In this document: positions 1 through 64,000 of the stretch, piece after piece
Layout: each line of letters opens with the position of its first letter
Numbering within the stretch: the stretch's first letter is position 1
Assembly (NCBI GenBank): GCA_001899805.1
Contig: MKWP01000016.1
Coordinates: forward strand, 62,001 to 126,000
Source: Lysobacterales bacterium 66-474
GTDB taxonomy: Bacteria > Pseudomonadota > Gammaproteobacteria > Xanthomonadales > Rhodanobacteraceae
Length of the DNA: 64,000 bases
Direction: 5' to 3'
Notes under the pieces: model-generated
Told to the model about the DNA's origin: nothing
Database searches by the model: none
Seen by the model: the letters and a program-made list of their open reading frames with translations, nothing else
Made by a program: the position numbers and the translations under genes

Positions 1-171
1 CGGCATGACGACGGTCGCAACGATCACGAATGGGCGCAGCGCACGGACAAGTGCATGGGCGTCGCGCAACTCGGTGATTGCATCGACGAGCAATCGCGAC
101 GATCGATCTCGAAGCGCGACCGTGAAGAAGAACGTGCCGCCGGGAACACGGTTTCGACGGTAAGCAACCAT
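1..171 (-). CDS. REP-associated tyrosine transposase (RAYT, Y1_Tnp family), N-terminal part, truncated by the window edge
   Basis: Not in the supplied ORF track (under 60 aa inside the window). Manual reverse-strand translation from ATG at 171 gives MVAYRRNRVPGGTFFFTVALRDRSSRLLVDAITELRDAHALVRALRPFVIVATVVMP..., matching the typical RAYT start (YRRxxxPGGTYFFTV...VVMPDHLH). Confidence 0.85.
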   Translation of the reverse strand, partial: MVAYRRNRVPGGTFFFTVALRDRSSRLLVDAITELRDAHALVRALRPFVIVATVVMP

Positions 172-304
172 CGCCGCAGTTTGCCGCGCGGCGTGCCCGT
201 GGCCAGCGGCAGATGCCGCAATTCCTTGTCAGGCGATGCCCCGAACGTGGTAGCCAGGATGGAGCCGTGCAGTCGCGAAATCCGGGAACGTTCGATGAGT
301 TCAA

Positions 305-335
305 CCCCGGATTCCGCTTCGCTGCATCCGGGCTA
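305..335. repeat. REP-like palindrome beside the RAYT gene
   Basis: ccccggattccgcttcgctgcatccgggcta; arms CCCGGAT/ATCCGGG around a TTCGC centre; 134 bp upstream of the RAYT start. Confidence 0.65.
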
Positions 336-367
336 CTTGCCCGAATATTGTCGCGTACCGGCAGACG

Positions 368-580
368 TCATCGTCCGCCGCCGATTCCAGTGCGTTTCGC
401 GACTCGCCGTACAGCTTTCTTGGCAGCCTTTTTAACTGAGCCAGCTTTTTTCGTAATCCGCTTGGCGGCGCGCTTCTTTACGACGGAACCTTTGCGCGCA
501 ATTTTCTTGATTGCCTTCTTGGCGGCTTTACGAATCTTCTTGCTTGCTTTTTTTACTACACGCTTGCTGCGCGATTTCAT
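368..580 (-). CDS. Small Lys/Ala/Arg-rich basic protein (histone H1-like)
   Basis: 70 aa MKSRSKRVVKKASKKIRKAAKKAIKKIARKGSVVKKRAAKRITKKAG...; repeated AAKK motifs. Confidence 0.7.
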   Translation of the reverse strand: MKSRSKRVVKKASKKIRKAAKKAIKKIARKGSVVKKRAAKRITKKAGSVKKAAKKAVRRVAKRTGIGGGR

Positions 581-640
581 GTCTCATACCCTCCCGTGAA
601 CACAAAGTCGCGAAAATAAAGCTTGTATGCAGTCCTATCT

Positions 641-1474
641 CTAACCGCACTTGCTGTAGCCGCAGTTGAGACAGGTCTGGCAGCCGTCGAGCAGCACCAG
701 CGCCTGGGTATTGCACTTGCCGCACATCATCGCGCCGGGCGGAAAGGCACCGGCGTCGGCGGGGGCTTCGAGGACGTCGTCGGGGTCGCCGGAACCTGGC
801 TTGGGGGTGAGTGACGATTGCGACGACGCATCGTCATCGACCATCGCGCCGCCCATTTCGCCGGCGGTGCTTATTTCAGAGTTTTTTTTTGCGCCCTTGC
901 GCTCGTAGGCGGCGCGCTTCTCGGCGATCAGTTGCTTCTGCGCATCGGAGAGTTCGGCGCCCTTGAGCAGGCCGATCATGGTCAGGTGCGCCTCGATGAT
1001 GTTGCCGAGCTCGGCCACGATCGAGGGCATGTACACGCCGCCGGCCTTGAAGTAGCCGCCGCGCGGGTCGAACACGGCCTTCAGTTCCTCGACCAGGAAG
1101 GTGACGTCGCCGCCCTTGCGGAACACCGCGGACATGATGCGGGTGAGCGCCACGATCCACTGGAAGTGGTCCATGTTCTTCGAGTTGATGAAGATCTCGA
1201 AGGGGCGGCGCATCTCGAATTCGGTGCCGGCGTTCAGCACGATGTCGTTGATGGTGACGTACAGCGCGTGCTCGAACAGCGGCGATTTGATCTTGTAGGT
1301 GGCGCCGATCAGGATTTCCGGACGCTCGAGCTTCTCGTGCATCTGGATGATTTCGGCGGCCACCGGTTCGGCTGCCTGCCCGGCGGACGCGGGGGTCGCG
1401 GTTGTAGCGGCGGCAGGCGTCTCGTTGCCGAGCACCTGGTAGCCCTTGATCTTCTTGTTGATGCGGATGGTCAT
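641..1474 (-). CDS. nrdJb: Class II ribonucleotide reductase accessory subunit NrdJb-like (TSCPD domain, C-terminal Cys cluster)
   Basis: MTIRINKKIKGYQVLG... with FDPRGGYFKAGGVYMPSIVAELGNIIEAH and a C-terminal MCGKCNTQALVLLDGCQTCLNCGYSKCG zinc-finger-like tail; nrdJa lies nearby on the same strand. Confidence 0.8.
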   Translation of the reverse strand: MTIRINKKIKGYQVLGNETPAAATTATPASAGQAAEPVAAEIIQMHEKLERPEILIGATYKIKSPLFEHALYVTINDIVLNAGTEFEMRRPFEIFINSKNMDHFQWIVALTRIMSAVFRKGGDVTFLVEELKAVFDPRGGYFKAGGVYMPSIVAELGNIIEAHLTMIGLLKGAELSDAQKQLIAEKRAAYERKGAKKNSEISTAGEMGGAMVDDDASSQSSLTPKPGSGDPDDVLEAPADAGAFPPGAMMCGKCNTQALVLLDGCQTCLNCGYSKCG

Positions 1475-1562
1475 GTGGTGATGTTCCTGCGCCCGGTCCG
1501 GCAGGGCGTGATCCAAAAGCGACGCCGGCCCGGCTGGGGCCGGCGTCCCGGGTACCGCGGTA

Positions 1563-1958
1563 TTACTTTTTCTTTCGGGCAGCCTTGCGGGCGCCTTTCT
1601 TCGCGGCCTTCTTCCTGGCGCCGCCCTTCTTCACGGCCTTGCGCGCGCCTTTCTTGACCGCCTTGCGGCTGGTCTTCCTGGCAGCCTTGCGTGCACCTTT
1701 CTTCGCGGCCTTCTTCCTGGCGCCGCCCTTCTTCGCGGCCTTGCGCGCAGTCTTCTTGGCCGCCTTCTTCACGGCCTTTTTGGCAGCCTTCCTGGCAGGC
1801 TTGGCCTTCTTCGCCGCCTTCTTGGCAGCCGGTTTCCTGGCGGCCTTCTTCTTCGCGGGTTTCTTGGCGGCCGGTTTGGCAGCGGCCGGGGCCGGTGCAG
1901 CGGGCGCTGCCGCGGGCTCTTCGGTGATGCTCCACGGGAACGTGGTTTCGTTGCTCAT
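1563..1958 (-). CDS. Histone H1-like Lys/Ala-rich DNA-binding protein
   Basis: 131 aa MSNETTFPWSITEEPAAAPAAPAPAAAKPAAKKPAKKKAARKPAAKKAAKK...; short acidic N-terminus followed by an AAKK-repeat tail. Confidence 0.8.
   Translation of the reverse strand: MSNETTFPWSITEEPAAAPAAPAPAAAKPAAKKPAKKKAARKPAAKKAAKKAKPARKAAKKAVKKAAKKTARKAAKKGGARKKAAKKGARKAARKTSRKAVKKGARKAVKKGGARKKAAKKGARKAARKKK
1581..1748. repeat. Intragenic direct repeat in the H1-like gene (two ~66-bp units, 102-bp period)
   Basis: agccttgcg..gcctttcttcgcggccttcttcctggcgccgcccttcttc.cggccttgcgcgc at 1581-1646 and again at 1683-1748 with about 3 mismatches; 102 bp = 34 codons. Confidence 0.8.
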
Positions 1959-2295
1959 CGGATGCTCCTCCGGATGGATCGTTGACAGTGGACCACTGGT
2001 TGCAACATCACGACGGCGACGCGCGTCGCCGTGGACGCATTCTCACACAACGCGAAGCACGTGCGCGCTTTTTTTTGTATCGTCCATGACCGCTGATTTT
2101 GAAGCGTCCGAGAGTGCTCACGTTCCCGGTTGGGGCCCCTGAAGAACCGTCGCGAGCGAACAACGCCATCCATGGCGAAAGGGCTCCGTGATTGCGTGAC
2201 GCCGGAGCACAGCAAGCGGAGCGTACACGTCAGTACGTGGGCATTGCGAGCACCGCCGGCACGTAAGCTGCCGAGCGCAGCAGGTTGTTCAGGGG

Positions 2296-4443
2296 TTAAA
2301 ACTTTCCGTAGTAACCCTCTTTCAGAGCATCGAACAGGTTGGCGGCGGTGTGGGTTTCGCCGTCGTACTCGACTTCCTCATTGCCTTTCACCTCGACCAC
2401 GCTGCCGTCTTCCAGCTCGAAGCGGTAGGTGGTGTTGGCAAGGTCGGCGTCCTTCACCAGCACGCCCTGGAAGGCGGCCGGGTTGAAGCGGAAGGTGGTG
2501 CAGCCCTTGAGGCCGGCCTTGTAGGCGTGGAAATAGATGTCCTTGAAATCCTCGTACGGATAGTCGGTCGGCACGTTGGCGGTCTTGGAGATCGACGAAT
2601 CCACCCACTTCTGCGCCGCGGCCTGGATGTCGACGTGCTGGACCGGGCTGATGTCGTCGGCGGCCACGAAATAGTCCGGCAGCTTTTCGTTGGGTTCGTC
2701 GGAACCGGGCCTGGCCTCGGCATTGATCAGCGCGCGGTAGGCGAGCAGTTCGTAACTCATCACCTCGACCTTTTCCTTGGTCTTCTTGCCGGGCCGGATC
2801 ACGTTGCGCGAATAGCTGTGCGCGAACGAGGGCTCGATGCCGTTCGAGGCGTTGTTGGCCAGCGACAGGGAAATGGTGCCGGTGGGCGCGATCGAGGTGT
2901 GGTGGGTGAAGCGCGCGCCGGTTTCGGCAAGCTTGTCGACCAGCCCGGGCGCCGCTTCGGCGACTCGCTGCATGTAGCGCGAATACTTCGCGTGCAGCAC
3001 GCGGCCGGGAATGCGGTCGCCGGCCTTGTAACCATCGCGCGCCATCTCCGGGCGCTTGCGCAGCATGTCGCCGGTGACCGTGAAGTCCTGCATGAGGATT
3101 GGCGCGGGGCCTTTTTCCCTGGCGAGATCGAGCGCGACTTCCCAGCCGGCCAGCGCCATCTCGCGCGAAACGTCTTCGGTGAACGCGATCGCCTCGGGCG
3201 AGCCGTAGCGCAGCTTCAACATCGCCAGCGTGCTCCCCAGGCCCAGGAAACCCATGCCGTGGCGGCGCTTGTTCATGATTTCGTCGCGCTGCTTGGCCAA
3301 TGGCAGGCCGTTCACCTCGACCACGTTGTCGAGCATGCGGGTGAACACGCGCACGACTTCCTTGTACTCGTCCATGTCGAAGTGCGCCTTGGGCCCGAAC
3401 GGGTCGCGCACGAAGCGGGTCAGGTTCACCGAGCCCAGCAGGCACGAACCGTAAGGCGGCAGCGGTTGTTCGCCGCAGGGGTTGGTCGCGCGGATGTGCT
3501 CGCACCACCAGTTGTTGTTCATCTCGTTGACGCGGTCGATCAGGATGAAGCCCGGCTCGGCGTAGTCGTACGTCGAGACCATGATCATGTCCCACAGGTG
3601 GCGCGCGCGGATGTGGCCGTAGATCTTGCAGGCGACCAGGCCGTCGTCGCGCACGAGGTAGTTGTCGTGGCTGGGCCATTCGCGCCACACGACCTGGCTG
3701 GAATCACCCAGGTCCACTTCGTCTTTTTCCTTGACGTGCACCGGGAACACCAGCGGCCAGTCGGCATCGGTTTCCACCGCCTGCATGAAGCCGTCGGTGA
3801 TCAGCAAGGAAAGATTGAACTGGCGCAGGCGTCCATCCTCGCGCTTGGCGCGGATGAACTCTTTCACGTCCGGGTGCGAGACATCGAACGTGCCCATCTG
3901 CGCGCCGCGCCGGCCGCCGGCCGACGATACGGTGAAACACATCTTGTCGTAGATGTCCATGAACGACAGCGGGCCCGAGGTGTAGGCGCCCGCGCCGGAC
4001 ACGTAGGCGTTGCGCGGGCGCAGCGTCGAGAATTCGTAGCCGATGCCGCAACCGGCCTTCAGCGTGAGTCCGGCCTCGTGGACTTTTTCGAGGATGTCGT
4101 CCATCGAATCGGTGATGGTGCCGGATACTGTGCAGTTGATGGTGGACGTGGCCGGCTTGTGCTCGCGCGCTCCGGCGTTGGAGGTGATGCGCCCGGCCGG
4201 GATCGCGCCATGGCGCAGCGCCCACAGGAAACGTTCGTGCCACTTCTCGCGCAATTCGGGCGTGGTTTCGACGTCGGCCAGCGCGCGCGCGACCCGCGAC
4301 CAGGTGTCGTCCACGGTCGCGTCGACCGGTTCGCCCTGCTTGGTCTTGAGGCGGTATTTCTTGTCCCAGATGTCCAGTGATGCCGGTTGCAGGGGAACCT
4401 CCGTTGCCGCCCGCGTCAATTGCTGTGCCCGCGCCGTACCCAT
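2296..4443 (-). CDS. nrdJa: Adenosylcobalamin-dependent ribonucleoside-diphosphate reductase, catalytic subunit (class II)
   Basis: MGTARAQQLTRAATEVPLQPASLDIWDKKYRLKTKQG...; NATNPCGEQPLPPYGSCLLGSVNLTRFV; ends GCTTFRFNP...LKEGYYGKF. Start reset from 4656 to ATG at 4443. Confidence 0.92.
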   Translation of the reverse strand: MGTARAQQLTRAATEVPLQPASLDIWDKKYRLKTKQGEPVDATVDDTWSRVARALADVETTPELREKWHERFLWALRHGAIPAGRITSNAGAREHKPATSTINCTVSGTITDSMDDILEKVHEAGLTLKAGCGIGYEFSTLRPRNAYVSGAGAYTSGPLSFMDIYDKMCFTVSSAGGRRGAQMGTFDVSHPDVKEFIRAKREDGRLRQFNLSLLITDGFMQAVETDADWPLVFPVHVKEKDEVDLGDSSQVVWREWPSHDNYLVRDDGLVACKIYGHIRARHLWDMIMVSTYDYAEPGFILIDRVNEMNNNWWCEHIRATNPCGEQPLPPYGSCLLGSVNLTRFVRDPFGPKAHFDMDEYKEVVRVFTRMLDNVVEVNGLPLAKQRDEIMNKRRHGMGFLGLGSTLAMLKLRYGSPEAIAFTEDVSREMALAGWEVALDLAREKGPAPILMQDFTVTGDMLRKRPEMARDGYKAGDRIPGRVLHAKYSRYMQRVAEAAPGLVDKLAETGARFTHHTSIAPTGTISLSLANNASNGIEPSFAHSYSRNVIRPGKKTKEKVEVMSYELLAYRALINAEARPGSDEPNEKLPDYFVAADDISPVQHVDIQAAAQKWVDSSISKTANVPTDYPYEDFKDIYFHAYKAGLKGCTTFRFNPAAFQGVLVKDADLANTTYRFELEDGSVVEVKGNEEVEYDGETHTAANLFDALKEGYYGKF

Positions 4444-4682
4444 CTTGTTATTGCCTCCGTGTCTTTCCGGGCTTGTTGGTTGAGTGCCCGGGTGCCGACG
4501 ATAGTGCCTCGACGCCGTGCCCTGAGGCACCGCGTTCCGGATTCGATTCAGTTGCCTGGGCCGCCCCGCCTCGGCGTGTGCCGAATGCGTTGAGCCAAGC
4601 CCGACCGCCAGACCCGCATCTTCGAGTATCCCCCGTTCGAACCGTCTTGAAGCCAAACCCTTGGGCTATCCGACAGCCCAGG

Positions 4683-4698
4683 ACACAAGATGTTGTGA
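4683..4698. promoter_or_regulatory. Candidate NrdR box upstream of nrdJa
   Basis: ACACAAGATGTTGTGA compared with the NrdR consensus acaCwAtATaTwGtgt from memory; inverted repeat CACAA-N4-TTGTG; 240 bp upstream of the nrdJa start. Confidence 0.6.
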
Positions 4699-4872
4699 TC
4701 ACGAGCGGAATCCAACCCTACGCTGACGCGGCGGGTCTGTAAAGGGCCGGCGCAAAAAAATTCGCGGGATCGATGCAGAGTCGCATGGAGGCTGGGGTCG
4801 GGGTACGTGAACGCCATCGCGACGATGGCTGTCCGATAATGCCGGGATACTTTCTTGAGCCGAGGAGCCACC

Positions 4873-6258
4873 ATGACGTCCGCCGCCCACCTGCGCCTTT
4901 CCTGCCTGATCGCGACCGCCGCGCTGGCGCTGTTGCTGGCGATCCCGGCCCCGGCGGGAACCCTGCCGGAAGCGGTGAACGGCCAGCCGTTGCCGTCGTT
5001 GGCGCCGATGCTGGCCAGGGTGTCGCCGGCGGTCGTCAACATCTCCTCGACCAGCCACCGCCGGGTCGCGGTGAATCCGTTCTTCAGCGATCCGATCATG
5101 CGCCAGTTCTTCGGGCTGCCCGCGGTGCCGCCCTCGCGCGAGTTGGTCCAGCAATCATTGGGGTCGGGCGTGATCGTCGATGCGAAACAGGGTTACATCC
5201 TCACCAACAACCACGTGATCGCGGGCGCCGACGAAATCCAGGTGACCCTCACCGACGGCAAGTCGTACAAGGCCAAGCTGATCGGCACCGATCCGCAGAC
5301 CGACCTCGCGGTGATCCAGATCCAGGCGCCCGGCCTGGTCGCCTTGCCGCTGGCGGATTCGTCGAAACTGCGGGTGGGCGATTTCGTGGTGGCGGTCGGC
5401 GATCCGTTCGGGCTGGGCCAGTCGGCGACCTCGGGGATCGTTTCGGGTTTGCAGCGCCAGGACCTGCGCCGCAGCGGCGTGCAGAACTACATCCAGACCG
5501 ACGCCTCGATCAATCCCGGCAACTCCGGCGGCGCGCTGGTCAACCTCGACGGCGCACTGGTCGGCATCAATTCGATGATCTATTCGCCTTCGGGCGCAAG
5601 CGCGGGCCTTGGTTTCGCGATTCCCTCCGATCTCGCCAGCGAGGTCATGCAACAGTTGATCGCGCACGGCAAGGTGGTGCGCGGCAGCCTCGGCGTGGAC
5701 GCGCAGGACCTCTCGTCGCGGGTGGCCGCGGCGCTCGGCATCAAGGCGACGCGTGGCGCGTTGATCACCAACGTGATGCCCGATTCGCCGGCCGCCAAGG
5801 CGGGACTGAAGCCGGGCGACCTCGTCACCAGCGTCAACGGCAAGCCCATCACCGACGCCCAGGATTTGCGCAACGTGCAGGGCCTCGCGCCGCTCGGCAG
5901 CACGCTCGCGCTGGGCGTCGACCGCGGCGGCCGCGCGCTGACCATCGACGCGAAGCTCACCGCCGTCAGCAACCAGGCCGATGGCGCGTCGCTGGACGCG
6001 CGCCTCGCCGGCGCGACCCTGGTCGACGCGCCGGCCGGCGACGACCAGGGCGTCGAAGGCGTCACGATCGAGACCGTCGCGACGGGCAGCCGTGCCGCGC
6101 GCAACGGCCTCGCCGGTGGCGACATCGTGGTCGGCGTCAACAACGTGGCCACGCCCGACCTTGCGCAATTGCGCCGCGTGTTCGCGCTGCACCCGCGCGT
6201 GCTGGTGCTGTCGCTGGTGCGCGAGGGACAGCTCGTGCAAATCCAGATCGGTGGCTGA
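4873..6258 (+). CDS. Do family (DegP/DegQ-like) periplasmic serine endoprotease with PDZ domains
   Basis: Signal peptide; YILTNNHVIAGADEIQV, TDLAVIQI, NPGNSGGALVNLDG motifs; two PDZ-like domains. ATG at 4873 after GAGGAG. Confidence 0.93.
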   Translation: MTSAAHLRLSCLIATAALALLLAIPAPAGTLPEAVNGQPLPSLAPMLARVSPAVVNISSTSHRRVAVNPFFSDPIMRQFFGLPAVPPSRELVQQSLGSGVIVDAKQGYILTNNHVIAGADEIQVTLTDGKSYKAKLIGTDPQTDLAVIQIQAPGLVALPLADSSKLRVGDFVVAVGDPFGLGQSATSGIVSGLQRQDLRRSGVQNYIQTDASINPGNSGGALVNLDGALVGINSMIYSPSGASAGLGFAIPSDLASEVMQQLIAHGKVVRGSLGVDAQDLSSRVAAALGIKATRGALITNVMPDSPAAKAGLKPGDLVTSVNGKPITDAQDLRNVQGLAPLGSTLALGVDRGGRALTIDAKLTAVSNQADGASLDARLAGATLVDAPAGDDQGVEGVTIETVATGSRAARNGLAGGDIVVGVNNVATPDLAQLRRVFALHPRVLVLSLVREGQLVQIQIGG

Positions 6259-6448
6259 GGACCGCTGCATGACCTGCTGCGGTCCTTCACCTGCCCGTTC
6301 ATCAGGGCAGCCGCTGCCTGTTCGTGAAAACGTGAGCGGCGTCATCGAAACACGGTGCGGGAAGCTGAACGGCGGCGTCGCAGCCAACGCCGGTTCCGCC
6401 ATAATCGGGCCGCTTCCCTTCTCCTGACCCTCGCACGGTATCCCGTTC

Positions 6449-7771
6449 ATGCTCAAACGTTCGCTGCGTCCCCTCGTCCTCCCTTTCGCGGTCGCGTTCT
6501 GCACTGTCGCGCTGGCGGCTCCCGCCAAGCACAAGCCGCGCCACGAAACCACCCACTCCGGGAGCTCCGGCACCGCGCTGATCGTGCGCGGCGACCAGGT
6601 CAGCACGGCCGGCCTCGTCAACGCCGTCGCCAATGCCTTCGCCGACACCGGCGACGGCCATCTCGACGTGCAACCGTTCAACACCATCGACGGCATCGAC
6701 CGTGCGCTGGACGGTTCGGTCGACCTCGCCGCCAGCGCGCGTCCGGCGTACCCGAAGCGCGCCCAGGAAGCGGGGCTGACCTTTACCCCGGTGGCGTGGG
6801 ACGCGCTGGTGATGATCACCAACGAAGCCAACCCGGTCGGCAACCTGACGCTGAAGCAGTTGCACGACATCTACTACGGCAAGATCAGGAACTGGTCCGA
6901 AGTGGGCGGCCGCGACGAGCCGATCGACCTCGATGGCGTGGCCTCGCCGCTGGACGGCATCCAGTTCAGTTTCCGCCGGCTGGTGTTCGGCAACGGCGAC
7001 TACCCGGTCGCGGTGCCGCGCCTGTTCATCAACATCGATTCGCTGCAGCAGGAAGTGTCGCTGGACGGCAAGGCGCTGGCGCTCTCCACGCTGGTGCACG
7101 CGCGCCGCCAGAAGGGCATCAGGATCATCCCGATCGAAGGCGTCACCCCCAGCATCGCCACGCTGCAAAACGCGACTTATCCGCTGCCCGTGACGATCTA
7201 CCTCGCCTACAAGGCCGACAGCCCGAAGATCGCCGCGATCCAGAAGTTCCTCGGCTTCCTGGGCGGCGGCGAGGCGGACGGCATCCTGCGCAGCCACGAT
7301 TTGCTGCCTTACGCGCAGGCCACCGTGCTGAACGCCAAGAGCGAGATGGACCGCATCAATACCATCGGCGCGCGCATGATCACCGAAGGCTTGCCGCCCG
7401 AATACGCGCCCGGCAACGAATTCGCGCGCCTGGCCGGCAATCCGCAGGAAGTCGCGCGTGCCGCGGCGCTGCAACAGGCCGCCGCCAGGCAGGTCGCCGC
7501 GGCGGACGCGCAGCGCGCGGCACTGAGCCAGGCCGCGGGCGTCGATCCCGCGCCGAGCGCTGCGCCAGCAACCGCGCGGGCCGCCGACTACACCGTGGTG
7601 GGTGGCGACACGCTTTCGAAGATCGCCAAGAGCCACTCGATCAGCGTCGACGACTTGCGCAAGTGGAACCACCTGCGCGGCGACATGCTGCAGGTCGGGC
7701 AGGTGCTGAAGCTGTCCTCGAACGCGACCGCGGGCAGCGCCACCTGCTCGGCAAGTGCAACGGCGTGCTGA
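6449..7771 (+). CDS. PstS-like substrate-binding domain protein with C-terminal LysM domain
   Basis: TFTPVAWDALVMITNEANPVGNLTLKQLHDIYYGKIRNWSEVGG is typical of PBP-like phosphate-binding proteins; C-terminal YTVVGGDTLSKIAKSHSISVDDLRKWNHLRGDMLQVGQVLKL is LysM. Confidence 0.85.
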   Translation: MLKRSLRPLVLPFAVAFCTVALAAPAKHKPRHETTHSGSSGTALIVRGDQVSTAGLVNAVANAFADTGDGHLDVQPFNTIDGIDRALDGSVDLAASARPAYPKRAQEAGLTFTPVAWDALVMITNEANPVGNLTLKQLHDIYYGKIRNWSEVGGRDEPIDLDGVASPLDGIQFSFRRLVFGNGDYPVAVPRLFINIDSLQQEVSLDGKALALSTLVHARRQKGIRIIPIEGVTPSIATLQNATYPLPVTIYLAYKADSPKIAAIQKFLGFLGGGEADGILRSHDLLPYAQATVLNAKSEMDRINTIGARMITEGLPPEYAPGNEFARLAGNPQEVARAAALQQAAARQVAAADAQRAALSQAAGVDPAPSAAPATARAADYTVVGGDTLSKIAKSHSISVDDLRKWNHLRGDMLQVGQVLKLSSNATAGSATCSASATAC

Positions 7772-7819
7772 AGACCGCCTGCGCGTGATGCGAGCCGCCG
7801 GTCCCGGGAAGCGCGCCGC

Positions 7820-9193
7820 GTGCTCGGGCTGAGCGAGGACCGCCGCGCCCGGCGCGCCTTGCCGTTGACGCCGCTGTCGCGTGACGGCTGGGCCGCGTTC
7901 GCGAAAACCCTGGGTGCGCGGCAACGGCGCTGGGCGGAGGCCAACGGATTCGCGGGACAGGCCGGCGCGTTCTGCATGCTGCCCGATGCGCGCGGCGGCA
8001 GCGCGCGCGCGCTGTGCGGCATCGACCCCGCCTCGCCGCCGCTTGCCTTGGGTGCATTTCCGTACCGACTGCCCGCGCAGGATTACCGCCTCGACGGCGA
8101 CGCGCTGTCCGCCCGCGATGCCGCGCTCGGCTGGGCGCTGGGCAGCTACCGCTTCACGAAGTACCACAAGCCGCACACGGAGCCCGCACGGCTGCTGGTG
8201 CCGCGCGCGGTGCTGGACGACATCGCGCCGACCGTCGATGCCATCACGCGCCTTCGCGACATGATCAATACGCCGGCGCAGGACTTCGGACCCGCGGAAG
8301 TCTGCGCGGCGGTGCGCGAAGTCGCGGAACGTTTCGGCGCGAAGTGCCGCGAGTGGAGCGGCGACGGTCTGTTGAAAGCCGGGTTCCCGACCGTGCACGC
8401 GGTCGGGCGCGCCAGCCCGCGCGCACCGCGCTTGATCGAACTGCGCTGGGGCAGTCCGGAACACCCGTTGCTCGCCATCGTCGGCAAGGGCGTGTGCTTC
8501 GACACCGGCGGCCTGAACCTCAAGACCGGCGACGGCATGCGCTGGATGAAGAAGGACATGGGCGGCGCCGCGCACGCGCTGGCGCTGGCGCAACTGGTGA
8601 TGGCGTCGAACCTGCCGGTGCGGTTGCTGCTGGTGATCCCGACCGTGGACAACGCGGTCGCGGGCGACGCGCTGCGTCCCGGCGACGTGATCCGCACCCG
8701 CGCCGGCACCACGGTCGAAGTCGACAACACCGACGCCGAAGGCCGCTTGATCCTGTGCGATGCGCTGGCGCTGGCGGTGGAGAACAAGCCCGACCTGCTG
8801 ATCGATTTCGCCACCCTCACCGGCGCCGCGCGCGTCGCGCTCGGGCCCGACCTGCCCGCGCTGTTCGCCAATCGCGATGATGTCGCCAACGGCTTGATCG
8901 CGGCCGCCGACGCGCAACACGATCTCGTCTGGCGCCTGCCGTTGTGGCAGCCGTACCGCGCGATGCTCGCCTCCGCATTCGCCGACACCTGCAACACCGG
9001 CGCCTCGCGCCATGCCGGCGCGATCACCGCCGCGCTGTACCTGCAGCACTTCGTGCCGGCGAACGTGCCCTGGATGCACGTCGACGTGTACGCCTGGAAC
9101 GACGCCGAGCGCCCCGGCCGCCCGCGCGGCGGCGACGCGCAATCGTTGCGCGCGTTCCACGCCTTCCTGCGGCAACGCTACGCGCGCGGCTGA
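7820..9193 (+). CDS. Leucyl aminopeptidase family protein (M17)
   Basis: VGKGVCFDTGGLNLKTGDGMRWMKKDMGGAAHALALA and NTDAEGRLILCDAL are M17 signatures; exact start uncertain. Confidence 0.9.
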   Translation: MLGLSEDRRARRALPLTPLSRDGWAAFAKTLGARQRRWAEANGFAGQAGAFCMLPDARGGSARALCGIDPASPPLALGAFPYRLPAQDYRLDGDALSARDAALGWALGSYRFTKYHKPHTEPARLLVPRAVLDDIAPTVDAITRLRDMINTPAQDFGPAEVCAAVREVAERFGAKCREWSGDGLLKAGFPTVHAVGRASPRAPRLIELRWGSPEHPLLAIVGKGVCFDTGGLNLKTGDGMRWMKKDMGGAAHALALAQLVMASNLPVRLLLVIPTVDNAVAGDALRPGDVIRTRAGTTVEVDNTDAEGRLILCDALALAVENKPDLLIDFATLTGAARVALGPDLPALFANRDDVANGLIAAADAQHDLVWRLPLWQPYRAMLASAFADTCNTGASRHAGAITAALYLQHFVPANVPWMHVDVYAWNDAERPGRPRGGDAQSLRAFHAFLRQRYARG

Positions 9194-9211
9194 CGCCGCG
9201 CACGGCGCACG

Positions 9212-10693
9212 TCACGTCCGCCAGCGCAGGCTCGCGTGCAACACGCCTTCGCGCAGCTCGAACGACAGCATCATCCGCAGCGCGCGCGCCGCGGCGCCGG
9301 CCAGCGCAAGCCCGAGTCCGGCGTGTCCGGGACCATGCTCGCCCTTGCGCCAGAAGCGTTGGCCGAAATTGGCGAGATCGTCCTGCTGCAATGCCGGTGC
9401 CGCGTTGCGCACGCACACCACACCGTGTCCGCAATGCAACCCGACGGTCGTGCCGGCGGGCGCGTAGGCGACTGCATTGCCGAGCAGGTTGTCGAAGACG
9501 ATTTCGAGCAGCGCGGGATCGGCCGCGACGGTCGCGTCGGCGTCCGGCGTGGATGACGATTCGACGCGCACGCCCCGTCCTTGCGCCGTGTCCTGGTGCC
9601 GCACGCACACCCGCGCCAGCAAGGCCGCCAGCGGCACGGGTTCCGGGCGCGCCGCTTCCAGCCCCGACTGGATGCGCGTCAGCTGCAACAGGGCGGTGAC
9701 GGTCGCTTCCAGTTCCGCGCCGATGCTGCCGACCTCGCCGAGCACGGCGTGCAGGTCGCGCCCGCTGGGATAACGCGTCTCGACCTCCACCAGCGTGCGC
9801 AATTCCGCCAGCCGCGTGCGGAATTCGTGGGCCAGCCCCGACGCGAATTGGCGTTCGCGCGCGAGGCCCTCGTCCATCCGCGCCAGCACTTCATTGAAGC
9901 GCACCACCAGCGGCACCAGTTCGGTGGTGTCGCTGGCCGGCAAACGCCCGCCGGGCGCATCGGGACCGATCCCGGCCATCGCACGATCCAGCACCGCCAC
10001 CGGGCGCAGCCCGCGCCGCACCAGCCACGGCGTCGCCAGCAGCACCAGCAGGCACGCGCCCAGCAGGCTGCCGAGCAGGATGTAATCCAGCGTTCCCAGG
10101 ATTTCGTCGAGCGGACCGCGGTCGAGCGCGTAGTGCAGCGTGCAGGCCGTAGCCGCGGCGTGCGCGCCGTGCGCGCTTTCGCGTTCGGGGTGGAAGCGCA
10201 GCGTCACGACGCGCAATGTGCGACCGGCCAGTTGCGCATCGTCGAAGGTCGGCTCGTCACCCGCCGCCGCATCGGGTGGCACCTCGGCGGTGCGGGCGAT
10301 CACGCGCTTGCCGCAACTGAGCGCGTACCAGCTCGTATCCGCATTGCCGGGGAATACCGCCGTGGCCGCGTCTTCGGCTTCGACGCTGATCCTGCCGCCC
10401 TCGATCTGCACCAACGAAGCCAGCGACTGCGCGCGCGCCAGCAGCGATGCGTCGAAACGTTGCTGCATCTCCGAATCGGCCCGCCAGTCCACGATCTTGG
10501 CGGCGCCGCCCAACGCCACCAGCACCGCCAGCGCCAGCAGCAGCGTCAGGCGTGCGCGCAACGAGAAGGTTTGCTTTTTTTTCCCGGGCCTCAAGTTTCG
10601 CTTCCCCGCATCCGGCCCTGCGGGCGAAAGAAAAAGCGGCGTTCCGCCCCTTCTGCCGCTCGCGGGAGAAGGAAAACATGCGCGGCGTGCCAC
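9212..10693 (-). CDS. Two-component sensor histidine kinase
   Basis: TM, HAMP-like region, FASGLAHEFRTRLAELRTLVEVE (H-box), DNLLGNAVAYAPAGTTV (N-box), GLGLALAGAAARAL (G-box). GTG start; the N-terminal ~35 codons appear repeat-derived. Confidence 0.88.
   Translation of the reverse strand: MARRACFPSPASGRRGGTPLFLSPAGPDAGKRNLRPGKKKQTFSLRARLTLLLALAVLVALGGAAKIVDWRADSEMQQRFDASLLARAQSLASLVQIEGGRISVEAEDAATAVFPGNADTSWYALSCGKRVIARTAEVPPDAAAGDEPTFDDAQLAGRTLRVVTLRFHPERESAHGAHAAATACTLHYALDRGPLDEILGTLDYILLGSLLGACLLVLLATPWLVRRGLRPVAVLDRAMAGIGPDAPGGRLPASDTTELVPLVVRFNEVLARMDEGLARERQFASGLAHEFRTRLAELRTLVEVETRYPSGRDLHAVLGEVGSIGAELEATVTALLQLTRIQSGLEAARPEPVPLAALLARVCVRHQDTAQGRGVRVESSSTPDADATVAADPALLEIVFDNLLGNAVAYAPAGTTVGLHCGHGVVCVRNAAPALQQDDLANFGQRFWRKGEHGPGHAGLGLALAGAAARALRMMLSFELREGVLHASLRWRT
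10590..10678. repeat. Degenerate REP-like element at the regulator/kinase junction
   Basis: ccttctcccgcgagcggcagaagg...ccgcagggccggatgcggggaagcgaaacttgaggcccggg (minus strand); resembles other CCTCTCCCnnnGGGAGAGG..GGGTGAGGG repeats. Confidence 0.45.
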
Positions 10694-10703
10694 CGCATCA
10701 CGC

Positions 10704-11369
10704 TCATGGAATCAGGTATCCCGCGCCACGCCGGTTCTCGATCAGGTTGCTGCAACCCGCATCGGCCAGCTTGCGGCGCAATCCGAACACCACCACCTCG
10801 ATGCTGCGGTCGGAGGCCTCGCTCTCGCTGCCGGCGATGCGTTCCAGGATTTCCGCGCGCGCAAACACGCGGCCGCGATGCCGCAGCAACAATTCCAGCA
10901 ACGCGAATTCGCGCGGCGTCAGTTGCAACACGCCGCCGTTCGCGGTCACCCGGTGCGCCTGCGGATCGAGCCGCACGCCGGCGCGCTCCAGCACGTCCGC
11001 CTGCGTTTCGGCGGGCCGCCGCGCCAGCGCATGCAGCCGCGCCAGCAATTCCTCGAACGCGAACGGCTTGACCAGGTAATCGTCGGCGCCGGCATTCAGC
11101 GCCTCGACGCGGTCGCCGATCCGGTCGCGCGCGGACAACACCAGCACTCGCGGACGCGCGCCGCCCGCGGGCAACGCGCGCAGCACGCCGAAGCCGTCCA
11201 GCCGAGGCAAGCCGAGATCGAGCACCACGAAATCGTAGCCGTACCCGGCCAGGAACCCGTTGGCCTCCACCCCGTCGCCGGCGACGTCCACCGTGAAGCC
11301 GGCCGCGCGCAGGCCGCGCGCGAGCGTGCCGCGCAGGCGTTCCGAATCCTCGACCAGCAGCAGCTTCAT
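10704..11369 (-). CDS. OmpR-family response regulator (PmrA/QseB-like)
   Basis: MKLLLVEDSERLRGTLARGLRAAGFTVDVAGDG...YDFVVLDLGLPRLDGFGVL...NAGADDYLVKPFAFEELLARLHAL + winged-helix C-terminus. Confidence 0.93.
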   Translation of the reverse strand: MKLLLVEDSERLRGTLARGLRAAGFTVDVAGDGVEANGFLAGYGYDFVVLDLGLPRLDGFGVLRALPAGGARPRVLVLSARDRIGDRVEALNAGADDYLVKPFAFEELLARLHALARRPAETQADVLERAGVRLDPQAHRVTANGGVLQLTPREFALLELLLRHRGRVFARAEILERIAGSESEASDRSIEVVVFGLRRKLADAGCSNLIENRRGAGYLIP

Positions 11370-11425
11370 GCACGATGCTCCGACGCCGTTGTGCGAAACG
11401 TAGCAGCGTGCTTGGCCGGGAGCCA

Positions 11426-11452
11426 CTAAGCAAATCCCAAGCAGCCACAAAG
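11426..11452. promoter_or_regulatory. Three tandem half-sites at 11-bp period (CTAAG/CCAAG/CAAAG), candidate response-regulator site
   Basis: CTAAG 11426-11430, CCAAG 11437-11441, CAAAG 11448-11452, between the divergent regulator and PepSY genes. Confidence 0.45.
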
Positions 11453-11510
11453 CGACGGCGAAGGTTGGTGGCCGATGATGCTGCCTCGGCCCACGCAAGG
11501 AGTTTGCAAC

Positions 11511-12053
11511 ATGAATCACGCACTGGCACGAACCATCGCCGCAACGCTCGCGGCGTGCGCGGCCACCGCCGCCATGGCCGGCACCATCGATTCCGGCGAC
11601 CGCCTGGAAATGGCGGCGGTGCTGCAGGCGCCGATCTCGCCCACCAGGGCCGTGCGGATCGCCGAAAGCGGCGGCGGCCGTGCCTACGGCTACGGCATGG
11701 AAGCCACCCGCCGCGGGCATTGGTACGAAGTCGACGTGCTGCGCGGCAATGCCAGGCTCGAGCTGCGCATCGACGCGAACACCGGCAAGCTGATCGGCAG
11801 CGGCGCGGCGCGCGGCGAGGATGCGCGAGGCGTGCACGCACTCGACGGCAGCAAGCTCGGCTTCGGCGAGGCGATCGCGCAAGCCGAGCGCATGGGCGGC
11901 GGCCCGGCGCTGGAGGCCAGTGCGGCAGGCCGCGGTGCCCAAGCCCATGTCGACGTGGACATCATCCAGGATCACGGCCAACGCATCGCGCACTATCGGG
12001 TGTCGATGCAGCATGGCGAGTTCCACACCGTCATGACCGGCACCGATTCCTGA
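11511..12053 (+). CDS. Secreted PepSY-domain protein
   Basis: Signal peptide; ARLELRIDANTGKLIGSG and GQRIAHYRVSMQHGEFHTVMTG PepSY-like segments; ATG at 11511 after aaggag. Confidence 0.8.
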   Translation: MNHALARTIAATLAACAATAAMAGTIDSGDRLEMAAVLQAPISPTRAVRIAESGGGRAYGYGMEATRRGHWYEVDVLRGNARLELRIDANTGKLIGSGAARGEDARGVHALDGSKLGFGEAIAQAERMGGGPALEASAAGRGAQAHVDVDIIQDHGQRIAHYRVSMQHGEFHTVMTGTDS

Positions 12054-12115
12054 CCTGAACGGAGCAGGTAGCTGCCGCGCGGCATTGCCGCCTGCGGCAG
12101 GCCTGCAAGGTTCGC

Positions 12116-12142
12116 GAAAGCCACGACTAAGAAGGCGCTAAG
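12116..12142. promoter_or_regulatory. Candidate response-regulator site upstream of PAP2 gene (GAAAG/CTAAG/CTAAG, 11-bp period)
   Basis: GAAAG 12116-12120, CTAAG 12127-12131, CTAAG 12138-12142. Confidence 0.45.
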
Positions 12143-12180
12143 CGAGTGCGGTCATAAATGTCGTTCATCGCATCCGGACG

Positions 12181-12834
12181 ATGGACGACATGCGTTCCGA
12201 TTCCTGCATGCGGCGATTCGCCGCCTTGCTCCTGCTCTGCGTTTGCGCGGCGGCTCCGCTGCGCGCGGCGTTGGCGGCGAGCGGCCCCTTCGGCATCGAC
12301 CATCGCATCGCCTACGACAACAGCGGCATCTGGGCGCGCGGCAACCAGAAGGCACTGATGGGCGCGACCATCCTGACCGTGGTGGGCGGCTCGCTCGCGC
12401 TCGGCGACCAGGACAAGCTGGGCGACACGTTCTGGCGTTCGCTGGACTCGATGGCGGTGTCATCGGCGATCGCGCAGGGCGCGAAATGGACCTTCCAGCG
12501 CGAACGCCCGTCGCAAACCAACGACCCGAATCAGTTCTTCCGTGGCTTCAAATACCAGAGTTTCCCGAGCGGCGAAGTGACCGCGATCGCGGGCGCCGTC
12601 ACCCCGTTCGTGGTGGCGTACGGCCACGACCATCCCGCGGTGTACGCGTTGGAACTGCTGCCGCTGTACGACGCCGTCGCGCGCGTCAAGACGCGCGGCC
12701 ACTGGCAGAGCGACGTGCTGGCCGGCTGGGCCATCGGCACGGCCGTCGGCATCTGGGCCGCGCGCCGCGACTCGCCATTGATCCTCGGCTGGCTGCCCGG
12801 CGGCTTCCAGGTCGGTTTCATCCACCGCTTCTGA
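12181..12834 (+). CDS. PAP2-family phosphatase
   Basis: KWTFQRERPSQTNDPNQFF, SFPSGEVTAIAGAV and RVKTRGHWQSDVLAGWAIG correspond to the KxxxxxxRP / PSGH-like / SRxxxxxHxxxD motifs, although the PSGH His is Glu here. Confidence 0.85.
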   Translation: MDDMRSDSCMRRFAALLLLCVCAAAPLRAALAASGPFGIDHRIAYDNSGIWARGNQKALMGATILTVVGGSLALGDQDKLGDTFWRSLDSMAVSSAIAQGAKWTFQRERPSQTNDPNQFFRGFKYQSFPSGEVTAIAGAVTPFVVAYGHDHPAVYALELLPLYDAVARVKTRGHWQSDVLAGWAIGTAVGIWAARRDSPLILGWLPGGFQVGFIHRF

Positions 12835-12906
12835 GCGCGCGGCCGCATCGGCCGTGGATCCCGCGGAAATGCGCACCGGCCACCCGCGATTTCGATTCGT
12901 GCCGAC

Positions 12907-14010
12907 ATGACCTCACGATCCGCCTTGAATTTCTCGACCGGCATCGAGGATGTCCGCCGCCGCGTCACCGCACGCATGATGCGTGGCGTGTTTCGCGCGG
13001 GCAGCGTGGGCGGCGCACGGCTGCCGCGCACGGGCATCCACCGGGTCCTGATTTGCCGCAGCGTGCATACCCTCGGCGATTCGCTGACCCTGACGCCGTT
13101 GCTGGCCGAACTCGCCGAGGTCTATCCCGGCGCGGAAGTGGACATCGTGTCCCGCTGCCCGACTGCGGACGTCCTGTTCGAGGCGTTTCCCAACGTACGC
13201 AACGTCCTTCGCATTCCACGCCATGCAGCCGGGCACCTTCTGGCGACCGCGCGTACCTTGCACGCGATGCGCCGCGCGCACTACGACCTCGTGATCGATC
13301 CCGATCCCCAATCGCAATCGGGGCGCTTGCTGGCCCTGTCCGCGCGCGCCAGGTTTTCGCTGGGGTATGTCGGCCCGAAGAAAAGCGGCACGCTCACGCA
13401 CGGCGTGGCGATTCCCGCCGAGCTTCACCACAAGGCCATGACGCCGGTCTATCTGCTGCGCAGCGCAACGGGAGAAGACCCGGCGGCACGCCCGTACCCG
13501 CAGCCAAGCCTGGTGCTGACGGATGCAGAGCTGGCATGCGGACGCGGCACGCTGGGCCGCCTGGCCCCGGTCGCGGACGATCCGCCTGGCGGGTGCCGTC
13601 CCCGCATCGGCATTTTCGCCAACGCGACCCGCAACAAGTTGCTGGCGGGCGATTGGTGGCAGGCGTTCATCGAAGCCTTGCGTGCCGAAGTGCCCCGCGG
13701 CCGCATCGTGGAAATCCTGCCGGCGTTCGGCAAGTCGATGCTGGAGGATCATTTCCCCTGCTTCTACTCCAGCGACGTGCGCAAGATGGCAGCCGTGATT
13801 GCAAACATGGACGCGTTCGTGAGTGCCGATTGTGGCGTGATGCACCTGGCCTGGGCCACCGGCACCCCTACCGTCGGGCTGTTCAACGTCACCAATCCGG
13901 TCGAATGGGGGCCGTTCGGTCCACGCATGGGCGCCTTGCCGCTGGACGAAGCGACGCCCGCCGAAATCGCGCAGCGGACCGTGGCAAGGCTCGCGCTGCC
14001 GCGCGCATAG
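12907..14010 (+). CDS. Glycosyltransferase family 9 (heptosyltransferase-like)
   Basis: VLICRSVHTLGDSLTLTPLLAELAEVYPGAEVDIV; AFVSADCGVMHLAWATGTPTVGLFNVTNPVEWGPFG. Confidence 0.88.
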   Translation: MTSRSALNFSTGIEDVRRRVTARMMRGVFRAGSVGGARLPRTGIHRVLICRSVHTLGDSLTLTPLLAELAEVYPGAEVDIVSRCPTADVLFEAFPNVRNVLRIPRHAAGHLLATARTLHAMRRAHYDLVIDPDPQSQSGRLLALSARARFSLGYVGPKKSGTLTHGVAIPAELHHKAMTPVYLLRSATGEDPAARPYPQPSLVLTDAELACGRGTLGRLAPVADDPPGGCRPRIGIFANATRNKLLAGDWWQAFIEALRAEVPRGRIVEILPAFGKSMLEDHFPCFYSSDVRKMAAVIANMDAFVSADCGVMHLAWATGTPTVGLFNVTNPVEWGPFGPRMGALPLDEATPAEIAQRTVARLALPRA

Positions 14011-14014
14011 CCCC

Positions 14015-14028
14015 ATCCGCAACGCGGA

Positions 14029-14029
<1 letters not shown>
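14015..14029. terminator. Small hairpin between convergent GT9 and icd genes
   Basis: ATCCGC-AAC-GCGGAT; 6-bp stem, 3-nt loop, no T-tract. Confidence 0.3.
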
Positions 14030-16365
<2,336 letters not shown>

Positions 16366-16375
16366 TCATTGCAGC

Positions 16376-17521
16376 ATGCATCTTCCTTCCATCATGTTCG
16401 CGCTGCTGCTCGTCTGCACATGCGCGACCGCGCGAACCACGGCATCGGCCGCAGACACCACCAGTCCTGCGCCCACCACAACATCCGACGTGCCCGCGCC
16501 CGCCTCGTCGGTCACCATCCTGCAGGCCATCAACGTGACCGGCGTGGTGCCGGGCCCCGGTTTGTGGAAGGTCACGCACGGCGATCATGTGCTGTGGATC
16601 CTCGGCGTCGTGCCGACGCTGCCGGCCGGGATCGAGTGGCGCTCCAGCCAGGTCGCGCAAACCATCGCCGCCTCGCAGGCCGTGTTGGCGTCGCCCGGGG
16701 TCGAGCTGAAGGTCGATACCAACTGGTTCGGCAAACTGTTCCTGTTGCCGTCGATCTATCGTGCGCAACGCAATCCCGACGGCAAGACCCTGCAAGACGT
16801 GTTGCCGGCACCGATGTACGCGCGCTGGGAAACCGCGAAGCAGCATTACTTCGGCGACGACCGCGGCGTCGAACGCTACCTGCCGATCCTCGCAGCCTCC
16901 AGATTGATGAAGGAGGCGCAGAAGGCCAACAACCTGCGCGGCGACGGCGAAATCACCGACCGCGTGGCCGCGCTCGCGCAACAGCACGGCGTTGCCGTGG
17001 TGAAACCGGAAACCACGCTGGAAATCAGGGAACCGCGCCAGGCGGTGAAGGCGTTCGCGGCGTCGGGGCCGGACGGCATCGCCTGCCTCGGACTGGTGCT
17101 GGACGCGGTCGAACACGAATTGCCGAACTTCCGCGCGCGCGCCAACGCCTGGGCCACCGGCGACATCGAAACCCTGCGCAAGGTACCGGAAAGCGCCTAC
17201 CGCGAGACGTGCCAATCCGCAATCACCGGCGCGGGCTTTGCCAAGGCACTCGGCATCGACAACCTGCCCGCGCGCGTCGAAGGCGCGTGGCTGGCCGCCG
17301 CGGACGCCGCGCTGGCGACGAACCGGCAGAGCTTCGCGGTGCTGCCGATGCACGACCTGCTCGACCCGCACGGCTATCTCGCCGCACTGCAGGCGCGCGG
17401 CTACACCGTGGAGGCGCCCGATGCCGAACCGGCGGACGATCCCGCCCCGGCTTCCAGCATGTCGCCGGCCGACGGCGCGGCGATCCCCGCATCCGCGGCT
17501 TCGACGCATTCGCGCGACTAG
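16376..17521 (+). CDS. TraB/GumN family protein
   Basis: Signal peptide; GLWKVTHGDHVLWILGVVPTLPAGIEWRSSQVAQTIAASQAVL is typical of GumN/TraB. ATG at 16376. Confidence 0.85.
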   Translation: MHLPSIMFALLLVCTCATARTTASAADTTSPAPTTTSDVPAPASSVTILQAINVTGVVPGPGLWKVTHGDHVLWILGVVPTLPAGIEWRSSQVAQTIAASQAVLASPGVELKVDTNWFGKLFLLPSIYRAQRNPDGKTLQDVLPAPMYARWETAKQHYFGDDRGVERYLPILAASRLMKEAQKANNLRGDGEITDRVAALAQQHGVAVVKPETTLEIREPRQAVKAFAASGPDGIACLGLVLDAVEHELPNFRARANAWATGDIETLRKVPESAYRETCQSAITGAGFAKALGIDNLPARVEGAWLAAADAALATNRQSFAVLPMHDLLDPHGYLAALQARGYTVEAPDAEPADDPAPASSMSPADGAAIPASAASTHSRD

Positions 17522-17534
17522 GACCTGTCGCGCA

Positions 17535-18113
17535 ATGCTCGTCCTCTTCCACAAACCGTTCAACGTGCTGTGCCAGTTCACCGACCGCAGCGCGACGCCG
17601 CGACGCACGCTGGCGGAATTCGGCTTGCCGCCGAACGTCTATCCGGCAGGCAGGCTCGACTTCGATTCCGAAGGTTTGTTGCTGCTGACCGACGACGGCG
17701 CGCTGGCGCACCGCATCACCGATCCGCGCCACAAGCTGGCGAAAACCTACCTGGCGCAAGTGGAGGGCACGCCGACTGCGACCGCCCTGCAACGCCTGCG
17801 CAGCGGGGTCGATCTGAAGGACGGCACCACGCTGCCGGCCGAAGCGCGTCCTCTGGAACGCGCGCCCGAGTGGCTGGGACCGCGCGACCCGCCGGTGCGC
17901 TTCCGCAAGACGGTGCCGGATGCATGGATCGAACTGACGATCCGCGAAGGCCGCAACCGCCAGGTGCGGCGCATGACCGCAGCGGTGGGCCTGCCGACGT
18001 TGCGGCTGGTGCGCGTCCGGGTCGGTGACTGTTCGCTCGATGATCTCGCACCCGGTGCGCACCGCATCATCGAATCGCAAGCCAGGCGTCATCCACGAGG
18101 AACACCGCGATGA
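17535..18113 (+). CDS. rluE: rRNA pseudouridine synthase (RluE-like, RsuA family)
   Basis: MLVLFHKPFNVLCQFTD...VYPAGRLDFDSEGLLLLTDDGALAHRITDPRHKLAKTYLAQVEG...REGRNRQVRRMTAAVGLPTLRLVRVRVG. Confidence 0.9.
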   Translation: MLVLFHKPFNVLCQFTDRSATPRRTLAEFGLPPNVYPAGRLDFDSEGLLLLTDDGALAHRITDPRHKLAKTYLAQVEGTPTATALQRLRSGVDLKDGTTLPAEARPLERAPEWLGPRDPPVRFRKTVPDAWIELTIREGRNRQVRRMTAAVGLPTLRLVRVRVGDCSLDDLAPGAHRIIESQARRHPRGTPR

Positions 18114-18883
18114 ACTTCAAGGATCATTTTTCCAACCACGCCGATTTGTATGCGAAGGCACGGCCGCACTATCCGGAGGCACTGTTCGACTGGCTCGCGG
18201 CCGAAGCGCCCGCGCGCGGGTGTGCGTGGGACGCTGGCTGCGGCAACGGGCAAGCGGGCATCGCGCTGGCGCAACGTTTCGAACGCGTCATCGCAACCGA
18301 CCCGAGCGAGCAGCAACTCGCCAAGGCCGCCGCACATCCGCGCATCGAATACCGCAACGAGCCGCGGAATTTTTCCGCGGGGGATGGCGCCGGATATCAC
18401 ACGAGCATCGACACGGATTCCATCGATGCCGTCACCGTCGCGCAGGCACTGCACTGGTTCGACCTGCCCGCCTTCATCGCGGAAGTGCGCCGCGTCGCCA
18501 AACCCGGCGCGTTGTTCGCCGCATGGTGCTACGCCCATTGCAACGTGACGCCGGCTGTCGACACCGTGGTCGCGCACTTGTACGACGACGTCCTCGGCGC
18601 TTACTGGTCGTCCGAGCGCAAGCTGGTGGATGAAGGCTACGCTTCGCTGGACATTCCATTCGCGCCCGTCGCGGCGCCGGCATTCGAAATGCGTGTCGAC
18701 TGGACGGCCCGGCAACTGCTTGCCTACCTCGCTTCATGGTCGGCGGCGCAGAAGTACCTCAAGACCACGGGCCGCGACGCGATCGCCGCGATCACGGATG
18801 AACTGCTGGCGGCCTGGCACGATCCGGAACACGTGCGGCGGGTGCACTGGACGCTCGCCATGCGCGCGGGACGCGTCGAATAA
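18110..18883 (+). CDS. Class I SAM-dependent methyltransferase
   Basis: AWDAGCGNGQAGIALAQRFERVIATDPSEQQL; starts within the preceding stop (4-bp overlap). Confidence 0.88.
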   Translation: MNFKDHFSNHADLYAKARPHYPEALFDWLAAEAPARGCAWDAGCGNGQAGIALAQRFERVIATDPSEQQLAKAAAHPRIEYRNEPRNFSAGDGAGYHTSIDTDSIDAVTVAQALHWFDLPAFIAEVRRVAKPGALFAAWCYAHCNVTPAVDTVVAHLYDDVLGAYWSSERKLVDEGYASLDIPFAPVAAPAFEMRVDWTARQLLAYLASWSAAQKYLKTTGRDAIAAITDELLAAWHDPEHVRRVHWTLAMRAGRVE

Positions 18884-18886
18884 AAG

Positions 18887-19678
18887 CTAAGGAGGCAACC
18901 CGAAAAACGCGCGGGCATTGGCTGTCGTTTGCGTTGCGGTCACTTCCAATGTTTCGCCGCGCAAGCCGGCAACCACTTCGCAAATGTGCGCGAGGTACAT
19001 CGGCTCGTTGCGCCGGTGCGGGGGCTGCGGACGGATGTCGCGCGGCAACAGGTAGGGGGCGTCGGTCTCCAGCATCAACCGGTTCGCGGGGATTTCACGC
19101 ACCAGTTCGCGCAGGTGCACGCCGCGGCGTTCGTCGCAAACCCAGCCGGTGATGCCGACGTGGCAATCAAGGTCGAGGTAATCGAACAACGCGCGGCGCT
19201 GGTCGGTGAAGCAATGCACCACGACCGCGGGCACCTGGTCGCGTGCGGCTTTCAGCAGCGCGAGGAAATCCTCGTGCGCATCGCGCTGGTGCAGGAACAG
19301 CGGCATCCGCAGCTCGACCGCGATCGCGAGTTGCTTCTCGAACGCCGCGCGCTGCGCGGGGCGCGGCGACAGGTCGCGGAAATAATCGAGCCCGGTTTCA
19401 CCGATCGCGACCACCTCGGGTTCGCGTGCCAGCGCGCGCAGCAGCGCATCCGTTTCCGCACCGTAATCGCCGGCATGGTGCGGATGCACGCCGGCCGTCG
19501 CATGCAGCGTGCCGGGGTGCTCGCGCGCCAGTGCCAGCGCGTGCTCGCTGCCCACGCGCGAGGCGCCGGTCACGACCATGCGTGCCACGCCGGCCTTGCG
19601 CGCGCGTTCCAGCACCGCGTCGAAATCGCGGCGGAAGGATTCGTGGGTGAGGTTGGCGCCGATGTCGATCAGTTGCAT
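18887..19678 (-). CDS. tatD: TatD family metal-dependent hydrolase
   Basis: MQLIDIGANLTHESFRRDFDAVLERARKAGV...AIGETGLDYFRDLSP...LMLETDAPYLLPRDI. Confidence 0.93.
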   Translation of the reverse strand: MQLIDIGANLTHESFRRDFDAVLERARKAGVARMVVTGASRVGSEHALALAREHPGTLHATAGVHPHHAGDYGAETDALLRALAREPEVVAIGETGLDYFRDLSPRPAQRAAFEKQLAIAVELRMPLFLHQRDAHEDFLALLKAARDQVPAVVVHCFTDQRRALFDYLDLDCHVGITGWVCDERRGVHLRELVREIPANRLMLETDAPYLLPRDIRPQPPHRRNEPMYLAHICEVVAGLRGETLEVTATQTTANARAFFGLPP

Positions 19679-19744
19679 GCGGCCATTTTACGTGAGGTTG
19701 TCGCCGCGACCGGAGGTTGTCGGATGCCCGCCTACAATGCCGCG

Positions 19745-22399
19745 ATGGATCGCGCCGACTTCCCGATCGCCCCGCTGCTGCCGCGCATCCGCGCGTCGTT
19801 GCGCGAACATCCGCGACTGGTGCTGGAAGCGCCGCCGGGCGCAGGCAAGACCACGCAGGTGCCGGCCGCGTTGCTCGACGAAGCCTGGCTGGCGGGCCGC
19901 AAGATCGTGGTGCTCGAACCGCGCCGGATCGCGGCGCGCGCGGCGGCGGAGTTCATGGCCGCGCAGCGCGGGGAAGCGGTCGGACAGACGATCGGCTATC
20001 GCATCCGTTTCGAGTCACACGTATCCGATGCAACCCGCGTCGAGGTGGTCACCGAGGGCATCCTGACGCGGATGCTGCAGGACGACCCGGAATTGCCGGA
20101 CGTCGGCGCGATCGTGTTCGACGAATTCCACGAGCGGCATCTGGCCGGTGACCTGGGCGCGGCGCTGGCGCTGGACGTGCAGGCGTCGTTGCGGCCCGAG
20201 CTGCGCATCGTGGTGATGTCGGCGACGCTGGAAGGCGAGCGCGTGGCACAATGGTTGAATGCGCCGCTTCTGCGCAGCGAGGGCCGCGCGTTTCCGGTGC
20301 GCATCGTATACCCGCCCCCACGGCGCGGGGAGAACGAGCTCGCGCATCTGCGTCGCGTGGTGCTGCAAGCCCTGGACGAAACCGATGGCGACGTGCTGGC
20401 GTTCCTGCCGGGGCGGCGCGAGATCGCGCAGGCGCAGCGAATGCTTGCAGCAGCTTTGGATACCAAACAAGCGGTGCGCGCTTTTATCCCTCTCCCTCCG
20501 GGAGAGGGTGGCGCGCAGCGCCGGGTGAGGGTCCGGGACCGTGCGCAGGACTCGAACCCTCACCCCAACCCCTCTCCCGGGGGGAGAGGAGATCCAATCG
20601 GCGAATTTGAAGTTCTAGTGCTGCACGGAGAGCTTGCGCTGGCCGAACAACAGGCTGCGCTCGCGCCGGGCGAAGCCGGCACGCGCCGCGTGATCCTCGC
20701 CACCAACGTTGCCGAATCCTCCATCACGGTGCCGGGCGTGCGTGCGGTGATCGACAGCGGACTCGCGCGCGAGCCGCGTTTCGACCCGAACTCGGGGTTC
20801 ACGCGGCTTGCCACCGTCAACATTTCGCAAGCATCCGCCGATCAACGCGCCGGGCGCGCGGGCCGACTTGCGCCGGGCAGCGCCTACCGGCTGTGGCCGG
20901 AAAGCAAGCGCCTCGAGGCCTCGCGCATGCCGGAGATCATGCAAGCCGAATTGTCGGGACTCGCGCTCGAGCTCGCGGCATGGGGCGTCGGTGCGGATGC
21001 CGGAGTGATGCATTGGTTGGATGCGCCGCCGAAGGGTGCGCTGGCCGCCGCCCGCGATCTGCTGCAACGGCTCGGCGCCATCGATGCCGAACTGCGCGTC
21101 ACGCCGCTGGGCCGCGAGATGCTGCAGCTGGGTGCAAACCCCCGCATGGCCGCCGCCGCACAGCGTGCGCCGGATGCGCTGCGCCCGCTGCTTGCCGACC
21201 TGCTCGCACTGGTGGACGCACGCTCACCGCTGCGGGGGGCGTTCAACGATGACTTGCGCGCGCGCGTCGCTGCGTTGCATCGCTGGCGCGACGGCGGCCC
21301 ACGCGTGGTACGCGACGCGGACAGCGGCGCCCTGTCCGCGATCGAGCAGGCCGCGCGCGGCTGGCGCAAGCGCCTCGGCATTCTGCACGGCGCCAGCGGC
21401 ACGCCGGATGCGTTGAGCGTGGGCAACCTTTTGTTGCACGCGTTTCCCGATCGCGTGGCGAAACAGGATACGAAGGACCCGCGTCGGTATCTGCTCGCCA
21501 ACGGTCGCGGCGTGCGCCTGCACGACGACTCCGGCTTGTTCGGGGAACCCTGGCTGGTCGTCACCGAGGCGCGCTTCGATGCGCGCGACAGCCTGGTCCT
21601 GGCCGCGGCGCCGTTCGATGCCTCGCTGCTGGAACGCGATTACCCGCAACGCTTCGTGCGCGAACGCGTGGTGAAGCAGAACGCGAACGACGTGGTCGAA
21701 GCTTTCGAGGAGCGTCGTTTCGACGCCATCGTGCTGGAGCGCCGCTCTGTTCCCGCGGAAGCGGAGGACACATTGCCCGCGCTGCTGGCGACGATCCGTG
21801 CGCGCGGTCTCGCGTCGCTTCCGTGGAGCGATGCGGCGCTGCGCCTGCGCGCGCGGATCGAGTGGCTGCGCCGCGTGATGCCGGAAGCCGGTTTGCCGAA
21901 CGTCGCCGACGATGCGCTGCTGGCGGCACTGGGAACCTGGCTGGCGCCCGTGCTCGCCGGCAAGCGCAAGCTGGGGGCGCTGTCGTCGGAGGACTTGTCG
22001 AATGCACTGGCCGGCCTGCTCGACTGGCCGCAGCGCAAGCTGCTGGAAGAAGCCGCACCCGATGCGCTCGCGATGCCGAGCGGAATGACGCGCAAGCTCG
22101 ACTACGCGGCGGCAGTGGACGGGGAATCGAACGCGGCGTCGCCGGTGCTCGCGGTGAAACTGCAGGAACTGTTCGGGCTGGCCGAAACCCCGCGCGTCGC
22201 CAACGGCCGCGTGCCCGTGATGTTGCACCTGCTCTCGCCCGGCGGTCGCCCGATCCAGGTCACGCAGGACCTGCGCGGCTTCTGGGATCGCACCTATGCC
22301 GAAGTGAAAAAGGAATTGAAGGGTCGTTATCCGCGCCATCCATGGCCAGACGATCCATGGAACGCAACACCCACCCATCGCGTCAAACCCCGTCGATGA
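19745..22399 (+). CDS. hrpB: ATP-dependent helicase HrpB (carries an in-frame repeat insertion)
   Basis: LVLEAPPGAGKTTQVPAALL, VFDEFHERHL, MSATLEGERVA, HrpB C-terminal domain PWPDDPWNATPTHRVKPR. ATG at 19745. Confidence 0.94.
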   Translation: MDRADFPIAPLLPRIRASLREHPRLVLEAPPGAGKTTQVPAALLDEAWLAGRKIVVLEPRRIAARAAAEFMAAQRGEAVGQTIGYRIRFESHVSDATRVEVVTEGILTRMLQDDPELPDVGAIVFDEFHERHLAGDLGAALALDVQASLRPELRIVVMSATLEGERVAQWLNAPLLRSEGRAFPVRIVYPPPRRGENELAHLRRVVLQALDETDGDVLAFLPGRREIAQAQRMLAAALDTKQAVRAFIPLPPGEGGAQRRVRVRDRAQDSNPHPNPSPGGRGDPIGEFEVLVLHGELALAEQQAALAPGEAGTRRVILATNVAESSITVPGVRAVIDSGLAREPRFDPNSGFTRLATVNISQASADQRAGRAGRLAPGSAYRLWPESKRLEASRMPEIMQAELSGLALELAAWGVGADAGVMHWLDAPPKGALAAARDLLQRLGAIDAELRVTPLGREMLQLGANPRMAAAAQRAPDALRPLLADLLALVDARSPLRGAFNDDLRARVAALHRWRDGGPRVVRDADSGALSAIEQAARGWRKRLGILHGASGTPDALSVGNLLLHAFPDRVAKQDTKDPRRYLLANGRGVRLHDDSGLFGEPWLVVTEARFDARDSLVLAAAPFDASLLERDYPQRFVRERVVKQNANDVVEAFEERRFDAIVLERRSVPAEAEDTLPALLATIRARGLASLPWSDAALRLRARIEWLRRVMPEAGLPNVADDALLAALGTWLAPVLAGKRKLGALSSEDLSNALAGLLDWPQRKLLEEAAPDALAMPSGMTRKLDYAAAVDGESNAASPVLAVKLQELFGLAETPRVANGRVPVMLHLLSPGGRPIQVTQDLRGFWDRTYAEVKKELKGRYPRHPWPDDPWNATPTHRVKPRR
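20488..20589. repeat. BIME-like pair of inverted REP elements inside hrpB
   Basis: CCCTCTCCC-TCC-GGGAGAGGG (20488-20508) ... GGGTGAGGGT (20523-20532) ... ACCCTCACCC (20556-20565) ... CCTCTCCC-GGG-GGGAGAGG (20571-20589). Confidence 0.88.
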
Positions 22400-22403
22400 G
22401 CGG

Positions 22404-23123
22404 TTAATCCTTCAAGGTGTAGTCCAGCGTCGCGACCACGCGCACGGTCTTGTCGACCTGCTTGTCCTCCTGCAGCATCGGCGCCTTGTCGCGCGGCAGG
22501 ATCTGGAACACGCCCTGGTTGGCGCGCCGGATGCCGCCCAGCTTGCTGCCGGAATCCTGCGCGAACTGTTCGGCGGCTTCGCGCGCATTTTTCATGGCCT
22601 CGGCGATCATCGACGGCTTCAACGCATTGATGCCGTCGAACAGATAGGTCGGGCCTTCGTCGTTGCCGCCGTTGGCATCACCCAGCACCACGCCCTGCGC
22701 GATCAACGCGCCGGTGTCCTGCGCGGCGGCCGCGACCGCATCGACGTTTTTCGTTCGCACCATGATGGTGCCCGTGACGATGAAGCGGGTCTTGTACTGC
22801 TGGTTGCCGTACATCTGCGCGGCGCGGTCGGTGACTTGCACGTTGCGGAACGCGATGTCGTCCTTGCCGAGCTTGTGCTGGCCGAGGAACGCCGTGACGG
22901 CGGCATCATCGTGCTGGACCGCGGCCTGCACCTCGGCGAGCTTGTCGCCGGTCTCGACGAAGCGCAGACGCCACAACGCGATGTCGGCCCTGACGTCGTG
23001 CTCCGCCAGGCCCTTGACGGTCACGAAACGTTCGTTGCGCGAGTGCGCGAATCCGTTGCCGATGAACCAGCCGCCAACGATCAATCCGATGGCGATGAAC
23101 AAACCGGCGACGAGACGGGTCAT
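22404..23123 (-). CDS. SIMPL domain-containing protein (DUF541)
   Basis: MTRLVAGLFIAIGLIVGGWFIGNGFAHSRNERFVTVKGLAEHDVRADIALWRLRFVETG...; DUF541 pattern. Confidence 0.85.
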   Translation of the reverse strand: MTRLVAGLFIAIGLIVGGWFIGNGFAHSRNERFVTVKGLAEHDVRADIALWRLRFVETGDKLAEVQAAVQHDDAAVTAFLGQHKLGKDDIAFRNVQVTDRAAQMYGNQQYKTRFIVTGTIMVRTKNVDAVAAAAQDTGALIAQGVVLGDANGGNDEGPTYLFDGINALKPSMIAEAMKNAREAAEQFAQDSGSKLGGIRRANQGVFQILPRDKAPMLQEDKQVDKTVRVVATLDYTLKD

Positions 23124-24625
23124 GGCGTTCTCCCGGATGATGGTTTGCCGCCAGTCTGCCACGACGCCGGGCCGACTGCTCCGCCGCCGAACTTGCCGAA
23201 CAGGCGCGGGTAGCGCTCATCGACCGGCTTGCCGCCCGGTCCCAGTTTGGGCGAACGCGCGAAGCTCCCGGCAAAGCCGGGAAATTCCACCGGACTTTCC
23301 CAGCCGTCCTTGCTGATCGCCGACACGCCGAAGAACCAGTCATCGAGGATGATATTTTTCAACACCACCGAATCGGCATCGCCCGCATTCTGCACGTGCT
23401 GCCACTGCGGCGCGGTGGTCTCGCGCCACCAGGCGTTGTAGCTGGCCGCACCCGGCGAGGGTTTCCAAGACAGCGTGGTGTCGTAGGCCACGGCACCTTT
23501 CACGCCGAGGTCCGAAGGCGGCGGCGGCGCCATCGCCAGTGACGCCATGGTGATCGCGTCGAGCCGCGTGACATTGGCGAGGTAATCGAAGTCGACGCCC
23601 GAGATCACGTCGCCGTAGTGCACGCCGTTTTCGACACGCACGTTCTGGTGCTGGCGGTCGTAGTCCTCGTTCGATTCCGACAACCGCACCGCGGGAAAGC
23701 CCTGTTCGAGGAACGGCACCTGGTCGCCCGAGCGTCCCCAGCGGTCGGTGCGATACACCATGCGCACGTGGAAATCGTCGAGGTATTGCTCGGCGAGCGA
23801 CTGCATGTAGCGCGCGATGTTGCGCGAAGGCGAATCCACGCCGCCGCCGTGGTAACGGCGATACGCCGCCTGCTGCAGCGTCTCGTTGGTCTTGGTGCCT
23901 TCCGAGAACACGCGGATCGTGTGCGGGTCGTACGCGCCGTTGCCGCCGTGCGAGTTGCCGACCATGTCGTTGTTGAGGTTGGCCTCGACGTTCCAGCCGT
24001 GGTCGACCGCGTACTGCGCGATGATCTTGCCGCCGAACAGGCCCTGCTCTTCGCCGGAATCCGCCGAATACACCAGCGTCGCCGGGAACTTGTACTTCGA
24101 CAGCACGCGCGCGGTTTCGATCAGCGCGGCGACGCCGGCAGCATCGTCGTTGGCGCCGGGTGAATCGCCGGTTGCATCCATCACGTCGCTGCGGCGTGAA
24201 TCGAGATGCGCGGTCATCACGATCACGCGGTTCGCGACATCCATGGCGGAAGAGCTCCCTTGCTGGATCGCGACCACATCCATCACCTCGGCGCCGTCCT
24301 TGGGCATGCGTTCGCCGGTGAACACCTGCGAAGGTGTCACGATTTCGAGGCAGCCACCGCAGCCTTTGGAAATCATCTCGAACTGCGCCGCCACCCAGCG
24401 GCGCGCCGCACCGATGCCCCGCGTCTTCGAAGTGGTGGTCGAGAGCGTGTGGCGCGTGCCGAAACCGACCAGCGCCGCGTCGGTGGCGTGCAGGTTGGAC
24501 GCCTTCACCGCGCCCGCCATCTCGCGGAGTTCCGGATGATTGTTGACGGGCGGCGGCGCAGCGAAGGCCACGGCTGTCACCAGCGATGCAGCAGCCAACA
24601 TGGGCAGCGATCGAATGCGCAGCAT
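23120..24625 (-). CDS. M28 family metallopeptidase (secreted)
   Basis: MTAHLDSRRSD...SPGANDDAAGVAALIETARVLS, YSADSGEEQGLFGGKIIA; signal peptide. Confidence 0.9.
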   Translation of the reverse strand: MLRIRSLPMLAAASLVTAVAFAAPPPVNNHPELREMAGAVKASNLHATDAALVGFGTRHTLSTTTSKTRGIGAARRWVAAQFEMISKGCGGCLEIVTPSQVFTGERMPKDGAEVMDVVAIQQGSSSAMDVANRVIVMTAHLDSRRSDVMDATGDSPGANDDAAGVAALIETARVLSKYKFPATLVYSADSGEEQGLFGGKIIAQYAVDHGWNVEANLNNDMVGNSHGGNGAYDPHTIRVFSEGTKTNETLQQAAYRRYHGGGVDSPSRNIARYMQSLAEQYLDDFHVRMVYRTDRWGRSGDQVPFLEQGFPAVRLSESNEDYDRQHQNVRVENGVHYGDVISGVDFDYLANVTRLDAITMASLAMAPPPPSDLGVKGAVAYDTTLSWKPSPGAASYNAWWRETTAPQWQHVQNAGDADSVVLKNIILDDWFFGVSAISKDGWESPVEFPGFAGSFARSPKLGPGGKPVDERYPRLFGKFGGGAVGPASWQTGGKPSSGRTP

Positions 24626-24692
24626 GATGTTTTCCTCCGAAGGCAACCGCCCGAGCGTAAACCTGCCGCCGCCCGATTGCACGTGGCGAAGG

Positions 24693-26267
24693 TCAGTGCG
24701 TGGCTGCGTCCAGGATTTGCGAAGCACGCCATGCAGCGATGCGGTGGCTGCCGGACAGGAAATACGGCCAGGTTTCGAACGGAACGACGCCTTTCGGTTC
24801 GTCGCTGCGATCGCTGGTCAAGAGGATCCCTTCGGGATGCGCACGGCACCACGCCTGTACCTCGTCACCCGGAATCCATGGCAACGGCTGGTGCAGGTGC
24901 CCGGTGTAACCGAACAGGCCGTTGTGCCACTCGATATGCGCGATCGCGGTGTGCTGTTCGAGTGCCTGTTTCACGAACGCCGCTTCGGGGCGCACGTCCA
25001 GCGCAGGCAGGTACGCCAGTGCAGCGGCCAGCATCGCGGAGGAAATCAGCGCCGTCGCGGACAGCGCCAACGAACGCGCACCACGTCCCCACACGCGCCA
25101 GACGCCGACCGCGATGATCAGACCAACCATCGCAAAGGTGGCGATCGCCGGCTGCACGAGATAGCCAAACGTCTTCGCCGCCTGCCACGGCAATGACGCC
25201 ACCCCGATTGCCGCAACCAGCGCGAGCAACCCGAACAACAGCGGCCGCAGGCGCGCACCGGATTGTTGCAACAACCACGCGCCCGCCAGCGCCCACGCCG
25301 GCAGCAGCGGCAACAGGTAATGGATCTGCTTGCCGCTGATCGCGCAGAACGCGGCGAACGGCACCACCCACCAGCACCACACGAAGCGTCCGAAGCGACC
25401 CCGCCACAGGCCTGACCACGCCGCGAGCGGCGCGCGCAGGGTCAGCAGCCATGGCAGCAACAACACCGGCACCAGCGGCAGGTACCACCAGAACGGCCGG
25501 TTGTGCGCGAAACTCTTGGCGAGGCGCCCGCTGACCTTGTCCAGCAACGGCTGCCAATAGGTGGGCCCGGCGTACCGCGCGGCCGGCAGCAACCAGCACA
25601 GCGCGATCGCGACGCCGATCAGCAATCCGGCCAGCAGCGCGAAGTACCAACGCAGCTTGCGCGCGCGCGCGGTGTCGCTCCAGAGCGGCGCCAGCACCGC
25701 GACCGCCACCACGTGCAGCAGTATCACCGGACCCTTGGCGAGGATGCCGAGTCCGATCATCACACCCAGCCACACGATGCCGCGTTTCCATTTTCCCGCG
25801 TCGAGATCCAGCAACGCGTGCAGAGCGCCCAGCACCGTCAGCGCCAGCAGCAGATCGAACATGATCGCGGTGCTGAACACCGTGAAACCGACGCAGCCCG
25901 CGAGCAGCCACATCGCGGTATCGGCGCCACGCGCGTCCATCCCGAGTCGCGCAGCCAGACGGCGTAGCGCCAGCAGCATGCCCAGTGCGACGATCAACGC
26001 CTCGACGCGCGCGACCCAGGTGTGCACGCCCACGATTTTCCAGCCGCCCGCGATCAGCCAGAACAGCAGCGGCGACTTGTCCGAATACCACGCGCCGTTG
26101 ACGGTCGGCACCAGCCACTGTCCCGAGTTGAACATCTCCCACGCGGCGGTGAGGTAGCGCGTCTCGTCAATCGGAATCGGCGGAAACAGGATCGCGAGCG
26201 GCAGCAGCAGCGCGCACCACAGTGCCAGCCAGCGCCATGGGCGATCGGAATGCGTGGAAGTGTTCAT
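24693..26267 (-). CDS. Glycosyltransferase family 39 membrane protein (ArnT-like)
   Basis: FPPIPIDETRYLTAAWEMFNSGQWLVPTVNGAWYSDKSPLLFWLIAGGWKIVG; many TM segments. ATG at 26267. Confidence 0.85.
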   Translation of the reverse strand: MNTSTHSDRPWRWLALWCALLLPLAILFPPIPIDETRYLTAAWEMFNSGQWLVPTVNGAWYSDKSPLLFWLIAGGWKIVGVHTWVARVEALIVALGMLLALRRLAARLGMDARGADTAMWLLAGCVGFTVFSTAIMFDLLLALTVLGALHALLDLDAGKWKRGIVWLGVMIGLGILAKGPVILLHVVAVAVLAPLWSDTARARKLRWYFALLAGLLIGVAIALCWLLPAARYAGPTYWQPLLDKVSGRLAKSFAHNRPFWWYLPLVPVLLLPWLLTLRAPLAAWSGLWRGRFGRFVWCWWVVPFAAFCAISGKQIHYLLPLLPAWALAGAWLLQQSGARLRPLLFGLLALVAAIGVASLPWQAAKTFGYLVQPAIATFAMVGLIIAVGVWRVWGRGARSLALSATALISSAMLAAALAYLPALDVRPEAAFVKQALEQHTAIAHIEWHNGLFGYTGHLHQPLPWIPGDEVQAWCRAHPEGILLTSDRSDEPKGVVPFETWPYFLSGSHRIAAWRASQILDAATH

Positions 26268-26291
26268 GCGCCGCGCAGCATAGTGGGGAAC

Positions 26292-26328
26292 AAGCGGCAC
26301 GCGATGCCGGTGGCATCGCGTGCCGCTT
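26292..26328. repeat. Perfect 17-bp stem / 3-nt loop palindrome upstream of the GT39 gene
   Basis: AAGCGGCACGCGATGCC-GGT-GGCATCGCGTGCCGCTT. Confidence 0.9.
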
Positions 26329-26537
26329 CGAGCGGGCGGCCAACAGCCACCGTCCATGGCGAAGAGCTCCGTGGCCGCACCGGCCCCCCGCACCATGGAT
26401 GGTTGCTTGCGCAGTTCTGCCTGCTCGAAACAAAGGGCTCGCGAGGCATGGAACAGCACACGCCGGCCAGCTGCGAGACTTGCATCACGCCTGACAAGCC
26501 CGGACACCAACATCAATCAAGACGATGGCCGCCCGGA

Positions 26538-27119
26538 TTACTTGCGCTTGGCGGGACGCGGTCGGGCCGGTTCGCCCTTGTGGCCCAGCTCGGCCAGCAT
26601 CGTGGAAAGATCCTCGGCGTGTTCCTCCTCCATCGCGAGGATGCCCTCCATCATGCGCCGCGTGGTGGGATCGTCGGTGCCAAGGTAGCGGATGATTTCG
26701 CTGTAGCTCTCGATCGCGATGCGTTCGGCGACCAGATCCTCCTTGATCATGTCCACGAGGTCCGTGCCTTCGACGTATTCGGAGTGGCTGCGCGTCAACA
26801 GGCCTTCCGGCGACAGGTTGGGCGTTCCGTCGAGCTGGGTGATGCGCTGGGAAATCTGGTCGGCGTGGCCCTGCTCTTCGTTGGCGTGCACGAGGAACTC
26901 GTCGGCGATCGCCTTGGCATTGATGCCGGACGCCATGAAGTAGTGGTACTTGTAGCGCAGCACGCACACGATCTCGGTGGCGAGCGCTTCGTTGAGCACC
27001 TTCAGCACCGTTTCGCGGTCGGCCTTGTAACCCTCGGTCACTGCGCCGCGGTGGATGTGCTCGCGCGCACGCCTGCGCAGGGTCTTGATGTCGGTGAGGA
27101 ACGGTTGTTTCGCGGCCAT
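26538..27119 (-). CDS. Ferritin-like/bacterioferritin-type protein
   Basis: MAAKQPFLTDIKTLRRRAREHIHRGAVTEGYKADRETVLKVLNEALATEIVCVLRYKYHYFMASG...HANEEQGHADQISQRI...MEEEHAEDLSTML. Confidence 0.85.
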   Translation of the reverse strand: MAAKQPFLTDIKTLRRRAREHIHRGAVTEGYKADRETVLKVLNEALATEIVCVLRYKYHYFMASGINAKAIADEFLVHANEEQGHADQISQRITQLDGTPNLSPEGLLTRSHSEYVEGTDLVDMIKEDLVAERIAIESYSEIIRYLGTDDPTTRRMMEGILAMEEEHAEDLSTMLAELGHKGEPARPRPAKRK

Positions 27120-27209
27120 GGCTTCTCTCCTTCGTTGGCGTCGCTGCTGGCGCACCACACTAGCACGCGCCGCGCGAACACGACCCCATGCGGCTCCGGT
27201 GCCGGTCAT

Positions 27210-29069
27210 TCAGCGGCTTGCCTGCACGCCGTACCGTGCCGCGGCCTGCTCGGCCTGCGAGGCCACGGCCGCGATCCCCGCCAACTGCGGCAGGATCTCG
27301 GATTCGCGCGCGCGCCACTTGCCGGGACGCGGCGCAGACACCGTGTAGCGGGCCTTGGGCAACGTCTTGCCCAGCGCGCGATCCCAGCGCAGGTCAAGCC
27401 TTGCACAAAGTTTGCGGATTTCCGTGTCCGGATCGGCAATGAATTGGTCGTAGCGCGCGGCGACGCGTTGCGCCACCGGCAGACGTTCGAGGTCGTCCAG
27501 CAGCATGCGCGTCGCCACACTCCACTGCGCCGCCACGATTTCCGGCAGCGGTTTGCCGACCAGATCGCGCCAGCCCGGGATCAACAGCAGGGACCATTGC
27601 AAACCGGTCCAGCCGGGCAGGTTCGGATAGGTTCGGAAGCGGCCCGACTCCCACGCCTCCAGCATGCTGGCCAGTACTTCGCGCGGGTCGCGATACAAGT
27701 ACACGAAGCGCGCATCGGGAAACACGCGCGCAAGGAACGGCACGCGCAAGGCGTTCTTCGGGGTTTTTTCCAGCAGTCGGACCGGATCGGGCGGGCGCTG
27801 TCCTTCGCGGTCGAACGCGGCCGCATGGAAGCGTTCGCGCAACTCATCCGCAATCGCCGGCGTGGCGTCACCGGCATCGAGCCGATTGGAGGGATAGCCG
27901 CGCGCGATGGTTCCAAGCGATCCCGACGCCAGGTCGACTTCGAGCACGAGGTGGCTTTCGCCGCCGATGGTGCAGGCGTCGGGACTCTGTGAAAGCGCCT
28001 CGAACAACATCGTCGACCCCGAACGCGGCGGCGACACGATGAACACCGGGCGATCAAAATCAGCGCGCGCGGCCGTCCCGTGCCGAGCCGGGCGCGTTGC
28101 GGATGCTGCCGGCGTGGTCGCCACGGGGGCATCCCCGCGCAACGCGAACCTGCCGATCATCGCGCGCCAGGCCAACAAAAACTCCGTGCCGTTCTGCAGT
28201 TGCAACGCGGCGGCATGGGACTGGACCCAACCGTCGAAACGATCCAGCAGCTCCCGATAGTGCGCGCGCCCCTCGGGCGCCTCGCCAAAGCGCGCCCACA
28301 ACGTGCGCCAGCTCGCGGCAAACTGCGTGCCCGCCTGCTCGACGACCGCCGCCTGCGGGTCGGGACGGATATGCGCAATCAGGAACTCCAGGTGCTCGCG
28401 CAGTTCCCACGGCGTCATCACCTCCGGCACGTTGGTCTGTTCGACCATCAGCCGGGAGCTTGCATCGGAATCGTCGCCCGCGAACGGGATGGTGTACCAA
28501 CCTTCGGCACCCGGCTGGCCGGGCGCCCGCCCGTGCGCGGCGAATTGCCAAAACCTGTCGCCGCCGACGGTATCTGCAACCAGGTGAACGCGTTCGCGAT
28601 CGGGCATGTTCAGCACCCGGTGCAGCCGCCAGGTGTCGAAGATCCAGCACTCGCCGGCAGCCATGTGTACTTCGGCTTCACCGCACAGGAAGCGCACGCC
28701 GGGCTGGGTCCTGATCGGCACATGCACGCGCATGTGTTCACGCCAGTAGTAGTTGATGTCGACGTGCGGAGTGACCTCGGCGCCACCCGAGAGCTTCATC
28801 AGCCGGGTACGGCCCCACACCGCGCCGATCCGCTCCAGCACCTGCATCAGGTACGGACAACGTCCCAGCCACGCCGTCGGCCGCATCGGCCCGGCGACTT
28901 CATCGTTGTCGGGATCACCATCGACCGCGATCAACGGCAAGGAGAAATTGCCGGGATACTTGTTCGGATGTTCACGCCACGCATCCGGACCCAATGCATC
29001 CATTTCGGCGGCCAACCTGGTGGCGTCGAACTGCAGCGGCAACTGGATGAACGGAACTTGCAGTTTCAT
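27210..29069 (-). CDS. Aspartyl/asparaginyl beta-hydroxylase domain fused to sulfotransferase domain
   Basis: N-terminal LMKLSGGAEVTPHVDINYYWREHMRVHVPIRTQPGVRFLCGEAEVHMAAGECWIFDTWRLHRVLN; C-terminal RPVFIVSPPRSGSTMLFEALSQSPDACTIGGESHLVLE and FVYLYRDPREVLASMLEAW. Confidence 0.85.
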   Translation of the reverse strand: MKLQVPFIQLPLQFDATRLAAEMDALGPDAWREHPNKYPGNFSLPLIAVDGDPDNDEVAGPMRPTAWLGRCPYLMQVLERIGAVWGRTRLMKLSGGAEVTPHVDINYYWREHMRVHVPIRTQPGVRFLCGEAEVHMAAGECWIFDTWRLHRVLNMPDRERVHLVADTVGGDRFWQFAAHGRAPGQPGAEGWYTIPFAGDDSDASSRLMVEQTNVPEVMTPWELREHLEFLIAHIRPDPQAAVVEQAGTQFAASWRTLWARFGEAPEGRAHYRELLDRFDGWVQSHAAALQLQNGTEFLLAWRAMIGRFALRGDAPVATTPAASATRPARHGTAARADFDRPVFIVSPPRSGSTMLFEALSQSPDACTIGGESHLVLEVDLASGSLGTIARGYPSNRLDAGDATPAIADELRERFHAAAFDREGQRPPDPVRLLEKTPKNALRVPFLARVFPDARFVYLYRDPREVLASMLEAWESGRFRTYPNLPGWTGLQWSLLLIPGWRDLVGKPLPEIVAAQWSVATRMLLDDLERLPVAQRVAARYDQFIADPDTEIRKLCARLDLRWDRALGKTLPKARYTVSAPRPGKWRARESEILPQLAGIAAVASQAEQAAARYGVQASR

Positions 29070-29101
29070 GCGCGGAGGTTAGCCGGGCCCGCCGCCGGAT
29101 G

Positions 29102-31145
<2,044 letters not shown>

Positions 31146-31325
31146 CTTCAAGCCGCCATTGAAGCACGTTCGAGGGGCGATGGCGAATGCCCGCGACACT
31201 CGTGGCGACGCGCCAATGACATTCATTCGGAGCGGCTGTTGTGAAAAGTCAGGCCATGGATGGCCGTTCTGGATCAGCCGAAACCGGGAAGCTCCGCCTG
31301 CGCGCGAGACCGTACGAAGCCGCGA

Positions 31326-31979
31326 TCAGGGACGATCACAAGAATAAGCTCGGAGGAACATGTCCACGGTGGCTTCCACGTGCGCCTCGGCTTCCTCCGC
31401 GCTGGGCTGGCCGCAACCGAAACACACGCGCGCGTGGTGCTCGCCCTTCAGCAGGGCGAAGAACTGGCTGGCGGCGCGGCGGGTGTCGGCAATGTCGAGC
31501 TGGCGCGCATCGACCTCTTTCTGCAGCATCGCGGCGAGCGCGGTCTGCACCTGCATCGGACCCACTTCCCAGAAAAGCCTGGCGAGCTTGGGCGACTGCT
31601 GCGAGCTTGCCACCAGCGTGCGGTGCATGCCCAGTGCGCCGTCGCTCATCATCATCGCGAAAAACGCGCGTGCGACGCCCAGCAACTGGTCGCGCACCGG
31701 TGCGTCCACGTCGACTTCGAACAGCGTGCGCGGCAGCAGCCCATCGCACTTGCAGCGCACCGTTTCGATGAACAGTGCTTCCTTGCCGCCGAAATGGCTG
31801 TAGACGGTGAGCTTGGATACCCCGGCTTCGGCCGCGACCGCGTCCATGCTGGTGCCTTCGAAACCGTGCTGCGGGAACAGCCGCTTGGCCGCTTCCAGGA
31901 TCGCGGCACGTTTTTCCAGGTCCTTGGGCCTTCCGGGTCCATTGCAGCGTTCGGGCGCGGCGTTCATGGGGATTACCAA
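31326..31979 (-). CDS. TetR/AcrR family transcriptional regulator
   Basis: AAILEAAKRLFPQHGFEGTSMDAVAAEAGVSKLTVYSHFGGKEALFIETV. Confidence 0.93.
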   Translation of the reverse strand: MVIPMNAAPERCNGPGRPKDLEKRAAILEAAKRLFPQHGFEGTSMDAVAAEAGVSKLTVYSHFGGKEALFIETVRCKCDGLLPRTLFEVDVDAPVRDQLLGVARAFFAMMMSDGALGMHRTLVASSQQSPKLARLFWEVGPMQVQTALAAMLQKEVDARQLDIADTRRAASQFFALLKGEHHARVCFGCGQPSAEEAEAHVEATVDMFLRAYSCDRP

Positions 31980-31996
31980 AAGTGTCGAAATGGTAG

Positions 31997-32008
31997 TGAC
32001 AACTGTCA
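31997..32008. promoter_or_regulatory. Candidate TetR operator
   Basis: TGACA-AC-TGTCA perfect inverted repeat 17 bp upstream of the TetR start. Confidence 0.5.
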
Positions 32009-32331
32009 GGTTATTATACGCACGAGTTCATATATGTCCGAATGACCTGGATCACAACCCGCGTCCACGCCGTCCGCACACTGTCCGCGGACACCTTGGC
32101 GTGCCACGATGGCTTTCGCAGGTCATTGAAAACATGAATGAACCCAGGGACGGATGGTTGGCCCGCAATGTGCTGTACATGGCATGCACCCGCGGATGAC
32201 CGCTATCAGGGCAGCGCGGTGACTTCCGGCACTTCGTCACCGACGGGCCGACCGTCACCCTGCACGCATTGCCCGCGTTGCGCAGTCCGGCTTAAGCTTG
32301 GACGGTTGGACCACGCAGGAACCCGATCGAC

Positions 32332-32997
32332 ATGAACACCCATTCCGATTTCGCGACCGCGCGCCAGAACATGGTCGAAAACCAGGTCCGGCCGTGGGAA
32401 GTGCTGGACGCGCGCGTGCTGGATGTGCTGGCGACGCTGCCGCGGGAACATTTCGTGCCGGCCGCGTACCGCGCGGTGGCGTACGCCGACATCGCGTTGC
32501 CGATCGGGCACGGCGAAGTGATGCTGAAGCCGGTCGTCGAGGGCCGCTTCCTGCAGGCCCTGTTGCCCGCCAGCGGTGAACGTGTACTGGAAATCGGCAC
32601 CGGCACCGGCTATTTCGCGGCCTGCCTCGCGAAGCTCGGCGGGCACGTCACCAGCATCGACCACCGTGCCGAATTCGTGGACGCCGCACGCGCGCGCCTG
32701 CAGGCACTCGCGATCGACAACGTCGAGTGCCTGCGCGCCGACGCACTTTCCGGCTTCGCGCCAACCGAACGCTTCGATGCCATCGCCGTGACCGGCGCGG
32801 TCGCCACGGTGCCCGGGCGGTTCGTCGAATGGCTGAAGCCGGCGGGCCGCATGGTGCTGGTGCGCGGCGTCGAGCCCGCGATGCAGGCGGTGCTGTTGCA
32901 GCGCGCGTCCGACGGCGGCTGGATCGAGGACCGCCTGTTCGAGACCGATGTTCCCTACCTCGCCGGTGCCGAGCCCGCGCCGCGATTCCATCTGTAA
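32332..32997 (+). CDS. Protein-L-isoaspartate O-methyltransferase family protein
   Basis: MVENQVRPWEVLDARVLDVLATLPREHFVPAAYRAVAYADIALPIGHGEVMLKPVVEGRFLQAL...VLEIGTGTGYFAACLAKLGG. Confidence 0.88.
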   Translation: MNTHSDFATARQNMVENQVRPWEVLDARVLDVLATLPREHFVPAAYRAVAYADIALPIGHGEVMLKPVVEGRFLQALLPASGERVLEIGTGTGYFAACLAKLGGHVTSIDHRAEFVDAARARLQALAIDNVECLRADALSGFAPTERFDAIAVTGAVATVPGRFVEWLKPAGRMVLVRGVEPAMQAVLLQRASDGGWIEDRLFETDVPYLAGAEPAPRFHL

Positions 32998-33050
32998 TGC
33001 AAGCGCGTCGCCCGCAGTCGCCGCGCTCCATGCCAAGGATGTTTACCCGC

Positions 33051-34484
33051 ATGACTTCCCGTTCCGATTCCCGCCGCCGTTTCGCGCTCCGCACCTGTGC
33101 CGCTGCCGTGGTTGCGGCGCTGGGCCTCGCCGGGGCCGCTTCCGCGCACGCCGAGGACCTGATGGACGCCTACCGCCAGGCGCTGCAATCCGACCCGGTG
33201 CTGATGCAGGCCGAAGCCGGAAGCCGGATCGGCCACGAGGGCATGGTGCAGTCCCGCGCGCTGCTGTTGCCGCAGATCAACGGCAGCGTTTCGTACAACG
33301 ACAGCCACGGCACCAGTACCGGCACGACGTTCGTGGACACCACGACCGGCCCCGCGGTCGTTTCCTCGTACGGAGACAACGAAGGGCGTTCGCGCACCGC
33401 GGCGGTCGGCCTCAACCAGGTCTTGTTCGACCTCGGGAAATTCTCGCAACTGCGCGCCAGCAAGGCCAGCGCGGACGCAGCCGCCGCGCAGTACGTCGCC
33501 GCGGAGCAGAACCTGATCCTGCGCGTGGCGACCGCGTACTTCACCGTGCTCACCGATGAAGACCAGTTGCGTTACGCCGAAGCCAACCAGACGGCGCTCA
33601 GCAAGCAACTGGAAGCGGCGCAGGCCAAGTATGCGGTCGGCCTGTCCGCGGTCACCGACGCCGACAACGCCAAGGCCCAGCAGGCCGCCGCCGCGGCCAG
33701 CGTGATCCAGGCGCAGACGACGCTCTACAACGACCGCGAAGCACTGGCCCAGATCACCGGCACGGTGCCCGTGGCCCTGAAAGCGCTGATCGACAACCTG
33801 CCGCTGGACCACCCGCAACCCGACAACGTGGAAGACTGGGTGAAAACCGCGCTGGCCAGCAACCCCATGCTGCAGGCGCAACGCGACCAGCTCGCCGCCT
33901 CGCAACACGACATCACCACCGCGCGCGCGGGTCACCTGCCGACCTTGAACGCCTCGGTGCAATACTCGCGCAGCCCTTCGTGGGGTCCCGGTGGCCGCGG
34001 CGACTTGTCGGGCCTGCCCAGCAACGTCACCAACGTGCTGCACGCCAACAGTCGCACCACCGACACCACGCTGGGACTGGTGCTGTCCGTGCCGCTGTTC
34101 GCCGGCGGCGGCACCCAGTCGCGGGTACGCCAGGCGATCGCCCAACGCGACCAGACCAGCGACATCCTGGAACAGGACCGCCGCCAGATCGTCGCCACCA
34201 CCCGCAACGCGTTCAATTCCATCGAAGCCGGCATCAGCCAGGTCGAGGCCCAGAAGGACGCAGTCGCTTCGGCACAGAAGGCGCTGCAGTCCACCCAGGC
34301 CGGCTACGAGGTCGGCAGCCAGACCATCCTGGACGTGCTGTTCGCGCAGCAAACCCTGTTCCAGGCGCAAAGCGCGTACTCGCAGGCGCGGCATGCCTAC
34401 GTGATCAACCGGCTCGACCTGAAATACGCGGCCGGCGTGTTGTCGGTGAAGGACCTCGAAACGGTCAACGCGTTGCTGCAATAG
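33051..34484 (+). CDS. TolC family outer membrane protein
   Basis: Signal peptide; LMDAYRQALQSDPVLMQAEAGSRIGHEG..., LNQVLFDLGKFSQLRASKASADAAAAQYVAAEQNLILRVATAYF. An in-frame ATG at 33030 is also possible. Confidence 0.93.
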   Translation: MTSRSDSRRRFALRTCAAAVVAALGLAGAASAHAEDLMDAYRQALQSDPVLMQAEAGSRIGHEGMVQSRALLLPQINGSVSYNDSHGTSTGTTFVDTTTGPAVVSSYGDNEGRSRTAAVGLNQVLFDLGKFSQLRASKASADAAAAQYVAAEQNLILRVATAYFTVLTDEDQLRYAEANQTALSKQLEAAQAKYAVGLSAVTDADNAKAQQAAAAASVIQAQTTLYNDREALAQITGTVPVALKALIDNLPLDHPQPDNVEDWVKTALASNPMLQAQRDQLAASQHDITTARAGHLPTLNASVQYSRSPSWGPGGRGDLSGLPSNVTNVLHANSRTTDTTLGLVLSVPLFAGGGTQSRVRQAIAQRDQTSDILEQDRRQIVATTRNAFNSIEAGISQVEAQKDAVASAQKALQSTQAGYEVGSQTILDVLFAQQTLFQAQSAYSQARHAYVINRLDLKYAAGVLSVKDLETVNALLQ

Positions 34485-34495
34485 GGCGGAGCCAG

Positions 34496-34514
34496 CCCCG
34501 GATTCGTGCCGGGG
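34496..34514. terminator. Candidate bidirectional terminator between tolC-like and waaA
   Basis: CCCCGG-ATTCGTG-CCGGGG followed by ttcctct; lies between convergent genes. Confidence 0.5.
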
Positions 34515-34519
34515 TTCCT

Positions 34520-35854
34520 CTAGTGCGTCTTCTGCGCCGGCAGATCCGTGTGGCCGGGCTCGGGGCTTGTCTCGCTTTGTGCATAGCGCGCACGCGCGAA
34601 GATCCGGCCCAGCAACGCCATGGTGCGCCGCGCCGCACCGCGCTCGCGCGCGCACACCGCGCGCGCCGCGGTGCCCATCCGCGCCAGCTCCGGCGGGTCG
34701 CGCAGCAGCTCCAGCACCACTTCGCCCAATTCCTGTGCGGACCCGACCCGCCGCGCGGCGCCGGCCTCGATCATGCTGCGGGTGATCTCCTCGAAATTGA
34801 ACGTGTACGGGCCGACCACCACCGGCTTGGACAGCGCCGCCGGCTCCAGCACGTTGTGGCCCCCGATCGGCACCAGCGAGCCCGCGACGAAGGCCAGGTC
34901 GCAGGCCGCGAAATAACGCATCATCACGCCCATCGCGTCGATCACGAGGCATTGCGTTTCCGCGTTGGCGTCGGCGGCGGAATGCGTGGCCACGGCGAAC
35001 CCGAGATTGCGCGCGGCGTGTTCGACCAGGCGAAAGCGCTCCGGGTGCCGGGCCGCCACCAGCAGCAATGCATCCGGCATCCGCGCCAGCACCCTGAGAT
35101 GCGCCTCGAACGCGGCCAGTTCCTCGCCTTCGTGGGTGCTGGCCGCGAACCAGACCGGACGCGCCGCACCCCATTGCATGCGCATTTCGTCACCGCGCTG
35201 GCGCGCGCCCTTGGGCAACGGCATGTCGTATTTGAGATTGCCGGAAACGTGCACGCAGCCCGGCCGGGCACCCAGCACGCGATAGCGCCGTGCGTCCGCG
35301 TGCGATTGCGCGGCGACCAGCGCCACGTTCGCGAGCGCCTGCCGCACCAGCGCACGGATCGGACGATAGCCGCGCAGCGAACGTTCCGACAGGCGCGCGT
35401 TCACCACCGCCATGGGAATGCCACGCCGCCCGCACTGGTGGAACAGGTTCGGCCAGATCTCGGTTTCCATCACCACCGCCAGCGCCGGCCGGACACGGTC
35501 CAGGAAACGCGCCACCGCGCGCGGCAGGTCGTAGGGCAAATAGACATGGAACACCGCATCGCCGAACAACTTGCGCACCCGCTCGGAACCGGTCGGCGTC
35601 ACCGTGGTGACCACCATCGGGCGCGGCGCGTAACGCCGCTGCAGCGACTGGATCAACGGCAATGCCGCGTTGACCTCGCCCACCGACACCGCGTGCACCC
35701 AGATGGAATCGCGCAGGCCCGGATCGGGAAAACGCCCGAAGCGTTCGCGCCAGCGCCGGAAATACCCGCGATAGCGAAACCCGCGCGCCACCAGCCGCCA
35801 CACGATCACCGGCGTGGCGAGATACATCGCGACGGTATAGAAGAATCGCAGCAT
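34520..35854 (-). CDS. waaA: 3-deoxy-D-manno-octulosonic acid transferase
   Basis: MLRFFYTVAMYLATPVIVWRLVARG...IWVHAVSVGEVNAALPLIQSL...METEIWPNLFHQC...FVAGSLVPIGGHNVLEPAALSKPVVVGPYTFNFEEI. Confidence 0.95.
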   Translation of the reverse strand: MLRFFYTVAMYLATPVIVWRLVARGFRYRGYFRRWRERFGRFPDPGLRDSIWVHAVSVGEVNAALPLIQSLQRRYAPRPMVVTTVTPTGSERVRKLFGDAVFHVYLPYDLPRAVARFLDRVRPALAVVMETEIWPNLFHQCGRRGIPMAVVNARLSERSLRGYRPIRALVRQALANVALVAAQSHADARRYRVLGARPGCVHVSGNLKYDMPLPKGARQRGDEMRMQWGAARPVWFAASTHEGEELAAFEAHLRVLARMPDALLLVAARHPERFRLVEHAARNLGFAVATHSAADANAETQCLVIDAMGVMMRYFAACDLAFVAGSLVPIGGHNVLEPAALSKPVVVGPYTFNFEEITRSMIEAGAARRVGSAQELGEVVLELLRDPPELARMGTAARAVCARERGAARRTMALLGRIFARARYAQSETSPEPGHTDLPAQKTH

Positions 35855-35904
35855 GACGCGGGACCGGGACGGCAGCGGGCGAGTATAACTTTCGCGCGAT
35901 GTTT

Positions 35905-36056
35905 CCCTCTCCCTCCGGGTGAAAGGCTGTGGTTGCGAACTGCCAGTGGCAGTTCGCGCCGGCTCGAACGCCCGAGGCAGGGCGCCGAGGGCCAAGTTGC
36001 TTGGCGAGCGCCGGATGCGCGGGCCTGGCAACGGTGCCAGTAGGGCGGGTGAGGGT
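35905..36056. repeat. Long REP/MITE-like composite repeat between waaA and the AI-2E transporter gene
   Basis: Left end CCCTCTCCCTCCGGG and right end GGGCGGGTGAGGGT as in the hrpB copy; internal perfect hairpin GCGAACTGCC-AGT-GGCAGTTCGC (35935-35957). Confidence 0.7.
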
Positions 36057-36079
36057 TCGGCTCCTCGCGCGGTGCCGCA

Positions 36080-37108
36080 TCAAACCAACTTCGCAGCGGT
36101 CAACTCGCTCTTGAGGTACGCGTAGTAGATCGGCGCGGCGACGATGCCGGGCAGGCCGAACGCGGCTTCCATCACCAGCATCGCCAACAGGATTTCCCAG
36201 GCGCGTGCGTGGATGCGGTTGCCGACGATGTTGGCGTTGAGGAAGTATTCGAGCTTGTGGATCAGGATCAGGAAGATCAGCGCGCCCAGCGCGACCCACA
36301 GCGACACCGACAGCGCGACGATCACGATCAGCGTGTTGGAGATCAGGTTGCCGACCACCGGCAGCAGGCCGACGATGAAGGTGATCGCGATCAGGGTCTT
36401 GGCGAGCGGCAGGTGCACCCCGGCCAGCGGCAATGCGATCAACAGGAAGATCGCGGTGAAAAGGGTGTTCAGCGCCGAAATGCGCGCCTGCGCGAACACG
36501 ATGTCGTGGAAGGCCTGCGTGAAACGCGTGCATCGCGTCGTCAGGTCGCTGCGCAACGGACCGGCGCCGTCGCCGGGGCGCACGTGGGTCAATGCGACCA
36601 GGGCACCCAGCGCGAGTCCCACCAGGATGCGACCGAACACGTGCGCGGTCTCCTTGCCGGCGACCTGCAGCTGCGCGGAGTGCGCGCGCGCCAGTTGCGT
36701 CGCGGTGTAGCGGAAATCCTCGGCGCTCACCGGCAGGTACGCGACGATCCACGTCGGCAACTGGGTACGCGCGCGATCGATCATCGGCATCATGCGGTCG
36801 AACAGGGTGTCGGGATCGCCGAGTTCCGCGCGGAAGAACGCGACTACACCGAAGATGAGCAGCGCGAGCAGTCCCGCCACCACGATCGCGAGCACGCCCA
36901 CCACCAACTGCCGCGACAACTCACCCGGCAACTTGCGTTCCAGCAGCGGCGACAGGGTACCCACGACCGCATACACCAGCAGGCCCGCGATCAGGGCCGG
37001 CAACAGGTGCACGAACATCACGAACAGCAGGGCCACCGCGGCGGCGAGGTAGCTCGCGATGGCGGTGGGGCGGGTGGCGTGGGGAGGTGCGTCGGCATCG
37101 TCGTTCAT
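36080..37108 (-). CDS. AI-2E family transporter (PerM-like)
   Basis: Multi-TM; ISALNTLFTAIFLLIALPLAGVHLPLAKTLIAITFIVGLLPVVGNLISNTLIVIVALSVSLWVALGALIFLILIHKLEYFLNANIVGNRIHARAWEIL. Confidence 0.88.
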   Translation of the reverse strand: MNDDADAPPHATRPTAIASYLAAAVALLFVMFVHLLPALIAGLLVYAVVGTLSPLLERKLPGELSRQLVVGVLAIVVAGLLALLIFGVVAFFRAELGDPDTLFDRMMPMIDRARTQLPTWIVAYLPVSAEDFRYTATQLARAHSAQLQVAGKETAHVFGRILVGLALGALVALTHVRPGDGAGPLRSDLTTRCTRFTQAFHDIVFAQARISALNTLFTAIFLLIALPLAGVHLPLAKTLIAITFIVGLLPVVGNLISNTLIVIVALSVSLWVALGALIFLILIHKLEYFLNANIVGNRIHARAWEILLAMLVMEAAFGLPGIVAAPIYYAYLKSELTAAKLV

Positions 37109-37200
37109 GCGGGTCGAGTCTGGCAGCGGAGCGTGCGCGACTCCAGTGCCGGAGGTGCCGCTAGAATCCCGCGCTGACGCCACCTTGAGCAACCACGCCG

Positions 37201-37908
37201 ATGTCCGAGTCCATCTCCGCCCGCGATCGCCTGATCTTCGCACTCGACGTGCCGGATCGCGCCGCAGCCGTCGCGTGGATGGATCGGCTGGGCGATGCCG
37301 TGTCGTTCTACAAGATCGGCCTGGAGCTGCTCAGCGGCGGCGATTACTTCGCCGTGCTGGACGAACTGGCGCGACGCGGCAAGAAAATCTTCGCCGACCT
37401 GAAATTCCACGACGTGCCGGCCACGGTCGCGGGTGCGGTGCGCGGCATGGCGCAGCATCCGGTCACGTTCGCGACGATCCACTGCGACAGCCGCGCGATG
37501 CTGGAAGCCGCGGCCGCGGCGAAAGGTTCGCTGCAGTTGCTGGCGGTCACCGTGTTGACCAGCAACGACGCCGGCGACCTCGCCGCGCTGGGCGTGCACG
37601 GCGATCCCGCCGACGTGGTGATCCAGCGCGCGCAGCTCGCGCAAGGCGCCGGCATCGACGGCGTCGTGTGCTCCGGCGCCGACCTGCCGCGCCTGCGCGA
37701 CGCGCTCGGGCCGGAACTCCTCACGGTTTGTCCCGGCATCCGACCGGCCGGTCCAGCGGGCGACGACCAGAAGCGCACCGTCGACGTGCCGACCGCGTTC
37801 GCGCAAGGCGCCGATTACATCGTGGTGGGCCGGCCGATCCGCCAGGCCGCCGATCCGCGTGCGGCGGCCGAGGCCATCGTCGACCAGATCGCCGCCGCGA
37901 CCGCCTGA
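37201..37908 (+). CDS. pyrF: Orotidine 5'-phosphate decarboxylase
   Basis: [31 protein letters not shown]...[24 protein letters not shown]...[19 protein letters not shown]. Confidence 0.96.
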
Positions 37909-37954
37909 ACGGCAGCGCTTGCCTATCCGGCCCGGGCTCGCCACACTCCGGCGC

Positions 37955-38977
37955 ATGTCCACCACCCGCCGCTCCCGTCCGGCCTGCCGGCACGCCGTTG
38001 CGCTGGTTTGCGCAAGTACCTTCGCGCTGGCGCTCGCGGCCTGCCATCAAGCACCACCACCGCCCAGCAACGCCACCCCCGAAAAGGCGGTCGCCACCAG
38101 CCTGCAGTTGACCGCGACGGGCGATTTCGACGGCTTGATGCAGAACCGCCTGCCGCCCGCCGATTACGCCACGTGGCGCGCGGAGTGGGACAAGCAGCAC
38201 GCGCAGCCCGTGCCGGCCTCGGTCGAACAGCAGAAGCAGTTCGCGGAAGTCATGCGGATGCTGACCGAACCCGGCGCCGAGGCGAAGCTCGCCAAGCGCC
38301 TCCAGCCGGAGCTTGCCGACCCGCGCGGCAAGGGCCAGCCGATGCCGATTTTCGGCGGCATCCTCGAAGCCGCGATCAAGCAGATGATCGCCGAATCGCC
38401 GCAGCTCGGACCGGCCCAGCAGACCCTCGCGAACCAGGGCTTGGATGCGCTGGCGGCGTGGGCCGGCACGACCGATTTCAGCGATGCCAAAAAGGCCGGC
38501 AAGGCGATCGCGCTGGTCTGCGCCAGCGCGCGTGAACTGCACGTGCAGACACTCGACCAGTGGCGCGCGCTCGATTACGCGGCCACGATGAAGAATTACG
38601 GGATCATCTGGAACGGCCTCGAGAAGCTGCTGGACCTGTACGGGCTCGACATCGCGGGCAGCCTCACCGACGCGAAGGTCGGCGCCACCGCAAGCGACGC
38701 CGACCACGCCACGGTCAAGCTCGACCTGAAGCTGGCGGGCAAGCCGCTTTCAGGCGAATGGCCGATGCTGAAGCAGGGCGGCCATTGGTACGATGCCGCG
38801 CTGCTGGAAGCTTGGCACAAGGCGCATCCGGCAGCGGCGACGAGCACAGGCGCGCCGGCGCCGGCAAACACCGCAGCCGCTTCGGGCCCGGCCACGTCGG
38901 CAACACCCGCGCCGCCAGCTTCCGCCGCCGCCCCGGCACCCCATGCAAGCGCGACGCCCGCAGCCAGCCATTCCTGA
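37955..38977 (+). CDS. Putative lipoprotein of unknown function with Ala/Pro-rich C-terminus
   Basis: Lipobox-like LALAACHQ after a hydrophobic N-terminus; C-terminal APAPANTAAASGPATSATPAPPASAAAP tail. Confidence 0.7.
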   Translation: MSTTRRSRPACRHAVALVCASTFALALAACHQAPPPPSNATPEKAVATSLQLTATGDFDGLMQNRLPPADYATWRAEWDKQHAQPVPASVEQQKQFAEVMRMLTEPGAEAKLAKRLQPELADPRGKGQPMPIFGGILEAAIKQMIAESPQLGPAQQTLANQGLDALAAWAGTTDFSDAKKAGKAIALVCASARELHVQTLDQWRALDYAATMKNYGIIWNGLEKLLDLYGLDIAGSLTDAKVGATASDADHATVKLDLKLAGKPLSGEWPMLKQGGHWYDAALLEAWHKAHPAAATSTGAPAPANTAAASGPATSATPAPPASAAAPAPHASATPAASHS

Positions 38978-39115
38978 CATTTTCCTGACGCCGCGCGGCC
39001 GATTGTCGGGCTCGGCGCTTGCGCGAGGTCCATCCGGACCTCGATCCACGGGGATTTTCCGGGGTTGTGGGAGAATCGCGGGTCCCGCATCCTTTCAGGC
39101 CGGCGCATCGAACCG

Positions 39116-41644
39116 ATGGCACGCGTGATGACCGAAGCCCTTTCCCGCGACACGCTGGTGCACGCCGGCTGGTGGCGGGCGCTGTGGGGGGCGTTGCTCG
39201 CGCCGTGGGTGCGGATCAAGCGCGATCCGGCCGAGCCGGTGGCGTTGCTGGCACCCGACACGCCGGTGCTGTACGTGATCGAACGCAACGGCTTTTCCGA
39301 CAGCCTGATCCTGGAACGCGCCTGCCACGAGGCCGGCCTGCCCAGTCCGCTGGCGCTGGTGCCGGGACTCGGCAAGCGGCGGCGCGCGATGTTCGCGATG
39401 CGCGGTACCGGCGGCTGGTTCCAGCGACGCGGCGGCGACCATGCCGCGCAGGACACGGTGCGGCAACTGCTGCGGATGCTGGAGGCCGACCCCGAACGCA
39501 ACGTGCAACTGATGCCGGTGGCGATCTACGTGGGCCGCGTGCCGAACCGCCCATCCGGCTGGTTCCGCGTGCTGTTCTCGGAAAACTGGGCGGTGGTCGG
39601 CCACTTCCGCCGGCTGCTGGCGTTGCTGCTGAACGGGCGCGACACCATCGTGCGCTTCTCCCAGCCGATCTCGCTCGCCGCCCTGCGCGAGGACGCCGCC
39701 GAGGAGCGCATCGAACGCCTGCAGCGCAAGCTGGCGCGCGTGCTGCGCGTGCACTTCCGGCGCGTGCGCACCGCCGTGATCGGGCCCGACCTTTCGCACC
39801 GGCGCACCGTGCTCGATTCGGTGCTGAACGCCGAGGGCGTGCGTGCCGCGATTGCGTCCACCGCGGCCCGGGAAAACATCAGCCCCGCCAAGGCATGGAA
39901 GCGCGCCGAACACTACGCGCGCGAGATCGCCGCCGACTATTCGCCGCCTTTCGTGCGCTCGGTATCCTTCCTGCTGTCGAACTTCTGGAACAAGTTGTAC
40001 GACGGCATCACCATGCACCATTTCGACACCCTGCGCGCCAACGCGCCGGGCCACGAAGTCGTGTACGTGCCCTGCCACCGCAGCCACGCCGATTACGTGC
40101 TGATGTCCTACCAGCTTTTCGCGAGCGGCGTGGTGGTGCCGCACATCGCGGCCGGCGTGAACCTGAATCTGCCGGTGCTGGGCCCGTTCCTGCGCAAGGG
40201 CGGCGCGTTCTTCCTGCGCCGCAGCTTCAAGTCCAACGCGCTGTACTCGGCGGTGTTCTCCGAATACGTCAGCCAGCTGGTGCAGCGCGGCGTGCCGCTG
40301 GAATATTTCATCGAAGGCACCCGCTCCCGCACCGGACGGTTGCTGGCGCCGCGCGCGGGAATGCTGGCGATGACGGTGCGCGCGTTCCTGCGCGCGCCGC
40401 GCCGGCCGGTGTTGTTCCAGCCGGTCTACATCGGCTACGAAAAACTGATGGAAGGCCGTTCCTACATCGGCGAGCTGTCCGGCCAGAAGAAGGAAAAGGA
40501 ATCCTGGCTGGGCCTGCTGCGCGGCCTGCGTGCGCTGCGCCAGCACTACGGACGCGTCACGCTGAACTTCGGCGAGCCGGTGCTGCTGAACCCGCTGCTC
40601 GACGCGGCCGAACCCGCGTGGCGCGAACAGGCCGGCGGCGAAGCCAGGCCTGAATGGTTGCCGGGCGTGATCGATACGCTGGCCGAGCGCATCCAGGTGG
40701 AGGTCAACCGCGCCGCCGACGTCAATCCGATCAACCTGATCGCGGTCGCATTGCTGGCTTCGCCGCGCCACGCGCTGGCGGAAGCCGACCTGCTGGCGCA
40801 GCTCGAGTTGATGAAGGCCATCCTGACCGAGCTGCCGTATTCGGCACGCACCACGGTGACGCCGATGGCGCCGGCCGACATCGTCGCCTATGCCGAACAG
40901 ATGGGCTGGATCCAGCGCATCGAGCACCCGCTCGGCGACGTGCTGGCGGTCGAGGGCGAGAAGGCGGTGCTGCTTTCCTATTTCCGCAACAACGTGCTGC
41001 ACCTGTTCGCGGCCGGTGCGTGGGTGTCGTGCTGCTTCATCAACAACCGCCGCATCGCGCGCGAGGTGGTCACGCGGCTCGGCCGCACGGTGTACCCGTT
41101 CATCCAGTCCGAATTGTTCCTGCCGTGGGACAGCGACGGCTTCACCGCGCGCATCGAGGCGCTGATCGACTTCCTGGTCGCACGCGGCCTGCTCGCGGCG
41201 GGTGGCGATGGCCGCCTGTTGCACCATGCCGCGGGCCGCGAGGACGACGCCTACCAGTTGCGGCTGCTGGCCCACAGCCTGCTGCAGGCCTTCGAGCGCT
41301 ACTACATCGCGGTCGCGGCGCTGGTGAAGAACGGCCCGCACGCACTCACCGCCGGGCAACTGGAAAACCTGTGCCAGCTCGCGGCGCAGCGGCTGTCGCT
41401 GCTGTACCAGCAGAGCGCACCGGAATTCTTCGACAAGAGCCTGTTCCGGGGTTTCATCCAGAAGCTGCGCGAACGCCGCATCATCTGGACCGACGCCGAT
41501 GGCAAGCTGGAGTTCGACGCGGTGCTGGACGACGTGGCGCGCGACGCGCGCCTGATCCTCGCGCGCGAGGTGCGCCAGTCGATCATGAAGATCACGCCGG
41601 ACGTGGTGCGCGACGCGGACGTCGCCTCACGCGACGCCGCTTGA
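39116..41644 (+). CDS. plsB: Glycerol-3-phosphate 1-O-acyltransferase PlsB
   Basis: VVYVPCHRSHADYVLMSYQLF, GVNLNLPVLGPFLRKGGAFFLRRSF, YFIEGTRSRTGRLLAPRAGMLAMTV. Confidence 0.96.
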   Translation: MARVMTEALSRDTLVHAGWWRALWGALLAPWVRIKRDPAEPVALLAPDTPVLYVIERNGFSDSLILERACHEAGLPSPLALVPGLGKRRRAMFAMRGTGGWFQRRGGDHAAQDTVRQLLRMLEADPERNVQLMPVAIYVGRVPNRPSGWFRVLFSENWAVVGHFRRLLALLLNGRDTIVRFSQPISLAALREDAAEERIERLQRKLARVLRVHFRRVRTAVIGPDLSHRRTVLDSVLNAEGVRAAIASTAARENISPAKAWKRAEHYAREIAADYSPPFVRSVSFLLSNFWNKLYDGITMHHFDTLRANAPGHEVVYVPCHRSHADYVLMSYQLFASGVVVPHIAAGVNLNLPVLGPFLRKGGAFFLRRSFKSNALYSAVFSEYVSQLVQRGVPLEYFIEGTRSRTGRLLAPRAGMLAMTVRAFLRAPRRPVLFQPVYIGYEKLMEGRSYIGELSGQKKEKESWLGLLRGLRALRQHYGRVTLNFGEPVLLNPLLDAAEPAWREQAGGEARPEWLPGVIDTLAERIQVEVNRAADVNPINLIAVALLASPRHALAEADLLAQLELMKAILTELPYSARTTVTPMAPADIVAYAEQMGWIQRIEHPLGDVLAVEGEKAVLLSYFRNNVLHLFAAGAWVSCCFINNRRIAREVVTRLGRTVYPFIQSELFLPWDSDGFTARIEALIDFLVARGLLAAGGDGRLLHHAAGREDDAYQLRLLAHSLLQAFERYYIAVAALVKNGPHALTAGQLENLCQLAAQRLSLLYQQSAPEFFDKSLFRGFIQKLRERRIIWTDADGKLEFDAVLDDVARDARLILAREVRQSIMKITPDVVRDADVASRDAA

Positions 41645-41647
41645 TCG

Positions 41648-41670
41648 CGCCACGCGTTCAACGCGTGGCG
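41648..41670. terminator. Candidate bidirectional terminator between plsB and J-domain gene
   Basis: CGCCACGCG-TTCAA-CGCGTGGCG; 9-bp perfect stem between convergent genes, overlapping the J-domain gene stop. Confidence 0.5.
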
Positions 41671-42086
41671 ATGCCGAAACCCCACACGGCAAACGCCAGC
41701 GCCAGCAGCACCGCCAGCGCGAAGTAGTAACGCGCACGGTTGCGGCGCGGTTCGGGACGCAGTCGCATGCGCGGCTGCATGCGGCGTTCGTGGCCGCCAA
41801 CGGCGCGGACGGCCATCGTCGGCTCCGCGTGCATGACCGGCTCGGGCCGGCGTGACGTCACCGCCGCCGCGGGCAGGCGCCCGTAGCGTTGCTCGAAGGC
41901 CAGCGCGGCGCCATACAGCCGGTTCAGGCGCTGCAACCGCGCGGGGTCACTGTCGCCGCCACCACGGTCGGGGTGCAACTGCGCCACGCGCCGGCGATAC
42001 GCCTGCTTCAGGGCGTCGAGGTCGCTGACGCCGGGTGCAAGACCCAATTCGTCGTACAGCGTCAGGAAATCGGTATCGTCCGCCAT
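41658..42086 (-). CDS. J-domain protein with C-terminal TM segment
   Basis: FLTLYDELGLAPGVSDLDALKQAYRRRVAQLHPDRGGG (HPD motif) and C-terminal YYFALAVLLALAFAVWGFGIATR. Confidence 0.85.
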   Translation of the reverse strand: MADDTDFLTLYDELGLAPGVSDLDALKQAYRRRVAQLHPDRGGGDSDPARLQRLNRLYGAALAFEQRYGRLPAAAVTSRRPEPVMHAEPTMAVRAVGGHERRMQPRMRLRPEPRRNRARYYFALAVLLALAFAVWGFGIATR

Positions 42087-42156
42087 GGCGCCAGTATCCA
42101 GCATCAGCGCCGCGCGCGGCGCATTCCCGCGCGGCGCGACGTCCCCCGCGGACGCG

Positions 42157-43560
42157 TCACCGCGCGCCGCGCCCGAACAGTACCACTTCCACGGTCTGGA
42201 CCAGGATCGCCAGATCGAACACGAAGTTGTGGTTCTTCACGTAGAACAGGTCGAACTTCAACTTCTCCTCGGCGTCCTCGAACGAGGAGCCGTAGGGATA
42301 GCGCAGTTGTGCCCAGCCGGTCAATCCGGGTTTCACGCAATGGCGCAGCGAGTAGTAGCGGATCCTGGCGTTGAAGTCGTCCACGAACTGCGGGCGTTCC
42401 GGGCGCGGGCCGATCACGCTCATGTCGCCGCGCAACACGTTCCACAACTGCGGCAGTTCGTCCAGCCTGACCTTGCGGATGAAGCGGCCGACCCGGGTCA
42501 CGCGGTCGTCGTTCTTGGTGGCCCAACGCGCCTTGCCATCGCTTTCGGCGTCGGTGCGCATGCTGCGGAACTTGAGCACCGGGAAGGTCTTGCCGTTCTC
42601 GCCGACGCGTTCCTGCGAATACAGGATCGGCGCGCCGCGACCGGATTCGAGACGGATCGCCAGCGCCGTCAGCAGCATGAACGGCCACGCCACCACCAGC
42701 ACCAGCGCGGCGGTGGCCATGTCGAAGCCACGCTTGATGGTGCGCCGTACCGGGGAAATGTTGAAGCCGTCGGAGAACACCAGCCACGAGGGGTTGGTGA
42801 GGTCCATCTTGATCTTGCCGGCCTCGCGCTCGAAGAACTCGGCGAGTTCGGTCACCGCCACCCCGCGTTGCTTGCACTCCAGCAGCGCGTCCACCGGCAA
42901 GGTGCCGCGGCGGTCATCCGGACCGACCACGATTTCATCCACGCCGAGGCGGCTAATCCAGTCGCGCAGGGATTCGTCGGGGCGCAGCAGCGAAGACCCC
43001 GGCACCATCACCTGGTCCGCGCCGATCGGCACGTACCCCAGGATCTTGAAGCCGCGCTGGTCGGTCTTGCGGCGCATCTTGCGCGCCACCTCGGCGGCAC
43101 GCTCGCCGGCACCCAGCATCACCACCCGCCGCTTGAACAGGTCGGCATCCACGAACCGCAGGAATGCGACGCGCCAGAAAGTCACGGCCAGATACCCGAG
43201 TATCAATGCAATGCCGAGTACCCCACGCCCGATGTAGGCGGCGGGCAATGCGTAATACAAAACGGTCAGTGCGACCCAGCCCAATACGAACGCGACGCCC
43301 TGGCGGCTGAACCTTCCCACCCAGCTGGCGCGCAAATGGACCTGGTACAACCCGAGTGCCGCCATCGCGATGACCAACACCACCGCCACCAGCGGCGCCC
43401 GCCAGTGCAGATAAGCGTGGCCGAACGCGGCCTGGGAATCGACGTCCCACCAATAACGCAACACCACCGCGGCGTAGACGCCGCCCACCAGCAACGTGAA
43501 TTCGACCAGCACCAGCAACAGCTGCCAGCGCAGCGCTCTTTGCCTGAATAATCGGAACAT
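42157..43560 (-). CDS. Polyprenyl-phosphate sugar transferase, TIGR03013/XrtA-associated type
   Basis: N-terminal TMs, VVMLGAGERAAEVARKMRRKTDQRGFKILGYV, C-terminal IKRGFDMATAALVLVVAWPFMLLTALAIRLESGRGAPILYSQERVGENGKTFPVLKFRSMRTDAE. Confidence 0.9.
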   Translation of the reverse strand: MFRLFRQRALRWQLLLVLVEFTLLVGGVYAAVVLRYWWDVDSQAAFGHAYLHWRAPLVAVVLVIAMAALGLYQVHLRASWVGRFSRQGVAFVLGWVALTVLYYALPAAYIGRGVLGIALILGYLAVTFWRVAFLRFVDADLFKRRVVMLGAGERAAEVARKMRRKTDQRGFKILGYVPIGADQVMVPGSSLLRPDESLRDWISRLGVDEIVVGPDDRRGTLPVDALLECKQRGVAVTELAEFFEREAGKIKMDLTNPSWLVFSDGFNISPVRRTIKRGFDMATAALVLVVAWPFMLLTALAIRLESGRGAPILYSQERVGENGKTFPVLKFRSMRTDAESDGKARWATKNDDRVTRVGRFIRKVRLDELPQLWNVLRGDMSVIGPRPERPQFVDDFNARIRYYSLRHCVKPGLTGWAQLRYPYGSSFEDAEEKLKFDLFYVKNHNFVFDLAILVQTVEVVLFGRGAR

Positions 43561-43779
43561 GGCCGCAACCCCCTGTAATCGCTGGCGCCTTCTGCCGTCC
43601 CGCCGGTTCAGAAGGGGGGCCTACGTTATACTCAAACGTGACCCAGTTCAAATTTTCGACACTCCCGGTTTCCCCTGCATGAAGCGTGCCGGAAAGCATC
43701 AAGCGGTGGCCTCCGGACATACTTTTCGCACCCGTTCCCTGTATCTTTCGGGTTCTTTGGACGCGCCAAGGCCCTGCCC

Positions 43780-45612
<1,833 letters not shown>

Positions 45613-45666
45613 CCGCCCCTCACACGGCAACGCGGCGATCAATGGCAGGAACGGGGGTTTCCAGTC

Positions 45667-47484
45667 CTAGCGTGGAGCACGGTCACGTCCCTGCACCAGG
45701 CCATCCAGCCGCGCATCCCCGACCTCGGACACATTCGCCCTCACGATCGCCGCGATGCCGCCGCGACCGATGCGCAGACACTGGTCCGCGATGCGAAACG
45801 GTCCCTGTCGATGCGACACGACGATCAGGATCGTTTGCGGAAGGCGCCGCTTCAAGACCGCGAGCACGTTCATTTCGGAATCTGCATCGAGCGCACCGGT
45901 CGCCTCGTCCAGCACGGCGATGAACGGTTGCCGCAGGATCACTTGCACCAGCAGCAACCGCTGGAGCTCGCCACCGGAAAGGCGGCAGGACGATCCTTGC
46001 AACTCCAGGTCGAGACCGTCGCGCGTGCCGTGCAAACGAGCGCCGAGGCCCACGTCCGCCAGCACGGCGTGCAGGCATTCGTCGCTGCTGTCCGGCGCTG
46101 CCCACAACAGGCACTCGCGTACCGTGCGTTGCCACGGACGGATGCTCTGGCTGAGGTAGGCGCCCTTGCGCACGAGTTGCCGGTACCCGTCGAAATCCAT
46201 GAAATGTCCGTTGCTGCGAGCCGCAAAAAAAACGGGCGCCGTCATTCCCGCCAGGACATCCACCAGGCTGGTTTTGCCGATGCCGGAATCGCCGGCAATC
46301 AGGGTCATCTCACCGGGGGTCAGCACCAGGTCCTCGACATCGAGGCGCAGTGAAGGAAATTGCACTCGCACGCGTTCGATGTGCACGCACCGTGTGGTGC
46401 CGCGGACAGCCGTCGCCGGTTGCATCGGCGACCTGACGCGATCCAGGTTCGCATAGCGCTGCCAGAGTTCGAAAGCCGGCACGGCCAGGCGCAATTGCTG
46501 GAAGTTGTGCCGGGTCGAAGCCATGTAGGGCAACAAGCGGCCGAGCAACAGGCCCACCGCGATCCACGACGCCTGGTCGACGCCATGCCAGCGGCCGGCG
46601 ATCAGGAACATGCCGGCCATGCCGACTATCGCGAGCAGTTCCACCACGAGTTTTCCGGATGCCGTCAATTCGATCTGGCGCCGATACGCATGTGCCAGCC
46701 TTGCGGAAACGGCACCGTAGCCGGCCCGCTCGGCACCCTCTCGCTCGAACGAGCGGACGTGGCGCAACCGCCGCGGAAAATCCTCGCTGAACCAGAACAG
46801 CCGGGTCGTGTCCTCGACGTACTGTCGGCTGACCCGCGACTGCTCGCGGCCATTCCAACGCAATGCGACAAGACCGAGTCCCGCCAACGCCGGCAGGATC
46901 AGCGTGAGCACCGGCGATACCCAGAATGCGAACGCGAGGTTGACGGCCGTCGTCACGCCGGCCACCCACAACTGCAACATCGCGCCGACTCCCTGGGTGG
47001 CGAGTTCGACGTTGGCGGTCAGGACATTGGCGATTTCGGCCGAGGTCAAACCGTTCAGTGCGACGACGTCGGCATCGATCAGCCGTGCGTGCACCCTGCC
47101 CCGCAATCGCATCGCGCAATCGCTGATGATGCGCGCACCCAATCCTGAAACGATCCAGCGCAGCAACACGTGGCTACCTATCGACGCCACGAAGATCGAT
47201 GCAAGCACCCCTGCGCCCGCAGGCAGCACCAACACTTGGCCGCCGAACATCGGTGCGTGGCCGGATTGGATCAGGGGAACGAGCACGATGGCGGCGATGC
47301 TTCCCAGCAGCGCCGCGATCAACGACAACACCACGTATGCACTGGCGCGCACTGCACCGGCGCGGCCGATGATGGGCATGAGTTCGCGCAGCAGGTCAAG
47401 ACGCCGACGCCGCGGCGGTGAAACCGGGTCGGACGTGGCCGCGGCTGCGCGGCGTGCGTCAGTCGAGCAATCGGCAGAGCGCAT
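45667..47484 (-). CDS. ABC transporter, fused permease/ATPase (exporter type)
   Basis: Six-TM N-terminus; Walker A IAGDSGIGKTSLVDVL, signature LSGGELQRLLLVQ, Walker B FIAVLDEATGALDADSE. Start overlaps the kinase-like gene stop. Confidence 0.88.
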   Translation of the reverse strand: MRSADCSTDARRAAAATSDPVSPPRRRRLDLLRELMPIIGRAGAVRASAYVVLSLIAALLGSIAAIVLVPLIQSGHAPMFGGQVLVLPAGAGVLASIFVASIGSHVLLRWIVSGLGARIISDCAMRLRGRVHARLIDADVVALNGLTSAEIANVLTANVELATQGVGAMLQLWVAGVTTAVNLAFAFWVSPVLTLILPALAGLGLVALRWNGREQSRVSRQYVEDTTRLFWFSEDFPRRLRHVRSFEREGAERAGYGAVSARLAHAYRRQIELTASGKLVVELLAIVGMAGMFLIAGRWHGVDQASWIAVGLLLGRLLPYMASTRHNFQQLRLAVPAFELWQRYANLDRVRSPMQPATAVRGTTRCVHIERVRVQFPSLRLDVEDLVLTPGEMTLIAGDSGIGKTSLVDVLAGMTAPVFFAARSNGHFMDFDGYRQLVRKGAYLSQSIRPWQRTVRECLLWAAPDSSDECLHAVLADVGLGARLHGTRDGLDLELQGSSCRLSGGELQRLLLVQVILRQPFIAVLDEATGALDADSEMNVLAVLKRRLPQTILIVVSHRQGPFRIADQCLRIGRGGIAAIVRANVSEVGDARLDGLVQGRDRAPR

Positions 47485-48442
47485 CGACGGAATCACGCGG
47501 ATGACGTCCGCGCCGCAATTGATGGACACCCCTGCGCATGATCTCCCGCTTGAAGCGCCGCCAACCCGGTTGACTCGGCGCGTAGGGCTGGTCGGCCTCG
47601 AACAGATGGTCGGCTGCACGCGCGTCCAGCCGGGTCAACGGTGCGTCGGGACGATCGGCGGGTTGGGCGGAAACGAATACCGCGCCGACCAATGCCAGCG
47701 GACCCATGGCCGGCCGGCCGTATTCCTGCCGAAGATCGACCTCGAATTTCTCGACGCCGCTGCGGCGGCGGATGATCGGTGCGCGGGTGATCCAGCCGCG
47801 GATCGCGTCGTCCTCCACGAAGTCCAGCGCCTCGCTTCTCAAATGCAAATAGTTGGAAACACCGGTCGCGGCCAGTTCCCCGGGACGCACGAAGACAGCG
47901 TCCTCGGCCAGCAGCTCCAGTCCCCGCAACAGGCCATGCAAGGCCAATGTCGACTTGCCCGAACCGCTGCCGCCGAGCAGCAGCAACCCGCGGCCGTGTC
48001 GCCCCACGCACGCGGCGTGCAGGGGCACCAGGCCCAGGCCGCGCGCGGCCAGGATGAACACCGCGAACTCGATCAACTCGCTGCGCAGGTGATAGCCGTG
48101 CAGCAGCATGTCCTCCGATGCAACGAGTCGTGCGCGCCGGCGTGCGGGGTCGATCACCGCGCAATTCGAAGCATCGATGTCGGCGCGAAGCAGCTTTCCC
48201 TCTTGCCATATCCGCGGCGCAGGCGGCTCGACCGTCCATGGATCCGCACGCCGCGGCAGCAAGCGCATCTCGACCCGGAATTCGGCAGCGACACCCGGGA
48301 ATGTCTGTGAGGGGAGTCCGTCATAGGCGGCCTCGACCAGACCGATCAAATCGTGGCTGTCGCTCTCGAACCGGAAAAGGCCGCCCAGAACCCGCTTGGT
48401 TGCGATGTGGGGGAGACAAGCGGGTCCGGGCGGTGGGGACAC
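47459..48442 (-). CDS. HPr-kinase-like (HprK-related) P-loop protein
   Basis: LVPLHAACVGRHGRGLLLLGGSGSGKSTLALHGLLRGLELLAEDAVFVRP. Start uncertain: GTG at 48442 chosen, the longest ORF starts at 48637. Confidence 0.75.
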   Translation of the reverse strand: MSPPPGPACLPHIATKRVLGGLFRFESDSHDLIGLVEAAYDGLPSQTFPGVAAEFRVEMRLLPRRADPWTVEPPAPRIWQEGKLLRADIDASNCAVIDPARRRARLVASEDMLLHGYHLRSELIEFAVFILAARGLGLVPLHAACVGRHGRGLLLLGGSGSGKSTLALHGLLRGLELLAEDAVFVRPGELAATGVSNYLHLRSEALDFVEDDAIRGWITRAPIIRRRSGVEKFEVDLRQEYGRPAMGPLALVGAVFVSAQPADRPDAPLTRLDARAADHLFEADQPYAPSQPGWRRFKREIMRRGVHQLRRGRHPRDSVDALCRLLD

Positions 48443-48709
48443 TTTCTGGCGAAACCCATCGCCACCACGAGTCGCTTCGCGACGATCGATCGAAGGCTCC
48501 AGGTTGGATCGCACGGGATTCGCAATCTCCGGATGGCACCGTAGGTGCGACGCCACGCGAAAAAGGTTGCACACCCGGCGCCGCGCGACGATCGGCGCCC
48601 GAAATCCACCGGCAACCTGCCGCGGCATGCGTGGCACTCACCCTCACGCGGCAATCGACGAAGCGCGCCGCCGATCCCCGTCGGGCACCCCCAGCAGGCC
48701 TCCTTGCCG

Positions 48710-50221
48710 ATGTTGAAGATCCAGGTTACCCATTCCTACTTCCTGGAATACGACCCCAAGCAATGGGAGCGCGGCAAGCCTTATCCACCGCTCGCGACCC
48801 TCCAGGTCGCCGCTTTGCTGAGGCGGCTTGGGCATGGCGTCGCGCTGTTCGACGCGATGCTTGCCGACGGCGTCGAGGCCTATGAAAGATCCTTGCCGTC
48901 CGCCGCGCCGGACGTCGTGGTCCTGTACGAGGACAACTTCAACTTCCTGACCAAGATGTGCCTGGACCGCATGCGCGAGGCCGCCTGCCGGATGATTGCC
49001 TCGGCGCGCGCGCACGGCGCGAGGGTGATCGTCGCAGGCTCGGACGCTTCCGATCATCCGGAATCCTTTCTGGCCGCGGGCGCCGACGTGGTGCTGGTGG
49101 GCGAAGGCATTGCGGCGCTCGTCCAACTGATCGAACGCATGGACCGGGATCCGTCCATCGAAACCCCAAGCTGGGTGGCCGGACTATCCGGCGTTTCCAT
49201 TCTCGACGGCGGGGCATCGCGAACGACCCGCCTTGGGGTGCAACCGCCGGATCCGAAACTGACCGGCCACCCGGCCTGGGACCTGATCGACATCGAGCGC
49301 TACCGGGCGATGTGGCGCGAGCGACACGGTTATTTCAGCCTCAACATGACGGCCTCGCGGGGTTGCCCGTTCCACTGCAACTGGTGCGCCAAGCCGATCT
49401 GGGGCAATCATTACCGGCGCCGCGATGCCGGCGAAGTCGCCGCGGAAATGAGTTACCTGAAGCACGCCTTCCGCCCCGACCACATCTGGTTCGCCGACGA
49501 CATCTTCGGATTCCACAGCGATTGGGTGGACGCATTCGCCGACTGTTTGCGCGGCAGCGACGGCATGGTGCCGTTCACGATCCAGACCCGCGCCGACCTG
49601 TTGACCGAGCCGATGGCGGCCGCGCTCGAACGCGCCGGTTGCGCGGAGGCGTGGATCGGCGCGGAGAGCGGCAGCCAGCGCGTACTCGACTGGATGGACA
49701 AGGGCACCCGGGTCGGCAAGTTGGTCGATGCCCGCGAGCGCCTCGGTTCGCACGGCATCCGCGTCGGCTTCTTCATCCAGCTCGGCTACCTCGGCGAGCA
49801 ACTCTCCGACCTGCTCGCGACCCGCGAACTGATCGCACTCGCGGCACCCGACGACATCGGCGTCAGCGTTTCGTACCCGCTTCCGGGCACCCGGTTCTAC
49901 GAACAGGTGAAGGCCCAGCTCGGCAACAAGACCCACTGGCGCGACAGCGGCGACCTGGCCATGATGTTCCGGGGCACCTACGATTCCGCGTTCTACCGCT
50001 GCTTCCGCGACCTGCTGCACGAGCAGGTTGTCCTGCAGCAATCGCGTGGCACCGATTCGCCCGAATCCCCCGGGCAGGCGTTTGCTGCGCTCGACGCGCG
50101 ATGGGATGCGCTGATCGCGAGCGAACACCTCCATCGCAATCCCGACCCAACCCCGGCGCCGGTGCGATCCAGCAAACATGCCGTACCCCTTCGCCGTGCC
50201 GTCACCGCCCAAAATCATTAG
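48710..50221 (+). CDS. B12-binding-domain radical SAM protein
   Basis: N-terminal Rossmann-like PPLATLQVAALLRRLGHGVALFDAML; MTASRGCPFHCNWCAKPIWG (CxxxCxxC); IWFADDIFGFHSDW. Confidence 0.88.
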   Translation: MLKIQVTHSYFLEYDPKQWERGKPYPPLATLQVAALLRRLGHGVALFDAMLADGVEAYERSLPSAAPDVVVLYEDNFNFLTKMCLDRMREAACRMIASARAHGARVIVAGSDASDHPESFLAAGADVVLVGEGIAALVQLIERMDRDPSIETPSWVAGLSGVSILDGGASRTTRLGVQPPDPKLTGHPAWDLIDIERYRAMWRERHGYFSLNMTASRGCPFHCNWCAKPIWGNHYRRRDAGEVAAEMSYLKHAFRPDHIWFADDIFGFHSDWVDAFADCLRGSDGMVPFTIQTRADLLTEPMAAALERAGCAEAWIGAESGSQRVLDWMDKGTRVGKLVDARERLGSHGIRVGFFIQLGYLGEQLSDLLATRELIALAAPDDIGVSVSYPLPGTRFYEQVKAQLGNKTHWRDSGDLAMMFRGTYDSAFYRCFRDLLHEQVVLQQSRGTDSPESPGQAFAALDARWDALIASEHLHRNPDPTPAPVRSSKHAVPLRRAVTAQNH

Positions 50222-51476
50222 GGCGGGCCTGCGCCGCACCACCGAGGCGATGGCCTCGGAACTGGCGCGCCCCGGCGGTGCTACCCCTGCGTGGAGCGAC
50301 TTCGAATGGCGGCTTGCAACGGCCGCCGCGGCAGCACACGGCGTATCGCCATTGCTCTGGAAACTTTCGGGCTGGACGCAACCGCATTGGCGACGGTTCC
50401 TGGAAAACCAGCACGAACACGTCGCGATCCGTCATGCCAGGATCACGGCGCTGCTGGAAGACATCGATGCCTTGGCGCGCACGGCCGGGCTGGCGATGAC
50501 TCCGCTCAAGGGCGCCGCGTTGCACGCGCTCGGCCTCTACGCACAGGGCGACAGGCCGATGGCCGACATCGACCTGCTGGTCAACGAGACCGATGTCGAT
50601 GCGGCAACCGGGCTGATGTGCGAGATCGGTTATGCGCCGTCGTTCGATAGCTGGCGGCATCGGGTTTTCGAACCCGCGGCGGGAACGCCTCCCCTCGTGC
50701 TGGGCGAACATCGCGACACGCCGATCAACATCGAACTGCACGCGCGCGTCCGCGAGCGCTTGCCGGTATCCGACATCGATATCACCGAACGGATCCGCCC
50801 GCGCAACCCGGAACCCGGTTTGAATCCTTATCCGTCGCGCAGCGCGTTGCTCGCCCACTTGCTGTTGCACGCCGCCGGCAACATCTGCGGGCGCAGCCTG
50901 CGCCTGATGCACCTGCACGACATCGCGTTGCTGGCGCGCAGCCTGCGACCGGAGGAATGGGTCTTCCTGTGGCAGGATGTAGCGTACTGGTGGGCACTGC
51001 CGCCGCTGCAGATGGTCGCACGCTATTACCGGGACGCGATTCCGGATGTCGTGCTGGCCACGCTCGCCCGCGATTGCCCGCCGCTGCTGCGGGCAGTTTC
51101 CCGCCGCCAGACCCTCACGCGGGTTTCGTGTTCCGAACTGTGGCTGCATGCATTCCCGGGCCTCGAATGGTCGCGCAGCCTGCGCGAGGCCACGCGATTC
51201 ATCGTGGGCCGCATCAAACCTTCCGCCGAAAAGCAACGCGAACGTGCGGACATGGCGCGCACGCAACTGTGGCTCCACGACGGTGATTGGGTCACGGCCA
51301 GGCAATCAAGGCGGATCTTCACCTGGCTGACCCGGAAGGTGCCGCGGATGGACATGATGCACGTGGTGCGCATGGCGTTGGCGCACGCGACATCGACAAC
51401 AGGCTGGAATGGGGAAGACGGTGTGGAACGTGGAGCAACGGTCGTCGAGTGCATCCATGGGGGCCGCTGTCCATGA
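50178..51476 (+). CDS. Nucleotidyltransferase family protein (PF14907-like)
   Basis: LKGAALHALGLYAQGDRPMADIDLLVNETDVDAATGLMCEIGY; conserved G..R.M.DID motif; overlaps the upstream radical SAM gene. Confidence 0.82.
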   Translation: MPYPFAVPSPPKIIRAGLRRTTEAMASELARPGGATPAWSDFEWRLATAAAAAHGVSPLLWKLSGWTQPHWRRFLENQHEHVAIRHARITALLEDIDALARTAGLAMTPLKGAALHALGLYAQGDRPMADIDLLVNETDVDAATGLMCEIGYAPSFDSWRHRVFEPAAGTPPLVLGEHRDTPINIELHARVRERLPVSDIDITERIRPRNPEPGLNPYPSRSALLAHLLLHAAGNICGRSLRLMHLHDIALLARSLRPEEWVFLWQDVAYWWALPPLQMVARYYRDAIPDVVLATLARDCPPLLRAVSRRQTLTRVSCSELWLHAFPGLEWSRSLREATRFIVGRIKPSAEKQRERADMARTQLWLHDGDWVTARQSRRIFTWLTRKVPRMDMMHVVRMALAHATSTTGWNGEDGVERGATVVECIHGGRCP

Positions 51477-52435
51477 GGAGGCCTGAGGTCTCCATCGTCC
51501 TGCCGACCTGGAACCGCTTGCCGTTGCTGCGCAGGGCAGTCGATTCCGTCCTCGCGCAGACTCATCGCGATTTCGAGCTCATCGTCGCGGATGACGGTTC
51601 GACCGACGGCACGCGGGATTATCTCGAAGCGATCGAAGATCGGCGTGTGCGCCCGATCTGGCTCGAACACCGCAGCGACCTCACTTCGGCCCGCAGCGCG
51701 GGACTCCGGCACGTGCGCGGCGAATGGGTGGCGTTCCTCGATTCGGACGACCTGTGGCTGCCCGAAAAACTGGCGCTGCAACGGCAACGACTCGCCGCGC
51801 ATCCGACTTGCCGGTGGAGCTACACGGGATATTCGCTGATCGATGCCGACGGGAGGCCGCTGCCGGAGCGTTCGGCTCGCCTTGACCGGCCGTTATCCGG
51901 ACGCATCCTCGAACTTGTGCTGGGATTCAAGATTGTTCCTGCGATTCAGACGACCCTCGTGCAGCGGTCCCTGATCGAAGAGATCGGTGGGTTCGACAAG
52001 GCGATCGCGATCCGGTCCGATTTCGATTTCACGCTGCGACTCGCTGCACGCAGCGAGGTCTGCGCGCTGCCCGAAAATCTGACACTGGTTCGCGAACACT
52101 CGGGGCGAACCACGGCGCAACTACGCCAGGTGGATCTGTATTGCGACAACGAACGGGCATTCCGCAAAGCGGCGGCCACGGCAACCGATCGCAGGATACG
52201 CATACTCTGCCTTCGCCAGTGTGCGATGCAGCTGATTGGACAGGCTGGCGCCCTGTCACGGGAGGGGTCGCACCGGGCTGCGTTGGCGGCGCTCGCCCAC
52301 GCCGCACGTGATGTGCCTTTCAACAAGGCACCAAAGCCGCCTTCGGTAATCTGCTCAGCGTCGACGACGTCATTAAATGGATCGACCATCTCTTGCCGAG
52401 GTCGACAGCGCGCGCTTGGGCGGGGTCTGCTCTAA
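51473..52435 (+). CDS. Glycosyltransferase family 2 (C-terminus possibly altered)
   Basis: EVSIVLPTWNRLPLLRRAVDSVLAQTHRDFELIVADDGSTDGTRDYL...GEWVAFLDSDDLWLPEKLALQ; ATGA overlap with the preceding gene. Confidence 0.9.
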   Translation: MRRPEVSIVLPTWNRLPLLRRAVDSVLAQTHRDFELIVADDGSTDGTRDYLEAIEDRRVRPIWLEHRSDLTSARSAGLRHVRGEWVAFLDSDDLWLPEKLALQRQRLAAHPTCRWSYTGYSLIDADGRPLPERSARLDRPLSGRILELVLGFKIVPAIQTTLVQRSLIEEIGGFDKAIAIRSDFDFTLRLAARSEVCALPENLTLVREHSGRTTAQLRQVDLYCDNERAFRKAAATATDRRIRILCLRQCAMQLIGQAGALSREGSHRAALAALAHAARDVPFNKAPKPPSVICSASTTSLNGSTISCRGRQRALGRGLL

Positions 52436-53559
52436 GTACCAAAGCCGCCGCAACACCGGCTGCAGGCAGGCAGCAGGCCTCCGGCCTCGGTGAGCGTCGC
52501 CCGCAGCGCTTCTATGCTCGAGTGTTTCCAGATGCCTTCAAGACCGACGTCGCGAACATTGGCGATCGGAAACCGATAGCACCGCCCATGAACGGGCACA
52601 GACTCGCCATCAGCATCGACCATCAGGATGCGAAAGGCATCGTGGCAACGGCGGCCAATGAATTGCGAGGGATGGCGATAGTAGATGTCGAGGTCGGCCT
52701 CGCTCGTGCGATCGGGCTGGATCGTAACGGAGAACGGCCAAGTCGTCCCCTTGATGTCGGCCAGTTCGTCGGCCAGGCGAGCGATGTCGATCGTCGTCGG
52801 ATCGGATTCGAAGCTATTCGAGGGCGTGGCAGGATAGGCCGCGCCATAGAGCATATTGTGTTCATTGGCTTGCGCGGGCGTCACGAAATTATTGTGAATC
52901 AACCCAACCTGCTTCAGAGGCAGATCACTGATGTCGTCAAGAAAGGTCTTGAGGTGACCGACGTTGTATTCGCTGATCGTGCAGAAGACGGAGATCTCGG
53001 GCGCGCCCTCTAGCGCCGCTACGGCACGGATCCCCTCCACCGCCCGCGCGAAACTACCGACATGGCGCCGGATGCGATCATGCAGGGCCGCCGAACCATC
53101 GAGCGAGACGAACAGACCGCGGCAGCGGCCCACCGCAAACTCTGCTGCCCGTTTTGGCAGGAGCAGGCCATTGGTGGTGACCGTCGCATGCAAGCCCAGC
53201 GCAGAGGCATAGGCCAGTGCGTCACCGAGCGGCCGCCAGGCCAGCGGCTCGGTGAATGCGAAGCCAAGGTGTGCCTCGGGACAGAAGGCCGCCATATCGT
53301 CGGCGATGCGCTGGAACAGCCCCCACGGCATGGTCCGCGTCTGGGCACCCATCAAATTTGCGCCGAAATTGGTCTCGGCATTGCCGGTGCCAACGTCACA
53401 CATGACACAACGCAGGTTGCAAAAATTATTGACCCCGAGGACGACGTGTCTGGGCCGCGATCCCGCCGCGAGGCGTACTTCCGGAACTGGCTGGCTGGCT
53501 GCGGGCATGGCGGGCAGCTTTCCTCGGGTGATCGTGTTTGTTTCTTTCGGCTCAAGCAC
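52432..53559 (-). CDS. Radical SAM/SPASM-domain protein
   Basis: HVVLGVNNFCNLRCVMCDVGTGNAETNFG (CxxxCxxC); C-terminal CHDAFRILMVDADGESVPVHGRCYRFPIANVRDVGLEGIWKHSSIEALR...CSRCCGGFGT SPASM-like. Confidence 0.88.
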   Translation of the reverse strand: MLEPKETNTITRGKLPAMPAASQPVPEVRLAAGSRPRHVVLGVNNFCNLRCVMCDVGTGNAETNFGANLMGAQTRTMPWGLFQRIADDMAAFCPEAHLGFAFTEPLAWRPLGDALAYASALGLHATVTTNGLLLPKRAAEFAVGRCRGLFVSLDGSAALHDRIRRHVGSFARAVEGIRAVAALEGAPEISVFCTISEYNVGHLKTFLDDISDLPLKQVGLIHNNFVTPAQANEHNMLYGAAYPATPSNSFESDPTTIDIARLADELADIKGTTWPFSVTIQPDRTSEADLDIYYRHPSQFIGRRCHDAFRILMVDADGESVPVHGRCYRFPIANVRDVGLEGIWKHSSIEALRATLTEAGGLLPACSRCCGGFGT

Positions 53560-53648
53560 GAAGCATGAACGTGCCTGCGCCTGGACGTAGGTGCTGTATC
53601 AGGGCCATATGGTTTACGATTGCCACGGAACGGCATTCGAGGCGACTT

Positions 53649-55718
53649 CTACCCGACAAGGTTCGATGCCTGCGGTGGTCCGCTCGCAGCTCGATTTGTC
53701 GTCACGGCATCCCTGCCGCCTTTCACCCATACGTCGTAGGTTCCAGACGAAAGCGATCGCCATCCCTGGCCTTCCATGACGTTTTCCATTTCCCCGCGCC
53801 ACGGCGCCGAATGCACCAACACCACGGCAGTCACTCCATACCGCCGCAATGCATCGGCAAACCACGCCGCCGAATCCGGCGGCCGATGTCGGCCTGCGAC
53901 ATAGCCCATCAGCGAACTCCGCTGCGCCGCGTCTTGCTGTGGGAACGCGCGGGTCAAATAAAGCTCCCGAACCCCCATCAGCTCCGGATGCACCACGAAA
54001 CCCGGCAACCAGATGGACACGGCCTCCGGAGCGAGGACGACGCCGTGCTCGGGCACTTCCTTGACCACCCGCTCGGCCACCCGGTATTCGACCGGATCGA
54101 CCTTGAGCCCCGGCAAGCCAAACGTCACGCCATTCGCGCTGCGCAGCGTTCCGAAGCGCCAACCGAACGCAATCGCGAAACCCGCCAATGCGGCACAGGC
54201 GCACGTTGCCAGCACCTTCGATCGCATGCCCCGTGCGCGTTCGATCACACCGTCCAGCAGCACGGCCAGGAAGAACGGCAGCGGCAACGCCCAGGTCAAC
54301 CGCCAGTAGGTGCGAACGCCGACGAAGTGATCCGCGACAACACGGACCGTGTAGGGATTGAGCGCGACGAGCAGGAAAAAGAACGCGCCGGCGGACAAGT
54401 AGCGCGCGCGGACCGGGTTGGCCACGAACGCCCACGCCGCGAGCAGCGCCGCCAGCAGCAGTTGCGTGCTCCACCAGCCCCAGGTGTCGCCGAGTATCTG
54501 CGGCACGCCGGGCATGGGACTGGAACTGACGAGGGCCTCGCCGCCGTGCGTGGCGGAAGCCATCGCCCAGGCCGCGCCGAATACATAGGCCGAAGCCAGC
54601 ATTCCCACTGCGAATCGTCGACTGCTCGCGCTGTTTGCCGACCAACCGCCGGCCAGGCCCAATGCCGCTGCCGCAGGTGCGACGAACAATGCGCTCGCGC
54701 TGGTGCCGAGGGCCGTGACTTCTGCGGCAAACAGCAAAAGCCAGTGACGCAGCCCACCATGCCGGGCAAACAGCAACGCCGAACCGGCGATGAGGGGAAC
54801 CATGCCGGTGACCAGGATCGCCTTGCCCTGGAACAGCCGCACGAAGGCGAAATTGCCGTAGGCGCGATGCATTTCACCGAGCGCCAACACGCAAAGAAAC
54901 AGAACCAGCAACACGGACGGCCAGCGCACGGGCACGATGCGCCGCAACAGGTAAGCCCATGCCAGCACGCACAGTGCGGCGAACACCGGCGGCAGGATCA
55001 TGTACGCAACCACCAGGTGATCGATCCCGGTGATCCGGGCCAGCGTCCCGACCAGGACGTCGTAGTTGCTCAACCGGTAGAACTGCAGCAGGACCGGAAT
55101 ATCCGGCAGCCGGTACAGCGTGTCGTGCACGAGCACCGGCTGTTGCGGATAGCGCAACAGGGTCGCCGAGATGCTCCGATAAAAGGCATCGTCCGCATCC
55201 GGCCGACTCGCGACCAGCGTGACGCAGACCGCCGCGACGACGACGACGAGCAGGACGATCCATGCTGCATGTTTGTTCGCACTGTCGGCTGATGTGACGT
55301 GAGGTGTGCCGCGCAGGTTCCCTATCCATGCGCCACCCGTTGCCAGCAACGCGATCCACCAGAACACCGGGTAAGGCATGCCGGCCGAGAGCAGCCCCAC
55401 CCACACGATCGCCAGTGCCAGTACCACGAAAGGCACGAACCGGGCGCCGATTGCACGCGCCACCCAGACTGCGACCGGACCGGAAACAACCCCGCCGCTG
55501 GCCGCGACGGGATCCGACTGCCTTGCCGGCACCGGCAAGCGGAACCACGCGAGCGTCGCAGCGGCGGCGATCAGCGCCATGCCCGGCAGCCCGTACAGCA
55601 GCGTGTCGAAGCTGGAATGCGTCGCAGTGATCAGGTGGACGTACATCGTCCAGATCGCGTACGGCAGCACGAACAGGGGGACGATTCGATCCGGAACGTC
55701 GTTCAATGCAAATCGCAT
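53649..55718 (-). CDS. Polytopic membrane protein of the polysaccharide cluster (glycosyltransferase-like)
   Basis: ~689 aa, many hydrophobic segments, soluble C-terminus; ATG at 55718. Confidence 0.7.
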   Translation of the reverse strand: MRFALNDVPDRIVPLFVLPYAIWTMYVHLITATHSSFDTLLYGLPGMALIAAAATLAWFRLPVPARQSDPVAASGGVVSGPVAVWVARAIGARFVPFVVLALAIVWVGLLSAGMPYPVFWWIALLATGGAWIGNLRGTPHVTSADSANKHAAWIVLLVVVVAAVCVTLVASRPDADDAFYRSISATLLRYPQQPVLVHDTLYRLPDIPVLLQFYRLSNYDVLVGTLARITGIDHLVVAYMILPPVFAALCVLAWAYLLRRIVPVRWPSVLLVLFLCVLALGEMHRAYGNFAFVRLFQGKAILVTGMVPLIAGSALLFARHGGLRHWLLLFAAEVTALGTSASALFVAPAAAALGLAGGWSANSASSRRFAVGMLASAYVFGAAWAMASATHGGEALVSSSPMPGVPQILGDTWGWWSTQLLLAALLAAWAFVANPVRARYLSAGAFFFLLVALNPYTVRVVADHFVGVRTYWRLTWALPLPFFLAVLLDGVIERARGMRSKVLATCACAALAGFAIAFGWRFGTLRSANGVTFGLPGLKVDPVEYRVAERVVKEVPEHGVVLAPEAVSIWLPGFVVHPELMGVRELYLTRAFPQQDAAQRSSLMGYVAGRHRPPDSAAWFADALRRYGVTAVVLVHSAPWRGEMENVMEGQGWRSLSSGTYDVWVKGGRDAVTTNRAASGPPQASNLVG

Positions 55719-55779
55719 GTCATCGCCGCCCCTGCACCGGCGCGCCTGCACGAGAGGCGGGAGGCGACTTTCATTCGCC

Positions 55780-58700
55780 TCATTGGCGTATGCCGAAATA
55801 CACGTCGTTGGGCGCGAGGTTGGGGTTGTGGAAGGGATCGCGGTCGAAAAAGCCCGGATGCTTGCCGAACATGATCGTTCGTTCCCTGTCTCCCCTCGCC
55901 ATTCGCGCGCGGTCGAGCGAGTCCTTGCCACGACTCAACGATTCGTGATGGATCAACTCGACCCCCGGGCAGACGACCTGGTAGAAGCCGTGCTCGACCA
56001 GGCTGAGGCACAACGCGATATCGTTGTAGGTCACGGCAAGGTCTTCGTCGAAGCCGCCCACGGCCTCGAACTTTTCCCGCTCGATCATGAGGCACGCGCC
56101 CGTCACCGCGATCCAGTCGTGCTCGAGCATGTTGCGGGCGAAATAGCCCGGAGCATGTGCGTCGACGTTGACGAAAGCATGCCGCGGGCCACCGGTCAGA
56201 TTCAGGACCCCCGAATGCTGGACTGTCCGCGTGCCGGGATACAGCAGTTTCGCCCCCACCGCCCCGACGTGCGGCAATTGCGCATAGCCGCCCATGCACT
56301 CCAGCCAGTCGGCGGACAGCACTTCGGTGTCGTCGTTCAGGAACACGAGGAGCTCGCCACGGCTGTGGCGAACGCCAAAATTGTTGATTTCGGAATAATT
56401 GAACGGCACGTCGTGATCGAAGATGCAAACCTGCTCCTGCTTGCGCAGCCCGGCGAGATAATCGCGGGTGCATTTGTCCGTGGAACCGTTGTTGATCAGC
56501 ACGATCTCGAATACGCGGTACGCGGTGCGTTCGAAGATGCTGTCGATGCAGGCCTTGAGCACCGCGCCATGGTTCCTGCTCGGAATGATGATCGAGATCA
56601 GCGGCCGGCCCTGCATCCGGTAACGGGTGCGGAAGCACCCCGGAAGTTCGGGTATCGAAACGAGTTCGCCCGACTGGCTGCGTCTGCGCAGCGCATCTTC
56701 CCGCGCCCGTTTGCTGGCGTCGATTGCGTAAGGTTTGGCTTCGGGACCCGACGCACATGAAGTCGGCGTGATCCGCCAGTGATACAGCACCCTCGGAATG
56801 TGCGCGATGCGGTGTGTGCGTTCGCTCACCCTCAGCACGAAATCCCAGTCCTGGCTGCCGTCGTATTCGCTGCGCAGGCCACCCAGTTCCACGGCCAACG
56901 AGCGGCGCACGCACGACACGTGGCAGGTGAACATGATGCTCATCATGGTGTCCGGCGACCAATCCGGCTTGAAGAACGGATCCCGGAAACCGCCGTCGAC
57001 ATCGAGCTTGTCCTCGTCGCTGTACAGGTAATCCGGATCATCGAGATCGATGCGCCGTGCCAGCTCGTACAGGCAGTCCACGGTCAGTTCGTCGTCATGG
57101 TCCAGGAACACGAGGAAGTCGCCGGTCGCGCGCGCAATGCCTTCGTTGCTGGCCCCCGAAATGTGCTTGTGTTCCGCCAATTTGACAACGACGATCCTGG
57201 GATCGGTGAGACCATCGAGCATCTCGCAGACACTGGGCAAGCTGCTGTGGTCGTCCACCAGGACCAGTTCCCAGTGGGGGTACCATTGGGCTTCGACCGA
57301 AGCGATCATCCGCCGCAACAATCCGGGGTCGGTGTTGTAGATCGGCACGATGACCGAAAAGAGGGTGTGCCGCGAAAATGCGAGCATGGCCTTCCCGATC
57401 GCGGACGGCTCCGCTTTCGGTGGCGAGTAGGTGTACCCCGAAGACGCCGAAGGCGCCTGCCCCGGGCCGGCCGCTACTTCTGCAACGGCTTCGATGGCAA
57501 TCGGCCCCGGGCTTGCCGACTGTGCCGACAATTGTCGTGCCGCAACGCGTTGCTCCCGAAAAAAACGCATCCGCGCCGGGGTGTACCACGGCGTCACGAC
57601 CCACCACGCGGTCCTCATTCCCAGGCGAAGCGTCAGGCGCATGTTCGCGGGCAGGCACAGCAGGATCGATCGCACGCCAACCAGTGCCCGCCACAAGGTA
57701 CTGGCCTTGATCTCGTCAAGCTCGTGCCGCAACGAGGACTCCAGCTCATCCTTGTTCGCCTGCAACCCCGCGCAAGTCGTTTCCAGTTCCGCGTAGCGCG
57801 CCTCACAGTCGGCGATCCTGCTTCGTTCGGCCTCAAGTTGATTCGACAGATCGATGGATCTTGCCGTCATGCAGAACGTTTCCCGCTGCACCTGGGCCGC
57901 GCGTGAGCGGCTGGTGGCCAGCTCACCCTCCAGCCGGGCGTCATGGGCCTGCAACGCATCCATGCGCTGTTGCAAGCGGGTTTCGCGTTCACGGCTTGCA
58001 ACCAGCTCGTCCTCCAGCTGCGCCCCACGGTTCTCGGAGGCGCGCCGCTCCTCGAGCAGGGTCTCCACCCGGCCCAGGAAGGGCGGGGCCACCAATCGGT
58101 AATCGTCCACCAATCCCGAAATTGCCTTCCAGTCCTGCGTATCCGGGTCGAGCCTGCGGCAAAGTCCGTACAGGCGGTCCACGACTTCGGGCGTCGGGCA
58201 AAAGCCCTTCGAGAAAACATGATGCCGTTGTGTTTGATCGAGGAACGCATCGATCGCGGGATGCGCATCCTCGATGGGCACCGGCCACTTCACGCGCAAT
58301 GCACGGCCGACCCTGGCGAAAGCATCCCGCCAATCCGAGAGAAGGTCGTCGTACGAAAGCAGGCTGCGCGGCATGCCCCGGGTCGCGGTCTCCGCTTCCA
58401 CGAAGTGTTCAAGCCAGTTCAGGTACGTGGTTTCGGGACGCAGGCCTTCCCTGATGTCCAGCGACCGGACGACTTCCGCGGGATGACGCACGACCAAAAG
58501 GGCGACCGCCTCGAATCCGGATTCGAGGAGCACCTCGCGCCACAGTGGCACGAAGCGGCACAGGCGGGGATCCTTGACCGCCCAAAGCGCGCTGCCATCG
58601 AAGTCGTCGGCTATCAGTCTGGCGAGCGTGTTGCGCGCCTTGCGCGCCGCGGCCGAGAGAAGCCAGCCTTCCGGCAGGACGCGTGCGTCATGCCACACCC

Positions 58701-58941
58701 GGCCCAAATCCTTGAGCAGTTCTTCGTGGACCGCCACGACATCGGCGTGCTCCCAGAATCCCGACCGATTGTCGTCCGCGGGTGGAAGCAGTTTGTTTCC
58801 GACTTCGGCGCCCAGCAGGTTGAGGCAGCGGGTGACGGCCGAGGTGCCGCTGCGGTGCATGCCCAATACCAGGATGACCTTGCGCGTTTCCGCACTGCCG
58901 GCGAAGCGCGCGACGTTCGTACTTGACAAGGCCGTGGTCAC
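55780..58941 (-). CDS. Sulfotransferase - coiled coil - GT2 - GT2 multidomain protein
   Basis: N-terminal KVILVLGMHRSGTSAVTRCLNLLGAEVGNKLLPPADDNRSGFWEH; coiled-coil region; FSVIVPIYNTDPGLLRRMIASVEAQWYPHWELVLVDDHSS; ISIIIPSRNHGAVLKACIDSIFERTAYRVFEIVLINNGSTD. Confidence 0.88.
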   Translation of the reverse strand: MTTALSSTNVARFAGSAETRKVILVLGMHRSGTSAVTRCLNLLGAEVGNKLLPPADDNRSGFWEHADVVAVHEELLKDLGRVWHDARVLPEGWLLSAAARKARNTLARLIADDFDGSALWAVKDPRLCRFVPLWREVLLESGFEAVALLVVRHPAEVVRSLDIREGLRPETTYLNWLEHFVEAETATRGMPRSLLSYDDLLSDWRDAFARVGRALRVKWPVPIEDAHPAIDAFLDQTQRHHVFSKGFCPTPEVVDRLYGLCRRLDPDTQDWKAISGLVDDYRLVAPPFLGRVETLLEERRASENRGAQLEDELVASRERETRLQQRMDALQAHDARLEGELATSRSRAAQVQRETFCMTARSIDLSNQLEAERSRIADCEARYAELETTCAGLQANKDELESSLRHELDEIKASTLWRALVGVRSILLCLPANMRLTLRLGMRTAWWVVTPWYTPARMRFFREQRVAARQLSAQSASPGPIAIEAVAEVAAGPGQAPSASSGYTYSPPKAEPSAIGKAMLAFSRHTLFSVIVPIYNTDPGLLRRMIASVEAQWYPHWELVLVDDHSSLPSVCEMLDGLTDPRIVVVKLAEHKHISGASNEGIARATGDFLVFLDHDDELTVDCLYELARRIDLDDPDYLYSDEDKLDVDGGFRDPFFKPDWSPDTMMSIMFTCHVSCVRRSLAVELGGLRSEYDGSQDWDFVLRVSERTHRIAHIPRVLYHWRITPTSCASGPEAKPYAIDASKRAREDALRRRSQSGELVSIPELPGCFRTRYRMQGRPLISIIIPSRNHGAVLKACIDSIFERTAYRVFEIVLINNGSTDKCTRDYLAGLRKQEQVCIFDHDVPFNYSEINNFGVRHSRGELLVFLNDDTEVLSADWLECMGGYAQLPHVGAVGAKLLYPGTRTVQHSGVLNLTGGPRHAFVNVDAHAPGYFARNMLEHDWIAVTGACLMIEREKFEAVGGFDEDLAVTYNDIALCLSLVEHGFYQVVCPGVELIHHESLSRGKDSLDRARMARGDRERTIMFGKHPGFFDRDPFHNPNLAPNDVYFGIRQ

Positions 58942-60356
58942 GACACGCGCTCCACGCTCAAATCCGCAAGAACGTGGAAGTCCACGGTACCGGTCGCCAT
59001 GCGCTCGGCATCGTGCATCACTCGGAACATCAGGACGTCGATGACCCGATCGAGGTACGTCTCGCCTTCCGGTTCGGCCGCGGTCACGCCCGCGTTCATG
59101 AAGTAGACCCCGGGGGCGAGCATGGCGCGGAAACGGAAGCGGGCCTGCAGGCGTTGCCCGGCCGAAACGATCATGCCGCCCGCGGGGTGCGGTGCGGTGG
59201 CGGCGCCGCCCAACTCCAGGCCGGTGATGGTTTTGATCATCATGCCCAGGCGTACCCCGACCGCGGTCGTCTGGAACAGGACGTCGTACGTGTAGAGGTA
59301 TTCGCGTCCCGGGGACAGGACATTCACCTGCCGACCCATGCGGGTTTCGATCCTGGGACCTGCGATCGATGCCCCGCGCGACGGGTAGCGCACCGTGCTG
59401 AGCGGCAGCATGGCTTCGTCGAAGTACGCCGATTCCTCGATTTCCCTTATCTCGACGCCATCCACTTTGGCGGGAATTCCACCCTTCGCCGCCGCCTGCA
59501 TCCCCGAATCAATCGCCGACAGATCTTCGCGGAGCTTGCCTTCGATCCATTCGCGCCTGATGGATTCCCGTACCGCGGCCGCCTCGTCCGCCGGCGCATA
59601 CAGCAGCTTGTGATAGCGGGCCACCACGAACTTGGGTGTGCCGTCGGCGATCATTTCACCCTGGTCGAGCAGGATGGCCCGGTCGCAGAGTTCGATGACG
59701 GTGCCCGCCGCGTGGGACACGAACAGGACCGTTGCGCCTGCGTCGCGGATTGCATCGATGCGCGCGAAGCATTTCCGCTGGAAAGCCTCATCGCCCACCG
59801 AAAGCGCTTCGTCCACCACCAGCACATCGGGCGACACGTTGATCGCGACCGCGAACGCCAGCCGCACGTACATGCCGCTGGACCAGGTCTTGACCGGCTG
59901 GTCGATGAAGTCGCCGATCCCGGCAAAATCGAGGATGGCATCGAAGCGGGCGTCCAGTTCCTGCTGCGACAGCCCGTACAGCAGCCCGCCGAGGCGGACG
60001 TTTTCCCGGCCGGTGAACTCCGGGTTGAACCCCGCGCCCAGTTCCAGCAATGCCGCGATGCGGCCGTCCACGGCAACCGTTCCGAGCGTGGGGTTCAGTG
60101 TTCCGCAGATCATCTGCAGCAACGTCGATTTCCCCGACCCGTTGCGGCCCACGATGCCGACGGTTTCGCCCTTGCGCACGTCGAAACTCACGTCACGCAG
60201 CGCCCAGAACTCGCTGAAATAATTCCCTGCGGATCGACGCACCGCCCGCTGCAAGCGCGGCAGGATCATCTGCTTGAGCCGGTCGGCAGGCCGCGCATAG
60301 ATCTCGTAGCGCTTGGACAGGCCTTCGATGCGAATGCTCGAATCTTCAGACGACAT
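58938..60356 (-). CDS. wzt: Polysaccharide ABC transporter ATP-binding protein (Wzt) with C-terminal carbohydrate-binding-type domain
   Basis: GETVGIVGRNGSGKSTLLQMICGTLNPTLGTVAVDGRIAALLELGAGFNPEFTGRENV; long C-terminal domain typical of Wzt_C. Confidence 0.92.
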   Translation of the reverse strand: MSSEDSSIRIEGLSKRYEIYARPADRLKQMILPRLQRAVRRSAGNYFSEFWALRDVSFDVRKGETVGIVGRNGSGKSTLLQMICGTLNPTLGTVAVDGRIAALLELGAGFNPEFTGRENVRLGGLLYGLSQQELDARFDAILDFAGIGDFIDQPVKTWSSGMYVRLAFAVAINVSPDVLVVDEALSVGDEAFQRKCFARIDAIRDAGATVLFVSHAAGTVIELCDRAILLDQGEMIADGTPKFVVARYHKLLYAPADEAAAVRESIRREWIEGKLREDLSAIDSGMQAAAKGGIPAKVDGVEIREIEESAYFDEAMLPLSTVRYPSRGASIAGPRIETRMGRQVNVLSPGREYLYTYDVLFQTTAVGVRLGMMIKTITGLELGGAATAPHPAGGMIVSAGQRLQARFRFRAMLAPGVYFMNAGVTAAEPEGETYLDRVIDVLMFRVMHDAERMATGTVDFHVLADLSVERVS

Positions 60357-61173
60357 CGGCGAAGCCCTTGCGCGTCCGTTCGAACCAGGCGAACGCGAAC
60401 CACGCGAACAACGATGCGATCACGGCGTATGCGGCGAGATGGTCGAAGCGCGGCAACCGGCCCCAGACCAGCACATCCTGCGAGGCTTCCGCGATGACGG
60501 TCAGGGGATTGAAATAAAGCGCGAAGCGCCAGCGATCCGGAATCAGCGTGGCGGGATAGAGGATGGGCGCCAGGAACATCAGCGCCATGCTGACGATGCC
60601 CACCGCCTGCTTCAGGTCACGCAGGTACACGCCCAGCGACGCCAGCAGCCAGACGCTGCCCGCGACGAACGGCAGGAAACACGCGACGACGACAGGGAAG
60701 AAAACCACCGTCCACGGAATGTGGCCCATCACCCACGGCGAGATCGCCAACAACACCAGCGTGGACACGCACAGATGGAACAGCCCGGAGCCCAGCGTGC
60801 TCCAGGTCAGCGTCTCCAGTGGAAACACCACGCGCTTTACGAAATTGGTGTTCTCGATGACGAGCGTGGTGGCACGATTGGCGCATTCCGAGAAGAAGGT
60901 GTTGATGTTCAAGCCTGCGAACAACACCACGGCGTACTGGAACGGATTGGTGGTCTGCGCATTCCAGCGCGACTTGAAGATCACCCCGAACACGAAGGTG
61001 TAGACGACCAGGACCAGCAACGGATTGAGGAACGACCACGCGAGGCCCGCGAACGAACCTCGGTAGCGGCCCGCGACGTCGCGCCGGGCCATCTGCACCA
61101 CCAGCGCGAAATGACGGGTCAGCGCGAGGTACGGCGAGATCGGGTCCGTCAGCCGGTAGGCGGATGTCGTCAT
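60346..61173 (-). CDS. wzm: Polysaccharide ABC transporter permease (Wzm)
   Basis: LALTRHFALVVQMARRDVAGRYRGSFAGLAWSFLNPLLVLVVYTFVFGVIF; six TM segments. Confidence 0.93.
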   Translation of the reverse strand: MTTSAYRLTDPISPYLALTRHFALVVQMARRDVAGRYRGSFAGLAWSFLNPLLVLVVYTFVFGVIFKSRWNAQTTNPFQYAVVLFAGLNINTFFSECANRATTLVIENTNFVKRVVFPLETLTWSTLGSGLFHLCVSTLVLLAISPWVMGHIPWTVVFFPVVVACFLPFVAGSVWLLASLGVYLRDLKQAVGIVSMALMFLAPILYPATLIPDRWRFALYFNPLTVIAEASQDVLVWGRLPRFDHLAAYAVIASLFAWFAFAWFERTRKGFADVV

Positions 61174-62123
61174 GGCAGGTGTGTGCTCCGCGCCACGCGG
61201 TTTAGGTTGCCGCCGCGGCGGATTTTTCCGCCCGCCTGCCGGTCGCCGGCGCGGGTGTCCGTAGCCGCTTGCCTTGTTCCCACCGCGAAGGTGAGGCTTT
61301 GCAGGAAATGGAAATCCGGGCGACGGAGCGCGTAGCGTTCATCGCCTGGATCACACAGCCATCCCAGTTCCTCGAAGTCTTGCGGGTCCAGGTATTTCCG
61401 AAGGCGCTCGCCCCACGTGCCCCGGAAGATGCACTCCAGCAGGTAACGCTCGTCTGTTTCCGCGAGCGGATGCGTGCGTTCGATCATGCGCGTGTGCACG
61501 CGCACGTCGCGCAACCCGGCTCCTGCCAGCCAGCCGGCGAGCGAACGGACCGCGGTGAAATCGCGTTCGCTGCGGCCGTAGCGCTCCCGGTAATAGGCGC
61601 GCACCGCTTCGTTCACGCGCGCCTCGAGGCGGGCATCCCACGCGAAGTACATGTCGGGCACCAGCGAACTTTGCCCCACCGCGATGCGTCCGCCCTGGCG
61701 CAACAGCTTCGATAATGTCCGCACGCCCGCGATGGGGTCGCCCAAATGATTGACGGCGTTGACAGCCCATACCAGATCGAACGCGCCATCCGCAAACGGC
61801 GGCCCCAGCATGTCACCCTGCACGATCGACGCCCTTGCCGATGCCAGTCCATGGGCGGCCTCGACGTGCGCGGCGGCCAGGTCCATCCCGACCACCATTC
61901 CCCGGCCGCGCATCGATGCATGCCACCAACCCAACGCCTCGCCGGTGCCGCAACCCGCGTCGAGCACGCATGACCCTGCGGGCATCGGCAGTGCATCGAT
62001 CGCCTCACGCAGCTCCGGTCGCGCGAAGGCGTTGAACAATCGCAGCTTCCCCGCGTAGTCGCGTTGCGGGGTATCGCCGAGCCACCCGGTTTCCGGCAAG
62101 CGTGATTGCACGATGCATTTCAT
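61170..62123 (-). CDS. Class I SAM-dependent methyltransferase
   Basis: CVLDAGCGTGEALGWWHASMRGRGMVVGMDLAAAHVE...FDLVWAVNAVNHLGDP; start ATG at 62123. Confidence 0.88.
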   Translation of the reverse strand: MKCIVQSRLPETGWLGDTPQRDYAGKLRLFNAFARPELREAIDALPMPAGSCVLDAGCGTGEALGWWHASMRGRGMVVGMDLAAAHVEAAHGLASARASIVQGDMLGPPFADGAFDLVWAVNAVNHLGDPIAGVRTLSKLLRQGGRIAVGQSSLVPDMYFAWDARLEARVNEAVRAYYRERYGRSERDFTAVRSLAGWLAGAGLRDVRVHTRMIERTHPLAETDERYLLECIFRGTWGERLRKYLDPQDFEELGWLCDPGDERYALRRPDFHFLQSLTFAVGTRQAATDTRAGDRQAGGKIRRGGNLNRVARSTHLP

Positions 62124-63229
62124 CCGCGAGAACAGCTGGCCAGGCGCTGGTAAAGCGCCTCGAACGTGCGCGCCGTGTAATCGGCGTCTTCCGACAAGGC
62201 CCTGCATTGCGCCGCGCGCGCGACGCGCAGCCTCAAATCCTCGTCGCCGAGCAGGGTATGGATGGCATCCGCCAGGCGTTCGGGATTGGCCACCGGCACG
62301 GCCAGCGCCGCCGAGGGTGCCCATTCGACGATATGTCCCACCGCCGTGCCGACCGTCGGCACGCCGGCCACCGCCGCTTCGAGCAGCACCGCCGGGCCGG
62401 CTTCATGGCGTGACGACACCACCAGCAGATCGGCGGATTCCACCAGCGGGCGCAACTCGCGTTGGGTCCTGAAGCCCAGATACCGCACGCGTCCACCCAG
62501 ATCGAGTCGGCCCAGCAGTTCCTGCATTTCGCCCTGCAACGTGTCCACGCCGACGATGTCCATCTCGAAGTCCATGCCGGTTTTCGCCAGCCTCGCCAGC
62601 GCGTGCAGCAAGGTCGGCTGATCCTTGACGCGATTGAGGCTCGCGACATGGATCAGCCGCGCCGGCCCCTCGCGACGCGGCCGCGGGGTGAGCGGCGGCC
62701 ATTTCCGAAGGTCCACGCCGAGCGGCACGCGCTGCGCCTGCACGCCGAACGCCCGCAGCTCGTCGATGATCGGCGCGCTGGTCGCGGTGACGGCATCGGC
62801 GCCGCGCAAGGTGAGGCGCTCGGACAGCCGCCCCTTCCAGTTCAGTTGTCCGCCGTAGCCGATATCCCGCAACGCCACGAGTTCGCCACTGGTGTAGTGC
62901 ACCATGCTCGGCAACCGCAACAGCCCGGCGGCAGCCACGGCGATCAGGCCGCACGGGCCCGCAAACACGGCGTGGACCAGATCGAAGGGTGCGCACCGAT
63001 GTTCGGCGCGGATCGCGGCGATGCCGCGCACGTGGGTCCGCCCGCGACCGATGTTGTGGATGGTGGCGCCGGCGAGTTTCCAGCACGCTGCCGCCGGCTC
63101 CTGCACCAGCGCGAAGACATGCACTTCATGGACGCGCGACAACCGTTCGATCAGTGCCAGCAACACCGGGATCACCGCGTACTCGCCGCTGCGATCGACG
63201 CCGCCCCCCACGACGAGCGCGAGTTTCAT
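62120..63229 (-). CDS. Glycosyltransferase family 4
   Basis: MKLALVVGGGVDRSGEYAVIPVLLALIERLSRVHEVHVFAL...LIHVASLNRVKDQPTLLHALARL...SSRHEAGPAVLLEAAVAGVPTVGTAVGHIVEW. Confidence 0.92.
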   Translation of the reverse strand: MKLALVVGGGVDRSGEYAVIPVLLALIERLSRVHEVHVFALVQEPAAACWKLAGATIHNIGRGRTHVRGIAAIRAEHRCAPFDLVHAVFAGPCGLIAVAAAGLLRLPSMVHYTSGELVALRDIGYGGQLNWKGRLSERLTLRGADAVTATSAPIIDELRAFGVQAQRVPLGVDLRKWPPLTPRPRREGPARLIHVASLNRVKDQPTLLHALARLAKTGMDFEMDIVGVDTLQGEMQELLGRLDLGGRVRYLGFRTQRELRPLVESADLLVVSSRHEAGPAVLLEAAVAGVPTVGTAVGHIVEWAPSAALAVPVANPERLADAIHTLLGDEDLRLRVARAAQCRALSEDADYTARTFEALYQRLASCSRG

Positions 63230-64000
63230 GCCGCCCTCCTGCGCCAGCCATCGCGCATCTGCGAATAGGCATCCGCCCATAAGCGTCCCACGGCTTGGAA
63301 CGAAAGCGTGGCGTCGAAATGCGCACGTACCTGTTGCGGTGATGCTTGTCCGGTTGCCGCGAGGAACAGCGCATCGGCCAGGCGCTTTGCATCCCCGCAT
63401 GGCCACAGCTGGCCGATGCGTCTGCCACCGGTCAGTGCGCGAAATGCCGGGATGTCCGTCAGTACCGGCGTGACGCCGCAGGCGATGGCCTCCATCGCGG
63501 CATAACCGCTGCCCTCGGCGCGGCTGCCCGAGACGAACAGGTCGGCGGCGCGCAGCAGCGTTTCGACCTGGACATGCGGCACCTCACCCAGAAGATGCAC
63601 CCGCCCGGCCAACCGCGGGTCGTCGGCGATCCTCGCCCGCACCTCGGCCAGCATCGGCGCTGCTCCGAAAGCACACCAAAGCTGCAGACCCGGCAGACGT
63701 GACGCCGCGAGCGCGATACCCTCGAACACCGTCAGGGGATCCTTGCCGCGGCTAAGGCGCCCCACCCACAGCACGCAGGGATCGCCGTACAGGCCCGTGG
63801 CGGCGCGTGCGCGCGAACGATTGCCCGGCGTGAAACGGCTGCTGGACTCGGGGATCGCAAACAGCCGCGTAGTGGGGCCGAACATGCCGGCCGCCACGAA
63901 CGGCTGCGCCTGATCGAGCGACGTGAAGGCAACGCCGGACGCCTTCGCGAAACAGCGCCGGTGTCGCGGGCGCCGCCACCAGCGTGGCACGCGGTCCGCA
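63226..64000 (-). CDS. Glycosyltransferase family 4, truncated by the window end
   Basis: CVLWVGRLSRGKDPLTVFEGIALAASRLPGLQLWCAFGAAP...DLFVSGSRAEGSGYAAMEAIACGVTPVLTDIPAFRALTG. Confidence 0.88.
   Translation of the reverse strand, partial: ADRVPRWWRRPRHRRCFAKASGVAFTSLDQAQPFVAAGMFGPTTRLFAIPESSSRFTPGNRSRARAATGLYGDPCVLWVGRLSRGKDPLTVFEGIALAASRLPGLQLWCAFGAAPMLAEVRARIADDPRLAGRVHLLGEVPHVQVETLLRAADLFVSGSRAEGSGYAAMEAIACGVTPVLTDIPAFRALTGGRRIGQLWPCGDAKRLADALFLAATGQASPQQVRAHFDATLSFQAVGRLWADAYSQMRDGWRRRAA

Follow-up and report, generated by a model that had tools for sequence, protein, structure and literature searches.

A conserved Lysobacterales locus, apparently under its own ECF sigma factor, places an HprK-fold kinase, a PF14907 nucleotidyltransferase and B12-type radical SAM proteins beside polysaccharide genes

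The genes for an HprK-like kinase, an ABC transporter, a B12-type radical SAM protein and a nucleotidyltransferase that lie together in Lysobacterales bacterium 66-474 belong to a larger locus that had not been described before and of which they form one end. Sequence comparison indicates that this locus is conserved from Rhodanobacter to Xanthomonas, and it is apparently activated as one unit by a dedicated ECF sigma factor of its own. The module is probably one arm of a sigma-controlled locus that builds, decorates and exports a surface saccharide, either a polysaccharide or an attached lipid-linked oligosaccharide, a reading based on gene content, conservation, a shared promoter-like element, co-inheritance of the sigma factor and the lack of a detectable peptide precursor in the loci compared. 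The reality of the locus and regulon is strongly supported, while the chemistry is what we infer. Coordinates follow the numbering of the window, the whole stretch of 64,000 nt that was analysed (MKWP01000016.1, positions 62,001-126,000). The module comprises the following features:

45667..47484, minus strand: ABC exporter, fused TMD-NBD, MsbA/PglK-like, core (Pfam, NCBIfam, orthologues)
47459..48514, minus strand: HprK/PEPCK-fold kinase-like protein, core (start uncertain, GTG 48514 or GTG 48439)
48541..48570, minus strand: promoter-like element facing HprK (GCAACCTTTTTCGCGTGGCGTCGCACCTAC), a weak, degenerate copy against the refined pattern
48612..48641, plus strand: promoter-like element facing rSAM1 (GCAACC-N16-GCACTCAC, exact)
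48710..50221, plus strand: B12-binding-type radical SAM protein rSAM1, core (Pfam, motif, orthologues)
50178..51476, plus strand: PF14907 nucleotidyltransferase NTP5, core (Pfam)
51473..52435, plus strand: GT2 glycosyltransferase, accessory, non-core (Pfam)

The five genes had been described from the sequence alone as a tailoring and export module, and their ORFs, positions and order are as then given, including the 26-bp overlap of the HprK and ABC genes (provided that the ABC start is ATG 47484) and the ATGA overlap of GT2 with the PF14907 gene, which in turn overlaps rSAM1 by 44 nt. The expected co-occurrence of all five holds for ABC, HprK, rSAM1 and PF14907, which are kept together in almost all of the 28 relatives in which rSAM1 occurs, as well as in at least 72 of 80 additional loci that extend to Xanthomonas, but not for GT2, which has an orthologue in only 3 of the 28 and is, on this comparison, a genus-level extra. 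HprK is under-counted in some of the further loci, because an over-long ORF call labelled rSAM1 (L037) artefactually spans it. As the order and orientation of the four non-GT2 genes are held in relatives at 43-84% protein identity, the arrangement is not due to chance.

Alignments show intact active-site motifs in all four of these proteins. The ABC exporter has both Pfam domains above their cut-offs (ABC_tran, 54.9 bits; ABC_membrane, 32.1 bits) and orthologues in 26/28 relatives (47-78%), with Walker A, LSGGE and H-loop conserved. The HprK-like protein scores under the Pfam cut-off for Hpr_kinase_C (26.0 against 33.3 bits), and structure prediction places it in the HprK/PEPCK kinase fold, as had been proposed: its AlphaFold2 model (pLDDT 88) matches PEPCK (E 3e-8) and HprK/P (E about 1e-4) in Foldseek, and there is an HMM match to 1jb1/1ko7. 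The P-loop residues, H172, E210-D211 and the SGVxKxExDxR motif are all invariant among 21 orthologues. A search across Pseudomonadota with the HprK alignment gave full-length matches inside the family only and mostly P-loop-level matches elsewhere; the best NCBIfam matches were TIGR04352 (39.7 bits) and TIGR04355 (34.3 bits), with cut-offs of 200, and assignment to HprK-related kinase A (TIGR04352) was rejected.

For rSAM1, Pfam and the alignment identify the Radical_SAM domain (54 bits) with its CxxxCxxC motif, C219-x3-C223-x2-C226 being invariant among 22 orthologues, and a B12-binding match of 29.6 bits, slightly below the cut-off of 32.1. Its identity in relatives is 67-84%, and a plasmid search returned, among the matches listed, only distant radical SAM proteins (23-29% identity). 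The suggested PF14907 membership of NTP5 is confirmed (104.5 bits against a curated cut-off of 31.2), and its KG...RPMADxDLL stretch, including the KG and DxD motifs, is invariant in the orthologue alignment. In Foldseek, its AlphaFold2 model resembles ANT(2'')-Ia and LnuA with weak E-values, while FKRP appears low in the list at a non-significant E of about 0.7.

The sequence-only reading captured only half of the system, leaving out the other half of the locus as well as how it is regulated. Besides setting GT2 apart, the comparison adds six core genes at 62120-68656, mostly past the window end, which form a co-conserved operon encoding a pair of GT4s, another B12-type radical SAM protein, two methyltransferases and an amidohydrolase. 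Along the locus, the five-gene module is followed some 10 kb on by this GT4..MT3 operon, then by a Wzx/Wzy/Wzz polysaccharide block and an ECF sigma/anti-sigma/S8-protease operon; the genus of the window has Wzm/Wzt in place of the Wzx/Wzy/Wzz block. The remaining features are as follows:

52432..53559, minus strand: radical SAM protein with a C-terminal Cys cluster, accessory (Pfam)
53649..55706, minus strand: DUF6077 membrane protein, accessory in the window's genus (Pfam, orthologue comparison)
55780..58941, minus strand: sulfotransferase-like N-terminal region (by inspection) and two GT2 domains, accessory (ORF list, Pfam)
58938..60356, minus strand: Wzt, glycan ABC exporter ATPase (Wzt_C 86.9 bits, ABC_tran 87 bits)
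60346..61173, minus strand: Wzm, ABC2-type permease (78.8 bits)
61170..62123, minus strand: methyltransferase MT1, semi-conserved (6/29 loci)
62120..63229, minus strand: GT4 glycosyltransferase GT4a, core (27/29 loci)
63226..64365, minus strand, cut by the window at 64000: GT4-like glycosyltransferase GT4b, core (27/29 loci)
64368-65885, minus strand, past the window end: rSAM2, core
65908-66606, minus strand, past the window end: methyltransferase MT2, core
66606-67826, minus strand, past the window end: amidohydrolase, core
67823-68656, minus strand, past the window end: methyltransferase MT3, core
68762-68791, minus strand, past the window end: promoter-like site, MT3 side
69033-69851, plus strand, past the window end: TorF porin
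69852-69881, plus strand, past the window end: promoter-like site, ECF sigma side
69910-70494, plus strand, past the window end: ECF sigma (Sigma70 r2/r4)
70491-71123, plus strand, past the window end: anti-sigma
71120-72433, plus strand, past the window end: S8 protease

The core thus consists of ten genes (ABC, HprK, rSAM1, NTP5, GT4a, GT4b, rSAM2, MT2, amidohydrolase and MT3), whose co-conservation is seen in the 28 relatives and 80 named loci. The B12-binding domain of rSAM2 scores 50.8 bits, and within the arboricola/citri group of Xanthomonas most members have lost this gene. Genes for polymer export and assembly share the locus with the core and are of two types, either a Wzz-family PCP, Wzy-like protein, Wzx fragment, FdtA, DegT aminotransferase and NeuD (Wzz/Wzy-like genes in 18-20 of 28 relatives) or Wzm/Wzt with the Wzt_C glycan-binding domain, as in the window itself; the ten core genes are kept with either. 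The radical SAM protein with the C-terminal Cys cluster has no orthologue in the loci of the 28 relatives.

A promoter-like element, GCAACC-N15-GGCACTCA, lies upstream of rSAM1, HprK, the MT3 operon and the sigma gene, where it would be autoregulatory. The rSAM1-facing site is found in 27/29 loci and an equivalent of the HprK-facing one in 16/29 at no more than two mismatches. A single spacing accounts for 97 sites, against about 7 at other spacings; across 28 genomes the exact pattern occurs 49 times and its reverse twice, and 10 module-bearing genomes contain 42 sites, against 1 in 10 module-free ones. An orthologue of the ECF sigma (at least 68%) is present in 29/29 module genomes and 2/120 others (hypergeometric p = 7e-29, for related genomes that are not independent events). 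The link between sigma factor and promoter is drawn from sequence and co-occurrence. The neighbouring anti-sigma has an H-x3-C-x2-C motif and one predicted TM helix. Elsewhere in the genome, the genes downstream of such sites are those for peroxiredoxin, methyltransferase, b561 and cytochrome proteins rather than small ORFs; two matches at no more than one mismatch (C2 and C7) were taken as chance, being located within genes or pointing away from them. A keyword search of a Xanthomonas campestris sigma-factor survey (PMC6085468) gave no match to this sigma factor, and a full-text literature search returned no description matching the locus, sigma factor or promoter in Xanthomonas.

The product had been left as a peptide or a saccharide, and the second is favoured because the genomic company of the module is polymer machinery (Wzx/Wzy/Wzz or Wzm/Wzt), FdtA, NeuD and GT4s. 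We can envisage that the ZAS-type anti-sigma would release the sigma factor, which would activate its own gene and turn on ABC-HprK, rSAM1-NTP5 and the MT3..GT4a operon, together with the FdtA..Wzz polymer operon in most relatives. The GT4s would put together an oligosaccharide, and either this or a building block may be alkylated by the methyltransferases and by both radical SAM enzymes of the cobalamin type, with the amidohydrolase deaminating a precursor. The HprK-fold kinase could phosphorylate a hydroxyl, and the nucleotidyltransferase-fold enzyme may build on that phosphate, by analogy with PadeK/PsmN on lasso peptides, the two together giving a phosphate-based decoration. The product would then be flipped by the MsbA/PglK-type exporter, and the polymer moved via Wzx/Wzy or Wzm/Wzt. 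A bolder version, which we put forward tentatively, is that a Lysobacterales ECF sigma controls a glycan modification of an undescribed kind. Enzymes known to date from peptide tailoring, an HprK-fold kinase with a PF14907 nucleotidyltransferase, would place a phosphodiester on a lipid-linked saccharide C-methylated by two cobalamin-dependent radical SAMs, and the resulting B12-dependent phosphoglycan would be produced by soil and plant-associated bacteria, Xanthomonas among them, when under redox or envelope stress.

As the ten core genes are not tied to a single polymer machinery, their product could instead be a small molecule distinct from the polymer but regulated together with it. This would be a diffusible glycosylated, methylated natural product with its own ABC exporter, having only the stress regulon in common with the polysaccharide genes, which we consider rather unlikely. 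The amidohydrolase, two methyltransferases, two B12-type radical SAMs and GT4s do resemble natural-product tailoring, the best neighbours of NTP5 by target TM-score are small-molecule adenylyltransferases (the weakly matching ANT(2'')-Ia and LnuA), and a distant locus (L185) has the rSAM1/HprK/GT4a/GT4b/rSAM2 set with no polymer block in view. However, the conserved genes include no scaffold-forming enzyme (PKS, NRPS or terpene synthase), and polymer machinery persistently accompanies the core within one locus.

WbdD is a kinase/methyltransferase that caps ABC-dependent O antigens, and the HprK-like protein and NTP5 might similarly provide a phospho-cap or chain terminator of an exported glycan, read by Wzt_C. 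The domain is present on the window's Wzt and the core combines a kinase fold with methyltransferases, but we judge this improbable, as the core is equally conserved beside Wzx/Wzy systems, for which such a cap is needless, and the HprK fold is unlike the protein-kinase fold of WbdD.

A RiPP-like system, with HprK and NTP5 modifying a peptide that the ABC exporter secretes and whose precursor gene lies elsewhere or escapes detection through its small size or variability, is likewise improbable, since only the Wzx fragment emerged when all ORFs of 20-160 aa lying outside large genes were clustered across 29 loci, bearing out the earlier remark that no precursor is visible, the promoter-like sites elsewhere do not front small ORFs, and the locus has no leader protease and, among its conserved gene clusters, no Asn-synthetase-like macrolactam cyclase. 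HprK-related kinase A/B families accompany PqqD partners. The whole genome (99.96% complete) has no match to PqqD (PF05402), the lasso B2 leader peptidase (PF13471) or exosortase (PF09721), and the kinase lies far under the TIGR04352 and TIGR04355 cut-offs despite sharing the P-loop and HprK-like core, so that the suggested kinship with known HprK-related kinase/PqqD or lasso-type systems is not supported. Among the latter, the paeninodin and pseudomycoidin clusters, with PadeK and PsmN, respectively, carry the same tailoring/export set of HprK homolog, nucleotidyltransferase and nearby ABC exporter, where the pair works on peptides (PMC8498205). Here, in contrast, precursor, B1/B2, PqqD and cyclase are absent from the locus, and the kinase belongs to a separate HprK-fold subfamily and has GT4s, B12-type radical SAMs and polymer genes as its neighbours.

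Under the preferred surface-saccharide reading, HprK/nucleotidyltransferase pairs would move from the RiPP frame to surface-glycan biology, where FKRP/LicD-type phosphotransferases use an NTase fold for phosphodiester-linked glycan decorations (the FKRP match of NTP5 not being significant). It also suggests that Rhodanobacter, Dyella, Luteibacter, Lysobacter and Xanthomonas modify their surface in a B12-dependent way. With known Wzx/Wzy and Wzm/Wzt loci, the region shares the Wzz-family PCP, Wzy-like protein, GT2, FdtA (WxcM-like), DegT aminotransferase and NeuD, or Wzm/Wzt with Wzt_C, but differs in its extra HprK/NTP5/ABC/two-radical-SAM/amidohydrolase core and dedicated ECF sigma. Similarly, the sigma operon has the Sigma70 r2/r4 regions, adjoining H-x3-C-x2-C anti-sigma and autoregulatory site of other ECF/ZAS pairs, and differs in its own promoter signature, the S8 protease in the operon and a putative glycan-tailoring regulon. 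The order thereby gains a dedicated, directly testable sigma-factor regulon, which its promoter signature makes searchable in any sequenced relative.

All five genes that the sequence-only reading described at 45667-52435 are present, with the coordinates and order it gave. Start codons come from a home-made caller. Domain searches identified the ABC exporter as MsbA-like, the radical SAM protein (rSAM1) as having a B12-binding-type N-terminus, the nucleotidyltransferase (NTP5) as a strong PF14907 match, and the fifth gene as a GT2. Of 148 relatives, sampled mostly from one order, 28 carry an ortholog of rSAM1 (67-84% identity); all counts accordingly refer to related genomes and not to independent events. 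NTP5 lies directly 3' of rSAM1 in all 28 loci, the HprK-like kinase gene (HprK) is divergently upstream in 27, and the ABC gene is on the same divergent side in 26; one locus (L044) is cut by a contig end. The proposed five-gene co-occurrence therefore holds for these four genes and fails for the GT2, found in only 3 of the 28 loci.

A second block, on the opposite strand and at a downstream distance ranging from a few kb to about 16 kb, is almost as constant as the first. It contains two glycosyltransferases (GT4a and GT4b), a second B12-type radical SAM gene (rSAM2), a TRZ/ATZ-type amidohydrolase, and two methyltransferases (MT2 and MT3), and had been missed because it runs past the window end. 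It and the linked sigma gene are located as follows (window numbering continued):

62120-68656, opposite strand to rSAM1: second conserved block, extending beyond the window end
69910-70494: ECF sigma gene, with a promoter-like element immediately upstream

Among 80 named loci, spanning Rhodanobacter, Dyella, Luteibacter, Frateuria, Pseudoxanthomonas, Luteimonas, Lysobacter, and many Xanthomonas, we counted rSAM1 in 80, NTP5 in 79, ABC in 77, and HprK in at least 72. The two most distant (L185 and L187) keep rSAM1, HprK, and some GT4 and methyltransferase genes, with no ABC gene at its usual position. Most arboricola/citri-group Xanthomonas lack rSAM2 in the operon (L179:15289-15426 and other loci) and retain MT2, the amidohydrolase, and MT3.

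The divergent HprK/rSAM1 intergenic region contains two inverted copies of GCAACC-N16-GCACTCAC, which are conserved while the flanking DNA is not. The best copies in the window's genome (0-1 mismatch) precede rSAM1, the ECF sigma gene, and, on a different contig, a peroxiredoxin gene; two further matches look like chance. The copy before the MT3 operon has three mismatches (two to the refined pattern), and the one facing HprK has two and is weak against the refined pattern. This refined pattern, GCAACC-N15-GGCACTCA, has 97 sites in 29 loci (841 kb), versus about 7 at any other spacing, and the genes downstream are rSAM1 (27), MT3 (17), HprK (16), ABC (9), ECF (6), and FdtA (5). Across whole genomes, the exact pattern gave 49 sites versus 2 for a reversed control, and a longer form gave 42 in ten genomes bearing the rSAM1 module versus 1 in ten module-free ones.

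An ortholog of the sigma factor (≥68% identity) is present in 29/29 module genomes and 2/120 others (P = 7e-29, for related genomes rather than independent events). One of the two exceptions is an incomplete genome and the other a fragmented assembly, where one contig holds both the sigma gene and an rSAM2-like gene. Two more products of the sigma operon are an anti-sigma factor (H-x3-C-x2-C, one predicted transmembrane helix) and an S8 protease with its catalytic triad. The sigma factor may act at the element, a link based on sequence and co-occurrence. As the element elsewhere precedes genes for peroxiredoxin, cytochrome b561, a multiheme cytochrome, MHTG-type methyltransferases, and an acyltransferase-like protein, a redox or envelope stress signal is suggested.

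The peroxiredoxin (AhpC/TSA) gene at L077:1501-2205 (G000:C8:116312) has the element upstream in both the window's genome and G028, and in G053 a peroxiredoxin gene sits between HprK and the ABC gene. Past the sigma operon (L033:8570-14028; window numbering 72570-78028) lie genes for FolE2, an MtrA/DmsE-like multiheme cytochrome, an MtrB/PioB porin, and a cytochrome c, together resembling an extracellular-electron-transfer conduit. A similar multiheme cytochrome gene in a relative (G060, L091) bears the same element.

The kinase-like protein matches HPr kinase below threshold in domain searches, and membership in TIGR04352, the family against which the sequence-only reading proposed to check it, does not hold (39.7 bits versus 200). 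The expected HprK fold was nevertheless recovered: a model built from 21 orthologs (mean pLDDT, 88) matches phosphoenolpyruvate carboxykinase (Foldseek E value, 3e-8) and HPr kinase (about 1e-4), with an HMM match to 1jb1. Conservation of the P-loop, H172, E210-D211, and an RRSGVxKxExDxR-like motif makes an active phosphotransferase plausible. Because residues 1 to 37 of the modeled open reading frame are disordered, translation probably begins later than 48532.

A peptide substrate has a precedent in lasso peptides, where a kinase phosphorylates the C-terminal Ser and the pseudomycoidin nucleotidyltransferase attaches hexoses to the phosphate (PMC8498205). The locus has a comparable pair of enzymes, for which the proposed acceptor is a saccharide: by analogy, HprK would phosphorylate a hydroxyl and NTP5 would extend that phosphate. 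The searches proposed for PqqD and small open reading frames were both empty; the 29 loci yielded no conserved small open reading frame, in line with the reported absence of a visible precursor, and the 99.96%-complete genome no PqqD, lasso B2 protein, or exosortase. The NTP5 model has only weak structural neighbors. ANT(2'')-Ia and LnuA rank highest by target TM-score and FKRP ranks low, a result that is compatible with a small-molecule or glycan acceptor but does not prove one. We found no earlier description of the locus in the open-access papers searched. This exosortase-free genome does encode an XrtA/PEP-CTERM-type EpsB_2 sugar transferase (42157-43560, minus strand; TIGR03013, 555 bits, over the cutoff).

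After MT3, most relatives carry genes encoding a chain-length protein of the Wzz family, a membrane protein resembling Wzy, a GT2, a Wzx fragment, a DegT aminotransferase, a GNAT/FemAB-like protein, a NeuD acetyltransferase, and FdtA. As FdtA and an aminotransferase are present, we infer that this block is of the type making polymers containing dTDP-3-amino-3,6-dideoxyhexose. The window's genus instead has a Wzm/Wzt pair bearing a Wzt_C domain, along with DUF6077 and GT2 fusions; the core therefore accompanies surface-polymer loci yet is independent of the export route.

Other genes were also noted. In a 1,053-aa protein (55780-58941, minus strand), the first 250 residues by eye resemble a P-loop sulfotransferase and are fused to a coiled coil and a pair of GT2 domains. 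The gene at 52432-53559 (minus strand) encodes a radical SAM protein whose C terminus has a Cys cluster; it is nearest TIGR04317, far under the cutoff, and is absent from the loci of the 28 relatives. Last, an MHTG-type methyltransferase and a flavin-reductase-domain protein (L038:7100-8666) form a traveling pair that is sometimes within the locus, and elsewhere the methyltransferase gene also occurs with the sigma element.
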